IMG/VR virus record: IMGVR_UViG_3300030109_001381
Coordinates: 1-64,000 of that record
Reading direction: 5' to 3' (one strand)
Length of the DNA stretch: 64,000 nt
Source: a virus
Part shown: positions 1 through 64,000 of the stretch, piece after piece
How positions within the stretch are numbered: the stretch's first letter is position 1
How the letters are laid out: each line of letters starts with the position of its first letter
Translations under genes and position numbers: made by a program
The notes under the pieces: model-generated
Databases searched by the model: none
What the model saw: the letters and a program-made list of their open reading frames with translations, nothing else
What the model was told of the DNA's origin: nothing

Positions 1-2
1 AG

Positions 3-46
3 TTACACCTACATTCTTGACACCTATACAGAATGAGTAGGTGTAA
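3..46. promoter_or_regulatory. Inverted repeat ahead of the first gene, overlapping its ribosome binding site
   Basis: TTACACCTAC at 3-12 is exactly complementary to GTAGGTGTAA at 37-46. The stem extends inward with ATTCT (13-17) and AGAAT (30-34) after a 2-base bulge. A third ACACCTA copy sits in the loop at 20-26. The right arm contains AGGTG (40-43), the probable ribosome binding site of the GTG start at 49, so an RNA hairpin would hide it. It could equally be a DNA operator. The structure is seen directly; the regulatory role is inference. Confidence 0.5.
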
Positions 47-48
47 GT

Positions 49-273
49 GTGGTAAGTGAAATCCTATTCGGGATGGATGAATCCACTCTCGCATATGATT
101 TGCAACGAGCGCATTCTGCTGACATTTGGTTTCTCAGGGCTAGATTTTGGTTTTGGGGAATCGTTGGTTCTCTCACTAGTTTTGTCATAGGACAAGCATT
201 TGCCGTAGCAGGTGTGAATACGCTTTCTATTGCATGGGGCGGCTTAACGGATTTTTGGAATCATTTGTGGTGA
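49..273 (+). CDS. Small membrane protein upstream of the GTPase
   Basis: A 74-residue protein with an acidic, amphipathic N-terminus (about residues 1-25) followed by a hydrophobic stretch (about 30-60) rich in W, F, G and V, consistent with one or two membrane passes. I do not recognise a family. GTG at 49 is chosen because AGGTG lies 5 bases upstream; an ATG at 73 is a possible alternative. Its stop is 4 bases before the GTPase gene at 278, so the two are probably co-translated, and the protein may help anchor that GTPase at the membrane (inference from position only). Confidence 0.6.
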   Translation: MVSEILFGMDESTLAYDLQRAHSADIWFLRARFWFWGIVGSLTSFVIGQAFAVAGVNTLSIAWGGLTDFWNHLW

Positions 274-277
274 TTGA

Positions 278-949
278 ATGTCAGTTATGGCGGGATTCGC
301 CATACTGCTTGTAGAGGGAATCAATAAGATTTACCAACGTCTTCATGCAATTAATTTTGGAGTTTATGGTGCAAGCAAAGTAGGTAAGACCACATTGCAT
401 CATCAATTGAGAACAAGAGGAGAAGTTCCTACAATTCTAAATAGAACAGAAGGAAGACACAGGGCCAGCAGAAAGTATGTAAAATTAGATGGGGATGCTC
501 ATACTGTCAAAACTGCTGACATTGGTGGAGAAACTGTTTATTGGAATGAATGGATTCAAGACATGAAAACTAGAAGGCCAAAATACATTATTTTCATGAT
601 TGATGACAGACACATGGATAAGCACTATGATATCGAACAACAATTGTGTTGGACTTTCTTAGTTGATTCTATATGCTCTTCTCATTGGCATATAGGAAAC
701 AAGAAGAAAAAAAAGCGTGACCACGACTTCCCTATTGCAATTGGATTGTGGGCGAATAAGTATGATTTATGGAAAGACAAGTATGAGTTTGATGGGCCAA
801 TAGAAAAACATCCTATCTTTGAATCATTCAGAAATGGAATGCAGAAATTAAACGATAAGGGAATTCCTTGTTTTAAATACATTGTAAGTGCTAAATCTGA
901 CTCTGAGATGGTGTATAGAGGAATCCTAACAATGATAAAGGATTACTGA
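278..949 (+). CDS. Ras/Arf-like small GTPase
   Basis: A 223-residue P-loop GTPase of the small-GTPase type. The nucleotide-binding motifs are in the right order and spacing: G1 GASKVGKTT (31-39), G3 DIGGE (81-85, close to the Arf/Rag form DxGGQ), G4 NKYD (160-163, guanine specificity) and G5 SAK (204-206). The N-terminus has a hydrophobic run (about 4-13) that could bind membrane. A Lys cluster at 142-146 is unusual. The partner and role are unknown. It lies just before probable head or vertex genes, so it may act in virion assembly, entry or host membrane remodelling (inference). GTPase fold assignment is strong; membership of Arf, Rag or another subfamily is not settled. Confidence 0.85.
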   Translation: MSVMAGFAILLVEGINKIYQRLHAINFGVYGASKVGKTTLHHQLRTRGEVPTILNRTEGRHRASRKYVKLDGDAHTVKTADIGGETVYWNEWIQDMKTRRPKYIIFMIDDRHMDKHYDIEQQLCWTFLVDSICSSHWHIGNKKKKKRDHDFPIAIGLWANKYDLWKDKYEFDGPIEKHPIFESFRNGMQKLNDKGIPCFKYIVSAKSDSEMVYRGILTMIKDY

Positions 950-962
950 GCGAGTGGGTTAG

Positions 963-1652
963 ATGTCAATACAATACCAGCCATCCAACCTGCTTGAATT
1001 GCATAGTGACGGAACTAATCCGTTTCTTAATAGATTAGACTCTGCTAGGGCCGCAGGTGCAATAACCGCATACGAATACAAGAGTACGAAACCAAAGAAG
1101 CAATTGAAAGAGATTATCAAAGTTCTAATGCCTGAAAATAAGACATTCATGAAAGTGCCTTACAGGTTCAAGTATAACATCAAAGATAGGTGTGTCATTT
1201 GTGGAACTCATAAAGTATGGGATGGTTCTGATTCAATGCGACCACCTTTACCACTTCACAAAGTAAGAAAGGGATATCCAATGCGAGGAACTTACTGTGA
1301 CAAACATGCCGCCATACACAGACAATATGAGATGTTAGAGCAACAGATACTAGCCGAGGAACATGGTCTTTCCTTTAGCGCATACATTCCTTCTGCTAAG
1401 AGTTTAAACCCTGTTAATCTAGTAACTTCGGGACCATTAACCACATTAAAGGAAGCCGATATTCATTCTTTGTCTTCATTGGGGTGGGTTATCAAACCTC
1501 CTCAAATGGGTAGTTCTTCTAAGGAAGAGGAACTATACAAACTACTAATCGAGAATGAAGGAGTTAGTTCACGAATGAAAGCATTATTGACTGAAGGCGT
1601 AGTCGTGACAGATGTAGAAGCAGACGCGACTACTGAACAGGAGGAAGCATAA
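963..1652 (+). CDS. Unknown protein with a possible zinc site
   Basis: A 229-residue protein with no family I recognise. A CxxC pair (C77, C80) and a later CxxH (C112, H115) could form a zinc knuckle in the middle of the protein. The C-terminal 60 residues are Glu/Ala-rich and probably helical or disordered. It starts at ATG 963, 14 bases after the GTPase gene, and its stop overlaps the next start (TAATG at 1652). The position in the presumed head region suggests a virion or assembly protein, but nothing in the sequence proves it. Confidence 0.6.
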   Translation: MSIQYQPSNLLELHSDGTNPFLNRLDSARAAGAITAYEYKSTKPKKQLKEIIKVLMPENKTFMKVPYRFKYNIKDRCVICGTHKVWDGSDSMRPPLPLHKVRKGYPMRGTYCDKHAAIHRQYEMLEQQILAEEHGLSFSAYIPSAKSLNPVNLVTSGPLTTLKEADIHSLSSLGWVIKPPQMGSSSKEEELYKLLIENEGVSSRMKALLTEGVVVTDVEADATTEQEEA

Positions 1653-2338
1653 TGGGACTTTTCGGAACTAGTAATAGTAATCTGATGACACAGATGAATC
1701 AAAATAACCAAGGCCAATTCAAAGCAATAAACAATCTATTGACGCTACAAGAAAATCATGTGGAAGACTTTTTTCAATATCATGGTGAAACTTTTCTAGC
1801 GGCTTTAGCACAATTGATGGAAGATACGGTGCAGAAAGTATTGGGCCAAATGCTACCTGAGTTGAAATTTGTAACTAACACGAATGGAGACATGGAAGTA
1901 TCTAGTGATGCATTAACAACATATGCAACCATAACTGCGGAGAACATACAACTTGACTTGCAGAACCTATTAGCGTCTGCAATCAATAGTGAAGTAATAA
2001 TGCAAAGAAGAATGGCCAAGCAACAGTATCTTGAAGCACAGGGCTTCCAAGCACCTGCGGCACAGAATCCACAGGTTACTAATGCTGGTGGACTGGACCC
2101 AAGCATGATACAAGGTGGAAATGCTTCGGTGGGAATGAACAATACCATGATGCAACAACAACAGGCATTCAACAACCAATCAGGATATCCTATTCCACCA
2201 TCAGGCTATGACAATATGAATAATCCCTATTGGATTGACCCAATGACAGGCCAACCAACATACACCCCTCCGTCTAGCGGATTAGGTCTAGGTCAAGCAT
2301 TATCCAAGGGTGTTGCTTGGGCTAAGTGGCTTGCTTAG
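1652..2338 (+). CDS. Unknown Gln/Asn-rich, probably structural protein
   Basis: A 228-residue protein. The N-terminal 110 residues look helical and amphipathic (a long stretch of leucines, glutamines and acidic residues). The middle (about 125-200) is low-complexity, rich in Q, N, P, G and M. The last 20 residues (GLGLGQ...AWAKWLA) form a likely amphipathic or hydrophobic helix. This pattern fits a virion linker or scaffold-like component, but no family is recognised. The start overlaps the upstream stop and is preceded by GAGGAA, so translation is likely coupled. Confidence 0.55.
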   Translation: MGLFGTSNSNLMTQMNQNNQGQFKAINNLLTLQENHVEDFFQYHGETFLAALAQLMEDTVQKVLGQMLPELKFVTNTNGDMEVSSDALTTYATITAENIQLDLQNLLASAINSEVIMQRRMAKQQYLEAQGFQAPAAQNPQVTNAGGLDPSMIQGGNASVGMNNTMMQQQQAFNNQSGYPIPPSGYDNMNNPYWIDPMTGQPTYTPPSSGLGLGQALSKGVAWAKWLA

Positions 2339-2354
2339 GAGGGAGGCGTAGTGG

Positions 2355-5120
2355 ATGGATATTCTTATTGATAGAAATATCAAGGGGCTAGAACACTTAG
2401 AATATTCACCCACTCTCCGACCTGCTGATAAGAATAAGGATTTTGAAAAATTATTCAAGAACCAACCAATCTTCAGATATTTTTGTGCTTACCCATTTCA
2501 AGGGGTAATACAGAACCCAACCAGCAAGATGAGAATGGCCGATAGAACGGTTAGAGTCTTACTACAATTGGATAAGGAAGACGTAACTGGAAACTTTGAT
2601 GAAGATGAATTTGACTCACATCTAGAAAAATATCTACAACTAATACAGAAAGAGCCAATTATGTCTATTATTGCTTTATTGGAACAAGAAGGATTCATCA
2701 AGAAAAAGGGAGGCAAGGGAGCATTCCTTTCTGCTCCCATTAAGAGAAAAATGCGAAAGCAAGACACTACATTCAGAAAATTAGAATCACAAGTTGTCAG
2801 AGATGAATTAGTCGGTTATAGATACGAGAAAGGAGCGTTGATTCCTACTCCAAAGACAGGAGAATCTAGTAAAAAGAAAGTTACGCAAGAGCAGAAGGAT
2901 AAGACATATTCCAAAAGAACTTCAGATTTCATGGATGCCTTTGATAAGGATACTGCGGTAATTATAGAAGACAAATTAAAGGAACAAATTGATGTAGCGG
3001 ATACCAGTAAAACAAGGAAAGATGGTTCAATCAGCACTAAAAACATTCTAGTTTCAATAGACACTAGAGAGTATTTTAGGAAGTTATTCATTAAGAATGG
3101 GTTTGGGGATTTCAATGACCCTGATGAGTTCTATTTTGGTGTAAGAGGAAAAACAACAGAAGATGAAGAGATGGACTCTAAACGCTCCACACAACAGGAT
3201 AGGGACAAAGCATTCCAAGCAGAACTTAGGTCCGGTGAGAAGCAAAAGAAAGAAGCAGATGCTAAAGCATGGTTCTATGAGCAAGAAGACATTGATGAAG
3301 ACGATGAAAGAAACGCTATAGCAAGTAAAAGAAAAAACATCAAACCCGATGATGTGACATATACAATGCTTGCAGATAATCTAGACCCCAATTGGTTTGA
3401 CGAAGATGTAGAAAAAATGCTTGTTCTCAAAGCAGCCCCGAAAGACTCGGATACTGCATTAGCAACAATGGGACAACAAAAAGAACCCGATACCAAAGAT
3501 AAGGATGGTAAAACAACAGAAGGTTCTAGAAGTTTCTACATCAAAGACTTTGATGGCAAGAAAACGAAGTATAATACTATAGAAGAATTTCATGAAGCCT
3601 TGGTAGATTTCCAAGAGAATGAATTTACTCCAAGTAAGATAGAAGACATGGCAAAGAAAGAATTAGAGTCACGAAAAGAAAATAGATTGAAGACCCAAGT
3701 AAAGGCATATTTAACTCCCAAAAACAATCTAATAGAAGTAGGGCAAGCAAAAATTAATTTTAGTATGGATGTTACTAACTTAGAAAGTCCTGAAGCCTTA
3801 ACACGCTACATTATGTCTGATAAAAATTGGGGAGAACAACCTTTTGAAGATGGGCCGGATACTAAGTCTACACCATACGAAAAAGAAAAGAGAAGTCTAG
3901 CAAAAATTGCTGACAGAGTTTTCAGCGAAATTGATAACTTAGAAAAAACGATTAATGCAAAGGGTGACAAACCATATGTTCCTAATTTATTGAGTATGTT
4001 ATTTGGTAGTCAGGTTGGGTTATTTGAAAGGGTAGTTAATTCTGACAGTCTAGAATCCGCTACTAAATATCCTGAAGAAAGGAATAGTAGAGTTAAGGTA
4101 AAGGATGTCCTTGAAAGGATTGAATTGATGAAAGACAAACTACTAGACGATTTAGAAAATGCAAAGAAAGGGCGTTACATACAAGAAGAGGCGAATGTGA
4201 CAGACCCTTCAGGAAATGAAATTTGGTTTGAGTATGACCCTGAAACTCAACAATATGGCAAGTCTGTAGGTGTCATGCAAATGCATCCGAAAGATGCAAA
4301 TTATTCTTATGGGAGACATGATGATGAAAGTAGAAAGAAAATGGAGAAGAATCCTAATTTTAATTGGGTTCTGACAAAACCTGAACTTGATTTTGGCCCC
4401 GTAAAAGAGAAGGACGTAGAGATAAGGGAGGCATATGAGGCTACAAAAAATATGTCTAGATATCTAGACCTAGAAGAATCCGAAGAGGGAGAGATGGCAG
4501 AACCCAGTAATCCCGCAGAAGTCAAGCAATACTTGAGGCAATTAGAGAATGTCGTGAAGGGAATAGTGACTGCATTAGATAGACTGTCAGATGCAATGCG
4601 AAAGAAGACTACTAAAACCGATACAAGAGGAAACCCAGTCAAAGGAGAACCTGCTGGAAAAGGTAGTCTAAATTGGTATCTTGCTTATTTAGAAACTGAT
4701 AATAACGTAAATGATTTTTATGATGATTGGTTAGATGATTGGTTTGCAACCACTCCTACATCAAAAGGAGGATGGAGGCAGATACGTTCTCAAGTTAAAG
4801 CCTTAGATATTCCTTTAGTTTGGATAGCATCAAGTGAATTAGAGGAGACTGATGCTATAGACACTAGAGCGCAAAGACCTGAATCATGGAGAAGAAGTGC
4901 ATCAGGTAAGAATCCATTTAGAGCCGGAACACGTTTTGGTGATGAAAGAATCTCAACACAAAGAAAGAAAACAGTCGAATCTCCTAAAGGTGATAAATCA
5001 GTTACAGACCAATATGGTGGAGAAGGAAGTAGCGATGAAATTAAATCGGCTATTCTAGACATGCATTCAATTTATGTTGAGTATATAGAATTAAAAGAAG
5101 TAGTGGAGAGTGCGACTTAA
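2355..5120 (+). CDS. Large charged protein of unknown function, probably virion-associated
   Basis: A 921-residue protein dominated by Lys, Glu and Asp, with several probable coiled-coil or helical segments and no membrane segment. I see no catalytic motif and recognise no family. A strong ribosome binding site (GGAGGGAGG, 2338-2346) precedes ATG 2355, and its stop overlaps the start of the adaptor gene at 5120. Sitting directly before the head-tail adaptor, where many tailed viruses keep portal-proximal, internal head or scaffold genes, it could be an inner-head or vertex protein (inference). Portal identity was considered but no support is visible. Confidence 0.55.
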   Translation: MDILIDRNIKGLEHLEYSPTLRPADKNKDFEKLFKNQPIFRYFCAYPFQGVIQNPTSKMRMADRTVRVLLQLDKEDVTGNFDEDEFDSHLEKYLQLIQKEPIMSIIALLEQEGFIKKKGGKGAFLSAPIKRKMRKQDTTFRKLESQVVRDELVGYRYEKGALIPTPKTGESSKKKVTQEQKDKTYSKRTSDFMDAFDKDTAVIIEDKLKEQIDVADTSKTRKDGSISTKNILVSIDTREYFRKLFIKNGFGDFNDPDEFYFGVRGKTTEDEEMDSKRSTQQDRDKAFQAELRSGEKQKKEADAKAWFYEQEDIDEDDERNAIASKRKNIKPDDVTYTMLADNLDPNWFDEDVEKMLVLKAAPKDSDTALATMGQQKEPDTKDKDGKTTEGSRSFYIKDFDGKKTKYNTIEEFHEALVDFQENEFTPSKIEDMAKKELESRKENRLKTQVKAYLTPKNNLIEVGQAKINFSMDVTNLESPEALTRYIMSDKNWGEQPFEDGPDTKSTPYEKEKRSLAKIADRVFSEIDNLEKTINAKGDKPYVPNLLSMLFGSQVGLFERVVNSDSLESATKYPEERNSRVKVKDVLERIELMKDKLLDDLENAKKGRYIQEEANVTDPSGNEIWFEYDPETQQYGKSVGVMQMHPKDANYSYGRHDDESRKKMEKNPNFNWVLTKPELDFGPVKEKDVEIREAYEATKNMSRYLDLEESEEGEMAEPSNPAEVKQYLRQLENVVKGIVTALDRLSDAMRKKTTKTDTRGNPVKGEPAGKGSLNWYLAYLETDNNVNDFYDDWLDDWFATTPTSKGGWRQIRSQVKALDIPLVWIASSELEETDAIDTRAQRPESWRRSASGKNPFRAGTRFGDERISTQRKKTVESPKGDKSVTDQYGGEGSSDEIKSAILDMHSIYVEYIELKEVVESAT

Positions 5121-6226
5121 TGGGCAAAGTTTCCTCACCGAGCGACTTTACAACAATAAATGTTGATTACAATAGTGGCAATGGGCATTATACTCGCGCT
5201 ATTGACATATCTAACCTACTACAAATCGGAGCGTTTTCAACAACAACAACTCCTGATTTGGCTGAAGTGGGGAAGATAATAAAAAGAGTAGAAGAGAAGA
5301 TTGATGATTCTATCAAACAATCCTATCGGCCTATTATTCACAAACATGAGTTTCATTCATTTGATGCAATGACAAAGGCCACATATCCTGTTAGGACATA
5401 TAGGGACTATGTTGGGTTTATACAATTAGCACAACCCAAAATACAGAAAGTTGTCAGATTAGAAGTTTGGCAGGGAGACTCATATACAGATTTAGCCTCT
5501 GCTACTGCTTCTATTACTATGCCAACTTCCCCTACAGGGGGTAGTGTTAGTTGGAGGATTAGATTAACCGCAGGTACATACACCTTTGATTTGGTAGAAG
5601 GAACACACTTCTATGATACATATGGCCCAAAGACAACTGCGAGTCAATTAGTGGATGCTATCAATGAGGTGTTCCCAGCAAAGACTGCTAAGTTCACAGG
5701 AGAAACTGCGGCAAAGTCTGTAACTGCTAATGGTGCGTCTTCAGTTCACATCTCAGATTTCTTCTATGCCACGAAGGATAGCGAAAAGGGAGATAGAGTT
5801 GTAATATCTTCCTTACTCATGGGTAGTGATGGAGCATCATGTACCATTACCTCTGTTGACACGGATGATAGTAACTCCCTTGTTGGTACTGTTAGTGGCT
5901 TTACTTCACACGAAGACCAAGGGAGGTTAGATGACTATTGGATGATAAGTGATGAAGGTAAGATTTTCTTTCATCAAGAGTATCCATATCTACAGAATAA
6001 CTCGATACGAGTCACATATGTAGCGGGTGATGGTAGAGTCCCTGCACCAATACATGAAGCGGCAACTAAACTAGTTGCGGCTGAGATAATCAGACACGAT
6101 GATAACTCTATTCTTATTGCTGAGACTGAATCTAATATTAGCCTGAAGGATAAGCATGATATCCTAATAGAAGAGGCCAATAAGATAATTGATGGAAAAA
6201 AGAACATAGTGCATTTCATAACGTGA
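5120..6226 (+). CDS. Head-tail adaptor (connector) protein with inserted beta domain
   Basis: A 368-residue protein whose two ends resemble the helical head-tail connector family (gp6-like). Near residues 47-65 is an Asp/Glu/Lys-rich helix (AEVGKIIKRVEEKIDD), followed by a YRP element. The C-terminus (about 295-365) has paired helices including HEAATKLVAAEII and an Ile/Lys-rich last helix. Between them lies a beta-rich insertion of about 200 residues, which makes it longer than the usual 100-150 residue adaptors. In the family it joins portal to the tail neck. Gene order (next: tail completion, tube, chaperone, tape measure) supports the call. The insertion could be a surface decoration. Confidence 0.6.
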   Translation: MGKVSSPSDFTTINVDYNSGNGHYTRAIDISNLLQIGAFSTTTTPDLAEVGKIIKRVEEKIDDSIKQSYRPIIHKHEFHSFDAMTKATYPVRTYRDYVGFIQLAQPKIQKVVRLEVWQGDSYTDLASATASITMPTSPTGGSVSWRIRLTAGTYTFDLVEGTHFYDTYGPKTTASQLVDAINEVFPAKTAKFTGETAAKSVTANGASSVHISDFFYATKDSEKGDRVVISSLLMGSDGASCTITSVDTDDSNSLVGTVSGFTSHEDQGRLDDYWMISDEGKIFFHQEYPYLQNNSIRVTYVAGDGRVPAPIHEAATKLVAAEIIRHDDNSILIAETESNISLKDKHDILIEEANKIIDGKKNIVHFIT

Positions 6227-6230
6227 TAAT

Positions 6231-6419
6231 ATGGAAAATCTAAATCAACTTTTTGATAGACTCCTAGCAAGGGAAATAGAAAGAAATCAAATGTTGGCTG
6301 ATTCCGGCTATGGAGATTTTGCCTTATCAGATGAAGGTGTAATGGTTCATGCCTTAGAAATTTTCCAAAAGAAAATGGTTAAACAAATGGGAGAGAATAT
6401 GCGTGGCAATATTGGATGA
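6231..6419 (+). CDS. Small unknown protein in the neck region
   Basis: A 62-residue, mostly helical, charged protein with an Arg/Glu-rich N-terminal half and no Cys or membrane segment. It starts 4 bases after the adaptor gene and its last 17 bases overlap the start of the tail completion gene at 6403, so the three are probably translated together. No family is recognised. Position suggests a small neck or head-tail joining component. Confidence 0.55.
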   Translation: MENLNQLFDRLLAREIERNQMLADSGYGDFALSDEGVMVHALEIFQKKMVKQMGENMRGNIG

Positions 6420-6969
6420 AGTTACACTAGTCATGAGACTGTTGACTGATAATTGGGCATCTGCCGCTTCAACCCTGAATAGTGCAGGTAAGATTCATTC
6501 TAGCATTAGTTTACCAAAAATAATTGATGTTCGTTCTATTGAACCGAATGAAGGAAGAAGAGTAGACGCTGATTCGGAAACTGCGGTAGTAATCATTTAC
6601 GAAGATAGTGGGTCTACAAACTATCCGACAATAGATTATGCCGTTCGTAATGAAGAATTTACATTCACAATACACATTAGGGTTCTTGCTAGAAGAGACA
6701 TTTCCAAGCCTACAACTAGTGGTCAGTCAGAAGTCCCAAACACTACTCCTAGAGATAGGTTGCAATCTTTGTATAGAATAACACGATATATATTGGAAAA
6801 TAATTCACTCAGACCAACGGTCTATGTAGGTGGTGGCTCTTCGGGAACTGTAGAAGGAGATGCGGATATCATCAAATTGACCAGCAGGAGTGAAGCCAAT
6901 GACCGAAAGAAACGCTTATTGGGTTACAAGTTGTCGGTGGAGATGAAGAGGTTCGCTCGTAGCGTATAG
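6403..6969 (+). CDS. Tail completion / tail terminator-like protein
   Basis: A 188-residue alpha/beta protein. The N-terminal helix (about 1-25) is followed by alternating strands (VVIIYED; FTFTIHIRVLAR) and a helix (RDRLQSLYRITRYILENN), then a final strand with KRLLGYKLSVEMKR. This order is typical of tail completion or terminator proteins (gpU/gp17-like), which cap the tail tube and join it to the neck. GTG 6403 is chosen because GGGAGAG lies about 8 bases upstream. Assignment rests on fold pattern and on position directly before the tail tube gene. Confidence 0.55.
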   Translation: MAILDEVTLVMRLLTDNWASAASTLNSAGKIHSSISLPKIIDVRSIEPNEGRRVDADSETAVVIIYEDSGSTNYPTIDYAVRNEEFTFTIHIRVLARRDISKPTTSGQSEVPNTTPRDRLQSLYRITRYILENNSLRPTVYVGGGSSGTVEGDADIIKLTSRSEANDRKKRLLGYKLSVEMKRFARSV

Positions 6970-6977
6970 GTGAGAAA

Positions 6978-8558
6978 ATGACAAACACTAATATTCTATC
7001 AAATGAAACATTCGTAGGTGCATTAGCAACTGCAACTATGATACCTGAGAGCGATATATATCTAGAGAATTGCACTATCGCCGCTTCTGATTTGACTACA
7101 GTAACCGTAGCAGACTCAACTGTAAGTCATCTAGTTCCTAATCTCTATGTGGGGTGCATGGCAAAGATACATGGTAACTCAACTAAGAAAGGAAACTATC
7201 TAATCAAGAGTAATACCACTACAACAATAACATTCGCAGAAGATGTAGCGGGGGCTAATAGCGAGGACTCAATAGACGTTACAATTTATGGCTTCGGCGC
7301 ACCATGTCCAGCACCTCCGGTAATTACGGGCAAGCCTACTCTATTGGCAGATAATTGGCTGGGCTTGGTAAATACACTAACTCCTCCATCTGTGGAAGTA
7401 GAAATAGGCCAAATCAATCTAGCAGGAGCCGCTACTAGAAATATAGAATACCAATTCAAAAAGAATGAAACAGTTAGTGGTGGGTCATTAGATTTCTCTG
7501 TAAACAATGGGTCTTGGTTATATTACGCATTGGGTGACTTTACTGTAGCGAATAGCAACCACACTCTAGCAAGTGCTGGTAATGCTCTATCGGGAACAGG
7601 TTATGCCGTGGATTTAACCCATGATAAGTTTCTAAGAGTTATTGGTGGAGCAGAATATCCTCCACAGGACAAAACAGATGTCCATACTGAAAGCGTATGG
7701 GATGATAATAGACAAATGGTAACAGAAGGAGGTTCGGGTTATTGGACATATAATTTCACAGAAAGCAATGGGGATTCTCTTCCTTCGTTTGCTCTAGAAG
7801 TTACATATGAGAAGGGTGACCTTGCTGATGCGAACTACTATGTTGGTAGCGAAGGTGGTTCGACAGATGCAACTGCAAAACCATTCAAGGATATCTACAG
7901 TAGAGTTTTTACTGGTTGTCAAGTAAATACTCTTACGCTTAACTTTGAAGAGGGTCAAGAACTTAGAGGCAATGTTGACTTAGTGACAAGAAGGGCTTTT
8001 GATGCTCCTGACGACTACTCACCAAAAAGAAGAGTTAGGACCGCTACTGGCCTATTCAACTACGCTTCTTCTGATGCTGATGTTAGACCTTACATGTTCA
8101 GCCAAGGAACGGTACAGTTGTACGGTCAAACTTTGGCTAGAGTTAAAACTGGTTCAGTTACTATTTCAAATAACATAGCCCAAGCAAGATATATTGGACA
8201 ATATGATAGAGGAATAATGTCAAACCACATTCCTGCCCAAAGAACCTATGAGATTTCTTTGACTATGGAAATAGTAGATACAAAACTGTGGGACAATCTA
8301 AGAGCAGATGGCGAACATCAGAATGCCGCAGGAGATACTACTCTTCCCTATGATGGTAAGATTATGATTAAGTTTGAGAAAGATAGCACAGACTACATTG
8401 AGTTGGCATTTACAGATTACATAACACAATCACTAGATATTCCGTTCCCTGAAGATAAGGGACCAATAGATGTTGCAGCAACATTTTCGGCTAGAACCCT
8501 ACAAACCGCAAAGTATGTTGGAAACTGGAAGATACTACACTCCAATACAGGTCTTTAG
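6978..8558 (+). CDS. Major tail tube protein
   Basis: A 526-residue, beta-rich, Thr/Ser/Gly-rich protein with no catalytic motif or signal peptide. Tail tube proteins form stacked hexameric rings around the DNA channel. The call rests on gene order: it directly precedes the frameshifted assembly chaperone and the tape measure, the invariant place of the tube gene in siphoviruses. It is longer than many tube proteins (150-300 residues), consistent with extra surface domains; an N-terminal region (about 1-110) with VTVADS/ITFAED-type strands may be one. The last part (about 400-520) has the strand-rich pattern expected of the tube core. Confidence 0.6.
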   Translation: MTNTNILSNETFVGALATATMIPESDIYLENCTIAASDLTTVTVADSTVSHLVPNLYVGCMAKIHGNSTKKGNYLIKSNTTTTITFAEDVAGANSEDSIDVTIYGFGAPCPAPPVITGKPTLLADNWLGLVNTLTPPSVEVEIGQINLAGAATRNIEYQFKKNETVSGGSLDFSVNNGSWLYYALGDFTVANSNHTLASAGNALSGTGYAVDLTHDKFLRVIGGAEYPPQDKTDVHTESVWDDNRQMVTEGGSGYWTYNFTESNGDSLPSFALEVTYEKGDLADANYYVGSEGGSTDATAKPFKDIYSRVFTGCQVNTLTLNFEEGQELRGNVDLVTRRAFDAPDDYSPKRRVRTATGLFNYASSDADVRPYMFSQGTVQLYGQTLARVKTGSVTISNNIAQARYIGQYDRGIMSNHIPAQRTYEISLTMEIVDTKLWDNLRADGEHQNAAGDTTLPYDGKIMIKFEKDSTDYIELAFTDYITQSLDIPFPEDKGPIDVAATFSARTLQTAKYVGNWKILHSNTGL

Positions 8559-8592
8559 GGAGGTTCTATTGCAGTAGAATCTAGTTTAGAAA

Positions 8593-8642
8593 TTCCACCA
8601 ACATCCGTTTGTTTGTTTGTTGGTATTATGTAGGTGGAAAAA
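8593..8642 (+). promoter_or_regulatory. Competing hairpins over the chaperone ribosome binding site
   Basis: In the 84-base gap before the chaperone gene, TTCCACC (8593-8599) pairs with GGTGGAA (8633-8639), which contains the AGGTGG ribosome binding site (8632-8637). An alternative stem ACCAAC (8597-8602) / GTTGGT (8619-8624) uses part of the same left arm, so only one can form at a time, and the second would free the ribosome binding site. A GTTT repeat fills the loop. This could set chaperone dosage after the tube gene. Pairing is seen; function is inference. Confidence 0.4.
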
Positions 8643-9002
8643 ATGACAGAAAAAGTAGTAAATGATAAAGCAATGCTGTTTGCAAAAACAGAAACCGAAT
8701 GCCATCAAATCAAGGTATCACCTGATTCTGATGAGATACTGAAAGTATGGATAAAGGAACCCACTTGGTTACAAGTGGAACAGTCTCTATCCAAGTTAAT
8801 GAAACTCGATACTTCCGGTAATATGGATATTGACTTGAATGAGTTGTATAGATATCTAGTTGAGGAATTTATAGAGAAGACAGAACCTTCCCTAACTCCT
8901 CTAGAGATAATGAGATTGAGTCCATATATCGGATTACAACTAAAAGATGTTCTCCCTAATCCCTTTGAGGAATTAAGCGGAGATGATGCGGGAAAAGTGT
9001 AA
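8643..9002 (+). CDS. Tail assembly chaperone, short form (gpG-like)
   Basis: A 119-residue acidic, helical protein between the tail tube and tape measure genes, the position of gpG in lambda-type tails. The chaperone binds the tape measure protein and recruits tube subunits. ATG 8643 is chosen over the in-frame GTG at 8634 because AGGTGG sits 5 bases upstream of the ATG. The gene ends GCG GGA AAA GTG TAA; the heptamer G-GGA-AAA at 8990-8996 is in the correct phase for a -1 shift, which would extend the protein by 70 codons. The family is very divergent, so the evidence is position plus the slippery site. Confidence 0.75.
   Translation: MTEKVVNDKAMLFAKTETECHQIKVSPDSDEILKVWIKEPTWLQVEQSLSKLMKLDTSGNMDIDLNELYRYLVEEFIEKTEPSLTPLEIMRLSPYIGLQLKDVLPNPFEELSGDDAGKV
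8990..8996 (+). other. Programmed -1 ribosomal frameshift site
   Basis: GGGAAAA at 8990-8996 fits X-XXY-YYZ with the zero-frame codons GCG GGA AAA, two codons before the stop (9000-9002). After a -1 slip, reading resumes at 8996 as AGT GTA AAC ATA AGA and stays open to the stop at 9206-9208. This is the arrangement of the lambda G/GT chaperone genes. I see no obvious strong pseudoknot downstream; a GGAGG element (9022-9027) lies within the extension. Confidence 0.75.
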
Positions 9003-9208
9003 ACATAAGAAAAGCATTGAGAGGAGGGCAAGTTGATGTTGATTTGGCATTACAACTCATGCTTTTCTCCTATTGTAAAATCTTCAACATCAATCCCCAT
9101 GATGCTAAGGATACACCAATGAGAACCATAATAGATATGATAAATATAAATGGAGAAGTAGAAAAAATCAAAGTAGAAGAACTAGAAAAGGCAAAACAAA
9201 GGGGGTGA
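8996..9208 (+). CDS. Tail assembly chaperone, frameshift extension (gpT-like part)
   Basis: The -1 frame region read after slippage at 8990-8996. It adds 70 codons to the first 118, giving a fusion of about 188 residues. The translated sequence (SVNIRKALRGGQVDVDLA...) is helical and ends in a Lys/Glu-rich helix (EVEKIKVEELEKAKQRG). Independent initiation is unlikely: the only early candidate is TTG 9017 with no ribosome binding site, and no ATG lies in frame near the beginning. In lambda the long form binds the tape measure and the tube, and the short form coats the tape measure. Confidence 0.7.
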   Translation, partial: SVNIRKALRGGQVDVDLALQLMLFSYCKIFNINPHDAKDTPMRTIIDMININGEVEKIKVEELEKAKQRG

Positions 9209-9213
9209 TGTAA

Positions 9214-10566
9214 CTGGCAGATGCTCAAAAAGAAGTAGAATCCATGATTGGATATGCTTCAGAATTGTCTGCGGCATTAACAACGATGTCTAAAGCAATG
9301 CTAGAGAATGCTGACAAGAGTAAATCTTGGACAGTCATGAGCAGATTTACTTCAGGTAGCGGTTTCTGGAAGATACAAAACAAAGTCCGTGGTATTGTAA
9401 GCAGTTTTCTAATTCTAAACGAGACAATGGAGGCAGGGGCCAAAGCAATGGCCGAATACAATGAACTCCTTGGCACATATAACAAAATAAGAAAGAAGGT
9501 TCCTAAAGAAGTCAGTCCAGAAGCCCTGAAGAGAACGGCTGAATTCAAAGACAAGAGTGCTATCTATGAAAGAGCATTTGGTGAAGAAGGAGAAGCAGCA
9601 CTACTTGCAGATTTGGTAAAGCAGAATAAGAATGCAAATAAACTCCTAGACCAAATGGAAGGTAAATTGGCTTTAGAGTTAAAGTATAGCAAAATGACAT
9701 TTACTGAAAGAATGAAAGATAGAAGAGAAAGATTGGCAACTTTCATGGCTACGAAAAAAGCATCTCTTATGGAATTAAAAGATAGACTAAAACGACCCAG
9801 TTTCAAATCAGTAAGAGCATTCGTAAAACTTGGAGTTAAATTATTTTCAAAGGTTATACTCTATCTAGCGGGCATTGCATTAGTTGCCACAATACTAATG
9901 ATATTCATAAGAAAAGGATTGAAATGGTTTAATGAAACTGCAAAGGCAATTGGCTTATTTGATAATATGCGTAAGATATTATCAGCAGTTTTCAAGGTTA
10001 TGAGTGGAGTATTTGATGTTCTTGTGGGAATTTGGAGAGGAGATTTGATGATGGTCTTGGGAGCATTTTGGAATAAAATTATTCCCGGTCTTATAACCAT
10101 AATATTGAGAGGTGCTTTGTTTGCGGGACAGATGTTAGTATCAATAATAGGTGGATTAGGAGGTATGATACTAGGAGGAATTAATGAACTCGTAGTGCAA
10201 CTGTCTGACTATGTTGATAGGAAACTAGGTAAATATTCCAGTCCAGTCAAAAAGGCGTTCAAGTATGGAACTGCGCCGGGATTGCTATACACAGGCATGA
10301 AGGGTATATCGAACATGGCAAGTGGAGGAGTAGTTGGTCATAATGTCCTCGTAGGAGAAGGAGGGCCGGAGATAGTCACATTGCCAATGGGTGCTAGAGT
10401 GCATTCTAATTCAGAGAGCAGAAGAATGGGAGGAAATACAATTAATGTCCATGTAAATGGTAGAGTGGGTGCTTCTGATATGGAGATAAAGGATATTGCT
10501 AATAAGGTTGCAAGAGAGATTAATCTAAGAATGAACAGAACGGGTTCTGTGGCAGGTAGATTCTGA
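9214..10566 (+). CDS. Tail tape measure protein
   Basis: About 450 residues, short for the family. The N-terminal half is helical and Lys/Glu-rich. Hydrophobic segments follow at about 205-235 and 285-315 (LAGIALVATILMIFI; GGLGGMILGGI). The C-terminus has the characteristic tape-measure ending: GGVVGHNVLVGEGGPEI, a NTINVHVNG strand, and an SDMEIKDIANKVAREI helix. It fixes tail length and is ejected with DNA. At about 1.5 angstroms per residue the tail would be near 65-70 nm (inference). The start is probably CTG 9214, 6 bases after GGGGGTG; the first ATG (9244) has no clear ribosome binding site. The gene directly follows the frameshifted chaperone. Confidence 0.8.
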   Translation: MADAQKEVESMIGYASELSAALTTMSKAMLENADKSKSWTVMSRFTSGSGFWKIQNKVRGIVSSFLILNETMEAGAKAMAEYNELLGTYNKIRKKVPKEVSPEALKRTAEFKDKSAIYERAFGEEGEAALLADLVKQNKNANKLLDQMEGKLALELKYSKMTFTERMKDRRERLATFMATKKASLMELKDRLKRPSFKSVRAFVKLGVKLFSKVILYLAGIALVATILMIFIRKGLKWFNETAKAIGLFDNMRKILSAVFKVMSGVFDVLVGIWRGDLMMVLGAFWNKIIPGLITIILRGALFAGQMLVSIIGGLGGMILGGINELVVQLSDYVDRKLGKYSSPVKKAFKYGTAPGLLYTGMKGISNMASGGVVGHNVLVGEGGPEIVTLPMGARVHSNSESRRMGGNTINVHVNGRVGASDMEIKDIANKVAREINLRMNRTGSVAGRF

Positions 10567-11261
10567 TGGCAGGAGAAAATTTCAGTAACTTCCAAGTATT
10601 CTTGGAACTACAAAGGAGAGATGAAGTAGGAACTGGTCAAGCAAATAGGATTCCTCTCTTCTGTAGGGAAGTCCAAGTCACCACTTCAAAGACTGTAATG
10701 AATATGGGTGTACCATTCTCCGGCGCAGTTAGGGGAGAGTCATTGAATCTAGCATTCGATATAGGAATGGCACAGAAGACCATCAATCTATCAGGAACTC
10801 TTCTAGGTCAAACCATAACCAAGCAGAAGGGTGGAGAAACTGGAAAGACTAGAAAACTGACTGCTTATGAAATGGCACAATTAATTCATTCCTATGCAGA
10901 TGCCAGCACATTTCAGAATGACCAAAATCTAAGTAAGGTTGTAATTAAAATACCAAGTAGGGTCAATCACGAATTTGAGTATCATACTACTGGTTCGGGT
11001 GGTTCTGTAAATTGTGAAACTGCTGATGAATCCTCACTTCCTACAATTCCATTCACATGGAAGAACAGGGAATATGACAATTCATTCACCGCTTTAGTTA
11101 GTGGTGGAGAAACATACTTTGACCCATCCCAAGACGGCATAGGAATAACTGGTTTTATTCGTAGTTTCAATACGACTTTGAGTGCTGATAGTTATCCGGC
11201 CATTGAGTTCACATTAGATTTTGAAGAAGCAATGGTATTGGCAGACAATTTCTTGGATTGA
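10566..11261 (+). CDS. Distal tail (Dit-like) protein
   Basis: A 231-residue beta-rich protein directly after the tape measure, the place of the distal tail protein that closes the tube and attaches the hub. Features: strands around residues 10-70 (FQVFLELQR; LNLAFDIGM), an INLSGTLLGQTI element near 78-90 like that of tube-fold proteins, a helix (AYEMAQLIHSYAD) near 103-115, and a final strand EFTLDFEEAM. Start ATG 10566 overlaps the tape measure stop (TGATG). Sequence similarity alone does not prove Dit; gene order gives most of the support. Confidence 0.5.
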   Translation: MAGENFSNFQVFLELQRRDEVGTGQANRIPLFCREVQVTTSKTVMNMGVPFSGAVRGESLNLAFDIGMAQKTINLSGTLLGQTITKQKGGETGKTRKLTAYEMAQLIHSYADASTFQNDQNLSKVVIKIPSRVNHEFEYHTTGSGGSVNCETADESSLPTIPFTWKNREYDNSFTALVSGGETYFDPSQDGIGITGFIRSFNTTLSADSYPAIEFTLDFEEAMVLADNFLD

Positions 11262-11267
11262 TGATTG

Positions 11268-14200
11268 ATGGTAAATGCATATGTTGGAGAGTCTTACAAA
11301 CTCGTATTTCCCATATTGAGCAGGGGATACCTCAACATTGATTTTGATGCACATACGACTGGCGCAGTTGAATCTACAGGGGTTTTGGTAGTAGGAGCAG
11401 TAGGTTCCGGGTCTACTAAGACATTAACAGTTGATACAGTAGATGCCACTACTAAGTTCTCCGTGAATGATGATGTCTTTGATGATACAGGGGCATTACT
11501 AGGAACTATAGCATCATTGACTGCTACACAGATAGTTTTGGATGAGAACACACAAGCAGCATTAGGTGATAATGAGAATCTAAAGAAGCATGTTATTCCA
11601 ACAAGCGAAAGCAGAAAGAGAAGCATTTGGGCTAGTTCATCAAAGGATGGAGGACATGATGGCTCATTTGCAATTGAAGCAATCATAACTCCATATGATG
11701 TTAATGGACATGGGAGTATAGCATCAGGTGTTCATGGTGTATTAGATTCAACCAAGACCCCACCATATCCTAGTGATGATTATGGAAATAGAGAGGCTAA
11801 CTATCATAGCGTTAGCATCTTGAAAGAAACAAATTATCTAACACAGAAGATGATGATATTTTATAATGAGAAATTAAAACTGTATTTACAGAATACAACC
11901 CTCAGTTCTTACAACCAACCAGCCGAGTATAAGATAGTGGCAGAAATAAAGGATTCATTGGGAGCAACACATACATTTGCTACTGATACTGTAATTAGTG
12001 CATCTAATACTTTACATGATTATTATGATGAAACTGCCTATTATATCAAAAATACAACTAATAGAAAAAGAGTATCTGCATCTGCAAGTGGAAGTAGTCC
12101 ACAAGGAACTGTTACAATAACTTCAACTTCTCTACCAAGCAACGTGGGGTCTGTAGGTCAGATTGTAATTGGTGGCTCAACTCCTGCTCACTATGTTTCT
12201 CCTGTAGCGGCAAATTGTATCTTTACTATTGGGACTGGTAATGATATTCCTAGAAATACAAACCCAACTTATGCTACTGGACAAGTCAAGGTTCTTCAAT
12301 TGATAAATGTAGGACAGGGAGATAGTGGACAACCAAGGGCAGATGATTTTCTAGAAGTCAAAAAATCTGATGGTACTTCTTACAAGTTCTTTCAATTCAT
12401 ACAAAACGGCAGTAGAACATCAGGAACTTCCCTCGCAGGTACACAAGATGGTCAAGGAACAGATTATCCTGTTAACTCCTACATGTTTCTAGATATCAAT
12501 GGTGTTGGGCTTGGAGCAGGTAACACTACAACTGCTGCGGCTTCTTTGGTTACGGCTCTTACTGCGGCTAGGTCTGCTGGATTAGATATTGCCGTTCCCA
12601 CATCTTCAGGTAATACGGTTACTATAGTCTCAGCCGCAAGCACACCCACTACACATAACAATGATGCAATAGCATTGGGTGGTGGAAATTTCGTTACTGC
12701 TAATAGTGGAGCATATGGTGTTGATGGTTTTGGTAGTGGTAATGGAACAGGAAGCATGACTTCGGGTGTTGACGTAGTGGAAGATAACGAATTTCTCACT
12801 ATAGTTTCTACAGATGGGACTTCTAAGAAGTATCGAGCAACATCTGACCCTGCTCACTCCACAGGGGATACATTGACGGATAGCGGTGGAAATGCTTGCG
12901 TGTTGTATAAATTAGGAGCAAATGCAGGGCAGACTGCCGTTGCACTAAAAACTGCAATCAATGGTTCTAGTGGCCATAATGGAAAGATAACTGCAACATC
13001 TCAATCAGCCAATAGAACGGTGACAATGGTTCAAGCAACTGTTGGCGCGGCGGGAAATAAAACAAATTCTAGAACAAGTGGAATAACTAATACCCATGTA
13101 ACCATTGCAAATTTTACAGGTGGAATCACAGAAAATCTTGCTAGTAGCACACCATTCATTACATTAGTTGACAATGCAGGAACCGCAGTAACGAAGAAGT
13201 ATGTTCCTGTGAGTAATGGAGATACTCTTGCCAACGGAACGACACAGACAATAGGGGATGTTACAGGGGCCGTAGCCTTCCAAGTAGGTGCAAATGCTAC
13301 TGCTACTGCCAGCAACCTAGAAACGGCCATAGAACACGCTAATGGGCATAACGGGAGCATTTCTGCAAGTAACTCATCAGGAACTTTAACATTAACACAA
13401 GGAACTGCTGGAAGTAACGGAAATAAAACTATTACCTTAACCAATACAAGCAATATTACCAAGACAGATTTTGCTAATGGTGCTACTCCTGACTCATATA
13501 TTCAACTAAAAGACCATGCAGGAGTCATTAGAAAATACAAAGCGGCTACAACTGAAGCAAACAATTCTTCAGATGGAACTTATGTCTTCTTTAGGAATGG
13601 AGCCGATACTACTGAAAGCGCAACGAATCTAAAGAATGCGATAAACCACAGTAATGGTCATGGTAGTTCTGTAATCGCTACAAGTAGCAATAACGTAGTT
13701 ACATACAAACTAAACAACCCAAGCCTTGCACAGGCGACTATATCATTAGTTAGCCTATCAAGTGGTATTGCCCTTAGCAGCCCCACGTTTTCAACTTCAA
13801 CAAAGGAAATATCTGTTTCTTCAGGAGAAACTGATGAAATCGGCAAGGGCAACAAAATCTATTCTGCAACAAATGTAGAGATAGGAACTGTTGATACTGT
13901 ATCAGGAACTACCATTACTCTTGTTAATGACCCAGCAGTAGATGTCACATCTACGATATATACCTCACAGTCTAAGGAAGCATTCTATCTAGAACAACCA
14001 ATGAAGATATCTCTAATTTACCAAAAGCATGGCAACGTGTCATTATACCTAAACAATAACCTAGTTAAGAAATCAACTCACACTATTGGTGCATTTACGT
14101 TAGACCAATCAGATTGTAGGATTGGAAGAGGAGGAGATAATACTTCTTCAGGAGATGACGAACAATTCTTTGGGGAAGTATTTGAAATTTCTATGCATAG

Positions 14201-14285
14201 AGGAAACAGGCCATGCGCTACAATAAACACTCTATCTCCCGGCTATAGTGACATTTTATTCTATTATACATTTGGTGAGGTCTAA
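11268..14285 (+). CDS. Large adhesin-like tail protein with interrupted LamG-type domain and internal repeats
   Basis: About 1005 residues. A LamG/concanavalin-like fold appears split. The first half is near residues 120-235 (SIWASSSKDGGHDGSFAIEA...). The last half is at about 910-1005 (MKISLIYQKHGNVSLYLNNN; CRIGRGGDN; FGEVFEISMHRG). Between them is a Thr/Ser/Gly/Asn-rich beta region with an internal repeat marked by an Ala-Ile...Gly-His-Asn-Gly element, coded near 12950, 13320 and 13630. Such domains bind glycans or surfaces. ATG 11268 is preferred over the in-frame TTG 11265. It lies between the distal tail and hub genes, so it is probably a baseplate or tail-tip component. Confidence 0.55.
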   Translation: MVNAYVGESYKLVFPILSRGYLNIDFDAHTTGAVESTGVLVVGAVGSGSTKTLTVDTVDATTKFSVNDDVFDDTGALLGTIASLTATQIVLDENTQAALGDNENLKKHVIPTSESRKRSIWASSSKDGGHDGSFAIEAIITPYDVNGHGSIASGVHGVLDSTKTPPYPSDDYGNREANYHSVSILKETNYLTQKMMIFYNEKLKLYLQNTTLSSYNQPAEYKIVAEIKDSLGATHTFATDTVISASNTLHDYYDETAYYIKNTTNRKRVSASASGSSPQGTVTITSTSLPSNVGSVGQIVIGGSTPAHYVSPVAANCIFTIGTGNDIPRNTNPTYATGQVKVLQLINVGQGDSGQPRADDFLEVKKSDGTSYKFFQFIQNGSRTSGTSLAGTQDGQGTDYPVNSYMFLDINGVGLGAGNTTTAAASLVTALTAARSAGLDIAVPTSSGNTVTIVSAASTPTTHNNDAIALGGGNFVTANSGAYGVDGFGSGNGTGSMTSGVDVVEDNEFLTIVSTDGTSKKYRATSDPAHSTGDTLTDSGGNACVLYKLGANAGQTAVALKTAINGSSGHNGKITATSQSANRTVTMVQATVGAAGNKTNSRTSGITNTHVTIANFTGGITENLASSTPFITLVDNAGTAVTKKYVPVSNGDTLANGTTQTIGDVTGAVAFQVGANATATASNLETAIEHANGHNGSISASNSSGTLTLTQGTAGSNGNKTITLTNTSNITKTDFANGATPDSYIQLKDHAGVIRKYKAATTEANNSSDGTYVFFRNGADTTESATNLKNAINHSNGHGSSVIATSSNNVVTYKLNNPSLAQATISLVSLSSGIALSSPTFSTSTKEISVSSGETDEIGKGNKIYSATNVEIGTVDTVSGTTITLVNDPAVDVTSTIYTSQSKEAFYLEQPMKISLIYQKHGNVSLYLNNNLVKKSTHTIGAFTLDQSDCRIGRGGDNTSSGDDEQFFGEVFEISMHRGNRPCATINTLSPGYSDILFYYTFGEV

Positions 14286-17200
14286 TGGCTACTATTTATC
14301 CTATGTCTGCTGGTAAATCTTTACCGGGTTCTAGTAATTCATATTCTGATAGAAACTCTTCTACATTGAGAGGAGTAGCATACAAGGAAGTTTCTGTTAA
14401 TCCTCTATTGAAATCAACAGACATAATAGCAGAAAACGCTACGTCTTCAAATGCTTGGGTAGCATCTGCTAATTTCTTTGAGGTAAGAACAGATGCACAT
14501 CACACATCAATAGCAAATGATGCGGCAGATAAAATAGGAAATAGAATTCTCCCAAAGAATACTACGCTTACTTCTTACTGCATAAATAGAAATGAGACAT
14601 CGGCTCAAAAAGTAAAACTGTATGATAGTGAGATTAGTTCTTCCGAAACAAATAGATTATTCACTTATCACCCATCATCTGATTATCCTTCTTCTGATGA
14701 AGTCGGACTTGATGTAGATGATTATGATTACTTTATCTTATTGAATCCCGAAATTGTAACTGCTGGAAACGATACAATTAGACCGCACTTTGCCAAAATT
14801 ACTAGAATTGTAGCGTTTGACCAATTTGGTGATGGTCTTGAGTTTACCCCTAGTTATCCAACTGCGGTTCCTAAGAACACCAAGGTAGAAATTTTCAAGG
14901 GACCAGCCAAGACAGATACAAATGTCGTAGCAGTAAGTTATGGTCTTCGTGGTGACGACCAAAGTAGTTCTCCTAAATATGATACAGAACATGTATTGTC
15001 TAGGCCAACTACCTACTTCTACAAGGATAGATTGGATGTTGATGGTCAATTAGATTATGGCATGAAATATACCCTAACCAATCTTAGATGGTGGAGTGCA
15101 ACTGCAACTCTAAATATAGATGAAGCAGATATACATGCTCAATGGGCAGCAGGTGCAGCGAATAAGGAATTTACCGTTGTCCATTCAACAGACAATGACA
15201 AAATAGAATTAGGCCAATCTATCTTTGACCACAATGATAACTATCTTGGTAATGTAGAATCCAAACCAACTACAACGACCTTTCGTCTAGACTATGCTAG
15301 AGTGGCAATAAATGCAGATGCGGTAAATAGAACATACAAGATTGGAAAGTCCATACGCAATGTTGTCTTTACGACAGAAACTAAATTTGGTGCAACTATA
15401 ACAAACTTAACTGAGACTAGATTAGATGCTACGTTAGTTGATTTGAATAAAAATGTAGATGAAGACACAGGCACTTCCTTCAATTGTTCTAGATGGCAGA
15501 ATGCTTTTTCTAACTATTATAGAAATAATCTAAATCACATAGGAGCAACTAATACTGCATACAATGATGGGAATCTAACGGGGCCACAACTATACATCAC
15601 ATTTGAAAAGGCACAATATAAGAATGATAAAATTCCACAAGTTCAAGGAGTGACACTAAATAATCCTAGAAATAAAATTAGTAAATTAGCAAGAGTCACA
15701 TCATTAGATACAAGTGGTTTGCAACATCTAAAGATTAAAGAAGATACGAAATTACTACTCAGTAACACTATTTATAATGACAGTTTCAAGAAAATAACAG
15801 TAGTAGGGAATGTAAGTAGAGATTCTTCCACGACTAATCTTTTCACGTTAACTGACATTTCAAAGGAAACAGATTTACGGCACAACTTAACTACAAATTC
15901 AATTGTTGAAATAGATGGATATTATTATGTCATAAATACAGTAAGTGCGCCATCAGGTGGTAATCAACAGTTTACAATTAAAAATAAGAAACTAATAGAT
16001 GCTAATACTTGGGATGGAAATACTGTTGCTCCTTTAGTAGATAAGAAGACACTATATTTAATGCACTTTAGCAATGGGGGAATAAACCTCAATTTGAAAA
16101 TAGATACTGAATATGAGTATAGCACTAATAGAATGACAATGAATGGACATAGAATAGAAAAAGAAGATACTAGATTAAATGGAGCAAGATTAGTAATTGG
16201 TGAATTTAATTCTGTAAAGAATACTGTAGACTATGGAGAGAAGGATAATAAATTTTTGAAGATGCAAGCACCAAACCAAATCTTCTACCAAACTAGCACA
16301 GGACATATTAGCAAATTCCATTACTTTGGTGGAGCATATGCCATAAGTGACATTGTTTTCGATGGACAGGTTGAAGATGTAACAAGTGAATCCAATGGAG
16401 GAATGACCACTTACAAAATTGTTGGGCGTGACCAAACCGCAAAACTGCTTTCAAATTCCATCAACAAATCTCTAGTTCATACTGATGATATTGTCTCTAC
16501 TGCCTTGCCTCCTGTTTTGGACATGACTGATTTGTTGGCTAACGGTGGGTCAAATGCAGTTGCCGTTGCTACGACTTCTAACTCAATCACATGGACTGGA
16601 ACCCTAAACATACAACCTAAGCGACATGGACTTATTTTCAATCAAGACAATAAGTTAGTGGGAGAAGTAAAATCAACTTCAGGAAATACAACAGGTGACG
16701 GTGGGTCAAATGCTAGTGCTATTGTCTTGTTCGATAATGCATATGTATCTGCTTCTATATCCTCTTCCAATCAAGCATTGAAGTATTATTATCCATATAG
16801 TCTGACCGATAGTGATTCTACCTATGTGAATAGAATAGCAGGTATGAAGGCTATGGCTAGTAATCCTTTACATTCTGATGGCTTAACTGGATATACTGGT
16901 ATAGTTGAGAAAGGATTGTTGTTTGATACTGGCTATAACATTACATTTGATGGTAGTCATTCTTCTCCTACCTATACTAATGTCAAAATAGTTGGGACTT
17001 CTAATCTAACAGTTTACGATTCTTGGATGCCATCTTTTCCTGTAACTAAAACTCTAGGTTATGACATTGCATCTTCTAGAGGTACTCAATTAAACGATGG
17101 GACTGATGGCGTAGATTCTGAATACCTATTCAAGTTAAGCAATGAAAATGGAGCAACATTAGAAGAGAAGAAAAAGATGCTTCTAAATTCAGAAGTAATG

Positions 17201-20200
17201 GATGTTATCAGTATAAGTGAGAAGGAAGAAAGTAAACCGACTATCAAAGTAGCACCAAGATTCCCTGTAGTCTTAGGTAGAGTAAATACTAATACATCTG
17301 ATTCTAGAGGAAATTGCAATTTCTATTTCGTAAATAATAATATTAACACAGGAGGATTTATTCATAGATTGGACAACAGTAAGAAAAAAGCAGGTGCTTT
17401 CCATTCTCCTTCTGAAACTTTCAGATATTGGGATTTGCAGAAATTTGAAGGAGGAACCATTTCAAAGTCATTTAACAGTATATACAATGATGGTCGGAAA
17501 GCCCAGCAGATACAAGGATATGCAGTAGGATATTCCATAACACCGGACGGCAAGGCTACTGCCAGTTCTCCAACTGATACTCCGAATAACAGACCAATAA
17601 ATGGAAGTAATACACTAAAGGGTTGGACATACTTAGATACTTTTTATGGTCCCGATGCAGATGATTTGATTCTATCATATACTGCTCTTGATGGGGGGAA
17701 TGGAGAAGTTGATATTCAATATGATGCACTTGAACAAATAGACCCAAGAACAGATGGATATGAATTATTGGCCGTTGGTGACCTATTTCCTGACTCAAAA
17801 CTAAGACATAATCACCAAGGAAGTTCTCTACATTCGGTTCAGTATCGTGACTTAGGAATAATACTAGAAAATGAAGCATCTAAGACTTCCACTACAAGTC
17901 ACCAAGAATACATTGGCGTAACTGACCAAACGCTACTAACTGAGAGTAACTTTGAAGTCAATGATATTGACTATGCATTTGGCCACACTCCTAGAAGCAC
18001 AAGACGCTATGGAATCATACGTTTAGTAGAGGCAACTTTTGATTGGCATTTTAACCCCGTTAAGTTAGAAGACTTGAAAGAAGTGGATGATATTCCACTA
18101 GTTCCATATTTTGATTATGTAATGTTCAATGACCCTACAGTTTTAACTTCAACAGAAACCATTACACTAACTGGAACAAGTGATGTAAATGTCACAGGAA
18201 ACACAGTAACCGAAACCGATGGAGATATGTTTTACTCCAAGGATATGTTAGGACTCAATCCTTCCAGTTCATTGAGCAGATTAGGTAGTGCAGGTGCTTC
18301 TAATGGATATATAGCAACTAAGAAAAGTGCGGCGTGGGGTAGTGCTGATTCAGGTAATAGTGTTTATCGAACTGATGGAGTAAATACATTTGACGATTTA
18401 ATGAGACTAGATGGGAAGGAGGATAGCGGTACGATACATCTCTACGGAACTGTTCCATTCAAACTCTATAGAACTGCGGCACATAGCATTGATGGAGTCA
18501 ATACGAGAACCGCTAATTACAAACCGGAAAGAATGGATGGTACAAAGGATATTCGATTCACAAACGTTTGGTTGACTAGAGAGCGAACTCACACAACTAA
18601 ATTTGAATTTGGTAATTTGTCAAAGAGTGGTAATGCATATGATGCTCCAAATGTTATTCTCCCATTAATTTCCCAAGAGAGAGATTTGGAGTATGGTGGA
18701 GGTAGTGCTAACGCAGATATTGATAGAACGTGTTCCCTGTATCACCCTCCTAGCAGATGGCTTGGATACAATGTAGATTACAATGTCTCTTATCTTCACA
18801 TGTCAAGAGTCATCAATGCGCTACAAGAATTAGTTAGAGGGGATGCAGATACCAATCTAACAGGTTCTCTCAAACCAAAATACGGTCTAGGAATAAGTAG
18901 TGGTTACTCAGGAGATTTTGGTCATCCATATGATGGATGCCTTGGTGTCTTCAAGAATCTAAAACTAGGAATGACAGAAACCGATGAGTCAGAATTATTC
19001 AAACTCCCGACTACCATGACTTCAACTCATAGCCATACGAGTGCGCCACTTTCACTAGATAGTGGCTACTCGACATACATCGACAGTTTAGGAACTGAAG
19101 CGACTACTGACCAACATACTAGAACAACGATGATACAACCCTATTCCGGTGATGTCAGGGTTGCAATGGGTGGAACTAGAACAGACGCAAAATTGCTAGA
19201 AGGACTGGAAGATTATGCAGTATCAACAAATAAAACTGAAACTCATCAAGAGTTAAACAATGCCCAAAAGGAAGGATTGGTTGCTTCTGCGCAAATGCTA
19301 CTAAAGCCTATATTTGACTTAAACAACGTTGACTCATCATCATATACTTCAACCACAAATCACACCACTCTTGTCTTTAATTTAGACCAAGGCTCTAAAC
19401 ACATTTGGCTAAGTTTCTTGCCAAATTTAACTAACTATTACCTAGTATCTGAAAAGGGAACACAAGCAGACTCAAGTGCTAATTTCAATAGTGCTAATGA
19501 TGTGAATCTACGAAATAGCAAAAACCCAATCATACCATCAAACATCGTCAAAATTATTTCCCATACTGTTTCTCAAGCCCCAACAACTTCTGCCTTTGAA
19601 CAACACACCATTGTAGTAGACGGGCAAATGCTTTCTGCAAGTGGATGTCCATTTTACAGATTGATGAAGATAGATGAAGTCACATTTAATGAACATAGGG
19701 ACTACATAGAATTCAATGTAATGAAACCAGTAAAACGCGCAGTCAATTTCAAGACCGGCGAATCGGATGGAGATACTGATTTCCACTATCAAGAATCTGC
19801 TTATCAGATGCATCTTCTTCTAGATATTGATTCTACTATTACTGCTGACACAGACAACTCGTTAGAGAGAAGAGTTGCTAGTCAGACCATAATTGGATTT
19901 ACACACGGAGAAAGATTAGAAATGAATTTTACTGATGGTGAAAACTCTACTACTAAGATGGTCACAGTTTCTATTAAACGACCAGTATTAGGTGACCCTT
20001 CAGCAGGGTTTGTCACTAGTCCTACTGTTGCTACTGAATCATCATTGACCTTAAAATTCGGTGGTACGTTAAATGGGAATGGAGTAGTCTCATGTGCAGA
20101 AGTAATAGAAATGCGACTAGGCAGACAAAGCAAACTACAGAGGCCGACTACATGCCATATCGGAACAACATACACTATTGGCGCACAGGTCAAAAGAGAA

Positions 20201-21319
20201 GTTGAAAACATTGTTCGCACAGTAGGATTAGACTATGATGCCACAAAGAGTTTCGTTACACCCACCGGAAACATCGTAGCAAGTAGCACCTCCACAAGTG
20301 TAACCTGCCAAAGCAATGTCCAAGGAATATCTAATGATGATATTCTTTACACCCATACTGGCCATCTACTTGGAAAGGTTACTAATGTTTCTAACGCAGT
20401 AATCACTCTAGCGAAGAGATACTATACCCCTTCTCAGTATGATGAGATAGTATTTTGGGATAATGATACATTTGTTTCGGCCCTTAAGTTTGATAATACC
20501 AACGTGTATTCTACATTGAATGCATTATTGGTTAAGAAGGGAATGGATTATGATGTTAAGAATGGAAAGGTGACAGTTAGAGATATAGAAGATACCAAGC
20601 ATCTTCGTGTGGCTTCTCTAAGTTATGCTGAATCTGATAAACTACTTTCAGTATCGACCAATACATCATTATTCGATAAAGCAAATCGCATTGTTCTGAT
20701 TGGAGATAGAGTAACCCACACAGTAGAAAGGCCCACTAAAGGAGAGACTAGAGAAGTAAGGGTAGTTGATTCTACAATCAAAACAAAGACCGAAGCAGAA
20801 ACTAGGGCGAATGAACTACTAATGCTACATAGTGATGATTTGAGAAAGATTAGCATTAACATACAAAAAGAAGGATTGGAATTGATTGAAGCCGGAGATT
20901 TACTGAGACTGAAATTCCCCAACCACAATATTCCTGCCAATGATTACATTGTGTTTGAAATAGAAAACGTCCTTGCTGGTACTTTGCAAATGACTGTTGG
21001 AACCTTTGACAAAACTATTGCCGAAAGACTTTCTGAAATAAATATGTCACAAGGAGATGTTAGCACTAGCCTGTTCAAAAGAAATACTGTAGAAGTATCG
21101 GGTGGTACATTCGTTTTCGATGATATGAATATTAATGTTGTAGGTGTTTCGTATGAGATAGTGGGGTCATCAAATGTATTATCATATAACTCAAACATGG
21201 GTTTTGATGATTTAGTTGGCTTCACAGAAGAAGTTGGGTTTGAGCATAGTCTAGTGACTAAGAAGAGTTACGGCAGTAAGTTCTTTGAGCAAGATGAATA
21301 CGGAGGATTAAGACAATGA
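14285..21319 (+). CDS. Giant tail hub / tail-tip protein
   Basis: A 2344-residue protein after the distal tail gene. The C-terminal part (about 2060-2290) resembles the tail hub (gp27/gpD/Tal-like) fold. It includes a region with KVTVRDIEDTKHLRVA, a helix with AETRANELL, then a domain with EAGDLLRLKFPNHNIPAND and strands ending in TLQMTVGTFDK. Hub proteins form the trimeric tail tip that opens on host contact. The long preceding part is beta-rich and Asp/Asn/Thr/Ser-rich, with no enzyme motif I can identify, and probably forms tip and receptor-binding domains. Its start overlaps the upstream stop (TAATG) and its end overlaps the next gene (ATGA). Confidence 0.6.
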   Translation: MATIYPMSAGKSLPGSSNSYSDRNSSTLRGVAYKEVSVNPLLKSTDIIAENATSSNAWVASANFFEVRTDAHHTSIANDAADKIGNRILPKNTTLTSYCINRNETSAQKVKLYDSEISSSETNRLFTYHPSSDYPSSDEVGLDVDDYDYFILLNPEIVTAGNDTIRPHFAKITRIVAFDQFGDGLEFTPSYPTAVPKNTKVEIFKGPAKTDTNVVAVSYGLRGDDQSSSPKYDTEHVLSRPTTYFYKDRLDVDGQLDYGMKYTLTNLRWWSATATLNIDEADIHAQWAAGAANKEFTVVHSTDNDKIELGQSIFDHNDNYLGNVESKPTTTTFRLDYARVAINADAVNRTYKIGKSIRNVVFTTETKFGATITNLTETRLDATLVDLNKNVDEDTGTSFNCSRWQNAFSNYYRNNLNHIGATNTAYNDGNLTGPQLYITFEKAQYKNDKIPQVQGVTLNNPRNKISKLARVTSLDTSGLQHLKIKEDTKLLLSNTIYNDSFKKITVVGNVSRDSSTTNLFTLTDISKETDLRHNLTTNSIVEIDGYYYVINTVSAPSGGNQQFTIKNKKLIDANTWDGNTVAPLVDKKTLYLMHFSNGGINLNLKIDTEYEYSTNRMTMNGHRIEKEDTRLNGARLVIGEFNSVKNTVDYGEKDNKFLKMQAPNQIFYQTSTGHISKFHYFGGAYAISDIVFDGQVEDVTSESNGGMTTYKIVGRDQTAKLLSNSINKSLVHTDDIVSTALPPVLDMTDLLANGGSNAVAVATTSNSITWTGTLNIQPKRHGLIFNQDNKLVGEVKSTSGNTTGDGGSNASAIVLFDNAYVSASISSSNQALKYYYPYSLTDSDSTYVNRIAGMKAMASNPLHSDGLTGYTGIVEKGLLFDTGYNITFDGSHSSPTYTNVKIVGTSNLTVYDSWMPSFPVTKTLGYDIASSRGTQLNDGTDGVDSEYLFKLSNENGATLEEKKKMLLNSEVMDVISISEKEESKPTIKVAPRFPVVLGRVNTNTSDSRGNCNFYFVNNNINTGGFIHRLDNSKKKAGAFHSPSETFRYWDLQKFEGGTISKSFNSIYNDGRKAQQIQGYAVGYSITPDGKATASSPTDTPNNRPINGSNTLKGWTYLDTFYGPDADDLILSYTALDGGNGEVDIQYDALEQIDPRTDGYELLAVGDLFPDSKLRHNHQGSSLHSVQYRDLGIILENEASKTSTTSHQEYIGVTDQTLLTESNFEVNDIDYAFGHTPRSTRRYGIIRLVEATFDWHFNPVKLEDLKEVDDIPLVPYFDYVMFNDPTVLTSTETITLTGTSDVNVTGNTVTETDGDMFYSKDMLGLNPSSSLSRLGSAGASNGYIATKKSAAWGSADSGNSVYRTDGVNTFDDLMRLDGKEDSGTIHLYGTVPFKLYRTAAHSIDGVNTRTANYKPERMDGTKDIRFTNVWLTRERTHTTKFEFGNLSKSGNAYDAPNVILPLISQERDLEYGGGSANADIDRTCSLYHPPSRWLGYNVDYNVSYLHMSRVINALQELVRGDADTNLTGSLKPKYGLGISSGYSGDFGHPYDGCLGVFKNLKLGMTETDESELFKLPTTMTSTHSHTSAPLSLDSGYSTYIDSLGTEATTDQHTRTTMIQPYSGDVRVAMGGTRTDAKLLEGLEDYAVSTNKTETHQELNNAQKEGLVASAQMLLKPIFDLNNVDSSSYTSTTNHTTLVFNLDQGSKHIWLSFLPNLTNYYLVSEKGTQADSSANFNSANDVNLRNSKNPIIPSNIVKIISHTVSQAPTTSAFEQHTIVVDGQMLSASGCPFYRLMKIDEVTFNEHRDYIEFNVMKPVKRAVNFKTGESDGDTDFHYQESAYQMHLLLDIDSTITADTDNSLERRVASQTIIGFTHGERLEMNFTDGENSTTKMVTVSIKRPVLGDPSAGFVTSPTVATESSLTLKFGGTLNGNGVVSCAEVIEMRLGRQSKLQRPTTCHIGTTYTIGAQVKREVENIVRTVGLDYDATKSFVTPTGNIVASSTSTSVTCQSNVQGISNDDILYTHTGHLLGKVTNVSNAVITLAKRYYTPSQYDEIVFWDNDTFVSALKFDNTNVYSTLNALLVKKGMDYDVKNGKVTVRDIEDTKHLRVASLSYAESDKLLSVSTNTSLFDKANRIVLIGDRVTHTVERPTKGETREVRVVDSTIKTKTEAETRANELLMLHSDDLRKISINIQKEGLELIEAGDLLRLKFPNHNIPANDYIVFEIENVLAGTLQMTVGTFDKTIAERLSEINMSQGDVSTSLFKRNTVEVSGGTFVFDDMNINVVGVSYEIVGSSNVLSYNSNMGFDDLVGFTEEVGFEHSLVTKKSYGSKFFEQDEYGGLRQ

Positions 21320-21648
21320 TAGTAAATACAGGTAAAGACGATGTTGCGAGTAAAATTGCGGCGGCATATACAGTTGTGAAAGTGGGTAATGGTGGAGATG
21401 CTACGGCGGCTTCACAAGATGCCTTAGATGCATATGTAGCACAGAAGAGCGTTACTCCCTCAAGAATAGGTTCACACTTAGTTTGGACTGTAGATTTCCT
21501 TGGTTCTGAATTGGGAAATCATGGAGTTTCGGAATTAGGTGTTTTCGACACTTCCGATACCCTCTTGAGCCGAGTCACCTTCACAAACACAGGGATAGTG
21601 GCGAATGCTGACACACTAACTTTGACTATTAGAATAGAGGTGGCATGA
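21316..21648 (+). CDS. Small baseplate-type / fibre-attachment protein
   Basis: A 110-residue protein of a pattern common in phage tail regions. It begins with an INTG-like element (MIVNTGKDDVASKIAAAY). A V-x-VGNGGD-A-T segment and an ALDAYVAQK helix follow. Then come strands (LVWTVDFLG; GVSELGVFDT; LSRVTF) and a final strand TLTLTIRIEVA. Such proteins usually accompany fibres and may link them to the baseplate; the biochemical role is not established. It overlaps both neighbours by 4 bases (ATGA), tying it to the hub and giant fibre genes. Confidence 0.5.
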   Translation: MIVNTGKDDVASKIAAAYTVVKVGNGGDATAASQDALDAYVAQKSVTPSRIGSHLVWTVDFLGSELGNHGVSELGVFDTSDTLLSRVTFTNTGIVANADTLTLTIRIEVA

Positions 21649-24600
21649 TGACTAATTCAAATCCGGGGTTCCTATCTACACTATCTACCACTCCAAACAC
21701 AAGAATAGTAGACGGAACGGATAATATCCATAGTGGCATAATAAATGCGCTAAACGTAGGATTAGCAGATAATAGAGTCATAAGCGGTTTTGACATTGAC
21801 CAATCAGATGGCGGCAGTTATACGACATATGGGGTTGATGCAGGTAAAATTATCAGAGATGGAATTCTAGTTTCTATTAGCGCAGTCTCCCTAACCACAA
21901 CTGCGGCGGCAAGAGCAGGTAATGACTGGTATGCCGTGATTGTAGTTGATTCAGCAAATACAACTAAAATCAGAACAGGAGCATCAAGTTCCTCTACCGC
22001 AAAGGTATCTGCTTTGACCGCAGGGGATATCCCTGTAGCCATTGTCAAATATCTAGCAGGTAGTGATAATGACGCAATAAATAGAAAGGTGCAATTTCTT
22101 GGTTATGCTCAAACTGCTAGAGGATTAAGTATCCTAAATAGTGGAAGTGAAACTGTTAGGATAAATGCGGCAGGGACAATTACAAAGGGAGGAGCCACTC
22201 TAACTCTACCTTCTTCAACAGGAACCATTGCTCTTACATCAGACATACAATATCAGTCTGCAATACCTAATGCTACTTCTAGTCAGACAGGATTAGCCAC
22301 GCAGACACAGATTACCAAATTAGATGGGATTGAAGCAAATGCAACTGCTGACCAAACCAAGTCAGATATCAATACGCTATACAGTTGGTCTTCTGACCCT
22401 GAAAGTGGTGCTACTGCTGACCAAACAGATGCAGAGATAGAAACTGCATACAATGCTAGAGTAGCCCAAGTATCTTCAGCAGAAAGAACTGCTGGCAATT
22501 CTACTACTATCAAAAGATTCACACCTGCTGATATCAAGAGCATGATTGACCAACATGAAACTGATACCAATACAGATACAGATGTTAGCATAGCCAATCT
22601 AAAGTCCCGGTTAAATTCAGATTTTGGCGGAGACTTCTCTATCGGAACTCAAAGTGATGATACTGCTTCATTTGCAGGTCATTTAGTTGTAGGTGGGAAT
22701 TTAACCATAAGTGGCTCTACTACTACAATTAATACCGAGACTGTATCTTTACAAGATAATATCATAATGCTGAATAGTAACTCAGCAAACACTCCAAGTG
22801 AAAATGCAGGGTTAGAAGTAGAACGAGGGAATTCAACTAACGTATTACTAAGATGGAACGAGGGAACTGATAGATGGGAATTCACTAATGATGGTGCAAA
22901 TTATCATAACATCATTACACAAGCAGAAGCAGATGCAGGAAAATATACGCATCCGAATTATGCTACAACTAACTTAGACACTTCCAATGCTGAGGTTGTA
23001 TCTGAGATACAGACTAATGCTACTGGTCATATTACTGCAATGACAAAAAGAACGATGACTCTTGGGCATCTAGGATTTACCGGGGCTACCGATGCCAACA
23101 AGTATGTTCATCCTAATCACTCAGGAGATGTAACATCAAGTGCCGATGGTGCGACTACTATTGCTAACAATGCAGTAACTACTGCTAAGATTGCAGATGA
23201 TGCAATTACTTCTGCCAAAATAAACGATGGAGAAATAGTCAATGCACATATCAATGGTAGTGCGGCAATTGCTCAAAGTAAAATTAGTGGATTGACTTCT
23301 GCCCTTTCAGGCAAAGAACCTAGTCTGACAATAAGTGATGGCCTAGATAGAACAGGTGCTACTATCAAGGTAGATATTGATGGACTAACTATTGAAAATG
23401 GAATGGATAGAAGTGCAGATTTCATTATGTATGATGATGCTACTAATGGATTGAGAAGAATAAATCCAGCAAATCTATTCAGCAAGATAATTGCATCTGA
23501 TATACCGGACATATCTTCGACTTACCGCGCAGTTGCTACCAAGTTAGTAAATGCAGATGTATCGAATAGTGCCGCCATTAGCGCAGATAAGATTGCAGAT
23601 GGCTCTACTAACAAAGTATTTACCTCAACACTCAAAACCAAACTTGATGGAATTGCCGCTAGTGCTACTGCTGGTGCTGACTGGAGTAGCAATGTTTCTA
23701 ATATTTCTGTGACTAATGCACAACTTGCTGGAAGTATTGCTAACGCTAAACTTGCTAATTCAGCAGTTACTATCAATGGAAGTGCAGTAAATCTTGGTGG
23801 GTCACTAACACTAACATCAGGAGATTTATCAGAAAACACAAACCTCTACTATACAGATGAAAGAGTAGATGATAGAGTCAATGCTCTAATTACAGATGGA
23901 GAAGGAATAACTACAACCTACGATGATTCTGCTGGAACACTCACTATAGCAGGTGAAGATGCTACTACAAGCAATAAGGGAATTGCCAAATTCGATACAG
24001 ATGATTTTACCATCAGTTCCGGTAATGTGATGATTAAGTCTGCTGGTGTTTCTAACTCACAATTGCAAGGAGCAATTGCACAAAGCAAGATAACTAACCT
24101 AGTTTCTAATTTAGCGGCAAAGGTTGAGAGCCTATCTGACCTAAGCATTACTGCTTCTGCGGCTGAGATAAACATCTTAGATGGGGTTAGTGGGGTAAGT
24201 GCAACTGAGATAGGATACCTAGATGGAGTAACATCATCCATACAAACTCAACTAAACAGTAAGTTGTCTTCGGTTTCAGTATCGGACTTAACAGGAATTG
24301 GTTCTCTAGATACGGCTCTAAATAGTGTTAGTGCTTCACACGATACTTTGGCTTCTGCTAAGTCCATTAAGGATTATGTCGATTCAAAGGCAAGTGTGCA
24401 ACTAGAATACACAATGGAAGTAGAAGGTACAGATGACACTAACACACATCTTTTGAAAATTATTGACCAAAACACTAACTTTTCTGATGTAAACTTTAGT
24501 GGCTCATTAGGAATTAGTATAGGTGTCAATGAAGGTTCTGATACCTTAACTTTCTCAAGCAATGCTTGGCCTAAGAACATCCTTAGTTCTTCTTTCAATC

Positions 24601-27600
24601 AAGGTCTTCTAACTTTGAATACTAGGGATGGCAACACCATAACCGCAACATTACCTGACGCTACAACTGATGCTCACGGTCTAATGACTGACGACCAATT
24701 TGATAAACTGGCGGCGATAGAAGCCCAAGCAGATGTTACCGATAAAGCAAATGTGGTGGCTGCTCTTGGACTTCTTAATGAGAGCGACACTCTTTATCTT
24801 GGGGATGCTGGCAATGATACTACTGTTAGGGTCCGGGGTAACTTCTTCGTAGATGGGACTCTAACTACCATTAATCAAACAGAAATTAACGTTCAAGATG
24901 CTCTCGTCTTTGAAGGAGCAACTGGTGATGACCACGAAACTACTCTTCGCATTATAGACCCGACTGCTGACCGAGTAATTTCTCTTCCTGACATTACAGG
25001 CACAGTAGTTACAACCGGAGATTCGCAGACTATTGCTACTGGAATGATTGCTAACCTCGGTGTAACAACTGGTAAGATAAACAGTAATGCAGTCACTTCA
25101 GGAAAACTAGCAACAGATTCGGTAATTACTGCTAAAATAATAGATGATGCGGTTACTACTGCTAAAATTGTAGACGATGCGGTTACCATTGCTAAGATAG
25201 ATGGAATCACCGATGCAGGTAGTGGAGTAATAATTAGTGGCGCAGAGAGAACCAAACTGAGTGGCATAGCGGCAGGTGCGGAAGTAAACGTACAATCTGA
25301 TTGGAGTGCTTCTAGTGGTGACGCTAAGATTCTCAATAAGCCAAACGTGGAATACACATCTGCTATTCCGAATGCTACTTCTTCGCAAACTGGTCTAGTG
25401 ACTTCGACTCAGATAACTAAGTTAGATGCTATTGAAGCAAGTGCTGATGTTACTGATGCTACTAATGTCGCGGCGGCAGGAGCATTGATGGATGGTGACT
25501 TCACATCTAATGGTTTCTTGAAGAGGACTAGTGCAGGTAGTTATTCAGTAGACACCAACACATATCTAACTTCTCTATCAGTTACAGGGCTTTCAGATGT
25601 AGCGGCGTTTGAGACAAACTTCGCTGATGGTGTAAGTGCTAATGATGACTCACTAGCCTCTGCAAAATCAATCAAGGCATATGTAGATAGCGTAGGTGGT
25701 GCGGCTACAGGCTCTACTACATTCCAACTAGAAGACGGAGATGGAACAGAACTTACAATTGCTGATTCTAAGGAAATTAAGTTTGTACCTGCTTCAAGTC
25801 TTCTTACAATAAACTGGACAGATGTTGACAACGGTACGGATGCTGACCCATATGACCTGACATTCACCGTTAATCCTCTATTGTCAGCATACACAAATGA
25901 TTCAAACTTCACTACGACTACTGCATTAAATAACGCAACTGCGGCTACTGCGATAACTGGTAAGGCACTTACAAACCTTGGAACTGGAACTGGTGGAGCA
26001 ATAGCGGCAACAGATACTATCCTAGCCGCAATGCAGAAACTAGAAACTAGGACTGCACTCAATGATGCTAAGGTAACTAACACAGATGTTGACGTAACCG
26101 TTAGTAATCTAGAAGCAAGACTACCACAGATAGATACTGCTACCACAATCGGAAATGGAGTTGCTATTACAACTGGTGGTGATTTAACAGTCACAGGTGA
26201 CCTTGTTGTAAATGGAGCAACAACCACATTAGATGTCGCTACTCTTACAGTAGAAGATAAGAACATAGTATTGGGTTCTGGAAACTCAACTAGTGAAATA
26301 ATTGACGCTACAGGTATTACATTAGAAGGAGGAACTGGTGACGACATAACTTTCCAATGGCAAGCAAGTGACAATCAAATGGAAATGAAGTGGGGTAGTA
26401 ACTATGCCACTCTAAAGGCCGGGACATTTATCGGTGCATTAACTGGAAACGTTACAGGCAATGCTGATACTTCCACACTTGCTTCGACCGTAACAGTTGT
26501 AGATTCCACAGATACTTCATCATATGTTGCGTTGTTCGATAGTGCAACAGGTAGTCTAGCGGCTAAGACAGATGCGGGAATAACATATAACTCTGGAACT
26601 GGTATGTTAACTGCTACTGGATTTACAGGGCCATTAACAGGTAATGCTGCTACTGCTACAAAACTTGCCGCTACTAAGAATATAGCGGGTGTAGCATTCG
26701 ATGGTTCTGCTAATATCAATATTTCAATGACCAATCTTCACGATACAGATTTAGGTTCTTTATCTGATGGAGAGTTATTGATTTATGATAGTGTCAATGG
26801 TTGGAAGGACGCTACATTAACTGCTGGGGCTAATACTACAATTACAAATGGTGCTGGTTCTATTACCATTGCATCTGCTGATACAACTTATTCTGCTGGT
26901 CTAGGGATTGCTCTTGCTGGAACTACCTTCTCAGTAGCAAGTCCAACATCATTAACCAACATGACTGACGATGGAGGTGGTTCAACACTAACTGCCAACA
27001 CAGGTGATATTGTTATGGTATGGGATGCTGATGGTGGAGGAGGTTCAGGAACTTGGGTAAAGATGACTCTATCAGAACTATCGCAATTTGCAACAGATAA
27101 TGGTTCGGCTGGTGTCTTAAAGTTCTTCAAGCAAATTAATCTAACTGCCGCAACTGGTGGCAATGTTGTAAGTGGGGCAACTGATATTGTCGCAGATAGT
27201 GCTAATGACCCATTGGGAATTGTTGCGGGACCAGCAATAGACCTAACAGGAGACAATACATCTACGAATGCTTCACTAACAATAGGAGTCAATATTGATG
27301 CTCTCAATGAATTGGATGCAGCACCTCATACGACTCAAGATGAATTTATGGTTTCTGATAATGGAACCGAGAAAAGAGTATCTATGGCTAACGTTGCTGA
27401 TGGTGTTTTCGCTCATGTAAGTGGAGATGCAACAATTGCGGCAGGTGGGGCTTTGACAATTGCCGCTAATAGCGTAGCACTAGGAACTGACACTACTGGA
27501 AACTACATGACTGATGTTTCTGCCGGGACGGGAATAGATGTTACTCATACTGCGGCGGAAGGGTCAACTGCTACTATTGCAGTAGACGTATCTGACTTTA

Positions 27601-30600
27601 TGAGTGGTGGTGCAAATAACCGTGTTCTTACCGCCGCAGGTACAGACACATTCCAAGGAGAAGCAAACTTACTTTATGATGGCGATGCTTTAGTTGCTCT
27701 TGGTGCTACTAATGATAAGGATGTTTTATGGGTAGGAAATACTGCTGGTAATAGTGGTTCAACTGCTGGTATCACACATCTTGGTATATCTCATTGGGGT
27801 TCAGGCACATACCCATCCACTAGAATAACTGCAAGAGAGGATTCAGCAGGGAGTTATCTTGGTTCTTTGTCATTCTCCACAAGAGGTGCAGCAAGTGATT
27901 CTGCGGCTACTGAGAGAATGAGAATCGCTTCTGATGGTAAAGTCGTAATAGGTGCAACTACTGCTGATGAACTTCTTCATGTAAGTGGTGCGGCGGCAGG
28001 GGATAGCGTTTCCTTGAAGGTCACAAATACTGACGATACAGATGACGCTTCGGTTGCCTCTCTTCATCTTGAAAGTCAAAGAGGAACAGATAGTAATTTC
28101 TACCTTGAGCATGATGCCTATGGTGCAACTAAATTCTATACTGGACAGGCAGCAAAGAATCATGCTTTGACTATGAATGCAAATGGTTCTACAACAGTTG
28201 AAGCGGCATTAATAGGAGATTCAACTGCTTCATTTACTGGCTCTCTTACAATGAACCATGCAGGTTCAGATATATATGCTGATATTATCGGCCCAAACAA
28301 CAGAAACCTAAGATTCGTTCTACGAGACAATGGAGATACGGATTCCTTCCTCTTTAGAAACGCGGCTGGAACAGACATAATGTCCTTAGCAAGAACAGGA
28401 GATTTAACTGTCACAGGTGCAAATAGAAATGTAGCCATTTCCGATGGTAAAATTACTCTAGGTGGGGCTTTAGATGTAGACTTTGATGGTTCACATACAC
28501 GCATAACTCATGATGCGGCTACAGATTCCTCGATGATATTCAAGAATGCTGATGGTGCAACCATACAGTTCAATATGGGTAGTGACAAGGGTATTGAGGT
28601 AAACAAGGATGGCAATGTAGAATTGTATTATGACAATTCTAAGAAGTTTGAAACTACTTCTGCTGGCGTAGCAATAACAGGAGACTTATCTGTATCAGGA
28701 ACAACTACTACCGTAAATACAGTAACGATGGAAGCGGCTAATGCGATAGTGTTTGAAGGAGCAACTGCTGATTCCCATGAAACCACATTATCTATTGTAG
28801 ACCCGACTTCTGACCATACTCAGTATCTAATCAATCAAGGTGGATATATTCCAGTATTAGCCGCCGCAACTACAACTGCTATTACTTCTACACCTGCTGA
28901 ACTGAATGTATTAGATGGATATACTGGTAGTGTTACTGAGTTAAACTATCTTGATACTTTACACGCAACAGGTGTGACTGCTACTGAGTTTGATTATCTA
29001 GATGGTGTAACTTCTAACATACAAACTCAATTAAATACAGTTTCATCTGCAACTGGAGATGGACTTTCCTATGATGGTTCAACTGCTAACGGTGTATTGA
29101 CATACAAAGATGCAGATGAGATTTCTGTAGAATCTACATTGACATATGACCCAAGTGGTATGTTGAAGATTGACGTTGGCGGATTTGCTAGAATGGAACT
29201 TCATGGTGATAATGGCGCATACATAGACATGAGCAATCACGATGGAACTAATGATGACTTCGATGCTAGACTCATTACAACTGGTAGTGGATTAGACATA
29301 ACTACTGCGGGTAGTTCTTCACCAATTACTCTGAAAACTAATGGTGGTAGTAGGGTAAAGATAGAGGATGCCGCCGTTACAGTCTATCCATCAATTCTTC
29401 AATTTTCCACAACAGGTGCGCCTACGATAAAAGGCGGAAACCATAATCCGATAACGATTTACGGTAATGCAGATGGAACTGCTACTTCAACAACCAATAA
29501 CATAGTCTCACGCTCAACGGCGGCAGCAATAGACTTCGATGTGAATGCAAGCCAGCAATTGGCTATGAGGGTACAAGACAACAAGGATGTAAACGTCTAT
29601 GGTGTTCTAAATGGACCGGGAGTAGCAGAAGGCGGCTATGGTGCTAACTCGTTCCATCTTGGTGATACTGGAAGTACGGAGGGTAATGATTGGTATGAGG
29701 TATTCCGATGGACTCCTAACAACACGATGAGCGCAACAAACTCAAACCAATACAAGAACTTCGCCGCGAGATTCCAAGTTGTCGGAAGGGGTATTCAAAG
29801 AATAAACTTCGATATGTATGTGCGTGGTGAGTATGGGATTCAAGGCGACTCAGGTTGGTGGACAAAGGAATTCGTCATAGATGGTCTTGCCCAAAGCACA
29901 GACGGAGGTGGTATTGCTTCGCCTGATGGAGACTCTATCTTCAAGATGGTCTATAACTCCGGCACAAGTTTGAGTATGCCCTTTGCAAGTTTGTATATGA
30001 GAAGGGATGAAAATTGGGAGATAAGAACCTGCAACCTAATATCCATGTTCACCAATTGCGTCTTTGAGTTCAAGGACACCAATGCCGGAGAAACAACCCC
30101 AACGAATGACGGACAAAGCGACTCTCACGATTTGTCTCCTACAATCAGAAAGAAACTGAGAGTTGATGTGAATAATCAATTAATCAACGGTATGGTCGAG
30201 TCAGGAATTTACCTAGATGATGCTGACCAAGAGTTAGTTATCAAGACCGCTACTGACCCCCTAATTAGAGCATGGGATACGACTGACAATTATGCCGCTA
30301 CGCTACAGGCCGCTTCAAGTGGTGCTTGGTTAGGACTAGGAGACATGGATTCTTCTGATACTACATGGATGAAGTTTGGTGCATTTAGCGGCATTAACAA
30401 CCTTGACACCAAAACAAGGGACTTCCACATATACGGGACAAACACCGCAACAGGATTCTATTTCGATGAGTCGGCAGGGAAGTTTGGAATAGGCACTACA
30501 AGCCCTGTAACTCTGTTAGATGTAGCAGGTAGTATCACCGTAGCAGACCACATTATTCATAGTGGTGACACAAACAATATGATTAGTTTCACAACGGATA

Positions 30601-31022
30601 CTCAGACTTTCACTACTGCGGGTTCTGCTAGGATGACCATTGCTTCCGGTGGTGATGTTACAGTAGCAGGTGCATTCTCTGCGGCTACCAAGTCTTTCGA
30701 CATAGAACATCCAACAGAAGAAGGAAAGAGATTGCATCACGGTTCTCTTGAGGGACCGGAACACGGTGTCTACATCAGAGGTAGATTAGAGGGAGATACA
30801 ATAGAACTACCCGACTACTGGCTAGGTCTAGTTGATGAGGATACAATCACGGTTCAACTAACACCTAACAAGGGATTCCAACAGATATACGTTGACCACA
30901 TAGAGGACAACAAGGTGTATGTGGGAACACAGACTGATACTCCAATAGACTGCTTCTACTTCATACAGGCAGAGAGAAAGGACGTTGACAAAATGGAGGT
31001 AGAGTATGACGTTGTGGTTTGA
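21645..31022 (+). CDS. Giant tail fibre protein (3125 residues)
   Basis: A very long, repetitive, Ala/Thr/Ser/Asp/Asn-rich fibre. Repeated units include AIPNATSSQTGL-x-T-x-TQITKLD (coded near 22260 and 25370), NAVTTAKI/DDAVT-type heptads (near 23160 and 25090), a FEGAT-x-D-x-HETTL unit (24910, 28750) and TELNYLD/YLDGVTS units (24190, 28930). These resemble trimeric phage fibre shafts. The C-terminal 110 residues carry a head conserved in marine cyanophage fibres: KSFDIEHPTEEGKRL, LEGPEHGVYIRG, then YWLGLV and VQLTP strands. No peptidase S74 chaperone domain is visible. The role is host-surface recognition. The gene ends inside the next one (31006). Confidence 0.8.
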   Translation: MMTNSNPGFLSTLSTTPNTRIVDGTDNIHSGIINALNVGLADNRVISGFDIDQSDGGSYTTYGVDAGKIIRDGILVSISAVSLTTTAAARAGNDWYAVIVVDSANTTKIRTGASSSSTAKVSALTAGDIPVAIVKYLAGSDNDAINRKVQFLGYAQTARGLSILNSGSETVRINAAGTITKGGATLTLPSSTGTIALTSDIQYQSAIPNATSSQTGLATQTQITKLDGIEANATADQTKSDINTLYSWSSDPESGATADQTDAEIETAYNARVAQVSSAERTAGNSTTIKRFTPADIKSMIDQHETDTNTDTDVSIANLKSRLNSDFGGDFSIGTQSDDTASFAGHLVVGGNLTISGSTTTINTETVSLQDNIIMLNSNSANTPSENAGLEVERGNSTNVLLRWNEGTDRWEFTNDGANYHNIITQAEADAGKYTHPNYATTNLDTSNAEVVSEIQTNATGHITAMTKRTMTLGHLGFTGATDANKYVHPNHSGDVTSSADGATTIANNAVTTAKIADDAITSAKINDGEIVNAHINGSAAIAQSKISGLTSALSGKEPSLTISDGLDRTGATIKVDIDGLTIENGMDRSADFIMYDDATNGLRRINPANLFSKIIASDIPDISSTYRAVATKLVNADVSNSAAISADKIADGSTNKVFTSTLKTKLDGIAASATAGADWSSNVSNISVTNAQLAGSIANAKLANSAVTINGSAVNLGGSLTLTSGDLSENTNLYYTDERVDDRVNALITDGEGITTTYDDSAGTLTIAGEDATTSNKGIAKFDTDDFTISSGNVMIKSAGVSNSQLQGAIAQSKITNLVSNLAAKVESLSDLSITASAAEINILDGVSGVSATEIGYLDGVTSSIQTQLNSKLSSVSVSDLTGIGSLDTALNSVSASHDTLASAKSIKDYVDSKASVQLEYTMEVEGTDDTNTHLLKIIDQNTNFSDVNFSGSLGISIGVNEGSDTLTFSSNAWPKNILSSSFNQGLLTLNTRDGNTITATLPDATTDAHGLMTDDQFDKLAAIEAQADVTDKANVVAALGLLNESDTLYLGDAGNDTTVRVRGNFFVDGTLTTINQTEINVQDALVFEGATGDDHETTLRIIDPTADRVISLPDITGTVVTTGDSQTIATGMIANLGVTTGKINSNAVTSGKLATDSVITAKIIDDAVTTAKIVDDAVTIAKIDGITDAGSGVIISGAERTKLSGIAAGAEVNVQSDWSASSGDAKILNKPNVEYTSAIPNATSSQTGLVTSTQITKLDAIEASADVTDATNVAAAGALMDGDFTSNGFLKRTSAGSYSVDTNTYLTSLSVTGLSDVAAFETNFADGVSANDDSLASAKSIKAYVDSVGGAATGSTTFQLEDGDGTELTIADSKEIKFVPASSLLTINWTDVDNGTDADPYDLTFTVNPLLSAYTNDSNFTTTTALNNATAATAITGKALTNLGTGTGGAIAATDTILAAMQKLETRTALNDAKVTNTDVDVTVSNLEARLPQIDTATTIGNGVAITTGGDLTVTGDLVVNGATTTLDVATLTVEDKNIVLGSGNSTSEIIDATGITLEGGTGDDITFQWQASDNQMEMKWGSNYATLKAGTFIGALTGNVTGNADTSTLASTVTVVDSTDTSSYVALFDSATGSLAAKTDAGITYNSGTGMLTATGFTGPLTGNAATATKLAATKNIAGVAFDGSANINISMTNLHDTDLGSLSDGELLIYDSVNGWKDATLTAGANTTITNGAGSITIASADTTYSAGLGIALAGTTFSVASPTSLTNMTDDGGGSTLTANTGDIVMVWDADGGGGSGTWVKMTLSELSQFATDNGSAGVLKFFKQINLTAATGGNVVSGATDIVADSANDPLGIVAGPAIDLTGDNTSTNASLTIGVNIDALNELDAAPHTTQDEFMVSDNGTEKRVSMANVADGVFAHVSGDATIAAGGALTIAANSVALGTDTTGNYMTDVSAGTGIDVTHTAAEGSTATIAVDVSDFMSGGANNRVLTAAGTDTFQGEANLLYDGDALVALGATNDKDVLWVGNTAGNSGSTAGITHLGISHWGSGTYPSTRITAREDSAGSYLGSLSFSTRGAASDSAATERMRIASDGKVVIGATTADELLHVSGAAAGDSVSLKVTNTDDTDDASVASLHLESQRGTDSNFYLEHDAYGATKFYTGQAAKNHALTMNANGSTTVEAALIGDSTASFTGSLTMNHAGSDIYADIIGPNNRNLRFVLRDNGDTDSFLFRNAAGTDIMSLARTGDLTVTGANRNVAISDGKITLGGALDVDFDGSHTRITHDAATDSSMIFKNADGATIQFNMGSDKGIEVNKDGNVELYYDNSKKFETTSAGVAITGDLSVSGTTTTVNTVTMEAANAIVFEGATADSHETTLSIVDPTSDHTQYLINQGGYIPVLAAATTTAITSTPAELNVLDGYTGSVTELNYLDTLHATGVTATEFDYLDGVTSNIQTQLNTVSSATGDGLSYDGSTANGVLTYKDADEISVESTLTYDPSGMLKIDVGGFARMELHGDNGAYIDMSNHDGTNDDFDARLITTGSGLDITTAGSSSPITLKTNGGSRVKIEDAAVTVYPSILQFSTTGAPTIKGGNHNPITIYGNADGTATSTTNNIVSRSTAAAIDFDVNASQQLAMRVQDNKDVNVYGVLNGPGVAEGGYGANSFHLGDTGSTEGNDWYEVFRWTPNNTMSATNSNQYKNFAARFQVVGRGIQRINFDMYVRGEYGIQGDSGWWTKEFVIDGLAQSTDGGGIASPDGDSIFKMVYNSGTSLSMPFASLYMRRDENWEIRTCNLISMFTNCVFEFKDTNAGETTPTNDGQSDSHDLSPTIRKKLRVDVNNQLINGMVESGIYLDDADQELVIKTATDPLIRAWDTTDNYAATLQAASSGAWLGLGDMDSSDTTWMKFGAFSGINNLDTKTRDFHIYGTNTATGFYFDESAGKFGIGTTSPVTLLDVAGSITVADHIIHSGDTNNMISFTTDTQTFTTAGSARMTIASGGDVTVAGAFSAATKSFDIEHPTEEGKRLHHGSLEGPEHGVYIRGRLEGDTIELPDYWLGLVDEDTITVQLTPNKGFQQIYVDHIEDNKVYVGTQTDTPIDCFYFIQAERKDVDKMEVEYDVVV

Positions 31023-31398
31023 GGAACTCAAGAAGGAGAAGGATGCTTGCTACCGTAAGGTAAGAAGCCGATACAAGAAGTGGCCTTCTGCTTATGCTTC
31101 AGGAGCGTTAGTCCAATGCAGAAAGAAAGGTGCTGCTAATTGGGGAAATAGTGAGAAGAAGTCTGATGACCTTTGGAAGGAATGGGTAAGTTGTTCTTCT
31201 TGTGAAGATGACAAAGAAGGTACAGAGCCTTGTGGTAGAAAGGATGCATCGAAAGGAACAAAAAGAAGATGTAGACCAACCTGTTCTGCTTGTAAAGACT
31301 ACAAGAGAAGAGGCGGAAAACCTAAGAAAAGAAAGGCTGGAACGTTTAGTAGAGAAGAAGATAAGGGACTTCACGGTTGGTTTGAGAGGAGAGGATAA
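31006..31398 (+). CDS. Cys- and Lys-rich basic protein, marine-phage type
   Basis: A 130-residue, strongly basic protein. The N-terminal segment KDACYRKVRSRYKKWPSAYA, followed by SGALVQCRKKGAANWG, is a pattern I recall from proteins of marine tailed phages and large DNA viruses. The middle and end carry Cys pairs (CSSC, C...C, CSAC) that could bind zinc, and the protein ends GLHGWFERRG. Function is unknown; such genes often sit beside fibre genes. Its start overlaps the giant fibre end by 17 bases. A virion or DNA-binding role is possible. Confidence 0.65.
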   Translation: MTLWFEELKKEKDACYRKVRSRYKKWPSAYASGALVQCRKKGAANWGNSEKKSDDLWKEWVSCSSCEDDKEGTEPCGRKDASKGTKRRCRPTCSACKDYKRRGGKPKKRKAGTFSREEDKGLHGWFERRG

Positions 31399-31399
31399 T

Positions 31400-31666
31400 A
31401 TGACTTGGAAAAATGTATTATGTAAATCCGGCCAATGCACTAGAGCAACGAAAAAAACCTCTTCTACTTCTAAAGGAAAGAAATGGATGAAGTGTGTATC
31501 AGATGGTAAGGGTGGACACAAGAGAGTTCATTGGGGACAAAAGGGAGTTACTGTCTCAGGAAAGAGGAAGGGTAAGCGAAGAAAATCATTCAGGGCTAGA
31601 CACAAATGCTCTAGTTGCAAAGGAGGAGACAATTCTCCTAGATGTATGGCATGTAGGGATTGGTGA
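31400..31666 (+). CDS. Small Cys-rich basic protein, companion of the previous gene
   Basis: An 88-residue basic protein starting at ATG 31400, right after the previous stop and preceded by GAGAGGAGAGG. A longer reading of the same frame from 31202 is possible but would lie inside the upstream gene. Motifs: a first CKSGQC, then KRVHWGQKG, then RKSFRARHKCSSC and a C-terminal CMACRDW. The Lys-Ser-Phe-Arg-Ala-Arg-His-x-Cys signature also occurs in small proteins of marine phages and giant viruses, of unknown role. The Cys spacing suggests zinc binding. Confidence 0.65.
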   Translation: MTWKNVLCKSGQCTRATKKTSSTSKGKKWMKCVSDGKGGHKRVHWGQKGVTVSGKRKGKRRKSFRARHKCSSCKGGDNSPRCMACRDW

Positions 31667-31672
31667 AAGTGA

Positions 31673-32407
31673 ATGCACTATGGCCCAAGAATCCCACAAT
31701 CAGGACTACAACTTTGTTTAGACGCATCTAATCCTAAGTCATATCCGGGTAGTGGAACTACTTGGTTTGATGTAAGTGGCAATGGTAGAGATTTCACTTG
31801 TGCGTCTGCACCTACCTTCAATGCTCAACCTAGTGTTGGTGGATATAGGCAACCTGATTCATTAGATGCAGTAATGTTTACTGGCCCTGCCGCAAACAGT
31901 TTTGGAATAGATTCATCGAGTGGTGCTTCTTTTATCTTCTATTGCACTAATGATTCGCTAACGAGTAAAGGTGCATTCAAACTTCCTATGGGTTCAGGAT
32001 TAAGCGGTGGAGCATCAAGAGGATATTCAATACATTTACCGTGGGGTAATGGCTACATCTATTTCGATACCAACGGCTCTACATCTACTTCTAGTGGGGG
32101 TGGTAGGCTAAACACTAGTAGCGATATAGGTAGTCATATCAATAATTTTTGGGTTCATGCTTTTACTAAATCAGCCGATGGTGCAACAATGAAGATATAT
32201 CGAGATGGAATAGAAGTAGCGTCTAGGACAAATGCGGGTGCGTGTCCAACGTTAAATTCAGAAGCATTCACTATAGGGGCAACTGATGAATACACAAGTG
32301 GTTGGGATGCCAAGATGGGTGTTTTCCTATGCTACAACAGGGAACTTAGTGCCGCAGAAGTATTGCAGATAACAAATGCATACAGATACAGGGATGGTGA
32401 TGCATGA
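31673..32407 (+). CDS. LamG / concanavalin-like adhesin
   Basis: A 244-residue protein with a laminin-G-3-type jelly-roll. It opens with the LQLCLDASNPKSYPGSGTTW signature, then DVSGNG and strands. The middle has the MKIYRDGIEV strand pair typical of these domains. It ends FLCYNRELSAAEVLQITNAY, the usual closing helix (sxxEVxqny). In phages these domains are attached to fibres and bind glycans on the host surface. Two paralogous adhesins follow (32736 and 33512). The C-terminus overlaps the next start by 4 bases (ATGA). Confidence 0.75.
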   Translation: MHYGPRIPQSGLQLCLDASNPKSYPGSGTTWFDVSGNGRDFTCASAPTFNAQPSVGGYRQPDSLDAVMFTGPAANSFGIDSSSGASFIFYCTNDSLTSKGAFKLPMGSGLSGGASRGYSIHLPWGNGYIYFDTNGSTSTSSGGGRLNTSSDIGSHINNFWVHAFTKSADGATMKIYRDGIEVASRTNAGACPTLNSEAFTIGATDEYTSGWDAKMGVFLCYNRELSAAEVLQITNAYRYRDGDA

Positions 32408-32739
32408 TGAAATACATGGTGATTAGAGCATCAGATGTAAAGCACATTGATTTCGATAAGGTAGAACAAACCTCAGTAGATACGCTGAGATACAATAACA
32501 AGAAGACACAGACTTTCGTAAAATGGAAGTCCAAGTGCGAATGTTGTAATAGAGCATTCACCAAACCCTCATTCCTATCTAAGTGTAAGAATACCACAGG
32601 CCCATTGAGCCATGAGCAAATGAGAGAGATATTAAGTTATGATTTGTGGACTCCTAGAAACCCAAGTAATGAGGAATTAGAGAGAAGTATGAGAACTGTA
32701 AAAGAAAGTCCAAACATAGAATATGCGGAGGAAGAGTGA
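32404..32739 (+). CDS. Small Cys-containing protein between adhesins
   Basis: A 111-residue protein with an N-terminal alpha/beta-looking part (MKYMVIRASDVKHIDFDKVE) and a Cys cluster in the middle (CECC, then C) that may bind metal. The C-terminal third is acidic and helical. No family is recognised. It is wedged between two LamG genes with 4-base overlaps on both sides, so it is probably a fibre-associated or assembly protein. The N-terminus resembles short proteins found near marine phage fibre genes, but this is only an impression. Confidence 0.55.
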   Translation: MMKYMVIRASDVKHIDFDKVEQTSVDTLRYNNKKTQTFVKWKSKCECCNRAFTKPSFLSKCKNTTGPLSHEQMREILSYDLWTPRNPSNEELERSMRTVKESPNIEYAEEE

Positions 32740-33512
32740 TGGGTTTCTCTAACGGTAGAACACTTTCTTTGCCGGATAGAATACTATTCAATTTAGATGC
32801 TGAAAACAGAAAGTGCTATTCGGGTAGTGGCACTACTGCTTATGATAGTATTACAGGAACTTCATTATCATTAAACAACGGCGTAGGATATACTGCACCT
32901 GCTTTTACCTTCGATGGAGCAGATGACCAAATAAAGGCAAGTGCGATAATTTCCGGTATGGATTTCCAATATACGGATGAATTCACAATTGAGGTAATGG
33001 TGAAGATAAAGGAGGATGGGCCGGGTACTTTCTTCAACAATAGAGGTGCATCTAGTGGTGGACAGAACTATCGTGGTTGGGGTATGTGGACTACTTCTTC
33101 ACCTACTAGAATAAAGGGCGCACTTGGAACATACCCTAGCGCACATCGTTGGGTTAGTTCCACTAGCACAGAAGCAGACTTCGATAACATTGTCCTCAAC
33201 AAATGGTGTCATGTTGTTTATTCATATGCTGGAAATGGAATAGAAGCAACGTTATTCTTGAATGGTGAAGATAAGACTGACTACGATAATCCCGATAATG
33301 ATAACACCGCAGATATCTATGATGCCGATAATGAAGCACTAGTAATAGTCTATGATTCTGATAACCTACTTTCATTAGGGTTGGATAGTTATGATGACAA
33401 TGCTTGGGAGAGTTTTTGTGAAATTGGATTTGCTAGAGTCTACAACGTAGCATTGACACCTGCCGAGGTTAAGAACAACTTTGCCGCCGCAAGAGGGAGA
33501 TTCGGATTATAA
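32736..33512 (+). CDS. LamG / concanavalin-like adhesin
   Basis: A 258-residue protein with the same architecture as the 31673 gene. It has an opening LFNLDAENRKCYSGSGTTAY, a FTFDGADDQI strand near residue 60, an EFTIEVMVKIKEDGP strand, a WCHVVYSYAGN-type strand with TLFLNGED following, and a closing IGFARVYNVALTPAEVKNNF. This is the LamG/ConA-like jelly-roll used as a glycan-binding tail module. It is paralogous to the genes on both sides, suggesting local duplication and diversification of receptor-binding proteins. Confidence 0.75.
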   Translation: MMGFSNGRTLSLPDRILFNLDAENRKCYSGSGTTAYDSITGTSLSLNNGVGYTAPAFTFDGADDQIKASAIISGMDFQYTDEFTIEVMVKIKEDGPGTFFNNRGASSGGQNYRGWGMWTTSSPTRIKGALGTYPSAHRWVSSTSTEADFDNIVLNKWCHVVYSYAGNGIEATLFLNGEDKTDYDNPDNDNTADIYDADNEALVIVYDSDNLLSLGLDSYDDNAWESFCEIGFARVYNVALTPAEVKNNFAAARGRFGL

Positions 33513-34882
33513 TGGGAGTGAGTGGTGGTGCTTTGGTTCCTCAACAGGATAACTTGTTGTTCTGCTTAGACCAATACAACAAGAAGTCGCATAAGGGAAA
33601 ACCCGGAACAAATGTGATAACAAATCAGAATCTAAATGATGGTTGGTCAAAAGGTTATACTGCCGCAATAGAATGGAATAGTTGTCCTCCACCTGTAGGT
33701 GTTGTTGCTCCTGTTGTTTCGTTTCAAGATGATGGAACCGGAAGTGGCTATTGGTATTCCTACGGAGACTACGCGCCACAGGGAAATAGCACGACTTATT
33801 CCTATTCTGTATATGTGAAGACAACAGACAAAACTGGTGCATATATTAGATACTACACCGCAGACAATAGCGAGAGTGATAGAGTCACAGGAACTTGGAA
33901 ATACTTTACACCGGATGGAGAAACTGATTCTTCATACAATCTACTAACAGGTGCAAATGAGAATCTAGCAGACGAAAGAGGATGGGTTAGGCTAAAGTGG
34001 GATTCAGCATATACTACGGATAGTGATAATGATTCAGATAGTATGAGCCATAGATATGGTAGTCTTCAATCAGACCCTCATATTGAGAGAATGTATCTTT
34101 GCGCCCCTCAATTAGAAGCAGGGACTATTTGCACACCGTGGATTCCCCAATCAGAATTTGATGACGACCCTCTACAATTAGTTAGAGGAACCACACCAAC
34201 TAACGGATATAATAGCGCATCAACTAGGAGTAAATCTTTCTTCAGTCTAGCAGGTCTTGCACATGCTGGTAGTGGTGATAACTCTATGGAAACAGAATCC
34301 GTGACTCATGCGGCTGATGGGACATTCTCATTCGATAGCCAATCTATCAACACAGGCTACAATGCGTATCCTACTACTTTCGCAGAACCATTCTCAGTTG
34401 AATGTTGGATATACTACGACTCTACTCTTAATTGGACTAATTCATACCGAGGTAGTATTGTAAGTAGAGGGGCATATGATGGCTCGCTTGGTCTTTGGAG
34501 GTATCCTACTGATGGAGTTGTTAGTGCTTGGGTAAGGGTTCGTGCATCAGACAACTCAGTAACAACAAAGGAGAGAACCGTAGCACTAACTGACAACGCT
34601 TGGAATCATGTGGTGATGACATACGAGAATGATGTCTTGATGGCTATATACAAGAATGGTGAACTAGGTCAATCTTTTGACCCCGGCGATGTCAATGCCG
34701 CAGGTTCGCTATACAATGCAGACCAAACAGATTGGATAATAGGAGGTCAAAGTGCGGCTAGTGGCGCACAGGCAAATCAGTATGTAGGACAGATTGCTAA
34801 GGTGAGAATCTATAAAACCGCCCTTACTGCTGGTGAAGTGAAGAGGAACTACGCCGCTTCTAGGAGTCAATTCGGATTGTGA
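33512..34882 (+). CDS. Two-domain adhesin with C-terminal LamG-like fold
   Basis: A 456-residue protein. It begins with the phage adhesin opening (DNLLFCLDQYNKKSHKGKPG). A carbohydrate-binding-like beta-sandwich follows, about residues 35-215 (YSYSVYVKT, WVRLKWDSAY, APQLEAGTICTPWI). The C-terminal LamG-like domain, about 260-455, contains FSVECWIYYDS, WNHVVMTYEN, MAIYKNGELGQ and the closing VRIYKTALTAGEVKRNY. The first domain matches the pattern of phage structural proteins in which an ectodomain ends with a QLEAG-x-x-x-T-P element. Role: probable fibre-tip receptor binding. Its start overlaps the upstream stop (TAATG). Confidence 0.7.
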   Translation: MGVSGGALVPQQDNLLFCLDQYNKKSHKGKPGTNVITNQNLNDGWSKGYTAAIEWNSCPPPVGVVAPVVSFQDDGTGSGYWYSYGDYAPQGNSTTYSYSVYVKTTDKTGAYIRYYTADNSESDRVTGTWKYFTPDGETDSSYNLLTGANENLADERGWVRLKWDSAYTTDSDNDSDSMSHRYGSLQSDPHIERMYLCAPQLEAGTICTPWIPQSEFDDDPLQLVRGTTPTNGYNSASTRSKSFFSLAGLAHAGSGDNSMETESVTHAADGTFSFDSQSINTGYNAYPTTFAEPFSVECWIYYDSTLNWTNSYRGSIVSRGAYDGSLGLWRYPTDGVVSAWVRVRASDNSVTTKERTVALTDNAWNHVVMTYENDVLMAIYKNGELGQSFDPGDVNAAGSLYNADQTDWIIGGQSAASGAQANQYVGQIAKVRIYKTALTAGEVKRNYAASRSQFGL

Positions 34883-34886
34883 TATT

Positions 34887-36350
34887 ATGGCAGATAGTGA
34901 CAAGATAATTACAATAACGCCCAATACTAGCGTAGCGACTACGCACCCTGAGATTAAATTCGTAGGGAAGGATAACTCACCCATGTATCTGAGGGTGTTA
35001 GATGACAATACTCTTTCCTTTGAGGGAATAGAAGGGCAAGTATTTGCAATGAGTCCCACTATGTCAAGTGGGGATATCTTCAGCGTAAACGATATTTCAG
35101 GAATACAAAGCATGGTAGTAAATGCTGATGGAACTGTAACGATAGATGCTCAGACTAAATCAACTACGATAAAGAACAATGCATCTAACACGGCTACTCT
35201 CATTCTTTCTAATAATAATGCAGACGCAGTTGATGGGCCAATATTGGAATTCTTCAGAGATACTGCTTCACCCGCAGATAACGACCACATGGGAAGTCTA
35301 GTCTTCACAGGTAGAGATGATGCTGGGAACAAGCAAGAGTATGGTAGGATAACCATGCATAACGATGATGCTACTGCGGCATCTAATGGTGGGGAGTTAG
35401 TATTCAAACTCACAGAGGCAAATTCCGATGAGCAGGAATACATGAGACTACGAGCGGCTTCTAGGCAGATTGAATTAAACACACAACAGGATGACATAGA
35501 CCTGACTTGGAATTCTGATAGTGCCGCAGATGTCTTTTATTGTAATGCTGGCACTTCACGAATCGGAATAGGAACTAGTAGTCCTGAGACTCTATTGAAT
35601 GTGGATAACGGCACAATACAAATAGGACTACAAGCAGATGATTTCTACACTCAACTTGGAAACAATGCTTTGATGTTCCATAGAGGTGCGGCATCTTACA
35701 TTGACCAACAAACAGATGATGGTGACATACGGTTCAGAATGAATGCCGCTAATGATGACTTGATGATGTTAGATGGAAGTGCGATGAGGGTCGGAATAGG
35801 CACTACTGCACCGGAGGCTAAATTGGAGATAGAGCAAACTGATGGAGCAGTTCACGGTTTGAAAGTGTATAGGAATGATTCAAGCACATCTACTCCATTG
35901 GTCTATATGCACGATGACAGTCAATATGTAGATAATCCTACTCTTCATGTAAAGAACGATAGAACAGACCAATATCAATTTGCGGCTGTTTTTGAAGGAA
36001 ATGTTGGTATAAACAATACTGCTCCTGAAATAGCATTTGAAGTGCAAGGTGCGGGTGCAATAACTAGAACTGAGATAGTTGCTATATCTAGCAACACGAA
36101 TCTATCAGGTGTCACTCATGCAGGTAGGTTATTACATTGCACTTCTGCTTGCACACTAAGCCTTCAAGCAACACCAACCGCAGGTGAGCAACAAATTATC
36201 TACAACGATTCAACAGGAACAATTACTATTTCTGCTAATGGTAGCGATACGATAAATGGCAGTACGAATGATATCACAATTACCAGCCGATACAAGGCAG
36301 TTACGGTCATTGCTATTAGCGCATCTGCTTGGTTGGCAATAGGTGCTTGA
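34887..36350 (+). CDS. Second tail fibre protein
   Basis: A 487-residue fibre-type protein. The N-terminal region (about 1-75) is an attachment-like segment (KIITITPNTSVATTHPEIKF, then an MSSGDIFSVNDISG element) common in marine phage fibres. The middle has repeated GIGTTSPE/GIGTTAPEA units (near residues 228 and 307) with intervening beta strands, typical of trimeric shafts. The C-terminus (about 395-487) is a beta-rich head with TLSLQATPTAGEQQI and ITISANGSDTINGS, the last strands of many phage fibre knobs. It is shorter than the giant fibre at 21645 but related in composition. Confidence 0.7.
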   Translation: MADSDKIITITPNTSVATTHPEIKFVGKDNSPMYLRVLDDNTLSFEGIEGQVFAMSPTMSSGDIFSVNDISGIQSMVVNADGTVTIDAQTKSTTIKNNASNTATLILSNNNADAVDGPILEFFRDTASPADNDHMGSLVFTGRDDAGNKQEYGRITMHNDDATAASNGGELVFKLTEANSDEQEYMRLRAASRQIELNTQQDDIDLTWNSDSAADVFYCNAGTSRIGIGTSSPETLLNVDNGTIQIGLQADDFYTQLGNNALMFHRGAASYIDQQTDDGDIRFRMNAANDDLMMLDGSAMRVGIGTTAPEAKLEIEQTDGAVHGLKVYRNDSSTSTPLVYMHDDSQYVDNPTLHVKNDRTDQYQFAAVFEGNVGINNTAPEIAFEVQGAGAITRTEIVAISSNTNLSGVTHAGRLLHCTSACTLSLQATPTAGEQQIIYNDSTGTITISANGSDTINGSTNDITITSRYKAVTVIAISASAWLAIGA

Positions 36351-36352
36351 GT

Positions 36353-37216
36353 ATGGTTCTACCTATTGTATTAGGAACAATAGCACAAGGTGATGCTGAT
36401 GGTTCTGATACACCTGTTGTCGTTACTGGTGGAACGAAGATGTATCTTATGGATGCACTAGGTGATGATAATGTCTATGAATATACTTTATCAACTGCAT
36501 GGGATTTGTCAACTGCATCTTATACTGCGGTATATGAGAATACAGATGCAGATACAGGTGACGGATTACCAAGAGAATTCGCTATTACACACGATGGTCT
36601 TCATGGTTACATTGTAGGTAATAGCCAAGACCATATTGATAGATTCACTTTAGGAACTGCTTGGGACATTACAACATTAAATCATCAAGAAGACTTAGAT
36701 ATTAGCGGAAAGGAGTTTCATCCTTATGGTTTAGAAATCAAAGGAGATGGAACTAGTGTTTATGTCATAGGATATAGTAGTGATAAGATACATCAATGGA
36801 ATATGTCTACTGCCAATGACCTATCTACTGCCAGTTATCATGGTTATCTTTCAACTAGTTCCCAAAGTAATGCGGCGGGTGGGTTAGGTTTCAGCAAAAA
36901 CGGAACTAAGGTGTATGTGGCTGACCAACTAGGAGATGATATTCATGAATATACACTTAGCACCGCTTGGGATATTACTACAGGAAGTCACATTAACACA
37001 TTAGATGTGAGTGCTAAAGAAGCAACCGTTAATGGTTGTGCAATAAGTAGCACCGGAGTAGAACTATACATCTTCGGTAGCACTTCTGATTCAGTTCATC
37101 AATATACCCTTTCAACTGCTTATGATATTTCAACTGCTTCTTTCACCCATACGCTTGATGTGTCAGGCAAATCTACTTTCGGACAGAGCGTTTGTTTCAA
37201 CATGGAAGATGTTTAG
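36353..37216 (+). CDS. Beta-propeller-like surface protein, last gene of the tail block
   Basis: A 287-residue protein with at least five repeats of about 45 residues. Each repeat combines a strand such as TKMYLMDALGDDNVYEYTLS or TKVYVADQLGDDIHEYTLS with a T-A-W/Y-D-(I/L)-(S/T)-T motif (TAWDLSTAS, TAWDITT, TAYDISTAS). This pattern indicates a beta-propeller of the NHL/YVTN type, which usually binds ligands or surfaces. ATG 36353 is preferred; an upstream in-frame ORF start at 36329 would lie inside the previous gene. It is the last gene before the convergent terminator, so it is probably a variable host-recognition module. Confidence 0.65.
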   Translation: MVLPIVLGTIAQGDADGSDTPVVVTGGTKMYLMDALGDDNVYEYTLSTAWDLSTASYTAVYENTDADTGDGLPREFAITHDGLHGYIVGNSQDHIDRFTLGTAWDITTLNHQEDLDISGKEFHPYGLEIKGDGTSVYVIGYSSDKIHQWNMSTANDLSTASYHGYLSTSSQSNAAGGLGFSKNGTKVYVADQLGDDIHEYTLSTAWDITTGSHINTLDVSAKEATVNGCAISSTGVELYIFGSTSDSVHQYTLSTAYDISTASFTHTLDVSGKSTFGQSVCFNMEDV

Positions 37217-37226
37217 AATAAATCGT

Positions 37227-37264
37227 AGTTCCACCAACGGAACTTAGTCAATTTAATTTTTTTG
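37227..37264. terminator. Convergent transcription terminator
   Basis: AGTTCC (37227-37232) and GGAACT (37239-37244) form a 6-bp stem with a 6-base loop, followed by an A/T-rich stretch ending in seven T (37257-37263). It lies between the end of the + strand tail block (37216) and the last - strand gene (ends 37253). The T run suits + strand termination, and archaeal termination relies mainly on T runs. The hairpin may stop transcription from both sides. Confidence 0.6.
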
Positions 37265-37402
37265 AGTGGTAAGTTTTTTTCCATATAATCTCTCACAAGT
37301 GGCACAATAAGTGAATGATTTCCTAGTCATTCTACGCCTACACCTAGCGCATTTGTATTCTTCACCGAGTAATCTCAAAATGAAACCCCATTGTAAATAC
37401 AT
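37253..37402 (-). CDS. Zinc-ribbon miniprotein, last gene of the - strand
   Basis: A 49-residue basic protein. Two Cys pairs (CARC at 18-21, CATC at 33-36) are separated by Arg-rich sequence, a rubredoxin-like zinc-knuckle layout. The N-terminus is hydrophobic (LQWGFILRLLG). It ends KKLTTQKN. ATG is at 37402. Coding support is the conserved pair of CxxC motifs and a frame free of stops. Role unknown; perhaps nucleic-acid binding. Confidence 0.55.
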   Translation of the reverse strand: MYLQWGFILRLLGEEYKCARCRRRMTRKSFTYCATCERLYGKKLTTQKN

Positions 37403-37428
37403 TTTCTAAATATCGCTTTTACCCCACC

Positions 37429-37611
37429 TTAAAGAGAATGCTTTTTCGCAGAACGCATGGCAAGGATATCGAGTCGTCCTAACCACAGAATTGTACCCAT
37501 ACCAAGCACCATTAGGTAGGGAACATAGAAATCGAATGGGATAGTAATTGATAGATTTTCAATTGATGCAATTGCGAAATACATGTCTATCACCAATTCA
37601 CTCACCTTCAT
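37429..37611 (-). CDS. Small membrane protein
   Basis: A 60-residue protein with a hydrophobic core (about residues 24-50, including PYLMVLGMGTILWLG) forming one likely membrane segment, followed by a short basic tail (RSAKKHSL). The start ATG (37611) overlaps the stop of the 34-residue membrane peptide upstream (ATGA), so the two are translationally coupled. No family is recognised. Candidates for such late small viral membrane proteins include holin-like or superinfection functions, but nothing here decides that. Confidence 0.55.
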   Translation of the reverse strand: MKVSELVIDMYFAIASIENLSITIPFDFYVPYLMVLGMGTILWLGRLDILAMRSAKKHSL

Positions 37612-37712
37612 TCATTGAATTGACTTAACCATCTCCATTCTTGGAGAATTAAATATATGAAAAGACTACCTAGTGCGGTTAAACTAGACATGACAATAAT
37701 AAGACCCATCAT
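37608..37712 (-). CDS. 34-residue membrane peptide
   Basis: A microgene joined by start/stop overlaps to both neighbours (ATGA at 37712-37709 and at 37611-37608). The peptide has one hydrophobic span (about residues 3-24, GLIIVMSSLTALGSLFIYL) and a charged end with Trp residues. It is adjacent to a second small membrane protein, which suggests a pair acting in the host membrane. Support is frame continuity, coupling and composition. Confidence 0.5.
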   Translation of the reverse strand: MMGLIIVMSSLTALGSLFIYLILQEWRWLSQFNE

Positions 37713-37969
37713 GCACCTAGTTCGTTGTTTCTAACAATTTGACAACAGAAGCGAATTTTCTGTGTTGAATGTAATTTCCAAAAGTGGTCTTCTTCCACCT
37801 TGAACCTCTGCTCTATGTATTCACAAAGTTCCTTCCTACTCATGGTTTCAAAGTCACCATCTATTTCTAATCCGAGAACTGGCCCTGTTTCATGTATGAG
37901 TTTTCTATCTAACCAAACATAGGTATTGCCCATGAAAGATAGAAGTTTCTTAATTACCCATTGTCTCAC
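37709..37969 (-). CDS. Unknown 86-residue protein
   Basis: A small protein with a basic N-terminus (MRQWVIKKLLSFMGNTYVWL), an acidic helical middle (SRKELCEYIEQRFKVEEDHF) and a C-terminal CC pair. No family is recognised. GTG at 37969 is supported by AGGAGAG 8 bases upstream. Its stop overlaps the 34-residue membrane peptide. There is no coupled gene immediately upstream; a gene-poor stretch begins at 37970, so it may have its own promoter or belong to the transcript entering from 38241. Confidence 0.55.
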   Translation of the reverse strand: MRQWVIKKLLSFMGNTYVWLDRKLIHETGPVLGLEIDGDFETMSRKELCEYIEQRFKVEEDHFWKLHSTQKIRFCCQIVRNNELGA

Positions 37970-38023
37970 GATACATCTCTCCTTGGTTGTAAAATATGCT
38001 GAAATCTATTCTTGTGGTGTAAA

Positions 38024-38241
38024 TCATTTGACCTGTGCCACCCAGTATTCCCAGTCCCAATCAGGATGTTTCTTCATCATCGAATCAATATGCCTATCTT
38101 TCTCATTAGCCACTCCGTCTTCCTCCCGACATCCATTGGTGTAGAATCTACACCATCTAGTATTTCTACATTAGGAAAGTTTGCGCAAAGAAAACCAAGA
38201 AATTTAATTCGGAAATCTATGGAATTAAATTCTAGGGTCAA
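38024..38241 (-). pseudogene. Possible small gene split between two frames
   Basis: Two overlapping - strand frames look coding. The first runs from TTG 38241 to a stop at 38077-38079 (54 codons; contains FRIKFLGFLCANFPNVEILD). The second, displaced by -1, is open from about 38175 to a stop at 38024-38026 and ends KKHPDWDWEYWVAQVK. Joining them near the ILD segment would give one protein of about 70 residues. The second frame alone could start at GTG 38113, after GGGAGG. This could be a decayed gene, a sequence error or a frameshifted gene; no canonical slippery heptamer is visible. Neither half is recognised. Confidence 0.3.
38137..38155. promoter_or_regulatory. 19-base palindrome, possible operator
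   Basis: TGGTGTAGA-A-TCTACACCA is a perfect dyad with 9-base arms around a single central base, too tight for an RNA hairpin and typical of a dimeric DNA-binding protein site. It shares the GGTGTA/TACACC words with the inverted repeat at 3-46, at the other end of the window. It lies inside the possible broken gene at 38024-38241, in the only gene-poor part of the window. Confidence 0.4.
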
Positions 38242-38275
38242 AATATTGTTTATGATTTTTATTTTTGATTTGACA

Positions 38276-38285
38276 CTATAAATAC
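38276..38285 (-). promoter_or_regulatory. Possible archaeal TATA box
   Basis: On the - strand GTATTTATAG (38285-38276) resembles an archaeal TATA element. It lies about 39 bases ahead of the TTG at 38241, compatible with a transcript start near 38253 and a very short leader. The surroundings (38242-38387) are A/T-rich and without a gene. This is the only promoter-like element I can point to between the replication operon and the small genes below it. Confidence 0.35.
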
Positions 38286-38387
38286 CCTCAGATTTTCGTT
38301 CTTTTTATTAACATTTATTTCTGAAGTGGGAGTTTAATCGCATATGCTAAATCTGCATACTCAAATTTTGCGAAATTTTTTTGAAGA

Positions 38388-38463
38388 CCATAGGCGAAGT
38401 TTCCAAAAGTAGGTTGTTTCCGAACTTTTCACGCACTACTTTTTTCGTTTTCTTTGCCTATGG
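38388..38463. terminator. Long imperfect hairpin after the replication operon
   Basis: CCATAGGCGAAG (38388-38399) pairs with CTTTGCCTATGG (38452-38463) with one G-T pair. An inner stem AAAAGTAG (38405-38412) pairs with CTACTTTT (38436-38443). The hairpin lies 5 bases past the stop (38468) of the last gene of the - strand replication operon, and T-rich sequence follows in that direction. A terminator, a small structured RNA or a replication-origin element are all possible. With 37970-38467 this is the largest gene-poor stretch of the window. Confidence 0.45.
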
Positions 38464-38467
38464 CCTT

Positions 38468-38599
38468 CTATGTCCACAGTCCCTTACATTTTCTACATTG
38501 CCAAATCTTGATTTTTTCTGAACTGCCAATATAGTGTCCACTAATCCTCAATGCAATAGTGTCTGTTCCGCAGAACTTACACCTTTCGCGTAGGGTCAT
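38468..38599 (-). CDS. Zinc-ribbon miniprotein
   Basis: A 43-residue protein with a textbook zinc-ribbon layout: CKFC (7-10) and CRKC (35-38) separated by a strand-rich stretch. ATG is at 38599 and overlaps the upstream gene by 23 bases. It is the last gene of the replication operon before the long hairpin at 38388-38463. The role is unknown; such ribbons usually bind nucleic acid or another protein. Confidence 0.6.
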   Translation of the reverse strand: MTLRERCKFCGTDTIALRISGHYIGSSEKIKIWQCRKCKGLWT

Positions 38600-38756
38600 A
38601 CGGAGTCCTCGCGTTTTCTTCATCAATCAGTCGTTCCATATACTCATCTATTCCTGACTCGCTATATTTGGAACCACCAAATGCGGCGAAGAATAGAAGG
38701 GACATTCCGATGACAAAGATGCACCACGCGATTATCTCCCATGTGGACAAAGCCAT
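38577..38756 (-). CDS. Small single-pass membrane protein
   Basis: A 59-residue protein with one strong membrane segment (about residues 8-28, IIAWCIFVIGMSLLFFAAFGG) followed by a charged cytoplasm-like tail (DEYMERLIDEENARTPYDPTRKV). ATG 38756 overlaps the exonuclease stop (TAATG); a longer version from 38840 would overlap the exonuclease heavily and is less likely. No family is recognised. Confidence 0.6.
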   Translation of the reverse strand: MALSTWEIIAWCIFVIGMSLLFFAAFGGSKYSESGIDEYMERLIDEENARTPYDPTRKV

Positions 38757-39349
38757 TACCAATTCACCTCCAAATCTTTCTCGATACCTTCCTCTATTGA
38801 GAACCCCTTCACTAGGTTGTTCTCTTGACCATACTTCCAAAGGTCGTAAACTAGTTCACAATCTTTCAGACAGTATTCTGCTACTTCGGCATAACCGCCA
38901 GCCTTCCAAACTACAGGTGCATCAGCACTATCCATCAGTTTGTCTGCACCTAGCGTATGCTGAACAAGATTAGAGAGTGAATACCTTTCACCGTGAGCCT
39001 TGTTCAAGGCGAAACTAGTATCTATGTATGCTTTCTTATCGAAGTATTCCTTGATACAATAGATGTCCATTGCATCTTTGAGAACTCGTAGGTCGAACCC
39101 TGCAATATTGTGACCTAACAACTTACCACCTTTCTGAAGATGGTCATCTAGGTCAAACTTCAATTGTGACAATGGCTTTACTTGGACGTTGCTTTTCTTC
39201 AAGTCGTCTACAGATTTGTCAATGTATATGTTTCCTACATCCCCATCCCAAGTGCATACTGTAGACACTCTGAACATGTGGGTATTATCCCAACCTCCAA
39301 TTTCATGAGAGAAATTTTTGGTTTCAATATCTAACGCTAGAACACTCAT
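38756..39349 (-). CDS. DEDD-family 3'-5' exonuclease
   Basis: A 197-residue RNase H-like exonuclease with all three motifs. ExoI is D7-I-E9 in LALDIET; ExoII is N81 to D86 in LLGHNIAGFDL; ExoIII is Y159 to D163 in YCLKDCEL, the DEDDy form shared with PolB proofreading domains. It degrades DNA or RNA 3' ends with two metal ions. The split PolB of this genome keeps its own exonuclease domain, so this enzyme is additional, perhaps for primer, repair or host nucleic acid degradation. Start ATG 39349 follows GAGGA by 6 bases; a start at 39370 would overlap the upstream gene. Confidence 0.85.
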   Translation of the reverse strand: MSVLALDIETKNFSHEIGGWDNTHMFRVSTVCTWDGDVGNIYIDKSVDDLKKSNVQVKPLSQLKFDLDDHLQKGGKLLGHNIAGFDLRVLKDAMDIYCIKEYFDKKAYIDTSFALNKAHGERYSLSNLVQHTLGADKLMDSADAPVVWKAGGYAEVAEYCLKDCELVYDLWKYGQENNLVKGFSIEEGIEKDLEVNW

Positions 39350-39351
39350 GC

Positions 39352-39600
39352 CTATTCCTCGTCTGACCACAGTTTAGCAATCTTAGACTTCTCGGAACTT
39401 GCAGGGTCGGGAGCATTCACAAAACTCTTCTTGACAAACCACTTCACTATCTTGGATGTCCCATTATTACCTACAACAATGGTTGAACATACGAGCCACC
39501 CATTGGCTCCTTCGTTATTCAGAGCCTCGGTAATCACCTTTGGCCCCGATGTTTCATCAAAAATCATGTATTTGTATTCATACGTTTCATTATAGTTCAT
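39352..39600 (-). CDS. DUF4177-like small protein
   Basis: An 82-residue protein that opens with YEYKYMIF, has an ALNNEGANGWLVCSTIVVG segment and a later IVKWFVKKSF strand. This is the layout of the DUF4177 family (YEYK..., LNxxGxxGWELV, final strand), whose function is unknown. ATG 39600 overlaps the helicase-like gene's stop (ATGA), and GGAGGG lies just upstream. It is probably an accessory of the replication operon. Confidence 0.55.
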   Translation of the reverse strand: MNYNETYEYKYMIFDETSGPKVITEALNNEGANGWLVCSTIVVGNNGTSKIVKWFVKKSFVNAPDPASSEKSKIAKLWSDEE

Positions 39601-41096
39601 TTCTTACCCTCCTTCATAAATTCCGGTTTTAGTTTGAGATAGTAACTAACATTTACCTTCTGTTCCAAGAACATATCTTTTACATCAGGGAAATAGCGAT
39701 ACACAGTTTGTTCGCTTTTCTTAGTTATTCCTTCAACCTCCTTCAATAGCCTTGTTTTGTGAACAAATCCTTTATCGTTAGCAAGTCCCTTCTTTATTGC
39801 TGAGTGATACCCCTTAATGAAAACTTCTGCGTAAGTTTTGTTCTTGATTTCACTCCTTGTCTCCTTTAGGGACTGGTCTAACCACACTACAAGAGACTTA
39901 TAGCATTGTCGAACTAGGTTTGAGGCTTGTCTGATGTGCTTTTCTGTCACTACATACCTCATTTCCTTCTTCCTCATTGTTGCTGATTCAACAACGCATG
40001 ACAAAACTGCAAGTCTTACCATAGTTACTTGCATTCTAGTGATGAAGTTGTTCGCTATAGCCATAATTGCAGGTCTAGTACGGTGAACATAGTGCTGAAA
40101 CTTCCAAGTTTCGTTGTAAAGAGCATCATTGAATCCCTTTCCAAACTTAACAGTTTCATAAGCATCTCCACCTACTTCGTCAAACCTTTTCTTTAACTGA
40201 GAGTATATCTTGATGATTTCGTTGCCAAACTGCACAACGGGAAGTTCACTATTACTCCTAGTTCCAAATTCATATGCTAACTGACTTCGCATCTCATTCT
40301 GCTCATCAATTGGAACCTTTCTAATGAACATCAAACACCTTTGGAAGATACCCGTATCAGCAATCATCTTTGGCAGTTGATTAGGAATGTAGGACATGCC
40401 TATCATTCCTCTCCTGCATCGACATTCCAATACTCCACCTTCTCGCAATTGTTTCGTAATGACCCAATTGTGTCCATGTAGTGAGTTCATCATAGTATTC
40501 AGATACAATATTACGTTCTTATTGTGTTGTGTAGGTTTGAAGACACCCGAATTCTCAAACTCATCATAGAGTAACAATCCGCTTCCTTCTAAACCACCGG
40601 GGATAACTTCAGGCACACGCATTGTTCTTGTGCCACCATCATCATCCTCAACAACCTCATCAACCATGTTTACTGAACCAATCAATGCCGCATCTGTTAC
40701 TTCCTTAACATCGAACACATCAAAGTTAGTTCCGAACTTTTCATTCAGTTCTCTATATACATAGTTAGTAACTGGAATGTAAAAGTTCATCATTTCTGAT
40801 TTACCCGTTCCAGAAGTTTGTAGCCATACAATATGTGGCCGAGTGTCTTCACTTCTTCTTCCGCTTGGTATCTTTACCATGTCCTTAGTGAGACTTCCTA
40901 TTATCCCATAGTAAATGAGAGCCGCAGGGACTTCATTATTCTTAGAGACTTCAGATGCACTTGCAACACAATCTTCCACCGCTTTAGGCAAAACACTAGT
41001 TCTCCTTGGTTTTAGTTCCCCTCCACCTAGAGACTCGTAGTATAGCCTATCTTCTTCGTCAATTATTCCTATTTCCATATCTTCATTTTCTTCCAT
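39597..41096 (-). CDS. P-loop ATPase, candidate replicative helicase
   Basis: A 499-residue ATPase. Walker A is TSGTGKS (94-100, first Gly replaced by Q93). Walker B is LLLYDEFEN (D178, E179). A sensor-like region with RCLMFIRK follows around 275-282. The C-terminal 90 residues look like a winged helix (KTRLLKEVEGITKKSEQTVYRYF). The architecture suits an AAA+ or MCM/DUF3987-like helicase with a DNA-binding tail. It lies next to the primase and ERCC4-type nuclease genes, and no other replicative helicase is visible in the window. The exact family cannot be fixed by eye. Confidence 0.55.
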   Translation of the reverse strand: MEENEDMEIGIIDEEDRLYYESLGGGELKPRRTSVLPKAVEDCVASASEVSKNNEVPAALIYYGIIGSLTKDMVKIPSGRRSEDTRPHIVWLQTSGTGKSEMMNFYIPVTNYVYRELNEKFGTNFDVFDVKEVTDAALIGSVNMVDEVVEDDDGGTRTMRVPEVIPGGLEGSGLLLYDEFENSGVFKPTQHNKNVILYLNTMMNSLHGHNWVITKQLREGGVLECRCRRGMIGMSYIPNQLPKMIADTGIFQRCLMFIRKVPIDEQNEMRSQLAYEFGTRSNSELPVVQFGNEIIKIYSQLKKRFDEVGGDAYETVKFGKGFNDALYNETWKFQHYVHRTRPAIMAIANNFITRMQVTMVRLAVLSCVVESATMRKKEMRYVVTEKHIRQASNLVRQCYKSLVVWLDQSLKETRSEIKNKTYAEVFIKGYHSAIKKGLANDKGFVHKTRLLKEVEGITKKSEQTVYRYFPDVKDMFLEQKVNVSYYLKLKPEFMKEGKK

Positions 41097-41800
41097 TATA
41101 TCACCATCTTTTCTTCAGCATTCAAGGTCTGATGAATCCTTGTTGCCAGTACGATTCCAAAACCATCTAAGGTTGCTATCTCTTTTGGTTTGGTTTCTCC
41201 TAACTCCATTATGGAGCCGTATCTATCAATTAGGGCTTTAGCCTTTTTATGACTAACTCCCTTGATTGTAGATAGCACATCAATTCTCAAATCTTCTGTG
41301 CTTATCTTCTTCTTTCTAATCATGCTAGGACTGTAGACCGCCCTATCATGTGGTTGCATCTTGCACATCAAACATATACGTTCAGCCGCTTGTTTCGCGT
41401 CTTTACACTCTATCAATGTGCAATCTAAATCTAACAATATTCTACCAATTGATGCTAGATATTTTCTTTTCATTGCAGTTCGCATGTTTCTCAATTTCCA
41501 ATTGGGGTCTTTTACATACGATACAAACTCCTTGTATCCTTGATTGAAAGACCCATGCAAAACAATGTAGTTATTCGGGTATGCTCTATCCATGTTGTCC
41601 AATTGATTCCACAATCTTTTATTGTGAATAGACTGCATAAAATCAAAGGATGATTTGGCTTCTATACAAATGTCTCCAAATACATAGTCACCAATTTCTA
41701 ACCATTTCTTCTCAGTTAGAATACTCATTTCCTTGGCTAGGTCAGTAACCTCAGTAGTCAATTCTGAATTTTCTCTACTATCAATTACTATCTTCGCCAT
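41096..41800 (-). CDS. ERCC4/XPF-type nuclease with HhH domain
   Basis: A 234-residue protein: an N-terminal ERCC4 nuclease domain (about 1-145) with D7-S-R-E10, GDY (37-39) and E47-A-K49, then a helix-hairpin-helix domain (about 170-225; IKGVSHKKAKALIDRYGS, LDGFGIVLATRIH). The family cuts branched or flap DNA. The canonical ERK triad reads EAK, with Arg replaced by Ala, which is worth checking for activity. No helicase domain is fused, unlike Hef. Start ATG 41800 is the third of three ATGs after GGAGGT and the best spaced; it overlaps the primase end. Confidence 0.8.
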   Translation of the reverse strand: MAKIVIDSRENSELTTEVTDLAKEMSILTEKKWLEIGDYVFGDICIEAKSSFDFMQSIHNKRLWNQLDNMDRAYPNNYIVLHGSFNQGYKEFVSYVKDPNWKLRNMRTAMKRKYLASIGRILLDLDCTLIECKDAKQAAERICLMCKMQPHDRAVYSPSMIRKKKISTEDLRIDVLSTIKGVSHKKAKALIDRYGSIMELGETKPKEIATLDGFGIVLATRIHQTLNAEEKMVI

Positions 41801-42719
41801 CATCATACCTCCAACATTTACCCGGACATCCTACCTCTTGCATCAGAGTATGACACCCTGCCGCATGATATCCTTTGCGAACCATGCCTGTTACATATTT
41901 CTTAGTAACCCCCGGATTCCAATCTAACCAAACATCCTCATGTTCAGCAATAGTTTCTAGTTCATCCATAATCATCTCAATGATTCTATCTTGTTGCTCA
42001 TAAGGAACTGACCTTTCTCCCGATGCTAGGATGTCTCTATACCACATTACTAAATGAACTCTAGCAGAATGGCTTGGGTTCTGAACCATAATTGCATTGT
42101 GCAAACAAGGAACTATCGGTAGTCTACCAATTGGTTCGGGTACTTCAATCTCTACTTCTGCCATCTTTAGTGGAACTACATCCGGCCATTGAATCAGACT
42201 TTCACCTGTTACAGGGTCAAATGCTCTTGGTTTCTTAGCCAACTCAAGAATATCTTCTATTGGTAGAAACCACTCAGATTCCCGAAGTGGAATACAATAT
42301 CTCTCACAAGACATGTTGAGAGTATTTGGTATCCTACGAAGTCTAGTAGTTTGGACTCCACTACTATCAAGTGTAGGATGACCTTCTGCTAATGCGTAGA
42401 AATACTGTTGTATCTTTCTAATATTCTCCGCACCCGTCATTGATTCCCCGTAAGCAATAATGTGAAAGCCCTTACCGGAGAAATATGTTCGTTGCATTAT
42501 ACCATCTTTCTTTAGGGTATTAGCAATCTTTGCGAAATCCACCTGCGCTTTCTCTAGGGGTTCACCATGAGCATCAAAATCCAAGAAGATTCTATCAAGA
42601 ATCACAGATGAATCTATCTTGGTATTCTCATTAACTACTGCAAAATCATAGATGGTAGAATAGCAATTCATGAATCCATTATGGGATGTTATGAATTCAT
42701 TGAATTCTTCTCTATTCAT
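41781..42719 (-). CDS. Fused primase: PriS-like catalytic domain with PriL-like Fe-S domain
   Basis: A 312-residue archaeo-eukaryotic primase. Catalytic motifs: LDFDAH (D47, D49), SGKGFH (81-86) and D118 followed by TTRLRRIPNTLN. The C-terminal half contains four Cys (C205, C289, C298, C302; PC...GCHTL...GCPGKC) in the order of the PriL 4Fe-4S domain, with HSARVHLVMW between them. Cells make PriS and PriL separately; single-chain versions occur on archaeal plasmids and viruses. It makes primers for the split PolB. ATG 42719 overlaps the end of the upstream gene by 8 bases; a longer start at 42791 is less likely. Confidence 0.8.
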   Translation of the reverse strand: MNREEFNEFITSHNGFMNCYSTIYDFAVVNENTKIDSSVILDRIFLDFDAHGEPLEKAQVDFAKIANTLKKDGIMQRTYFSGKGFHIIAYGESMTGAENIRKIQQYFYALAEGHPTLDSSGVQTTRLRRIPNTLNMSCERYCIPLRESEWFLPIEDILELAKKPRAFDPVTGESLIQWPDVVPLKMAEVEIEVPEPIGRLPIVPCLHNAIMVQNPSHSARVHLVMWYRDILASGERSVPYEQQDRIIEMIMDELETIAEHEDVWLDWNPGVTKKYVTGMVRKGYHAAGCHTLMQEVGCPGKCWRYDDGEDSN

Positions 42720-43119
42720 TACTATCTTTCTTGCTGGTTGTCTTGCCCTTCTTAGGTGACTTCCTGCCCACACTTCCCTCGGAAACTTCATTGGTATCTA
42801 CCTCCTTTTGGTAATTAAAATTCACATTCGCATTCATCAGTTCTATTTTCACTATGGCGATTACATTAGTAGTTAGTTCTTGTTCGACCAAACCTTGGAA
42901 CAATGCTGAAAATGGCATTGGTATTGGCTCGTTATCTAACGTATTGTAGGACATTGCATGATTTGTTTCACTATCCCAAACCAACTCCAATTTATCTTTA
43001 GCAGATAATTCATCATTAAGAACTCCTACCATACTTTGCACTACTAGATTTATGTTTTGCAAATCTGCAAACGTCCAATCTTTTTCACTTAACATTTCTT
43101 TTACTTTTTTCGCTATCAT
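42712..43119 (-). CDS. Unknown protein upstream of the primase
   Basis: A 135-residue protein with an N-terminal helical part (MIAKKVKEMLSEKDWTFADL), an alpha/beta middle (NVIAIVKIELMN) and a disordered, Lys/Ser-rich end (RKSPKKGKTTSKKDSNE), typical of small nucleic-acid-associated proteins. No family is recognised. It overlaps the zinc-ribbon microgene upstream (TAATG) and the primase downstream, so it may be a primase or polymerase accessory. Confidence 0.5.
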   Translation of the reverse strand: MIAKKVKEMLSEKDWTFADLQNINLVVQSMVGVLNDELSAKDKLELVWDSETNHAMSYNTLDNEPIPMPFSALFQGLVEQELTTNVIAIVKIELMNANVNFNYQKEVDTNEVSEGSVGRKSPKKGKTTSKKDSNE

Positions 43120-43229
43120 TATTCTTCCTCTTTTATTTGTTTTTCAATGCATTCTTGGCAATATCTCTGTCCCGGCGGAACGAAGATTTGCTTACAATCT
43201 TCACACCTAACGGAGACTATGCCATTCAT
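43119..43229 (-). CDS. Zinc-ribbon microprotein
   Basis: A 36-residue protein with CEDC (9-12) and CQEC (24-27) separated by IFVPPGQRY, a compact zinc ribbon. Start ATG overlaps the stop of the Cas4-like gene (ATGA at 43229-43226) and its stop overlaps the next start (TAATG). The Cys pairs and the double overlap make coding very likely. Function unknown. Confidence 0.65.
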   Translation of the reverse strand: MNGIVSVRCEDCKQIFVPPGQRYCQECIEKQIKEEE

Positions 43230-44104
43230 ATGTCAAACCACCCTGCATTATCTGCGGCATCACATATGGAGTAATAACTACAATACGCTGGACAAGTCCT
43301 TTCGTTATACTCCGGTTCCCATGTTTCCTCTTCATATGCTTTCAATAACTCTACTACATTTTTTAGCATACCAGTCATTGAAACCTTCTTTACTTTCTCA
43401 TAAACGAACACATCATTCTTCGGGAAATACCATGCCCAATGGGTAATTTCTTTATCAGGGTCCAACCCTAGTTTTACCTTATCTTCCCTTGATGTGTTAT
43501 CAAACAACCATTTGTAGAAAGCCATTTCCTTTCTCATACTAGTTGCTTTGTGTTTTCCCCACTTTCCTGTTTTGAATTCGACAGGAACATATCCTTGCTC
43601 CTCCTCAAACATCCTATCAATGATTCCTTGCAAATGAATTGTATGGTCATAACGAAGAGGCAGGTGAGACTCATCTCTCCTGATGACAACTTCGGCATCC
43701 AATGTCGCTTCATTTATTACAGGTAAAAATGAATCTAGAGTTCCTTCACTTCTAGAATCAATAAAACGGTTGGTTTCCCAAGCCGCCATAGTGTGATAGA
43801 AATCAGTATAATCATCAATTGGGAATAGGCTCAAGGCATAGTCTTGTATTTCCAAGGGAGACATAGTTTCTGCTTTCTTAACATCAAAGTCATTATACCA
43901 ATCCTCATATGCATTGTGCATGATACTACCTGCCATCATTGCTTCAGAAGTATCTTGAGGCAATTTCTGTAGATAGTTAAAATCATATTGTTTTGGACAC
44001 CACTTGAAAGAACCAATCAAAGATGATTTGGTTATTTTCAATATAGGTAAATCCTCATTGGCAGTTGCTTGTTTTGCGTCATAATTGTATGTGTATTCTC
44101 TCAT
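43226..44104 (-). CDS. Cas4/RecB-like PD-(D/E)XK nuclease with Fe-S cluster
   Basis: A 292-residue nuclease. The core motif is GIIDRMF (D163) followed by PVEFKTGK (E176, K178). H63 in the GSIMHNAYE segment matches the conserved His of the RecB/Cas4 family. Four Cys, C36 (KWCPKQY) and C271, C275, C281 near the end, are placed as in the Cas4/AddB 4Fe-4S cluster. It should resect DNA ends, feeding the Sak4-like ATPase or genome processing. No CRISPR genes are near; free-standing Cas4-like genes are common in archaeal viruses. Confidence 0.8.
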   Translation of the reverse strand: MREYTYNYDAKQATANEDLPILKITKSSLIGSFKWCPKQYDFNYLQKLPQDTSEAMMAGSIMHNAYEDWYNDFDVKKAETMSPLEIQDYALSLFPIDDYTDFYHTMAAWETNRFIDSRSEGTLDSFLPVINEATLDAEVVIRRDESHLPLRYDHTIHLQGIIDRMFEEEQGYVPVEFKTGKWGKHKATSMRKEMAFYKWLFDNTSREDKVKLGLDPDKEITHWAWYFPKNDVFVYEKVKKVSMTGMLKNVVELLKAYEEETWEPEYNERTCPAYCSYYSICDAADNAGWFDI

Positions 44105-44211
44105 TTTCTATCTCTCCTATTTTCTTCCATATTCCTGTGATATCTTTCCCATGTCATTCCTTCATCAAATGTTACCCATGCCCATAATTTCTTCAGGAAC
44201 TTTAGAACCAT
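44101..44211 (-). CDS. 36-residue basic/aromatic peptide
   Basis: A microgene between the PolB C-terminal part and the Cas4-like nuclease. The start is inside the PolB end (ATG 44211) and the stop overlaps the nuclease start (ATGA). The peptide is rich in Lys, Arg, Trp and Met (KFLKKLWAWVTFDEG; ENRRDRK). No family is recognised; it could bind a replisome partner. Confidence 0.45.
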   Translation of the reverse strand: MVLKFLKKLWAWVTFDEGMTWERYHRNMEENRRDRK

Positions 44212-45101
44212 TCTGTCAATTCCCCCTGTCTTCTATCCTTGGATACTTGTTTCATGTCCCATCCCATTGCAGTAAATATTGGTTCTGCTTTGTTAAGAAC
44301 TGATAAGGCATAATGTAGATAGTCGGGATTAAACCCATCTATCTCTTCTAACTTCCTAAATGAAATATAATTAGGAACAGTTGCTACTTGATTTATTGGA
44401 TGATGGTATGTGCAATTACATCTAATTATCTTCAAAAACATATAGGAATCATCAATTGGGTTATGAGGATTTAATGAATTATAGAATAACACTCCCTCTA
44501 TCCCCGCACCTACTGAAGGTCTTTTATTTGCACTAGTCCAAAAAGACGGTGAGTTACAACAAGTATTGGCGGCCATAGTGAGATTGTGCAGGGATTTCTT
44601 ATGTTGCCAACCGTTCTTTTTGCAATTGGAACAATACACCGTAAATCTCTCTTCACGATATCTAGTCCTCTTAGTTAAATCTCCAAGAGGAATCTCACCC
44701 GATAAGACTTCATTGTATTTCTCCCTAAGATAGTCTGCTATGTCACTTTCACTTTGCTCGTTAACCCACATTTTCAATACCGTGAGTTGAACATCCTTAG
44801 CCAACTTAGTTTCTGATATCCTCTTGGCGGTAAATCCGGTCATTACGAACTTTTCTTCGTCAAGGTATTCTCCATCTATCCAAGATATCATACCAGCATT
44901 TCTATTCTTAACAGACCCAACACCTAGAGTCCGGTAAAACTTCTCAAACTCCAAAGTCACCGGATGGTTTTTCAGATTGAAAACATTAGGAAAATGTTCT
45001 CTCACTTTATCGTTCAAGGTGTCTACTATCTTCATAGCATGTTCGGGAGAATCAACCCCAACATACAAGGAATCTGTATGTCCATATTTTATATCAGTCA
45101 C
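44202..45101 (-). CDS. polB2: DNA polymerase B, C-terminal part (motif C and thumb)
   Basis: A 299-residue protein that begins MTDIKYGHTDSLYVG, that is, only 5 residues before motif C. Motif C reads YGHTDS instead of YGDTDS: the Asp of TD (D10) is kept, the first Asp is His. The palm end and thumb follow (KRISETKLAKDVQ). A Cys-rich insert (CSNCKK...CC) lies in the thumb region, and the C-terminus is a PIP box, QGELTEWF (292-299), for PCNA binding. GTG 45101 has GGAGG about 7 bases upstream, so it is a real start. It must combine with the 45632-47329 product to form an active polymerase. Confidence 0.85.
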   Translation of the reverse strand: MTDIKYGHTDSLYVGVDSPEHAMKIVDTLNDKVREHFPNVFNLKNHPVTLEFEKFYRTLGVGSVKNRNAGMISWIDGEYLDEEKFVMTGFTAKRISETKLAKDVQLTVLKMWVNEQSESDIADYLREKYNEVLSGEIPLGDLTKRTRYREERFTVYCSNCKKNGWQHKKSLHNLTMAANTCCNSPSFWTSANKRPSVGAGIEGVLFYNSLNPHNPIDDSYMFLKIIRCNCTYHHPINQVATVPNYISFRKLEEIDGFNPDYLHYALSVLNKAEPIFTAMGWDMKQVSKDRRQGELTEWF

Positions 45102-45199
45102 TCCTCTTCCTCCAATCTTCTTGCTCTTAGTTCAGCCTCTACTATCATATCCAATCTATATTCTGCATCTAATTCTTCATCTCTAAAACTCTTAGTCAT
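45098..45199 (-). CDS. 33-residue acidic helical peptide inside the polB locus
   Basis: A microgene between the two PolB parts. Its ATG overlaps the upstream stop (ATGA at 45199) and its stop overlaps the GTG of the PolB C-terminal part (GTGA at 45101). The peptide (SFRDEELDAEYRL... RRLEEEE) is a single highly charged helix. No family is recognised. Its end supplies the GGAGGAAGAGGA ribosome binding site of the next gene. Confidence 0.5.
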   Translation of the reverse strand: MTKSFRDEELDAEYRLDMIVEAELRARRLEEEE

Positions 45200-45429
45200 T
45201 CTTCTCTCTCCTTGTAATGGTCATGTTCTTTGGGCAATTTATGTTGCCTTCTGTTCATCATGTTCTGAAGATACTGGCAGATGTTTTCTGCTCCCTTCTT
45301 GAATCGCTTCTCAGCAACCTTGTCTCCTTCCGGTATCATCTCAACCATTAGGCCATCTAACCATGCCTTTCTTCCTATCCAATCTAATATTTCATATTCT
45401 ACATGTGTCACGCTTCTTGCTCTTCTCAT
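45196..45429 (-). CDS. Unknown 77-residue protein inside the polB locus
   Basis: A helical, basic protein (RRARSVTHVEYEILDWIGRK... RRQHKLPKEHDHYKEREE) without Cys pairs or membrane segments. ATG 45429 overlaps the upstream zinc-ribbon gene's stop and its own stop overlaps the next microgene. It is one of three genes separating the two PolB parts. No family is recognised; it may help the two halves associate, or it may be unrelated cargo. Confidence 0.5.
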   Translation of the reverse strand: MRRARSVTHVEYEILDWIGRKAWLDGLMVEMIPEGDKVAEKRFKKGAENICQYLQNMMNRRQHKLPKEHDHYKEREE

Positions 45430-45635
45430 TCTTCATCATCTCCATACAATGCCCAATCTCTTCTAATTCCCCACTTCTTCAAGTCCGCTCTAGTCCAAGG
45501 TCTTCTCATCTTGATTACATCATCAACCAATTGATAGATACAAGTTGGACATACTGGACCGGACGGTGTGCTTTGTAGGGTTATTACTCCCTTTCTATCA
45601 TTACCACCTACTCTATTGCAGACTACACACTTCAT
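45426..45635 (-). CDS. Zinc-ribbon protein inside the polB locus
   Basis: A 69-residue protein with CVVC (3-6) and CPTC (29-32) forming a zinc ribbon, followed by a basic, Trp-rich helical part (RRPWTRADLKKWGIRRDWAL). It starts within the stop of the PolB N-terminal part (ATGA at 45635). This may be a homolog of the short ribbon/helix proteins often tied to HNH or recombination genes, but no nuclease motif is present. It is the first of the three genes between the PolB parts. Confidence 0.55.
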   Translation of the reverse strand: MKCVVCNRVGGNDRKGVITLQSTPSGPVCPTCIYQLVDDVIKMRRPWTRADLKKWGIRRDWALYGDDEE

Positions 45636-47329
45636 AATTTTCTCACCTCTCTTGCGGCTATTCTAATTGCCTCTCTAGCACTAGCCGTAATACTTGCGGC
45701 AATATCTAAGTCAGACCAAGAAAAGCCTTGATATGCGGTGATGCCATAAAAGGATGCCATCAATCGCTTAACTGCTAATTGGTTGTTATTCCAAATAACA
45801 TAATTATCCGGGTCACTTCGCATTCGTGATTTATACTCTTCACGAAGTTCTTGAAGTTCTAATACTGACTTAGGCAATAAGCCTAATTTATCAGTTCGAT
45901 AATATCTCATATCTTTTTCATCAGACTCAGAAAAGTCCTTGGGTTCCAGAAGATTACACCCAAGTTCAGTTGGGGTATCTGATTTTGTTTCCCAAGATAT
46001 GTTTCTTGAGATTATCATAGATGGGTATAGCGATTTGAAATCCAATGCCGCTACGTTCCTATGTAGGCCATTAGTCGATTCGCTAAGAGGGTCATAGACC
46101 ATTGCCCCATCATACCGTCCCTTCTCCTTCTTGACAGTCGTTGGAGCCTTCCAAGGGGCATTTCTCATGAAGTATATTCCTCCCATGTTACTAGCGTAGT
46201 AGCAAGCATCATGTGGTGCAACAAGCAAACGTTGCAATGCTAAGATAGCCTCCGTTAGATGGTTCTTCTCATCTATCCTAACGAGAAGTTCTACGTCAAT
46301 CCTAGCGTACTCTAGATATGTAGCAGAATCCTCTAACCAAGCCCTAGCAAAGAACTCATTCTTATCGGGGAACTTCTCACTAACTAGTTTCTTCTCTCCC
46401 AATACAGACTCAGCAACATAGTCTAATGCCAATGAAGGCAAAGTCCCTTGTTGTGAATCATTCCATTGTCTCTCAAAAGCCAACTCCAAAGGAACGGTAA
46501 TCATTCCCTTAACTGGTTGATAAGTAGGTGACCAATTATCCACTTGCTTGTTGTAGACCTTGACCTTCTCCTTATGCCATGATACCCCCGACACCTCATC
46601 GAAAGGAGAAATCAGTCTAGGGTCTAGATTATACTTAGCCATACGATGAATTAACTTAGGTAGGTCGAACTTCCAACCGAACCAAGAGATAAGCATGTCG
46701 GGTTCCTTATTCATCAGATACGATAGGAATCCAGCAAGCATAGTTTTCTCACTTGAATAGACATTAATATCGTAATCACACAAAGAAGGTTTTACAATTT
46801 CATCATACTTATCTTTTGGATACCAAGCAAACATCTTGTAGGTCTTATCGAATGAATCGTATGCTACTATTGTAGTTATCATCTCCTTGAAACTACCTGT
46901 TGTCATCCACTCCATATCCCAATAGCATTTCCTCATTTCATATATTGGCAATTGATTAAGACAATCTACTGCATATCTATGATGGTGTGGAACTCTACCT
47001 TCATAACTTTCAATGTTCAATAACTCCAAGTATTGTTTAATGTCCATAGAATACCTTGGATGATTAGGTGTCCATATTAACTTGGACAAATCTTCTCCTT
47101 CCAGATTCTTGAAGTCACCTGTCTCAAACTTCATCTCAATCTTGAATGAACCACCTTTATCCCTACTTGTGATAGTAGTTTTATTGGTGCTTTCTAATGC
47201 AAGTTTATCTTTGGTTCTGATAAACATGTATGGTCTAAACTCACGATAACCTATGATTTGAGAAATAGACTTACCATCATCATCTCTATACCTCAATCCT
47301 ACTCCATCTTTCACTTTACTAATTATCAT
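45632..47329 (-). CDS. polB1: DNA polymerase B, N-terminal part (exonuclease, palm motifs A and B)
   Basis: A 565-residue protein: N-terminal domain, 3'-5' exonuclease domain with ExoI D138-M-E140, an ExoII remnant with FDLP (D222; the usual Asn is absent) and ExoIII Y341 to D345, then polymerase motif A DFKSLYPS (D430) and motif B K521-RLMASFYG. It stops after the helix IAAREVRKL, about where the linker to motif C should begin. Motif C is encoded separately at 44202-45101. The stop (TGA) overlaps the next ATG, so this is a true gene end unless the frame is broken by a sequence error. It is the replicative polymerase of the virus. Confidence 0.85.
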   Translation of the reverse strand: MIISKVKDGVGLRYRDDDGKSISQIIGYREFRPYMFIRTKDKLALESTNKTTITSRDKGGSFKIEMKFETGDFKNLEGEDLSKLIWTPNHPRYSMDIKQYLELLNIESYEGRVPHHHRYAVDCLNQLPIYEMRKCYWDMEWMTTGSFKEMITTIVAYDSFDKTYKMFAWYPKDKYDEIVKPSLCDYDINVYSSEKTMLAGFLSYLMNKEPDMLISWFGWKFDLPKLIHRMAKYNLDPRLISPFDEVSGVSWHKEKVKVYNKQVDNWSPTYQPVKGMITVPLELAFERQWNDSQQGTLPSLALDYVAESVLGEKKLVSEKFPDKNEFFARAWLEDSATYLEYARIDVELLVRIDEKNHLTEAILALQRLLVAPHDACYYASNMGGIYFMRNAPWKAPTTVKKEKGRYDGAMVYDPLSESTNGLHRNVAALDFKSLYPSMIISRNISWETKSDTPTELGCNLLEPKDFSESDEKDMRYYRTDKLGLLPKSVLELQELREEYKSRMRSDPDNYVIWNNNQLAVKRLMASFYGITAYQGFSWSDLDIAASITASAREAIRIAAREVRKL

Positions 47330-47333
47330 TATA

Positions 47334-48098
47334 TCACCTATTCAAGTACGGGGCTTTCAACAGTAGTCTAGTCGGAGTCTTCCAAAACAATGGGAAGTCA
47401 TCTCTAAGGTAGAGTTCTACAGGCCCATTAAGAAACTGAGCAAACTGTCCGGTAAACTCTACCGTACTAGACTCACCCTCTATAGCAATAGTTTCGATAT
47501 CAGTATGATACTTGTCTGCTATACCCCTATCACTACTCATAGCAAATACCTGTTCATTCACATCGAACTTGTATCTTGCTAAGTTCAATGCATCACAACC
47601 CTTAGTAGCCTTTAGCAAATCGTCAGCCAAAGCAATTACCTTAGTCTCAAACGCAGTCTTATTGAATACTGGTAGTTCTTCGTTCGCAAACCTATCTGCA
47701 TTATCAGATAGGAAATTCCTAAAATGGTCAATCATTGCCATACCGGGATGATTCAACACCTTTGGAAGATTGGCCTTTGTATTGCCATCTTCTTCAGATA
47801 TAGCAATGTAGTCACCTACGTTTATGGTAACTTCACCGCTAAATCCCTGTAGGTATTTTACTGTTCTATCTATCTCCAATACCACATGACCATCAAACAC
47901 TTCTTCGACTCTATGCTTGATGGCACATACAGTCACTTGGTCTGCATTGAATACTAGCAGGTTATCTCCATTGAATGTAACATATGCATAATTCGATAGC
48001 ATACCATTCTTCGCAGAATCACCATTGTAGTATTTACCCTTCAGGGCAACTGCTTCCAACATTTCACTAAACTTTTTCTTCTCTATTTTTATTTCCAT
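47334..48098 (-). CDS. pcn: PCNA-like sliding clamp
   Basis: A 254-residue clamp. The two-domain strand pattern fits PCNA, and the C-terminus carries the clamp ending PVELYLRDDFPLFWKTP followed by a final strand LLLKAPYL, close to the archaeal PCNA consensus. It encircles DNA and tethers PolB, ligase and others. Two proteins of this genome end in PIP boxes (PolB C-terminal part and the RFC-L-like protein), the expected partners. ATG 48098 with GGTGA upstream is preferred; a GTG at 48107 is possible. It lies directly upstream of the PolB N-terminal part. Confidence 0.8.
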   Translation of the reverse strand: MEIKIEKKKFSEMLEAVALKGKYYNGDSAKNGMLSNYAYVTFNGDNLLVFNADQVTVCAIKHRVEEVFDGHVVLEIDRTVKYLQGFSGEVTINVGDYIAISEEDGNTKANLPKVLNHPGMAMIDHFRNFLSDNADRFANEELPVFNKTAFETKVIALADDLLKATKGCDALNLARYKFDVNEQVFAMSSDRGIADKYHTDIETIAIEGESSTVEFTGQFAQFLNGPVELYLRDDFPLFWKTPTRLLLKAPYLNR

Positions 48099-48501
48099 TT
48101 CTTTCACCTATTTTGATAAATCCGTAATAGCCTTCCGGCTTTACGGGTAGCCCCATATACAGGGCATAATGTTCTTCCGAACAAAAACTCCGTGGCCCTA
48201 CGGCCAAATCCTCTACTACGAAGACGGAAGGTTTGTCATCACAAGCCGCACATATTTCATGTGCAAACTCATTATGCTCTTTTACTTCCTTCCGTCTTCG
48301 CTTTATGTAATCCTTAAACTGCTCATCAGTTGATATCGTTCCGTCCTCAATTCCTTGTTCAAACTCAGCAATGAAATCAGGTTCTTCAAACTCCCCCTTC
48401 TTTCCTTTCTTTGCTTGTTCTTGTAACCACATCTTCTTAGCATATCTTCTGTCTTGTGGATTGGTATATTGACTAAGATACCTTTCCATCTCCTCGCTCA
48501 T
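48067..48501 (-). CDS. Unknown protein with zinc knuckle
   Basis: A 144-residue protein: a basic, helical N-terminal half (about 1-75) and a zinc knuckle at about 83-110 (ICAACDDK and FCSEEHYALY, i.e. CxxC plus C...H). It is followed by a short strand and a charged tail overlapping the PCNA start. ATG 48501 overlaps the upstream stop (ATGA). No family is recognised. Its place between the Sak4-like and PCNA genes suggests an accessory of replication or recombination. Confidence 0.55.
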   Translation of the reverse strand: MSEEMERYLSQYTNPQDRRYAKKMWLQEQAKKGKKGEFEEPDFIAEFEQGIEDGTISTDEQFKDYIKRRRKEVKEHNEFAHEICAACDDKPSVFVVEDLAVGPRSFCSEEHYALYMGLPVKPEGYYGFIKIGERNGNKNREEKV

Positions 48502-48773
48502 AACCAGCCCTTTCCATCCACTATTATCTCTGCACCTTGATTGTCACTCCACTTCTTTATCTTCCAAAAGCCTGTGAGGTTATTCAAAAGGTGGTGAGAG
48601 GATGACAACACCAATCTGTCTTCTTCACAAATCCATGTTGCCAAACTCCCTCCGTCCCTAACAAAGGACATTCTCTCCCCACACCTTGGACACTTTGGTG
48701 TAGAGTTAGTTCCCTTGAAGGGTCTTTTGATGTAGGGAATTGAGAGGTTACTATTTGGCCCCTCAGATACCAC
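48498..48773 (-). CDS. Small zinc-knuckle protein
   Basis: A 91-residue protein with CPRCGE (28-33) and a later Cys (49), perhaps with the two His following (HH at 60-61) as zinc ligands. A C-terminal strand-rich part includes FWKIKKW. The start is GTG 48773, overlapping the last base of the Sak4-like stop (TAGTG). No family is recognised; it is tightly coupled to the recombination ATPase upstream. Confidence 0.5.
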   Translation of the reverse strand: MVSEGPNSNLSIPYIKRPFKGTNSTPKCPRCGERMSFVRDGGSLATWICEEDRLVLSSSHHLLNNLTGFWKIKKWSDNQGAEIIVDGKGWL

Positions 48774-49648
48774 TACTCAAACACCCCCGCCTTAAAATCG
48801 GGGATGCCTTTCCATTCATTGGGCGCGTCTTTGTTATCAAAGAACACATCCCAAGTCTTGCCTACTGATGAAGGATTAGTCTTACAGGCATCTAGTGTAG
48901 CCACATAGACAGTATCCTTACCACGCCTAGTCTTGGCTAGACGAACCATTTGCAACATCTTGTGCGGGGTCGTCTTATACCAATCGGGTACAGTCCCAAC
49001 AGGAACAGGAACACCTACTCCGTCATAGACTGCTTTTTCGTGAGTGATAATATATCTATCACAATCCATCAGTAGTATTGGGTTCAGAACCATATCGTAG
49101 ATATCATTTCGTATCTTCCAATCTAGAGCCTTAACCTTTAGTTTGGAAGTATCTTGTGATATCTTCACTAGGTCTTGGTTCATGTTTACAAGAGACTCTC
49201 GCAAAACGGTACTAGACCCTTCCAGCAGTTTATCTACACCATCTAATGCTACGGCTTTTACATTCCCCGTAGCAACGGCATCCGACATAATACTGATAGC
49301 GGCTAGACAATTCTCAAATGTCTCTTCCCAATCTTGGGTTCCATTTTCCTTCATTACGTTAGGAACGTGGATATGGACATTCTCATCGTTTGCCCAATTT
49401 GCTTTCACAGTAGGAGAGCAACCATCATCTAAATCGAGTATGTGGACTTCCATCCCCTTCTCAATCTCTTCTTCGGTTCTGCAATCTATGACACTACCTG
49501 ATTTAGTCGTCTTAGGTTCACCATAGATTCCGACAAGAAGATATGACCTATCCCTTTCTCTTCGTTCCTTTCCTTTAGAGAGCATTAGTTTCTTCCGCTC
49601 TTCAAAGGACATCCTTTCTTTCTTTTCCTTATTCGTATTCCAACTCAT
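48773..49648 (-). CDS. Sak4-like RecA-fold ATPase
   Basis: A 291-residue ATPase of the RecA/RadA core type found in phage recombination (Sak4) genes. Walker A is GEPKTTKS (43-50); the expected Gly before Lys is Thr. A Walker B-like strand KAVALDGVDKLL (D136) follows, and a late segment LLMDCDRYIITHEKA matches the next core strand. There is no N-terminal HhH domain, so it is not full RadA. In phages these proteins promote strand annealing with an SSB partner, here the RPA-like protein just upstream. ATG 49648 with GGAAGTGA 5 bases upstream is preferred over 49669. Confidence 0.7.
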   Translation of the reverse strand: MSWNTNKEKKERMSFEERKKLMLSKGKERRERDRSYLLVGIYGEPKTTKSGSVIDCRTEEEIEKGMEVHILDLDDGCSPTVKANWANDENVHIHVPNVMKENGTQDWEETFENCLAAISIMSDAVATGNVKAVALDGVDKLLEGSSTVLRESLVNMNQDLVKISQDTSKLKVKALDWKIRNDIYDMVLNPILLMDCDRYIITHEKAVYDGVGVPVPVGTVPDWYKTTPHKMLQMVRLAKTRRGKDTVYVATLDACKTNPSSVGKTWDVFFDNKDAPNEWKGIPDFKAGVFE

Positions 49649-49901
49649 CTTTTTCACTTCCATTTTCATAATATTTTACTTCGGAGTTTCCCCATGTTGT
49701 CAAGATGTCATTCAAACCTTCGTGATTAACCTTGAGTCTAATTTCCTTACCGGACATGGTATGGAGTTTGACCCAATATTCACCAGTCTCAAAGTTCTTT
49801 TTCCATGTAACAAAATCCACATTGGAAAAAGCGATAGCATAACTGCCACCGTGAATGACACCCCGACTTACCCTAAAGGAATTATAATATCCTTTAGACA
49901 C
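49629..49901 (-). CDS. Small strand-rich unknown protein
   Basis: A 90-residue protein dominated by strands (AIAFSNVDFVTWKK; EYWVKLHTMSGKEIRLKV) and ending in an acidic tail. The layout, two to four strands then an amphipathic helix (LNDILTTWG), is also seen in the 59689-59901 product, so the two may be distant paralogs. The start is GTG 49901. It sits between the RPA-like and Sak4-like genes. No family is recognised. Confidence 0.55.
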   Translation of the reverse strand: MSKGYYNSFRVSRGVIHGGSYAIAFSNVDFVTWKKNFETGEYWVKLHTMSGKEIRLKVNHEGLNDILTTWGNSEVKYYENGSEKDELEYE

Positions 49902-49912
49902 TTAAATCACCT

Positions 49913-51166
49913 TCAATCGAAGAACCACTCAGATTCTTCATCGGTCTGTTCAATATCGTCAGGTGAACCGCCTCTTGCCTTTTGGACAAGAAGACCGCTT
50001 ACGTTAATTGTCACAGGTCGTAGGTTACCATCGTCATCTGTTCCTTGTGACGTTCTTCCAACTACTACAACACTAGAGCCAATACCAAACTCGATGTTAA
50101 CTCTCTCAGGTATCCAACAAGCAACACCAGTCCAGTCACTTCCACCATCATAGGAGAAGTCTGTCTCTAGGTCATCTAATACTAGAATCCTGTTTCCGTT
50201 CTTTGTCTTGGTCATGTTTAGCGTAGTGACAACACCATCGGTGAACACGAACTTGTCGTTATATCCTCGTCCCTCGACTTCGGTGTGGTATCTATCCAAC
50301 TCAATTAGTGGACACATGTTGGCTTCTGAATACTCAGCCAATGCATCTAGCATGTTGATGTCAGATGTGTCTGTCTTTAGCACATGGTCATCATCTAGGT
50401 CAGCATTAAGTGCCAAGGACTCAACAGTTCGCATCTTTGCACCGTGTATCCTTGACCCATCATTACTATTCAGAATACAAGTAAAGTGCAAGAACTCAAA
50501 GGTATTCGGTTCAAACGCCTTTGCACCTAGTCCCTTGTAGTCAAAGAAGTATTTGCCCATGCTTCCATCTACGGAACCAATAAACACTCCACTCCTTCTC
50601 CACTCAGATTTAGGTAGAGGCTTACCATACCGAGCCTTGTTCCAGTCAGCATCATTAGTGTCTATTGGCACTAGATACTGTCCGTCATCTAACTCAACGT
50701 GGTTCTCAGGTATCTTATCAAATACCTTGAGGACTTCCTCTCCGTCCTTCATCATCCTTGCTTCATACTTGTCATCTTCTATTGAAGAGAACAGGGCTAC
50801 CTTACCATAGGAGAAGGTGGTATCGCTATCACGCTGATACTCCGCTACTATCCTATCACGTTGTAGGGCCATCATGTCTCTTGCCTCTTCTAGAGAGCAG
50901 AAGAATCCCGTTGCTTGTTTAAAGAACGAGCCTCCACCGCCACCAGTATCCCCACTTTCCGTAGTGGGGTTGTTTCTCTTCCTGACGTTCATACTGTTGG
51001 AGAAGTAAGTTCTCCACAGTCCTCTTGCCAATAAGAAATCGTCATCACTAGATGGGTCTAGCCCATTCTTCTGACATATTTCTTCGTACTTGGCAAGAGC
51101 GTCTTCTTCAGACATTCCAAGTTTTTCTGCCGCTTTCGCAATCTCATCATTCATTTCTTTCTTCAT
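49913..51166 (-). CDS. RPA-like single-stranded DNA-binding protein
   Basis: A 417-residue protein (from ATG 51166, placed 6 bases after GGAAGGA) with a helical N-terminal region, a Gly-rich linker with a GGGGG run, and a C-terminal OB-fold-like half. Its strands include RILVLDDLETDFSY, GVACWIPERVNIEFG and SVVVVGRTSQG, followed by VTINVSGLLV. It ends in a highly acidic tail with terminal aromatics (EESEWFFD), as in SSBs that recruit partners through the tail. It should coat ssDNA at the fork and interact with the Sak4-like ATPase directly downstream. Longer starts at 51220 or 51172 are possible. Confidence 0.65.
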   Translation of the reverse strand: MKKEMNDEIAKAAEKLGMSEEDALAKYEEICQKNGLDPSSDDDFLLARGLWRTYFSNSMNVRKRNNPTTESGDTGGGGGSFFKQATGFFCSLEEARDMMALQRDRIVAEYQRDSDTTFSYGKVALFSSIEDDKYEARMMKDGEEVLKVFDKIPENHVELDDGQYLVPIDTNDADWNKARYGKPLPKSEWRRSGVFIGSVDGSMGKYFFDYKGLGAKAFEPNTFEFLHFTCILNSNDGSRIHGAKMRTVESLALNADLDDDHVLKTDTSDINMLDALAEYSEANMCPLIELDRYHTEVEGRGYNDKFVFTDGVVTTLNMTKTKNGNRILVLDDLETDFSYDGGSDWTGVACWIPERVNIEFGIGSSVVVVGRTSQGTDDDGNLRPVTINVSGLLVQKARGGSPDDIEQTDEESEWFFD

Positions 51167-51422
51167 TTTCATTCCTTCCTTTTTTCTTTGTTTGTAAGAT
51201 TTCCAATATGGCTTCAGCACTTATGACCACTCCGGCCAATATCCAAAACCAATCGGAATCTAATGTCAATACCCCTGCTAACTTGAGCAAGGGAAGTATA
51301 GTTAGGAGCAACCCCCCAACTAAAATTATTTCATATCTAAGCAATAGATGCTTGATATCTTCCTTGTCTACTATTCCATCATCATTAAAATCTAATATCT
51401 TCCTTACCATTATCATCACCAT
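51147..51422 (-). CDS. Membrane protein with EF-hand-like loop
   Basis: A 91-residue protein. After a short start, DFNDDGIVDKED (about 11-22) matches the 12-residue EF-hand/dockerin calcium loop (D-x-N-x-D-G-x-V-D-x-x-D). Two hydrophobic segments follow (about 31-50 and 57-74; IILVGGLLLTILPLL; FWILAGVVISAEAILEI), then a charged tail overlapping the next gene. This suggests a calcium-binding or dockerin-like domain on a two-pass membrane protein. Role unknown. It is unusual in a replication operon. Confidence 0.6.
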   Translation of the reverse strand: MVMIMVRKILDFNDDGIVDKEDIKHLLLRYEIILVGGLLLTILPLLKLAGVLTLDSDWFWILAGVVISAEAILEILQTKKKGRNENEERNE

Positions 51423-51425
51423 TCA

Positions 51426-51512
51426 TCAATTCCATCTCCTATTATTATCAAAAAATATTTTGTAAAGTCCTCTCATTAATACAAATGCCAAAAATACCTC
51501 TACTCCACTCAT
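51426..51512 (-). CDS. 28-residue peptide after the clamp-loader gene
   Basis: A microgene whose ATG overlaps the RFC small-subunit stop (ATGA at 51512-51509). It has a short hydrophobic run (VEVFLAFVLM) then a basic end (FFDNNRRWN). The end of the frame carries the GGAGATG that may serve the following membrane-protein gene. Coding is suggested by the coupled start and tight packing only. Confidence 0.35.
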   Translation of the reverse strand: MSGVEVFLAFVLMRGLYKIFFDNNRRWN

Positions 51513-52417
51513 ACCATTTGCCCTACCATCCAAGAAGCCAATACCTTTGGAGTCATATTATTGCTCCTCCACTCGGCTTCTCCGACAATACGAAGCAGTT
51601 TGAATTTATTGTTGCTTTCCATTTCACTTCTTAGGATAACATCATGCAAATTTCGACATACCGTCCTCATGTCTGTAGATTTGTGAATCAAATTATGAAC
51701 CCCTTCTAGTGCATTAGTATGTTTATTTTCGGCAATCAATTGTAATATTTGGGTGTAAGGCTCAAGGTTGTTGTCTATCAGATTAACTAGACTTCTCCCA
51801 CTAGAAACCGATGCCTGTATTTCGGTTATGCCTCTACGCAAATCACCTCGGAGGTAACTTATGAACATATCTAATTCCTCTTCGGGAACCACTCGTTGCT
51901 CATTTTCAAGGATAGTTGACAGTACCGTTTTCATAATATCATCACTAATCTTCTCAAAGAAATAGAGCGCACACCTAGATTGCAATGGAGCGATAATCTT
52001 CCATACATCATTAGCAGTAATGATGAATCTGCAATTATCTGCATATCTCTCCATGATTCTCTTGAGGGCATTCTGCGCATCTTTAGTCATGCCGTCCATC
52101 TCATCAAGAAGTATAATCTTGAAAGGAACGTTACCTATCTTGCTCGTTGAAGCAATCTCCTTGATTCGGGTTCTGACTGTCTCCAACTTCCTGTCGTCCG
52201 ATGCATTGATTTCAAAGAAGTTATTCTCAACCTCATCACCAAGTATATCATTTGCAAGAGCCATAGCACTAGCAGTCTTACCTACACCTGCTACACCACC
52301 TAACATGACGTTAGGCATATTACCACTCTTTACCCATGACAAAGCATCAATGGTAAACTTCGGTTGACCAACAACATCATTGATACTCTTGGGTCTATAT
52401 TTTTCTGTCCACAACAT
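51509..52417 (-). CDS. rfcS: Clamp loader small subunit (RFC-S)
   Basis: A 302-residue AAA+ clamp loader. It has the N-terminal WTEKYRPKSINDVVGQ signature (3-18), Walker A GVAGVGKT (41-48), Walker B LLDEMDGM (103-110), sensor 1 ITAND (133-137) and the SRC motif (147-149), then helical domain II/III. It opens and loads the PCNA-like clamp with ATP. It is close to cellular archaeal RFC-S in motif content and slightly shorter than the usual 315-330 residues. An atypical large-subunit candidate is encoded at 52868-53710. Confidence 0.92.
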   Translation of the reverse strand: MLWTEKYRPKSINDVVGQPKFTIDALSWVKSGNMPNVMLGGVAGVGKTASAMALANDILGDEVENNFFEINASDDRKLETVRTRIKEIASTSKIGNVPFKIILLDEMDGMTKDAQNALKRIMERYADNCRFIITANDVWKIIAPLQSRCALYFFEKISDDIMKTVLSTILENEQRVVPEEELDMFISYLRGDLRRGITEIQASVSSGRSLVNLIDNNLEPYTQILQLIAENKHTNALEGVHNLIHKSTDMRTVCRNLHDVILRSEMESNNKFKLLRIVGEAEWRSNNMTPKVLASWMVGQMV

Positions 52418-52599
52418 TATTCCTCATCTCCTATTACTCTTTCAATGTAAACACAAGCATCCATCAGTTCTTCCTGTAGATGTTTCATCCATTGAATAAA
52501 GGACAAATCCTTTCTTTCCATAGTAGTCCCATATTTGTTTAGACCTACTTGCGCTCTTTCTTGTATCTTCTCACATACCTTATCTTCTATCTTACTCAT
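52417..52599 (-). CDS. Small MazG-like (all-alpha NTP pyrophosphatase-type) protein
   Basis: A 60-residue helical protein: ERAQVGLNKYGTTMERKDL then WMKHLQEELMDACVYIE. The KYG...R...WxxHxQEELxDAxxY arrangement is the phage version of the short MazG-like/dUTPase-related all-alpha fold, with the Glu-Glu...Asp metal ligands in LQEELMDA. Related enzymes hydrolyse noncanonical or excess NTPs. At only 60 residues it may be a minimal or non-catalytic version. It overlaps the RFC-S start. Confidence 0.55.
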   Translation of the reverse strand: MSKIEDKVCEKIQERAQVGLNKYGTTMERKDLSFIQWMKHLQEELMDACVYIERVIGDEE

Positions 52600-52601
52600 T
52601 C

Positions 52602-52868
52602 TTATTCCTCCTCATCCTCAAAATATGACCATTCTCCTGTTCTGCCTGATGTAGGCCAGTATCTAAAATTAGGATGCATCCTAAGCAGACTGGTCAATTG
52701 AATCTGCGATACTGTTGTTTGTTTGTGTATTCTCCCATTGGTTCCGATGTAGTTATTCATATAATCTGCAAGTTGTGCTAACATGAATCTTTCACCTTCC
52801 GTTTCTTTACCGAACTTTACCATTGCTTTGTAGCGATGGTAATTCTTGTTCCTTATGCTTTTAGCCAT
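52602..52868 (-). CDS. Small HTH-like protein
   Basis: An 88-residue basic protein from ATG 52868, which overlaps the RFC-L-like stop (TAATG). It is mostly helical, with a segment that could be a helix-turn-helix (TTVSQIQLTSLLRMHPNFRY) preceded by basic residues (RNKNYHRYKAMVKFG) and an acidic tail. A short ADYMNNYIGTN helix lies between. No family is recognised. A DNA-binding or replisome accessory role is plausible. Confidence 0.5.
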   Translation of the reverse strand: MAKSIRNKNYHRYKAMVKFGKETEGERFMLAQLADYMNNYIGTNGRIHKQTTVSQIQLTSLLRMHPNFRYWPTSGRTGEWSYFEDEEE

Positions 52869-53710
52869 TAGAACCACCTGCCTAGAGATGGTTGTGCCAC
52901 AATGGGTGTAGTCTTCTTTCTTCTCTTCTTTTCACCTATTTGCAAGAAGCGACATTCAGCATTGTTTAGTTTCTTCTTCACATCTTCTTTGAAAGTGTCG
53001 TCCTTCAATAGGTCTTGTAAGAGATGGCAACTATCTTCCTGAAGACCTATCTTCCGACAGATTCTTTTTATCTGACTATAGTTGCCTCGTCTTGGCATTT
53101 GCATTCTATTGGCTAGTCTGCCATTATGAACATAAGCCAGTAGGTCATAGAAGTAATCACTTGACCATCTGCGCTTTACATTAGCATCAATAAACGCTAA
53201 CTTGTTTGGGTGCATATTCATTACCAACCAAGAAAGTAGTTGAGTGTCCGGTGGTTTGTTCATTCTCAACATTAGTCTAACGTCATCTCTTTTTGTGTTC
53301 TTGAGATATTGTCGAACCAACGAGAACGTATCCTGTTCATATTGAACTGGTTCATCCGCGTTAGGACTTGCTACCTCTACTCTCAACGGGGTTGTTGCTC
53401 TCTTCAAATCGCACAGATTGAATATTGCCTTTGGCACATCCTTCTGATTATCTGATGTAATCACAACTTGACCTCGATACTCAAGTAAGGTTCTCTTGAT
53501 AGCATCCGTCTTAGGTTTGTAGTGACCTTCTAAAATCACAATTCCCCTTTCTTGTGGGATGCTATAGTTATCCTCAATGTCATACTCATTAGCGTACATC
53601 ATTATCGGGTCTGCCGATACAAATGACAACGCTCTAGTCGTCTTATCCATGTGTGGTTTTCCCACTACTACTATTCCTCTATTCTTCTTCATTGCCTTTG
53701 AAAGACTCAT
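52868..53710 (-). CDS. Degenerate RFC large subunit-like AAA+ protein with C-terminal PIP box
   Basis: A 280-residue protein. A modified Walker A, GKPHMDKT (17-24; the Gly before Lys is Asp), follows a strand (GIVVVGKP). A Walker B-like strand GIVILEGHY lacks the acidic DE pair. Sensor-1-like VVITSDNQKDVP comes next. The protein ends QPSLGRWF (273-280), a C-terminal PCNA-interacting (PIP) box of the kind that ends archaeal RFC large subunits. It is far shorter than cellular RFC-L (about 470). It probably pairs with the RFC-S at 51509. ATP hydrolysis may be lost. Start ATG 53710 overlaps the zinc-ribbon gene. Confidence 0.6.
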   Translation of the reverse strand: MSLSKAMKKNRGIVVVGKPHMDKTTRALSFVSADPIMMYANEYDIEDNYSIPQERGIVILEGHYKPKTDAIKRTLLEYRGQVVITSDNQKDVPKAIFNLCDLKRATTPLRVEVASPNADEPVQYEQDTFSLVRQYLKNTKRDDVRLMLRMNKPPDTQLLSWLVMNMHPNKLAFIDANVKRRWSSDYFYDLLAYVHNGRLANRMQMPRRGNYSQIKRICRKIGLQEDSCHLLQDLLKDDTFKEDVKKKLNNAECRFLQIGEKKRRKKTTPIVAQPSLGRWF

Positions 53711-54014
53711 CTATTTTCACTTCCAATATTTCTTCATATTTATCATCACAAGCCCCACATTGGACTCGCAACACGAACCACTTCAGTCCGTTTTCCTCTA
53801 CTACCCCGGCCTCATAACCGAAGTTCTTATCCCCACATTCTTTACATCCATCCACTAATACTCTAGTGATATGGAATTCCATTATTTCCTCATCTGTCAA
53901 AACCTGCTCTTTACTTTTCTTCAATATGCTAACTTCGACATTACACACTTGACACAGAGAAGCACCTTGTAGGGTTACAGGTACATCCCGTCTATTACAT
54001 CTCGGACATAACAT
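53679..54014 (-). CDS. Double zinc-ribbon protein
   Basis: A 111-residue protein with two ribbons: CPRC (3-6) plus CQVC (21-24) and CKEC (57-60) plus CGAC (86-89). The linker is helical (SKEQVLTDEEIMEF) and the end is acidic. Two ribbons in tandem suggest RNA-polymerase or replisome binding, but no specific family is recognised. The start overlaps the previous gene's stop. Confidence 0.6.
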   Translation of the reverse strand: MLCPRCNRRDVPVTLQGASLCQVCNVEVSILKKSKEQVLTDEEIMEFHITRVLVDGCKECGDKNFGYEAGVVEENGLKWFVLRVQCGACDDKYEEILEVKIDESFKGNEEE

Positions 54015-54430
54015 TACAACATCCCCTTCTCTCTTAGAATTTCATCTAATCCTGATTGGGTCAAATGTTCACCGGACTTTACTACTTCAAGACAATACCC
54101 AAAGGAATAACCCCAAGGGAATGTATTGAATGCAAGTAACTTGTCAAGGTTCTCGACTCCTCTAATTATAAGAATAGGATATGGTCTAAATCCACTCTCC
54201 TCTTCTCTAACCGTTGATTCAATTCCATCCTGTTGCAATAGTATTCTCTGTATTGCATGTAAGATGTCAATGAATTTGTGTCTTAGTTTGACCTCAAGCC
54301 TAACCCTATAACCAACATTCAGACTACTATCCTTTGTCACGCTAACTGTTGGTTTAGCCCCACAATCTAATGCTCCTCTGACGTATGAAGAATTCACATT
54401 CTTACTCGCCCATACCTCAACATCAGACAT
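54014..54430 (-). CDS. LAGLIDADG-like protein, single motif
   Basis: A 138-residue protein. SSYVRGALDCGAKPTVSV (14-31) matches the LAGLIDADG helix (Y-V-x-G-x-L-D-x-G, with the metal-binding Asp at 22). The rest follows the alpha-beta-beta-alpha-beta pattern of that fold: YRVRLEVKLRHKFIDIL, a helix with AIQRILLQQDGI, YPILIIRGVENLDKLL. Free-standing homing endonucleases of this type may act as dimers. It could instead be a domesticated DNA-binding protein. It lies between the ligase and a zinc-ribbon gene, with no visible intron or intein. Confidence 0.55.
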   Translation of the reverse strand: MSDVEVWASKNVNSSYVRGALDCGAKPTVSVTKDSSLNVGYRVRLEVKLRHKFIDILHAIQRILLQQDGIESTVREEESGFRPYPILIIRGVENLDKLLAFNTFPWGYSFGYCLEVVKSGEHLTQSGLDEILREKGML

Positions 54431-54461
54431 AGGTGGCCCTCCTGTTTACAGTCAATAAATA

Positions 54462-56087
54462 TTATGACAGTCGCATTAGGTCGTCCATCGTATTGATGTC
54501 AGCAGGGAATTTGTCATCCCTTATCCTATGCACTCTTGGAAACCTAAGACTATAGTTTCCATCTTTATCCTGACTAACTAAATCGGCCCTTAACTCCAAT
54601 ACAACTCTAGGTAAAAAGAACCACTCATCAGATTCATATTCTTCTACTATTGTCTTCAGTTGATTGGTTAGCCTACGAAGTTCTTCATCTGTCAATCCAG
54701 TTCCCACATATCCAATATGGGTGTAGGCATCTCCTTCCTTAACTGATATACCATATGTCCCAAACACCATGCTTCTCTTACCTTCGCCATATTTGGCAGA
54801 AGAGATAACCACATCTAATTCAACTAGTGGTGGCTTATGCTTCAACAGTTTGGCACTTCTTTTACCAGCCTCATATTTTGCATGTAAATCCTTAATCATA
54901 ACACCTTCAAAGCCACGATTGATTGCAATGTTGTAGGCGGCTTCTATTCCGAAGTTCTTGTCCCACTCAAATCCTTCCCACTCTTTGTCTTCTTTCTTTG
55001 GTCGATACTTACTAGCAACATACAAAAGAGGGGCTTCTAATTTATCGAACCAAAGCCAAGTATCCATCTGTCTCAGTCGGAAATAATATGGGTCACTCAT
55101 AATATCCATCCCATTGTGAAATAACATATCAAAGACTACACATGCTACAGGACACTCTTGAACTGCCTTCTGCTTGTCCTTTGAATGAACTCTAGTTGCC
55201 ATTCTCTTATGCTCTCTTGGTTCCCAATAGATGTGTTCCGCATCGAAGTATTCGACAGGGAGAATCTCACAATCTAAGATGATATCATACTTGATGACTT
55301 CTTTAATCTGTGCCGCAACATCGGGGAATTGGTCAGTAACTAGTTTACCACTCCTTGAGAAGATAAGAACTTCATCTCCAACCTTATGAATTTGATATCT
55401 GTTACCATCATACTTGATATCTATTACATAATCAACTGGCAATTTATTATTACCGCCATATGACTTCGCAAGCATTGGTTTAATGAAATGACCAAGCATT
55501 CTACTGCTATCTATCTCAACATCATGTTCTCCCCAATTCCATAGAGCATCAATACTAGTGTTATACTCTAGAGTTCCTATATTTTTATCAGGAAACTCCT
55601 TACTTAATGCTTTAATGACAAGTGAATAAGAAACTCCATGTCTTGGCTTTCTTAACCAATAACGTATGAACCATTTAACTTCTAAGTTAGTTAATTGTGG
55701 GACAATACTACTAATTGTAGCGTAAGAATCACTATTAATAGAAGAACAATCCAAAGTAATCAAATTATAGAAAGAAAGTAACCCAATTTTCTCATTTTTC
55801 TCATTCGCGTCCAGAAATTGATGCATTCCTTCAGCAACATCTCCCCATGTATCTGCTTGAGCCTGTATTTCATCCTCAAAAACCCCAAACATCTTGGCTA
55901 ACCAAGTGATTGCTCTACCTGAGCCGATGTTATTGGAGTCTAGGTCATTGGCTAGAATCTGTAGGGCCAGTTCGGGGCAGTCGAATGCCCTGATGGACTC
56001 CCTGATTATCTCTATCTTTCTTTTCTGTGTGCTTGCGTTTTCTAAAGCCTCACACATTCTCGCTAATTTCATCATTGTCATTTTCAT
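54462..56087 (-). CDS. lig: ATP-dependent DNA ligase
   Basis: A 541-residue archaeal/eukaryotic type ligase: an N-terminal DNA-binding domain (about 1-200), a nucleotidyltransferase domain with the active-site IKYDGNR (catalytic K225, D227), then FSRSG (motif III region), EGVMIKDLHA (motif IV) and KHKPPLVELDVV (motif V), and an OB domain to the end. It seals nicks using ATP. The length is normal for archaeal LigI. ATG 56087 follows GGAAGTGA; a slightly shorter start is possible. It overlaps the PC4-like gene by 38 bases. Confidence 0.93.
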   Translation of the reverse strand: MKMTMMKLARMCEALENASTQKRKIEIIRESIRAFDCPELALQILANDLDSNNIGSGRAITWLAKMFGVFEDEIQAQADTWGDVAEGMHQFLDANEKNEKIGLLSFYNLITLDCSSINSDSYATISSIVPQLTNLEVKWFIRYWLRKPRHGVSYSLVIKALSKEFPDKNIGTLEYNTSIDALWNWGEHDVEIDSSRMLGHFIKPMLAKSYGGNNKLPVDYVIDIKYDGNRYQIHKVGDEVLIFSRSGKLVTDQFPDVAAQIKEVIKYDIILDCEILPVEYFDAEHIYWEPREHKRMATRVHSKDKQKAVQECPVACVVFDMLFHNGMDIMSDPYYFRLRQMDTWLWFDKLEAPLLYVASKYRPKKEDKEWEGFEWDKNFGIEAAYNIAINRGFEGVMIKDLHAKYEAGKRSAKLLKHKPPLVELDVVISSAKYGEGKRSMVFGTYGISVKEGDAYTHIGYVGTGLTDEELRRLTNQLKTIVEEYESDEWFFLPRVVLELRADLVSQDKDGNYSLRFPRVHRIRDDKFPADINTMDDLMRLS

Positions 56088-56298
56088 TCACTTCCATTTT
56101 CTCTATTTTTTGTAGTGCCTTAATCAATATAGGCAACTCTTCTCTATTTATCCTCAACCCTTTCCTCGTAGGCTTTCCATCGGAATACCATCTCATATCA
56201 ATAACAGGAATCTTCCAATATGTTCCTGTGTTGATTTGACATTCCAATGTTGCATTTCTTGCTATTCTTGCTATCGTTTTCCAATCTTGTTCTCCCAT
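56050..56298 (-). CDS. PC4-like single-stranded DNA-binding protein
   Basis: An 82-residue protein. The segment IPVIDMRWYSDGKPTRKGLR followed by INREELPILIKALQKI has the PC4 (p15) C-terminal domain pattern: V-D-I-R-x-W/Y, a D-G-K-x-x-P-T-x-K-G-I/L element and a closing helix with regularly spaced Leu. PC4-like proteins bind ssDNA and, in archaea and phages, help transcription or replication. Together with the TFB at 59898 this suggests control of transcription. ATG 56298 overlaps a microgene stop (TAATG) and GAGGAGG lies upstream. Confidence 0.6.
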   Translation of the reverse strand: MGEQDWKTIARIARNATLECQINTGTYWKIPVIDMRWYSDGKPTRKGLRINREELPILIKALQKIEKMEVNENDNDEISENV

Positions 56299-56393
56299 TA
56301 TTCTTCCTCCTCTAGTTGTTTTTGTAACTGTTTCGTATTCACCTTGCTATTCAATCGGGTATGTAGCGTCCAATACAAATCTGCATTAATCAT
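56298..56393 (-). CDS. 31-residue helical peptide
   Basis: A microgene starting inside the stop of the upstream zinc-knuckle gene (ATG 56393, overlap GATGATTAA). It ends in Gln/Lys/Glu-rich sequence (TKQLQKQLEEEE) whose codons double as the GAGGAGG ribosome binding site of the PC4-like gene. The stop overlaps the next start. Probably real because it fills the gap in the correct phase; function unknown. Confidence 0.4.
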   Translation of the reverse strand: MINADLYWTLHTRLNSKVNTKQLQKQLEEEE

Positions 56394-56781
56394 CCAATCC
56401 ACCTTTGAATTGCAAGTATGCTTTCATTGATTTGAAGTAGCGTGGAGACTCAAACTTGTCAAGTCTATTTGCTATCCAAACTACGCCCCCTAAACTACTG
56501 ACTCTAATAATCTCATATTGTTTACCATCTATGTCTAACATATCCACAGGGTCTACGTCCGGCACAAGACCATATCGTTTAGTTAAATCCATAGCAATGT
56601 CATTGATATTCTCAGCAACATATTGCACTATCAAGTCTCGTTGAATAGGAACCTTAGCATCTACTTCAACACTTATCTTACCTGTCATCTCACAGACATG
56701 GCACTTGTTGCCCTCACAAATAGGACAAGTAAGTGCGGCAGGTAATGGGGCCGGAAACCTAACAGTTACTACCTTCTTCAT
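56386..56781 (-). CDS. Unknown protein with zinc knuckle
   Basis: A 131-residue protein from ATG 56781, overlapping the lipoprotein stop (ATGA). A CPIC pair and then CHVC lie near residues 19-30 (CPICEGNKCHVC), followed by strands (ISVEVDAKVP) and an alpha/beta domain with QYEIIRVSSLGGVVWIANRL. The spacing C-x2-C-x4-C-x2-C is a CCHC-like or DnaJ-type zinc element. No family is recognised. Confidence 0.55.
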   Translation of the reverse strand: MKKVVTVRFPAPLPAALTCPICEGNKCHVCEMTGKISVEVDAKVPIQRDLIVQYVAENINDIAMDLTKRYGLVPDVDPVDMLDIDGKQYEIIRVSSLGGVVWIANRLDKFESPRYFKSMKAYLQFKGGLDD

Positions 56782-57161
56782 AGATTCCACAACCTATACA
56801 CAATCGTACAGTTGTAGTCATAGCCTTTCATCTCCATCAAATCCAATGTGACTTCACCCATTGCAGGTGCGTGTTGTTGCATGAACAATACATCTCTTAC
56901 TATGAAGTAGGGTTTCATCTCAACTGTTAGATTGACAGTTTCATTATACATAATCACACTTGCTGAGTATATCTCCACAAGAGTAGTGTTATCACCAAAT
57001 GTAATTACAGGCAATGTGCTATTGTTGGTATCCTCCAATGTAAAGTTGTGATACTCCGTAGTCCAAATAGGGTCATTACCTTCAATTGGTGGGTCGGGTA
57101 TTATCTCAGCACAACCTGCTAGTGCAGGACTGATTAGTAATAGAACTAGCAACATCCGCAT
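56778..57161 (-). CDS. Predicted secreted lipoprotein
   Basis: A 127-residue protein with a classic signal: MRMLLVLLLISPALAGC, with lipobox LAGC (Cys17). The rest is strand-rich with several N-x-T/S sites (NFT, NNST, NTT, NETVNLT, NCT) suitable for archaeal N-glycosylation. It should end up on the outer face of the host membrane. A virus-encoded surface lipoprotein placed in a replication operon could block superinfection or alter the cell envelope (inference). The start overlaps the coiled-coil gene and its stop overlaps the next ATG. Confidence 0.7.
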   Translation of the reverse strand: MRMLLVLLLISPALAGCAEIIPDPPIEGNDPIWTTEYHNFTLEDTNNSTLPVITFGDNTTLVEIYSASVIMYNETVNLTVEMKPYFIVRDVLFMQQHAPAMGEVTLDLMEMKGYDYNCTIVYRLWNL

Positions 57162-57463
57162 TCTGAATCACCTTTCATCTTCTCAATCCTCTCTTGTAAG
57201 ACAGACGTTTCCATACGCATAGCATATAGTTGGTCTTCTAACTTCTGCTTGTCACTACGCTTGTCAACAAATACATCGCATAGTTCTATTATCCTGTGCA
57301 TTGCATCTTGCATAACCGTAAACGATGGAGGAGTTGGTTGTATTGCACTACCTGCTATCTCCTTTATCTCTGCGAACTGCTCTAACTTCCGCTTCTCGCA
57401 CTTCTCAAGATGTCTTATCATAGCATCTTTGTCTCCACTCATTCCTACTAAATATCTACTCAT
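57146..57463 (-). CDS. Coiled-coil protein with C-terminal Cys cluster
   Basis: A 105-residue helical protein. The middle (about 50-95; VMQDAMHRIIELCDVFVDKR, then QKLEDQLYAMRMETSVLQER) is a likely coiled coil, and the end reads GDSECGCC. ATG 57463 overlaps the upstream microgene stop (ATGA). No family is recognised. The C-terminal Cys cluster could bind metal or form disulphides. It may be a partner of the lipoprotein gene that overlaps it. Confidence 0.5.
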   Translation of the reverse strand: MSRYLVGMSGDKDAMIRHLEKCEKRKLEQFAEIKEIAGSAIQPTPPSFTVMQDAMHRIIELCDVFVDKRSDKQKLEDQLYAMRMETSVLQERIEKMKGDSECGCC

Positions 57464-57630
57464 TCTTCTTCCTCCATGTTTAATCCCTGCATAATCATTT
57501 TATCATATTTTGCAAGGATTCTGTGGATGTGCGTTATTTCATTACGAATACTCTCTAGTTTCTTAACAACCTTAACCTCAAAGGCATTGTATCCCTTAGA
57601 ACTAGGATGACTTCTGACACTCCAATCCAT
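57460..57630 (-). CDS. 56-residue helical protein
   Basis: Starts ATG 57630, directly after the upstream 20-residue frame, with GGAGGGAGT just before it. The peptide is helical and basic in the middle (FEVKVVKKLESIRNEITHIH; RILAKYDKMIM) with an acidic end (MEEEE). Its end overlaps the next start (ATGA). A 15-base coiled or histone-like segment is possible, but no family is recognised. The strong ribosome binding site supports coding. Confidence 0.55.
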   Translation of the reverse strand: MDWSVRSHPSSKGYNAFEVKVVKKLESIRNEITHIHRILAKYDKMIMQGLNMEEEE

Positions 57631-57693
57631 CTAAACTCCCTCCGTAGGTGGGAACATAAAGGTGAACCCATAATCCTCTAGAATAGTTTGCAC
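57631..57693 (-). CDS. 20-residue microprotein
   Basis: GTG 57693 overlaps the upstream stop (TAGTG). The frame reads VQTILEDYGFTFMFPPTEGV and stops just before the next gene; its last codons include the GGAGGGAG that serves that gene. It fits the packing of the operon but is extremely short. It could also be just leader sequence. No function is inferred. Confidence 0.25.
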   Translation of the reverse strand: MQTILEDYGFTFMFPPTEGV

Positions 57694-57974
57694 TAGCCCC
57701 ACCTCAACTTCTGCTCTAGTCGCTCATTAAGAACTACTTCACAACACTTAGGACACAACCATTGGTATCTATTTAGTGTCTTCAATCTCTTCCAACCTAG
57801 TTCCTTCAGTTTAGTTGTCATCTCTTGTGACTGTAGTTTAGGGTGAAAGTTTGTGATTGCTATGTTGGCCGACCTCTCGCACTTAATGCGAGCAAGTTGA
57901 TTTGGTATCTTTACAGGATGACCTGCACAAACAACGCGAACAGTTGTTGCATACTGTTGCACCTTGTCTACCAT
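57693..57974 (-). CDS. Unknown protein with Cys pair
   Basis: A 93-residue basic protein from ATG 57974, overlapping the upstream stop (TAATATG). It opens MVDKVQQYATTVRVVCAGHPV and has a Cys at the beginning (C16), a KCERSAN segment and, near the end, WLCPKCCEVV, so a zinc site is possible. The 58004 start gives a longer version but would overlap the previous gene. The pattern (VCAGHP...HPKL...CPKC) is unfamiliar. Confidence 0.5.
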   Translation of the reverse strand: MVDKVQQYATTVRVVCAGHPVKIPNQLARIKCERSANIAITNFHPKLQSQEMTTKLKELGWKRLKTLNRYQWLCPKCCEVVLNERLEQKLRWG

Positions 57975-57975
57975 A

Positions 57976-58290
57976 TTACCAACCACCGTCAGGTTGACCA
58001 CCATTTGCTACACCAAGATTGGACTGTGCTTGTATGGCCTTCGCCTCCTTAGCCAAGTCCTTCTCATGCTGACGCATCATCATCAAGTCATTTGCTCTCA
58101 CCAGTTTCTTATGGGTGTAGTCGATTTGGTCACCATTGCCGTAGGTGCATCTATCCAAGAGCAACCTCATATGGCAAACCAAGTCTAGCAACTCCTTGCT
58201 ACTCTTCGCTTCCTGAGCAACCCACTTCGCCAATACCTTTGCCGAGTCACTTGCTTCCTTTCCATTCATTCTTCCTTCATTTTCATTCAT
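57976..58290 (-). CDS. Unknown helical protein downstream of the JAMM protease
   Basis: A 104-residue protein from ATG 58290, overlapping the JAMM stop; GGAGGA precedes it. It is helical (DSAKVLAKWVAQEAKSSKEL then LLDLVCHMRLLLDR; HKKLVRANDLMMMRQHEKDL) with a Gly/Gln/Asn-rich C-terminal tail (GVANGGQPDGGW). Its position directly after the JAMM gene makes it a candidate partner or substrate of that system. No family is recognised. Confidence 0.5.
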   Translation of the reverse strand: MNENEGRMNGKEASDSAKVLAKWVAQEAKSSKELLDLVCHMRLLLDRCTYGNGDQIDYTHKKLVRANDLMMMRQHEKDLAKEAKAIQAQSNLGVANGGQPDGGW

Positions 58291-58864
58291 CTTCATTTCC
58301 TCCATTTTGTTTGTAATACCCATAGAACACATGCTTGCAAAGTTCTGTCTTGCAGTCATATGTCAGGTATTGATTGTCTCCCAATACAATTGCCGATTCC
58401 ATAACTGGCCTCCAAGTATTGATTGTTTTCCAGTCTGTGCCGGAGAAGAATGCTTTACCCATTGGGTGTGTATGAATCCAACACCTTACAGGTAACTTCA
58501 TTCCAGTCAGTTGTCCTTCGTCATCTTGAAACGAAACAAAACTACTCGTTCCAGCACTTATGAATAACTTGTTGTTACTATCTACTACGACTTGAACTTC
58601 CCTTGGAGTTTCAAATGCCTCCATTGACATTCTCCATATCTCCGTCAAGAAATGCTCAACCGCATTATCGGGATAAAGGTAAATTAATCCCTTATCTCCT
58701 ACAACGGTATGGAATGCTTCTCTTATGTGAGCCTTCCAATCAGGTTTCTTAGCACCTTCTGTTTTCTCATAAGCCTCTTCCACACGCCATTCATCATACG
58801 CATCATCTATTCTTTTCTCATCTCTTTCTGCATCTTCAATTTGTTTGTCACTCATTTTTCCCAT
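58283..58864 (-). CDS. JAMM/MPN+ metalloprotease (deubiquitinase-type)
   Basis: A 193-residue protein. The motif H131-x-H133-x7-S141-x2-D144 (WIHTHPMGKAFFSGTDW) is an intact JAMM zinc-protease site, the family that removes ubiquitin-like modifiers or processes their precursors. The usual upstream Glu could be E82, E85 or E89 (EAFETPREV). The preceding strands QVVVDSNNKLFIS and helices fit the MPN fold. It is not the phage tail gpK form, because it has no NlpC domain and lies in the replication operon. It follows a zinc protein ending LGGQ and an E1-like enzyme gene. ATG 58864 follows AGGAGG by 8 bases. Confidence 0.85.
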   Translation of the reverse strand: MGKMSDKQIEDAERDEKRIDDAYDEWRVEEAYEKTEGAKKPDWKAHIREAFHTVVGDKGLIYLYPDNAVEHFLTEIWRMSMEAFETPREVQVVVDSNNKLFISAGTSSFVSFQDDEGQLTGMKLPVRCWIHTHPMGKAFFSGTDWKTINTWRPVMESAIVLGDNQYLTYDCKTELCKHVFYGYYKQNGGNEDE

Positions 58865-58865
58865 T

Positions 58866-59105
58866 TTATTGTCCTCCTAATTCTGCCATTATCAAATCCT
58901 GTGAATTGACGAATTTATGATATGCTTCGTGTCCCGCAATGAAACCACCTGCATGTCTTTTAGTTCCTAAGAACTCTTCACCACAAACGGGACATGTTAC
59001 TTTCACTATTTCCGCTTGCATATAATACCCATCCGTTGATATCACATTCATTACTTTCTCCAAGTCTTCCTCGGATAATCCTTCTATGTCTTCTTCTCCA
59101 CTCAT
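58866..59105 (-). CDS. Small zinc-finger protein with C-terminal LGGQ, between E1-like and JAMM genes
   Basis: A 79-residue protein: an acidic helical N-terminus (EEDIEGLSEEDLEKVMNVI), then a C2H2 zinc site (CPVC with H...GHEAYH), then a helix and the C-terminus AELGGQ. The last residues resemble an unprocessed ubiquitin-like tail (GG plus one residue), and the gene lies exactly between a conjugation-type E1 and a JAMM protease. A beta-grasp fold is not evident; the zinc finger is the clear feature. It could be a modifier, a substrate adaptor, or neither. ATG overlaps the E1-like stop (ATGA). Confidence 0.55.
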   Translation of the reverse strand: MSGEEDIEGLSEEDLEKVMNVISTDGYYMQAEIVKVTCPVCGEEFLGTKRHAGGFIAGHEAYHKFVNSQDLIMAELGGQ

Positions 59106-59692
59106 ACGTTTATCACCATCTTATCTATAACACCATCCTTGTCATTGAACCATCGCTGAATCCATTGGGCCGCGATACCTGCAATTGCCATATGCATGGT
59201 GTTAATGTCTTTTCCTGAGCCATCCCAATCTCCACCTTGACAGGAGAAAGAACCTTCCGGTCCACTCAGAAATGTGTCCATCATCATAGGGTCAACCTTG
59301 TATGAAATAAGAGCCGCGTTTCTTCCCTGCGCTCTTAGGTCTAGCCAATGCATTTCTGCATCATCTCCAAACCCCTGCCGATACAGTAGCCTTCTTACTG
59401 CTAGATTATCTGCACAACAAATCACTAGGTCATATCCCTTTAACTGATGCTTAACTAATACAGGATAAGGTTCAGCATTACAACCGAACTTGTCAAACAA
59501 GGACATTACCTTATGCTTGCCTACTTCACCTTCCTCAAAGTTCTGATAGGATAGATTCTTGTTCTCTATCTTATCATCATCGAAGACAGTCACCTGATAC
59601 AATTTACCAGTCTTAGCATGATTAATCCTAGACAGGAAATCTGCTAGGAAACTACCAATGCCTCCTGCACCGATTAACATTACCTTCCTCAT
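59102..59692 (-). CDS. E1-like (ThiF/MoeB/HesA-type) activating enzyme
   Basis: A 196-residue Rossmann-fold adenylation domain. GAGGIG (8-13) is followed by VTVFDDDKIENKNLSYQNF, where the family has D-x-D-x(3)-NL-x-RQ; Arg is replaced by Tyr. Later come VICCADNLAVRRLLY, the D-x-x-D-N-x-x-x-R pattern, and a Cys in FSCQGGDW that could be the thioester Cys. It would activate a C-terminal Gly of a ubiquitin-like or sulfur-carrier protein. No E2 or clear carrier gene is seen. ATG 59692 with GGAGGGA upstream is preferred over 59707. Confidence 0.85.
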   Translation of the reverse strand: MRKVMLIGAGGIGSFLADFLSRINHAKTGKLYQVTVFDDDKIENKNLSYQNFEEGEVGKHKVMSLFDKFGCNAEPYPVLVKHQLKGYDLVICCADNLAVRRLLYRQGFGDDAEMHWLDLRAQGRNAALISYKVDPMMMDTFLSGPEGSFSCQGGDWDGSGKDINTMHMAIAGIAAQWIQRWFNDKDGVIDKMVINV

Positions 59693-59901
59693 TCTGTTCC
59701 CTCCCATTTATTCTCAAAGATAACCTTCTCCGCTTCTGAGAAAGACGCAGTAAAGATAGTACCGTTATCCATATGGATATCTATCACAAATCCCTGATTC
59801 GTCAGAAATTGTTTATCCATCTTGTTGATGGTATAGGCACATACCTTATCCAAATCCACCATTGTCATTCCACTTGTTGTTTTCATTTTCATTCTCTTCA
59901 T
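59689..59901 (-). CDS. Small unknown protein between TFB and E1-like genes
   Basis: A 70-residue protein with a short basic N-terminus (KRMKMKTT) and a strand-rich core (DLDKVCAYTINKMDKQ; GFVIDIHMDNGTIFTASF) ending in a helix with Trp. Its layout recalls the 49629 product. It does not end in GG, so it is not an obvious ubiquitin-like modifier, but it is coupled to the E1-like gene. ATG 59901 overlaps the TFB stop, with GGAGGA 7 bases upstream. Confidence 0.5.
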   Translation of the reverse strand: MKRMKMKTTSGMTMVDLDKVCAYTINKMDKQFLTNQGFVIDIHMDNGTIFTASFSEAEKVIFENKWEGTE

Positions 59902-60818
59902 TTTATTCCTCCTAATATTTCTTTTATGTCATATGCGTGACTCGCTTGGTTCAGTTCTTTCTTATTTATTCGTAACATACCACAAATCCTTGAAGCGGCT
60001 TGCCTCAATCCATAATCGGATGCTTGTGCATGTTCTCTTATGTCGCTCTGTTTGAACCCTGAATGAGTTAATTTACTCGCTACCCAAATGGTAGCAGCAA
60101 TATCATTCTGCGACATTCTTTCATCTAAACTGTCTTTCATTACATCTACATGGTTTACTAATTGTAAAGCAGATGCTCTGAAATCAGAGTTTGTTCCTAT
60201 TGTAATCATCTTTGATACTATAGCCTCAGCATCACTTACTGATGTGGGCTGAGAGAATACAGAAGGATTGCGATAGCGAGTTGCTATCTTCTTAGCCCAT
60301 TTAGTATTGGACTTGCTATCTCCACCTGCAATCTTCTGATGAGACTTGGGCGTTAGTTTGAATCCTCTATCTTTCAAGATGTAATAGGTCAAACTAGCGG
60401 CCCTAACTTCTAGGCTTATACCAATGAAGAAATGCTCCTCTCTCAAAGTATTGTAGGTAGCAACACACTCATGAATTATGTTCTGAGCATGTTCACCTAC
60501 AACGTATCTAGAAACTATCATAGCAACATCTGCTCTGAATCTACTCTTTCTCGTTCTATCTCTGTTTGCTCTTTTCTGATGCAATCTCAACGCCATCCCT
60601 TTTGATTTCCTAGCATCTCCCAAACTAATGTAGGTTCCTAATTCCCTGTGGTTATCTGCGACCACAGAATATTTCTTACCGTCAGCCTTCTGTCTGTCGG
60701 GGTTATAGATTCTTTCATAACCATGTGAAACATGGACTGCCCCACAATCAATGCAAGTTATCTCTCCTGTCTTGTCATCTTCTGTAGTTCTTAGACAACC
60801 ACATAACTCACACTTCAT
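59898..60818 (-). CDS. tfb: Archaeal transcription initiation factor B (TFB)
   Basis: A 306-residue TFIIB-type factor: an N-terminal zinc ribbon (C3, C6, C22, C25), a B-linker region (RELGTYISLGDARKSKGMAL), and two cyclin-like repeats (about 110-200 and 205-300), with a C-terminal helix ending EILGGIK. TFB binds TBP-DNA and recruits RNA polymerase. A virus-encoded copy probably redirects host polymerase to viral promoters, and implies an archaeal host. The length is typical. ATG 60818 overlaps the upstream stop (ATGA). Confidence 0.9.
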   Translation of the reverse strand: MKCELCGCLRTTEDDKTGEITCIDCGAVHVSHGYERIYNPDRQKADGKKYSVVADNHRELGTYISLGDARKSKGMALRLHQKRANRDRTRKSRFRADVAMIVSRYVVGEHAQNIIHECVATYNTLREEHFFIGISLEVRAASLTYYILKDRGFKLTPKSHQKIAGGDSKSNTKWAKKIATRYRNPSVFSQPTSVSDAEAIVSKMITIGTNSDFRASALQLVNHVDVMKDSLDERMSQNDIAATIWVASKLTHSGFKQSDIREHAQASDYGLRQAASRICGMLRINKKELNQASHAYDIKEILGGIK

Positions 60819-62104
60819 TGGGACGCCTCCATCTTCTTCTGACGATACTTCAGGTCAGCCTTTTCAGACCACTTAATCAGTTTACCAATATTCAGACGGT
60901 GGCCCTCACCACCACTCTTTAGCATGTTCTCGATAGTGTGTCTGATGGTGTAAATCAATGGGCCAGCCATTTGGTCATTCATTAGAATCAATGCCCTAGC
61001 ACTTAGTTGGTCGCCAATGCTTGAGTTGTTGTGTAGGTTATCAATACAGATTGGTCCCTGCAAACTGCAACCCTTCCATGTAGTACCATCTCCCAAAACC
61101 CTGTAGGTGTTAACATTCTGATGACCTCTCTTCATGCCACCACCTTCGTCTGCAATAACCCAATCGAACAATTTGCCCCTAACAAACAATGCTCTGTTAC
61201 TTGGGTTCTTGAACTGGACGAAGTGAATGTTCTCATACTCCCTATCCAATTGGAACAGAAGCCTTGTGGCTTGGTTCTCTACCATATCATTAGTTCTGTT
61301 CTGCATTAACCAAGCAGTCGAAAGTTTCGTTTGAGCCTCAGTTGGTTCTTCACCAAATAGTCTAGACCATAGTTGACTAGGTGTAATTCTAGACCATAGT
61401 TTGGACTTACTACTCTTATGCTTGTGCGTATTGATGAATGTATTCAAATCAACAATTGAGATAGAAGCCCAAATGCCCTCGGATATCTCAAGTGCCGCTT
61501 CCTTCTCACCAATTAATCTAGTATTGATTAGGCACTCTTGCTTGTTACCCATGTGCCAAAACTCAAATGGAGTTCTGTTCTCAAGAGCATACCAAACATT
61601 TGGAGGTATCTTCAAGCATCTGTTGATGTATTCATTCATCACCTCAGCACTTCTAGTTAGAACGCTACGAAGAATAATCTTCGCCAATGTTTTCTGAGCA
61701 TCTCCCTTGTTGAACTTGATGGGTTCCCAATGGTCACCACCATACAAGGCAATCTTAGAATCATTACTAGTTTTTCCATAATAGAATTCTGCCTCACCAT
61801 CAGGATACTTGAAAGTAACTTGATTCAAGAATCTCTCAGTATTCCCTCTTAGGGGAAACAGGTTCTCCTTTATCGAAAGAGTCACTAGACCCAACATAGG
61901 GTCTTCCTGTCCTACTCTACTAGCAGTTCTGATGTTTGGTCTTTCTACAGAAATTTGCGTTTCACCAAAATTGTTTGTTCTGATAATCTTACCATTCTGA
62001 TACAATCTAGGAAACTCGTTCTTCTTAGATACCTGTAGCAGGAAACTGGTGGAAACATTCTTTTGTGTGTCATTCGTTTGCGGTATGTAATATTTTATTT
62101 TCAT
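60815..62104 (-). CDS. Large unknown protein upstream of TFB
   Basis: A 429-residue alpha/beta protein with no clear motif. It has a strand-rich N-terminal part (about 1-130, with PDGEAEFYYGKTS), a helical middle, and a C-terminal part with IADEGGGMKRGHQNVNTY, GPICIDNLHNN and a long helix DQLSARALILMNDQMAGPLI. The N-terminal part contains FPLRGNTERFLNQVTFKYP. No Walker, Cys-cluster or nuclease signature is visible. Cotranscription with RNR and TFB suggests a central role. ATG 62104 is preferred to GTG 62113 further upstream. Not recognised. Confidence 0.5.
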   Translation of the reverse strand: MKIKYYIPQTNDTQKNVSTSFLLQVSKKNEFPRLYQNGKIIRTNNFGETQISVERPNIRTASRVGQEDPMLGLVTLSIKENLFPLRGNTERFLNQVTFKYPDGEAEFYYGKTSNDSKIALYGGDHWEPIKFNKGDAQKTLAKIILRSVLTRSAEVMNEYINRCLKIPPNVWYALENRTPFEFWHMGNKQECLINTRLIGEKEAALEISEGIWASISIVDLNTFINTHKHKSSKSKLWSRITPSQLWSRLFGEEPTEAQTKLSTAWLMQNRTNDMVENQATRLLFQLDREYENIHFVQFKNPSNRALFVRGKLFDWVIADEGGGMKRGHQNVNTYRVLGDGTTWKGCSLQGPICIDNLHNNSSIGDQLSARALILMNDQMAGPLIYTIRHTIENMLKSGGEGHRLNIGKLIKWSEKADLKYRQKKMEASQ

Positions 62105-62417
62105 GTTTATCACTTATTTTATCATTCATATTTGTATTGAAATAATATTTGTATTCCTCATTGGGGTTTTTCATATAGTATTTCTTTTTCTCTATTTCAT
62201 CATAGAGTTCATCCATTGTTCTAAATGATGAATGGCCATTTAGAACTAGGAAATATATCCAACGAAACAGACGGGGATAACTGATGTCTCCCTTTTCTGC
62301 TCTTTTAAATTCATATTGAATTTCATCCCGAAAGTAATTATTTGTCGATAAGATAATTTCGTCCTTCAGGAAAAGTAAGTCCTTCAGCGATGATTCGTTG
62401 GCTTTTCTTTTCATCAC
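62070..62417 (-). CDS. Unknown protein between RNR and the 429-residue protein
   Basis: A 115-residue, basic, helical protein rich in Lys, Tyr and Asn (LKDLLFLKDEIILSTNNYF; YPRLFRWIYFLVLNGHSSF). A charged C-terminal tail overlaps the next gene by about 35 bases. A short hydrophobic run (WIYFLVLNG) is probably buried rather than transmembrane. No family is recognised. The codon usage is A/T-rich like its neighbours. Confidence 0.5.
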   Translation of the reverse strand: MMKRKANESSLKDLLFLKDEIILSTNNYFRDEIQYEFKRAEKGDISYPRLFRWIYFLVLNGHSSFRTMDELYDEIEKKKYYMKNPNEEYKYYFNTNMNDKISDKHENKILHTANE

Positions 62418-62435
62418 TAAGCCCCCATGATTTGT

Positions 62436-64000
62436 TCAAAGTATCTCGCAGGTTCCACCACTACAGGCAATCTCGCCTTGTAGGTCGGTTTGGTCTGTTT
62501 CTTCCTTGACTTTGTAAAGATGAACTTTAGAGAGAACCTCTCTCATCTTCTCAAAGCGATACTTGGTTATGTCTTCAAAGACTAATTGTGGATGTGAACC
62601 ACCGAAGTAGGGAATCACAGTAATGCCATTGTAGGAATCACGATTCTTCCACATCCATTCTCCTACTTCTTTCCACTCGTCATCCTTGACGCTAACTGTA
62701 GCCGAGACATTATGCATGTTGTTACCATCAATATGTCCGGGTGCTATCCAATTCCAAAAGAAGTGTTTGATTCTCTCTAACAAGTCTAACGCAGATTCAT
62801 CCAATCTAGTTATTGCTCCCTTTGGTGCTTTCTGAGGAACGCATAGTAGAGATATGTTTGCTTCTGTTAGAGACTTCTCCATTAGAGTAGGGAACTTCTT
62901 CACTAAGTAATTGTGAATTGGTTCGTTCACTCCCACTTGAATGCGCCTGATGTAGTAGTCATTATGCCATGCGTGAATACCGGAAGATGTTCCTAGAACA
63001 CAACTAGTAGTTCCTTCGGGTTTGATACAAGTAAGCCTAGCGGCATAGTTCATCTTTCTATCGCTCTTATCATTGATAGTATCAACAGTCTCCACATTGA
63101 CATCAATGACACAGTTAGTAGCCTCTTCCAAGTCCAACTTAGCAAGAGCGTTACTACCAATGCCAGTTAGAGAAACACCGAGCAATGCATCTTTCTCACA
63201 GTTCTCTCTCCAAATCTCCCTAAGATAATGGAAGTCTGTGTATGCGGCTTGCAATGTTCCCAAGAATGAAGCGGCTGATACTCTAGCATTCAAGTCCTCT
63301 TGCGATGTAACTGTAGAAGCATTGACGGAGCAAAGATTACACATCTGAAATGGCCTAAGCGAAATTTCTGCACAAGGATTTGTTCCCCAATCTTTGTCAT
63401 TAGTTAGAAAGAATCCGGGTTCTCCGGTCTTGTTCAATTCAATCCTCTTCCATACATCCATGAAGAATTCCTTCTTGAGTTTGTGACGTAGCAATACAAC
63501 CGAGTTATTTGCTCTCCCTCGATAAGGGTGCTTCTCATACCAAAGACCACTCTTGGACATTAGCATCTCCTCGTCATCTGCACTAAACAGACTAATCATA
63601 GCCGCTCTTCTTATGCCACCTGCCAATACAGAATCAGCAATATGACAAAGCATATCGTGAACCTCGATAGGTTTCATCTGATGGCCATCCGGCATATTCT
63701 TCAGCATCTTATGAACCAAATCAAGACACTTATCCAAAGGGTCGGGACCGGGTGCAGTTCCACCTGTTGTCTTCAACGGAGAACCTAGTGGCCTTATCTC
63801 CGTGAAGTCAAACTTAGGTGTAGTAGTTCTAACACCTGTATAAGAATCGAATAGGACTCTAATTGCTTCTGCCCATCCCTTTATCGAATCCTCAATCAAA
63901 TAGCGATAAGTCCTACTCGATGGTTGCCTTATCACAGGTAGTTGATTGACATGATGATATTGGACGGAATAACCGACACCTGTTCCACCTAGCAGTAGGA
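62436..64000 (-). CDS. nrdJ: Class II (adenosylcobalamin-dependent) ribonucleotide reductase, partial
   Basis: At least 521 residues; the frame is open to the window edge, where it continues with LLGGTGVGYSVQYHH, a signature of the class II triphosphate-reductase type. Core motifs: NPCAEISLRPFQMCNLC (radical-site Cys with Glu, and the second active-site Cys), LLGVSLTGIGSNAL, and the C-terminal redox pair C-x4-C in ACSGGTCEIL. It makes dNTPs for viral replication using vitamin B12, common in marine viruses. The usual length is 700-780 residues, so roughly the N-terminal third is missing beyond 64000. No intein is visible in the part seen. Confidence 0.93.
   Translation of the reverse strand, partial: LLLGGTGVGYSVQYHHVNQLPVIRQPSSRTYRYLIEDSIKGWAEAIRVLFDSYTGVRTTTPKFDFTEIRPLGSPLKTTGGTAPGPDPLDKCLDLVHKMLKNMPDGHQMKPIEVHDMLCHIADSVLAGGIRRAAMISLFSADDEEMLMSKSGLWYEKHPYRGRANNSVVLLRHKLKKEFFMDVWKRIELNKTGEPGFFLTNDKDWGTNPCAEISLRPFQMCNLCSVNASTVTSQEDLNARVSAASFLGTLQAAYTDFHYLREIWRENCEKDALLGVSLTGIGSNALAKLDLEEATNCVIDVNVETVDTINDKSDRKMNYAARLTCIKPEGTTSCVLGTSSGIHAWHNDYYIRRIQVGVNEPIHNYLVKKFPTLMEKSLTEANISLLCVPQKAPKGAITRLDESALDLLERIKHFFWNWIAPGHIDGNNMHNVSATVSVKDDEWKEVGEWMWKNRDSYNGITVIPYFGGSHPQLVFEDITKYRFEKMREVLSKVHLYKVKEETDQTDLQGEIACSGGTCEIL

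Follow-up and report, generated by a model that had tools for sequence, protein, structure and literature searches.

Replicative polymerases divided between two genes are known among viruses but are rare. In the Aeromonas T4-like phages 25 and 44RR, the viral family B DNA polymerase (PolB) consists of two chains, whose genes are separated by a seg nuclease gene or by an untranslated spacer; the halves of the split gp43 of phage 25, 43A and 43B, co-purify and are active (PMC2988022). Archaeal family B polymerases encoded by two genes are also found in cells, namely PolB3 of the Methanobacteriales, whose split has been explained by the loss of an intein, and the PolB of Nanoarchaeum equitans, whose halves can be rejoined by a split intein (PMC4104785). 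The closest described system is that of the magroviruses (Aoguangviridae), tailed viruses of marine archaea. The ICTV profile of this family labels a PolB-NTD and a PolB-CTD (Poseidoniales virus YSH_150918), and lists a replication cluster with both PolB parts, RFC, primase, ligase, nucleases and TFB (PMC10768690). The two-gene layout of PolB is thus already on record for magroviruses; in the profile, however, the parts are named in a figure legend only, without the cut site, the genes at the junction or the sequence of motif C (PMC10768690).

Haloviruses and magroviruses are both placed in the B5 group of PolBs (PMC7544198), and the nearest sequenced viral relatives of the polymerase described here are those of the haloviruses HVTV-1, HGTV-1, HATV-2 and VOLN27B. 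Unlike the split enzyme with YGHTDS as its motif C that we describe, these are single ORFs of 861-960 aa with DTDS in motif C; the PolB of cyanophage P-HM2 is also a single ORF with DTDS. As in our case, the first Asp of YGDTDS is substituted in crenarchaeal PolB2 (Dpo2), but that protein is a damage-tolerance enzyme without an exonuclease (PMC7390963), whereas the exonuclease residues are invariant here.

The window analyzed here, i.e., the whole stretch of 64,000 nucleotides, comprises positions 1-64000 of a 67,842-bp IMG/VR record (IMGVR_UViG_3300030109_001381), which is a linear genome fragment. This record has two opposed gene blocks with tail and virion PHROG matches, and encodes an RFC-like AAA protein, a DNA ligase, a TFB-type zinc ribbon, ERCC4 and PD-(D/E)XK nucleases, and a primase, as in the magrovirus cluster. 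The Magrovirales criterion is opposed replication and virion blocks in a genome of 90-110 kb; the record spans 67.8 kb, and its long relatives 77-101 kb. The virion block contains ORFs of 2344 aa (14285-21319) and 3125 aa (21645-31022), presumably tail proteins. Near the window edge, a 499-aa ORF (62436-63935) has a partial match to a ribonucleotide reductase barrel together with a B12-dependent insertion domain, and this stretch may encode another divided or divergent enzyme.

Within the replication cluster of this magrovirus-like record, PolB is encoded by two genes, both on the minus strand. The N part (45632..47329, 565 aa) includes the N-terminal domain, the exonuclease, motif A, motif B and the fingers, as identified from Pfam matches (DNA_pol_B positions 37-200, and exo1), a 12-member alignment and PDB profile matches. 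The C part (44202..45101, 299 aa) starts with GTG, five residues upstream of YGHTDS, and includes motif C (45069..45086), the rest of the palm and the thumb; it matches DNA_pol_B positions 226-365. Between the two, also on the minus strand, lie a 69-aa, zinc-ribbon-like ORF with two CxxC motifs (45426..45635; junction family F4), a 77-aa ORF (45196..45429; family F7) and a 33-aa ORF (45098..45199; family F23, present in the window and in one close relative, L031, only), whose 3' end carries the sequence GGAGG ahead of the start of the C part. The four gene boundaries across the split are 4-nt overlaps, three of them ATGA and one GTGA. The ORFs, their coordinates and lengths, and the overlaps are all as the original prediction had described them. 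Neither the 69-aa nor the 77-aa ORF matches a significant Pfam or PHROG family. On the minus strand, the N part is adjoined by a putative sliding clamp (PCNA; 47334..48107), which has no Pfam match and is assigned by its position and the ICTV gene list, and beyond the C part lies a 36-aa ORF (44101..44211).

The two genes together encode a complete polymerase. In PDB profile searches against yeast Pol delta (3iay), the N part aligns to residues 309-677 and the C part to residues 692-822; thus, no segment of PolB has been lost at the cut, which falls after motif B and before the hairpin of motif C. In the 12-member alignment of the N part, the exonuclease residues D138, E140, D222 and D345, Asp430 of motif A (codon 46040-46042) and motif B are invariant, and the patterns Dxx(S/G)LYPS (motif A) and KxxxxSxYG (motif B) are found in 108 of 108 relatives. 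In the 11-member alignment of the C part, YGHTDS, KNRNAG and the C-terminal L.EWF are likewise invariant. The C part ends in a PIP-box-like peptide, QGELTEWF (44205..44228, minus strand), and the corresponding pattern, QxxLxx followed by two aromatics, is seen in 86 of the 97 relatives with a C part ending in an aromatic pair. The N part is about 24-25% identical to the PolBs of T4-like cyanophages; that is, it is not of the gp43 type and does not indicate membership of the T4-like group. Although motif C reads YGHTDS instead of the YGDTDS typical of family B, with the first Asp replaced by His and the second retained, both the profile and the fold matches assign the enzyme to this family.

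In the RB69 polymerase, where the role of D623 has been considered, the metals are bound by the Asp of motif A and the second Asp of motif C (PMC3564110). By this correspondence, the metal ligands of the polymerase described here reside on separate chains, and therefore a single chain should not polymerize. As YGHTDS is not the canonical motif, the enzyme might differ in its activity or in its use of metals. AlphaFold models of the chains, computed singly from shallow alignments, show low confidence in the palm pieces (N part, residues 379-489 and 525-565; C part, residues 1-16 and 36-96), whereas the exonuclease and the thumb are modeled with better confidence; the model of the C part matches known PolB structures. 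This pattern is compatible with a palm formed only by the two chains together, but the shallow alignments could also explain it. For both parts, pN/pS relative to one relative (L002) is about 0.2, with synonymous sites near saturation; this low value would favor a bipartite PolB.

To place the split in a wider context, viral contigs were scanned, yielding 148 distinct loci with both parts, of which a first set comprised 109. These relatives were gathered by similarity to this PolB family, and magrovirus clades outside it may differ. All 148 loci have the cut in the identical place, encode PolB in two genes rather than in the continuous polypeptide that is usual, although not universal, in family B, and carry YGHTDS. 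The N parts end 0-17 residues past a common REL end, and the C parts begin at or near (M)KVVYG (MKVVYGHTDS), or at VTDIKYG. None of the 148 loci has a fused polB, and no fused gene was found when an intact relative was sought with a fused query and in a search of deep clades. Thus, the split is not accidental but maintained, as had been predicted from the single sequence, and the unusual motif C noted at that time is a property of the whole sampled group. An assembly error as the source of the split is ruled out by the 148 distinct loci, L031 included. Because the cut is common to the entire sampled group, we conclude that it is old. While the phage 25 and 44RR splits concern a few phages of another lineage, this one is found throughout a large group, and holds a changing, multi-gene slot.

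The split enzyme appears to be the only PolB available. Another complete PolB elsewhere in the genome would have spoken against the original prediction, and none was found in the 67.8-kb record, a fragment whose missing part could hold another. A single polymerase is present in 15 of 16 long relatives, so if these viruses use one, it must be the split enzyme. In the sixteenth (IMGVR_UViG_3300021958_000021; 184,733 bp; L218/L245), about 91 kb separate two split PolBs, and this contig gives the impression of an assembly product in which two magrovirus-like genomes were joined. In searches of genome contigs, the N part gave no match, and the C part gave one magrovirus-like contig, also split (L230, NZMJ01000151.1). 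This contig, filed under a GTDB genome titled Maricaulis sp. (MAG), has the split PolB, clamp, primase and ERCC4 in the same order, and is probably misbinned.

In contrast to the constancy of the cut, the contents of the junction change among relatives. The spacer between N and C parts ranges from -4 to 1582 nt in the 109 loci and reaches 1948 nt in the larger set, and it holds from 0 to about 8 ORFs. These ORFs form 62 families across the 109 loci, 24 of which are singletons, and most have no known family. The family of the 69-aa ORF, F4, occurs in 21 of 109 junctions, deep branches included, and often directly after the N part; that of the 77-aa ORF, F7, occurs in 14 of 109. Four genomes (L007, L034, L071 and L078) have no insert at all, with only ATGA or TAATG at the junction. 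In a tree rooted on the long-branch haloviruses, these genomes occupy three positions, surrounded for the most part by genomes with inserts. The original prediction, that unrelated genes lie between the halves, thus stands for the window, but not as a fixed arrangement, as relatives hold other genes or none. Where genes are inserted, 81 of 108 loci have an overlap, of either 4 nt or 1 nt, between the first of them and the stop codon of the N part; a sequence resembling a ribosome-binding site precedes 61 of 108 C starts, as compared with 17% at random positions.

Could the two frames nevertheless yield one full-length polymerase, by intron splicing, protein trans-splicing, frameshifting or ribosome bypassing? 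In the genomes without an insert the frames abut within 4 nt, as such a mechanism would permit. However, elsewhere the spacer extends to about 1.9 kb and its gene content is unrelated, every gene begins and ends with codons of its own, with stops in frame, and no intron RNA family scores above threshold. The only RNA match, a chance-level fluoride riboswitch inside the C gene, is below threshold and was rejected as evidence of an intron. Given these separate starts and stops, and a spacer whose content can vary freely, the intein, intron and frameshift readings fail, and we regard a full-length product as extremely improbable.

A separate question is how the split originated. It could be what is left of an intein, or of the insertion of a homing endonuclease, in the vicinity of motif C, with the junction genes as descendants or followers of that element. 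The position of the cut, a few residues before motif C and close to the classic intein site of PolB, suggests such an origin, as do the intein loss proposed for the Methanobacteriales, the seg gene within the phage 25 split, and the nuclease genes found in some junctions, i.e., an HNH gene in L193/L200 (L193:3450-4052) and a T5orf172/MUG113 gene of the GIY-YIG type in L176 (L176:898-1482), both candidate free-standing homing endonucleases. The methanogen enzymes are, however, cellular, whereas ours belongs to a viral, B5-like group, and the likeness concerns the two-gene layout. Nor did we find the remnant that had been suggested from the window: the junctions examined have no match to intein families, and the ends of the parts have neither intein halves nor Cys, Ser or Thr splice points, in which this PolB differs from that of N. 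equitans. Nuclease genes, moreover, are rare and scattered (L193/L200, L176 and perhaps L219), and thus look like late arrivals. We consider an intein or homing origin to be plausible, but less likely than not. It concerns the origin of the split, and is compatible with a bipartite PolB as its present function.

Alternatively, the junction proteins, above all F4 and F7, might be subunits that bridge or stabilize the two polymerase chains. The recurrence of F4 in deep branches and directly after the N part is consistent with this idea, as are the tight coupling of the genes and the small subunits of Sulfolobus PolB1 (PMC5418573). On the other hand, about 80% of junctions are without F4, four genomes have nothing at the junction, and viruses whose PolBs are nearly identical have different contents, no family being universal. 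In one of the empty-junction genomes, L078, F7 resides kilobases upstream of the N end. A subunit role thus seems quite unlikely.

The distribution of the inserted genes instead points to mobile cargo. In other relatives, members of F7, F9, F10, F14, F17, F26 and F32 are also encoded at a distance of a few kb or less from the polymerase, and the window carries homologues of F18 and F26 outside the junction (56298-56402 and 52417-52599), which indicates that small genes move between slots. Similarly, the 36-aa ORF beyond the C part has homologues within the junction in L027, L038 and L104; that is, cargo moves around the C part. The median spacer is 438 nt between N and C parts, 5 nt between clamp and N part, 105 nt between C part and PDDEXK nuclease, and 352 nt between the nuclease and the primase; as the last is also variable, these genomes have several cargo slots, of which the N-C junction is one. 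Other contents include a DUF2061 gene in L172 and, in L077, a 114-aa ORF (L077:5410-5754; Viral_Rep PF02407, E 4e-17) that corresponds to the endonuclease domain of Rep proteins from small circular DNA viruses and has no helicase part.

In three pairs of close relatives, exchange is confined to the slot. Over 13.7 kb, the window shares 99.06% identity with L031; yet 58 of the 93 differences within 43500-48300 cluster in a 290-bp tract (45120..45409, not assigned to a strand) covering the 77-aa and 33-aa genes, with about 99% identity on either side. Judged from the sequences, this tract is an allele replacement inside the junction. L171 and L174 have N parts with 99.4% and C parts with 100% identical DNA, and differ by one whole inserted gene; the HNH gene of L193/L200 is absent from L218. 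In L040, the N half and the junction are about 99% identical to L036/L039, whereas the C half resembles L067/L069 (95-96% at the amino-acid level), and the affinity switches at the start of the C gene; from these alignments, L040 would be either a half-polymerase recombinant or a metagenomic assembly chimera. A second apparent half-swap, L214/L218, was rejected, as its switch point is internal to the N gene, and 100% identity to the 184-kb contig with two copies suggests an assembly chimera. Whether the conserved cut is itself a recombination seam under selection, reassorting polymerase halves and carrying cargo in the coding unit, is a bolder proposition that we consider unlikely. If it were true, L040 would be a natural half-polymerase recombinant, and the YGHTDS seen in every relative would be the sign of an active site that has adapted to being assembled from two chains.

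Taken together, we favor, with a probability of about 0.88, a bipartite replicative PolB that would assemble in trans, and whose internal gene boundary would serve as a slot for recombination and gene gain. The virus would be a magrovirus-like tailed virus of marine archaea, with the split PolB as its replicative polymerase. Chain N would supply the exonuclease, the fingers and the motif A aspartate, and chain C the thumb, the remainder of the palm, the motif C aspartate, and a tail predicted to dock on the clamp; with the two metal-binding aspartates on different chains, neither would be expected to be active alone. The active halves of phage 25 gp43 offer a precedent, by analogy, for such a two-chain enzyme. 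Both genes belong to one overlapping array, and would probably be co-translated through coupling at the 4-nt overlaps. Recombination between the conserved half-genes would allow the slot to gain, lose and exchange small accessory genes, including those for homing-type nucleases, and the three junction genes of the window would be cargo, probably dispensable for polymerase activity.

The literature searched, which excludes key magrovirus papers, contains neither a mention of YGHTDS nor a description of a hypervariable PolB junction. What emerges is a large and widespread group of marine viruses that keeps one cut through the catalytic palm of its polymerase, a cut that doubles as a parking place for genes. 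This group offers a natural setting in which to study how an essential enzyme tolerates being split, whether a gene boundary within an enzyme can serve as a recombination seam, and what role the first aspartate in YGDTDS plays.

Follow-up and report, generated by a model that had tools for sequence, protein, structure and literature searches.

Viruses and genomes of ocean archaea were found to share a set of three genes, encoding a predicted ubiquitin-like protein (Ubl), an E1-like enzyme, and a JAMM metalloprotease, and we consider it probable (about 0.72) that these form a ubiquitin-like modification system, common to the archaea of marine group II (Poseidoniales) and their viruses, with trimming, activation, and conjugation. 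The window, i.e., the whole 64,000-nucleotide stretch of DNA analyzed, lies in a virus record of 67842 bases that also encodes PolB, an RFC-like AAA ATPase, an ATP-dependent DNA ligase, and tail proteins, a gene set that fits a magrovirus, which we take this virus to be. The relevant features are as follows.

58283-58864, minus strand: JAMM metalloprotease with complete active site (open reading frame, homolog alignment)
58866-59105, minus strand: 79-amino acid C2H2-type zinc protein ending LGGQ (open reading frame, relatives)
59102-59707 or 59102-59692, minus strand: E1/ThiF-type adenylating enzyme (open reading frame, Pfam and TIGR matches)
59689-59901, minus strand: 70-amino acid protein between the TFIIB-like and E1 genes (open reading frame)
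59898-60818, minus strand: TFIIB-like gene adjoining the E1 gene (profile scan)
62436-64334 in full, of which the window holds 62436-64000, minus strand: ribonucleotide reductase gene
64497-64700 in virus coordinates (L292:2498-2701:-), minus strand: 67-amino acid predicted Ubl ending IVGGC, 497 bp past the window end

The three overlapping genes described by a first-pass annotation of the window, for an E1-like enzyme, a zinc protein, and a JAMM protease, were all recovered as open reading frames on the minus strand, and their annotated order is kept in dozens of contigs. For the E1 gene the start at 59692 is the likelier one; it agrees with the relative in L002. The E1/ThiF-type identity assigned on first reading was borne out by a match to PF00899 (Pfam ThiF; 3.4e-13, 49.7 bits against a gathering score of 28.1) and by a GxGGxGS nucleotide loop; the enzyme also matches TIGR03736 (PRTRC_ThiF; 1.1e-16), at 60.9 bits and thus under the family cut-off of 144.75. 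The loop is of the GAGGIGS type, with glycines and serine invariant in all 87 alignment rows that cover it, and D43, D45, N51, Q55, K66, and D100 are invariant in the viral family. A candidate catalytic cysteine, Cys156, follows the adenylation domain in 89/89 E1 sequences, and most host E1s contain an SCQ motif. The ATP-binding motifs are intact with one exception, the arginine of the NLxRQ motif, which is replaced by tyrosine in 85 of 89 viral E1s and by histidine in most host E1s. UbaA and ThiF retain this arginine, as do most of the PRTRC enzymes examined; from its replacement in both viral and host enzymes, catalysis may be altered. Of the signs that the first-pass annotation named as refuting, neither a loss of LGG from homologs nor a loss of the ATP-binding motifs was encountered. 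The same arginine is replaced in two crAss-like loci (NLSGQ/NMSGQ; L237:2557-4666 and L238:2598-4654).

A structure model of the E1 (pLDDT 91) matches the folds of Cap2, UBA5, ThiF, and MoeB with E values of ∼1e-8 to 1e-10. The viral enzyme, at ∼200 amino acids, is without the long C-terminal part of the 360–370-amino acid host UbaA-type E1, a part that appears rhodanese-like by its sequence. An E1 tree groups the viral enzymes in a single clade (96/99) beside and apart from the cellular ones, with UbaA, PRTRC, and crAss enzymes placed outside it; this tree carries long-branch warnings, and two of its host rows are badly aligned. Recent capture of the viral E1 is not supported. The JAMM protein matches PF14464 weakly (2.5e-4, under the gathering score), and its profile matches AMSH-like deubiquitinases and, weakly, CsRpn11 (E 0.16). 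It nevertheless contains the motif HTHP-x6-S-x2-D, just as given at first reading, and across 66 homologs there is no change at E89, H131, H133, S141, or D144, the residues of a complete zinc site.

The modifier is very probably a beta-grasp protein encoded elsewhere, rather than the zinc protein between the two enzymes. Among viruses without the zinc gene, the gap between E1 and JAMM is empty or holds SANT/Myb-like or other proteins, with no conserved GG-tailed protein there. SANT/Myb-like basic proteins occupy the position of the zinc protein in a further group of related viruses (L126, L127, L130, L134, L138, and L143). Since E1-JAMM pairs often occur without the zinc gene, every open reading frame of the viral loci was examined for a conserved GG end. 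This screen gave one other large family, a 67 to 74-amino acid protein whose gene precedes that for ribonucleotide reductase; in the present virus it is the next gene upstream of the latter, just outside the window, and its product reads MKLRIMNDTGHTELVDVSATQMVEQITDHPTHWVYVDGEMVTREAIGNIAWDEVDNVNLVPAIVGGC. GG is present in each of the 62 distinct viral members; in five it is the very end, in the rest one or two variable residues usually follow, and the Gly-Gly is invariant in alignment A7. Profile similarity predicts a ThiS-like, beta-grasp Ubl: against the viral profile, Escherichia coli ThiS outscores 150 decoy proteins, and hhalign of the family with its host members against archaeal ThiS/MoaD gave E 1.3e-5, probability 81%, and a score of 32, the highest score of any non-Ubl decoy family being 17. 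Pfam ThiS matches 8 of 39 members, weakly. A sequence search of the PDB with the Ubl gave no meaningful match, and annotated phage records contained no match to the JAMM or the Ubl.

Among the 80 viral loci with a Ubl from IMG/VR, 77 also contain E1 and JAMM genes; of the three others, one has only an E1 and two have neither partner, on stretches that end ∼3.5 kb past the Ubl. The Ubl gene always lies upstream of the E1 gene on the same strand, with the E1 2.6–7.2 kb downstream. Screening of 194 genomes of the class to which G001 belongs, which we take to be marine group II, detected the Ubl in 83, this type of E1 in 80, the JAMM in 86, and the complete trio in 72 (Fisher tests of each pair, p < 1e-34, with shared ancestry ignored). 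Host E1 and JAMM genes lie no more than 500 nt apart on 76 of 77 contigs, and in G008 a two-unit Ubl, the E1, and the JAMM are all found on one 2.06-Mb contig. Host Ubl units mostly end in GG, including every unit of four polyubiquitin-like open reading frames with four (L434:6826-7680), three (L435:7533-8174 and L436:7527-8153), and two (L437:7200-7637) tandem units. Some hosts encode Ubl-Ubl-E1 fusions (L427, L428, and L430) and others E1-JAMM fusions (L431, L432, L433, L438, and L439). Taken together, the host trio, the poly-Ubl genes, and the fusions indicate that Ubl, E1, and JAMM are parts of one system. The first-pass annotation was right about the class of system, an activating enzyme, a modifier, and a protease, and very probably wrong in its tentative choice of the zinc protein as modifier, given that the Ubl accompanies E1 and JAMM in nearly all viral loci and is fused to E1 in hosts. 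A Pfam scan of viral and host neighbor genes gave no match to an E2 or E3 family; a divergent E2 might escape such a scan. A conserved 79 to 87-amino acid protein follows the JAMM in hosts (L428:8539-8784, L432:8394-8633, and L442:7973-8236), and a TFIIB-like gene lies near these same three host clusters, as one adjoins the viral E1.

What the sequences show is which genes are present and in what order, how they co-occur and fuse, the poly-Ubl genes, the conserved catalytic residues, and the profile similarity to beta-grasp proteins; from these we infer how trimming, adenylation, thioester formation, and conjugation to targets might proceed. The JAMM would trim the Ubl precursor, removing the cysteine from GG-C and exposing a Gly-Gly carboxylate, which the E1 would adenylate with ATP and then carry as a thioester on Cys156. 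From there the Ubl would pass to protein targets, either directly or via an unrecognized E2, and the JAMM could later remove it again. The zinc protein would act as an accessory, its own GG-x tail perhaps also being read by the E1 or JAMM.

A possible reading, to which we give a minority share of belief, is that the viral E1, JAMM, and Ubl mainly interfere with a host Ubl pathway, by means of a decoy Ubl and a deconjugating JAMM. This concerns the role of the genes and is compatible with the mechanism just described. It would fit the homologous set carried by host-class genomes and the single clade of viral E1s beside cellular ones; however, the virus retains all three genes, catalytic residues intact, and not just a JAMM, and there is no evidence for a defensive role of the host system. 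Rather unlikely, in our estimate, is a sulfur carrier, in which the JAMM exposes the GG and the E1 makes a Ubl thiocarboxylate that delivers sulfur to tRNA, nucleotides, or a cofactor. Precedents are ThiS, MoaD, and Urm1 and also JAMM-processed siderophore carriers. The nearest relatives of the Ubl are indeed ThiS/MoaD, no E2 was found among the neighbors scanned, and a cysteine is also present in ThiF/MoeB-type E1s. However, the short viral E1 does not have the rhodanese-like part of the host UbaA-type enzyme, no sulfurtransferase or thiolase was detected among the genes scanned, and poly-Ubl precursors resemble modifier genes rather than carrier genes, all of which argue against a sulfur carrier.

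The zinc protein, with CxxC, HxxxH, and C-terminal LGGQ motifs, ends as first annotated, and its tail is widely conserved: 55 of 58 distinct viral relatives in IMG/VR end in GG plus exactly one residue. The GG is absent from the remaining three viral proteins and from a larger-genome host group. There are two deep lineages, one of GG forms from viruses and some hosts and one of GG-less forms from other hosts and the three viral proteins. In the window, the glycine codons GGAGGA sit 8 nt 5′ of the JAMM ATG and double as its Shine-Dalgarno sequence, so that in a single genome the GG could be due to chance. The upstream TFIIB-like gene ends LGGIK owing to its own Shine-Dalgarno overlap. Many minus-strand gene ends within 38756-62417 of the window overlap the Shine-Dalgarno sequence of the next gene and yield recurrent C termini such as EEE and LGGxx, for which reason any C-terminal motif of this virus should be checked at the codon level. 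Upon such a check, 17 of 54 distinct complete GG-tailed zinc genes were without GGAGG at the glycine codons, and cellular zinc proteins with a convergent downstream gene keep the GG-x (ESMGGV and QQMGGI), which shows that overall the tail is conserved at the protein level and does not arise by chance.

Such conservation, and a gene position between E1 and JAMM, would suit a zinc protein that is itself the modifier, a non-beta-grasp tag whose GG-x is trimmed by the JAMM and activated by the E1. We nevertheless hold this to be improbable. The zinc gene is present in 36 of 80 viral Ubl loci and missing from 44, of which 41 hold E1 and JAMM; GG-less forms exist in viruses and hosts; and the seven sampled host genomes with a GG-form zinc protein contain no Ubl, E1, or JAMM of this type. 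The first-pass annotation had seen no obvious beta-grasp fold in this protein, and AlphaFold (pLDDT 86.8) likewise predicted strands followed by a long C-terminal helix and no beta-grasp; the model had no PDB fold match below E 0.5. A variant in which one E1 and one JAMM serve two Gly-Gly tags, the Ubl and the zinc finger protein as non-beta-grasp modifier, appears just as doubtful. That LGGQ results only from the Shine-Dalgarno sequence preceding JAMM, as GGAGGA before the ATG and the LGGIK end of the TFIIB gene might suggest, is scarcely credible, and as a full explanation it is refuted by the codon data and by the GG retained in host copies with a convergent neighbor. With the GG-C-ending Ubl as modifier, the probable role of the zinc protein is that of an accessory, perhaps a target or a Ubl adaptor. 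Two cellular, chromosomal copies of the GG form were found in marine group II (L239:1738-1989 and L240:2125-2367). In the tree, the UBA23 copy (L259 being the same gene) falls among viral ones, and its placement suggests host-virus exchange of the zinc protein.

From one single-cell genome of marine group II, Grau-Bove et al. described E3s and a UCH-type deubiquitinase (PMC4327156), which is another system; in a survey of magroviruses (PMC10160649), both ThiF and JAB go unmentioned. No report was found in the literature on ubiquitin-like systems in these hosts and viruses; coverage of that literature was incomplete, so that novelty is provisional. To that extent, the Ubl-E1-JAMM set in viruses of ocean archaea and in their hosts appears unreported. 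The compact set, poly-Ubl genes, and fusions would extend the ubiquitin-like systems of these archaea, which are abundant in the ocean, by a branch that seems not to have been described before, and would be the first such system described in this virus group, per the literature searched. They would allow a direct test, with three small proteins, of the minimum number of parts required for conjugation, and they bear on virus-host conflict over protein tagging.

Among known systems, the nearest annotated E1 family is that of the plasmid-borne PRTRC system (ThiF, JAB protein A, and proteins B and C), to whose Marinobacter ThiF the viral E1 is 36% identical over 60% of the query. In the PRTRC family, too, the E1 is accompanied by a JAB protein. 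In contrast to that family, the viral E1 scores under the PRTRC_ThiF cut-off and occupies a separate clade, and no PRTRC ParB, B, or C was recognized in the viral system. Protein C was considered as the closest relative of the Ubl and rejected, as it does not align with the viral Ubl. Crass-like phages (DAC15 and bajarodcaudo virus 1) encode a JAB-domain protein next to a ThiF E1, as here; the E1s, however, belong to a different clade, the proteins are longer, and no GG-ended Ubl was identified there. Operons that combine E1, E2, and JAB were described in bacteria by Iyer et al. (2006; PMC1779556), and some of these sets also include two to three tandem Ubl repeats and Zn-finger proteins. Such operons, Bil/Bub, and CBASS Cap2/Cap3 hold Ubl, E1, and JAB in one operon, as do the loci described here, whereas the present set shows no recognized E2, is found in archaea and archaeal viruses, and includes Ubl-Ubl-E1 and E1-JAMM fusions. 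The Caldiarchaeum ubiquitin operon resembles it in pairing a ubiquitin precursor with a JAMM protease, CsRpn11, which processes it (PMC6043591) and which the viral JAMM profile matches weakly, and is set apart by an E2 and a RING-type E3 (PMC5654768). The Haloferax SAMP-UbaA-HvJAMM1 system (PMC4443979 and PMC4895103) offers an archaeal precedent in its Ubl, in an E1 that has no E2 of its own, and in a JAMM able to cleave Ubl adducts. As compared to Haloferax, the present genes make up an operon of their own, whose E1 differs from UbaA; they encode a precursor with extra C-terminal residues and poly-Ubl, and occur also in viruses. We regard the trio as a variant, in archaea and their viruses, of an already known type of system.
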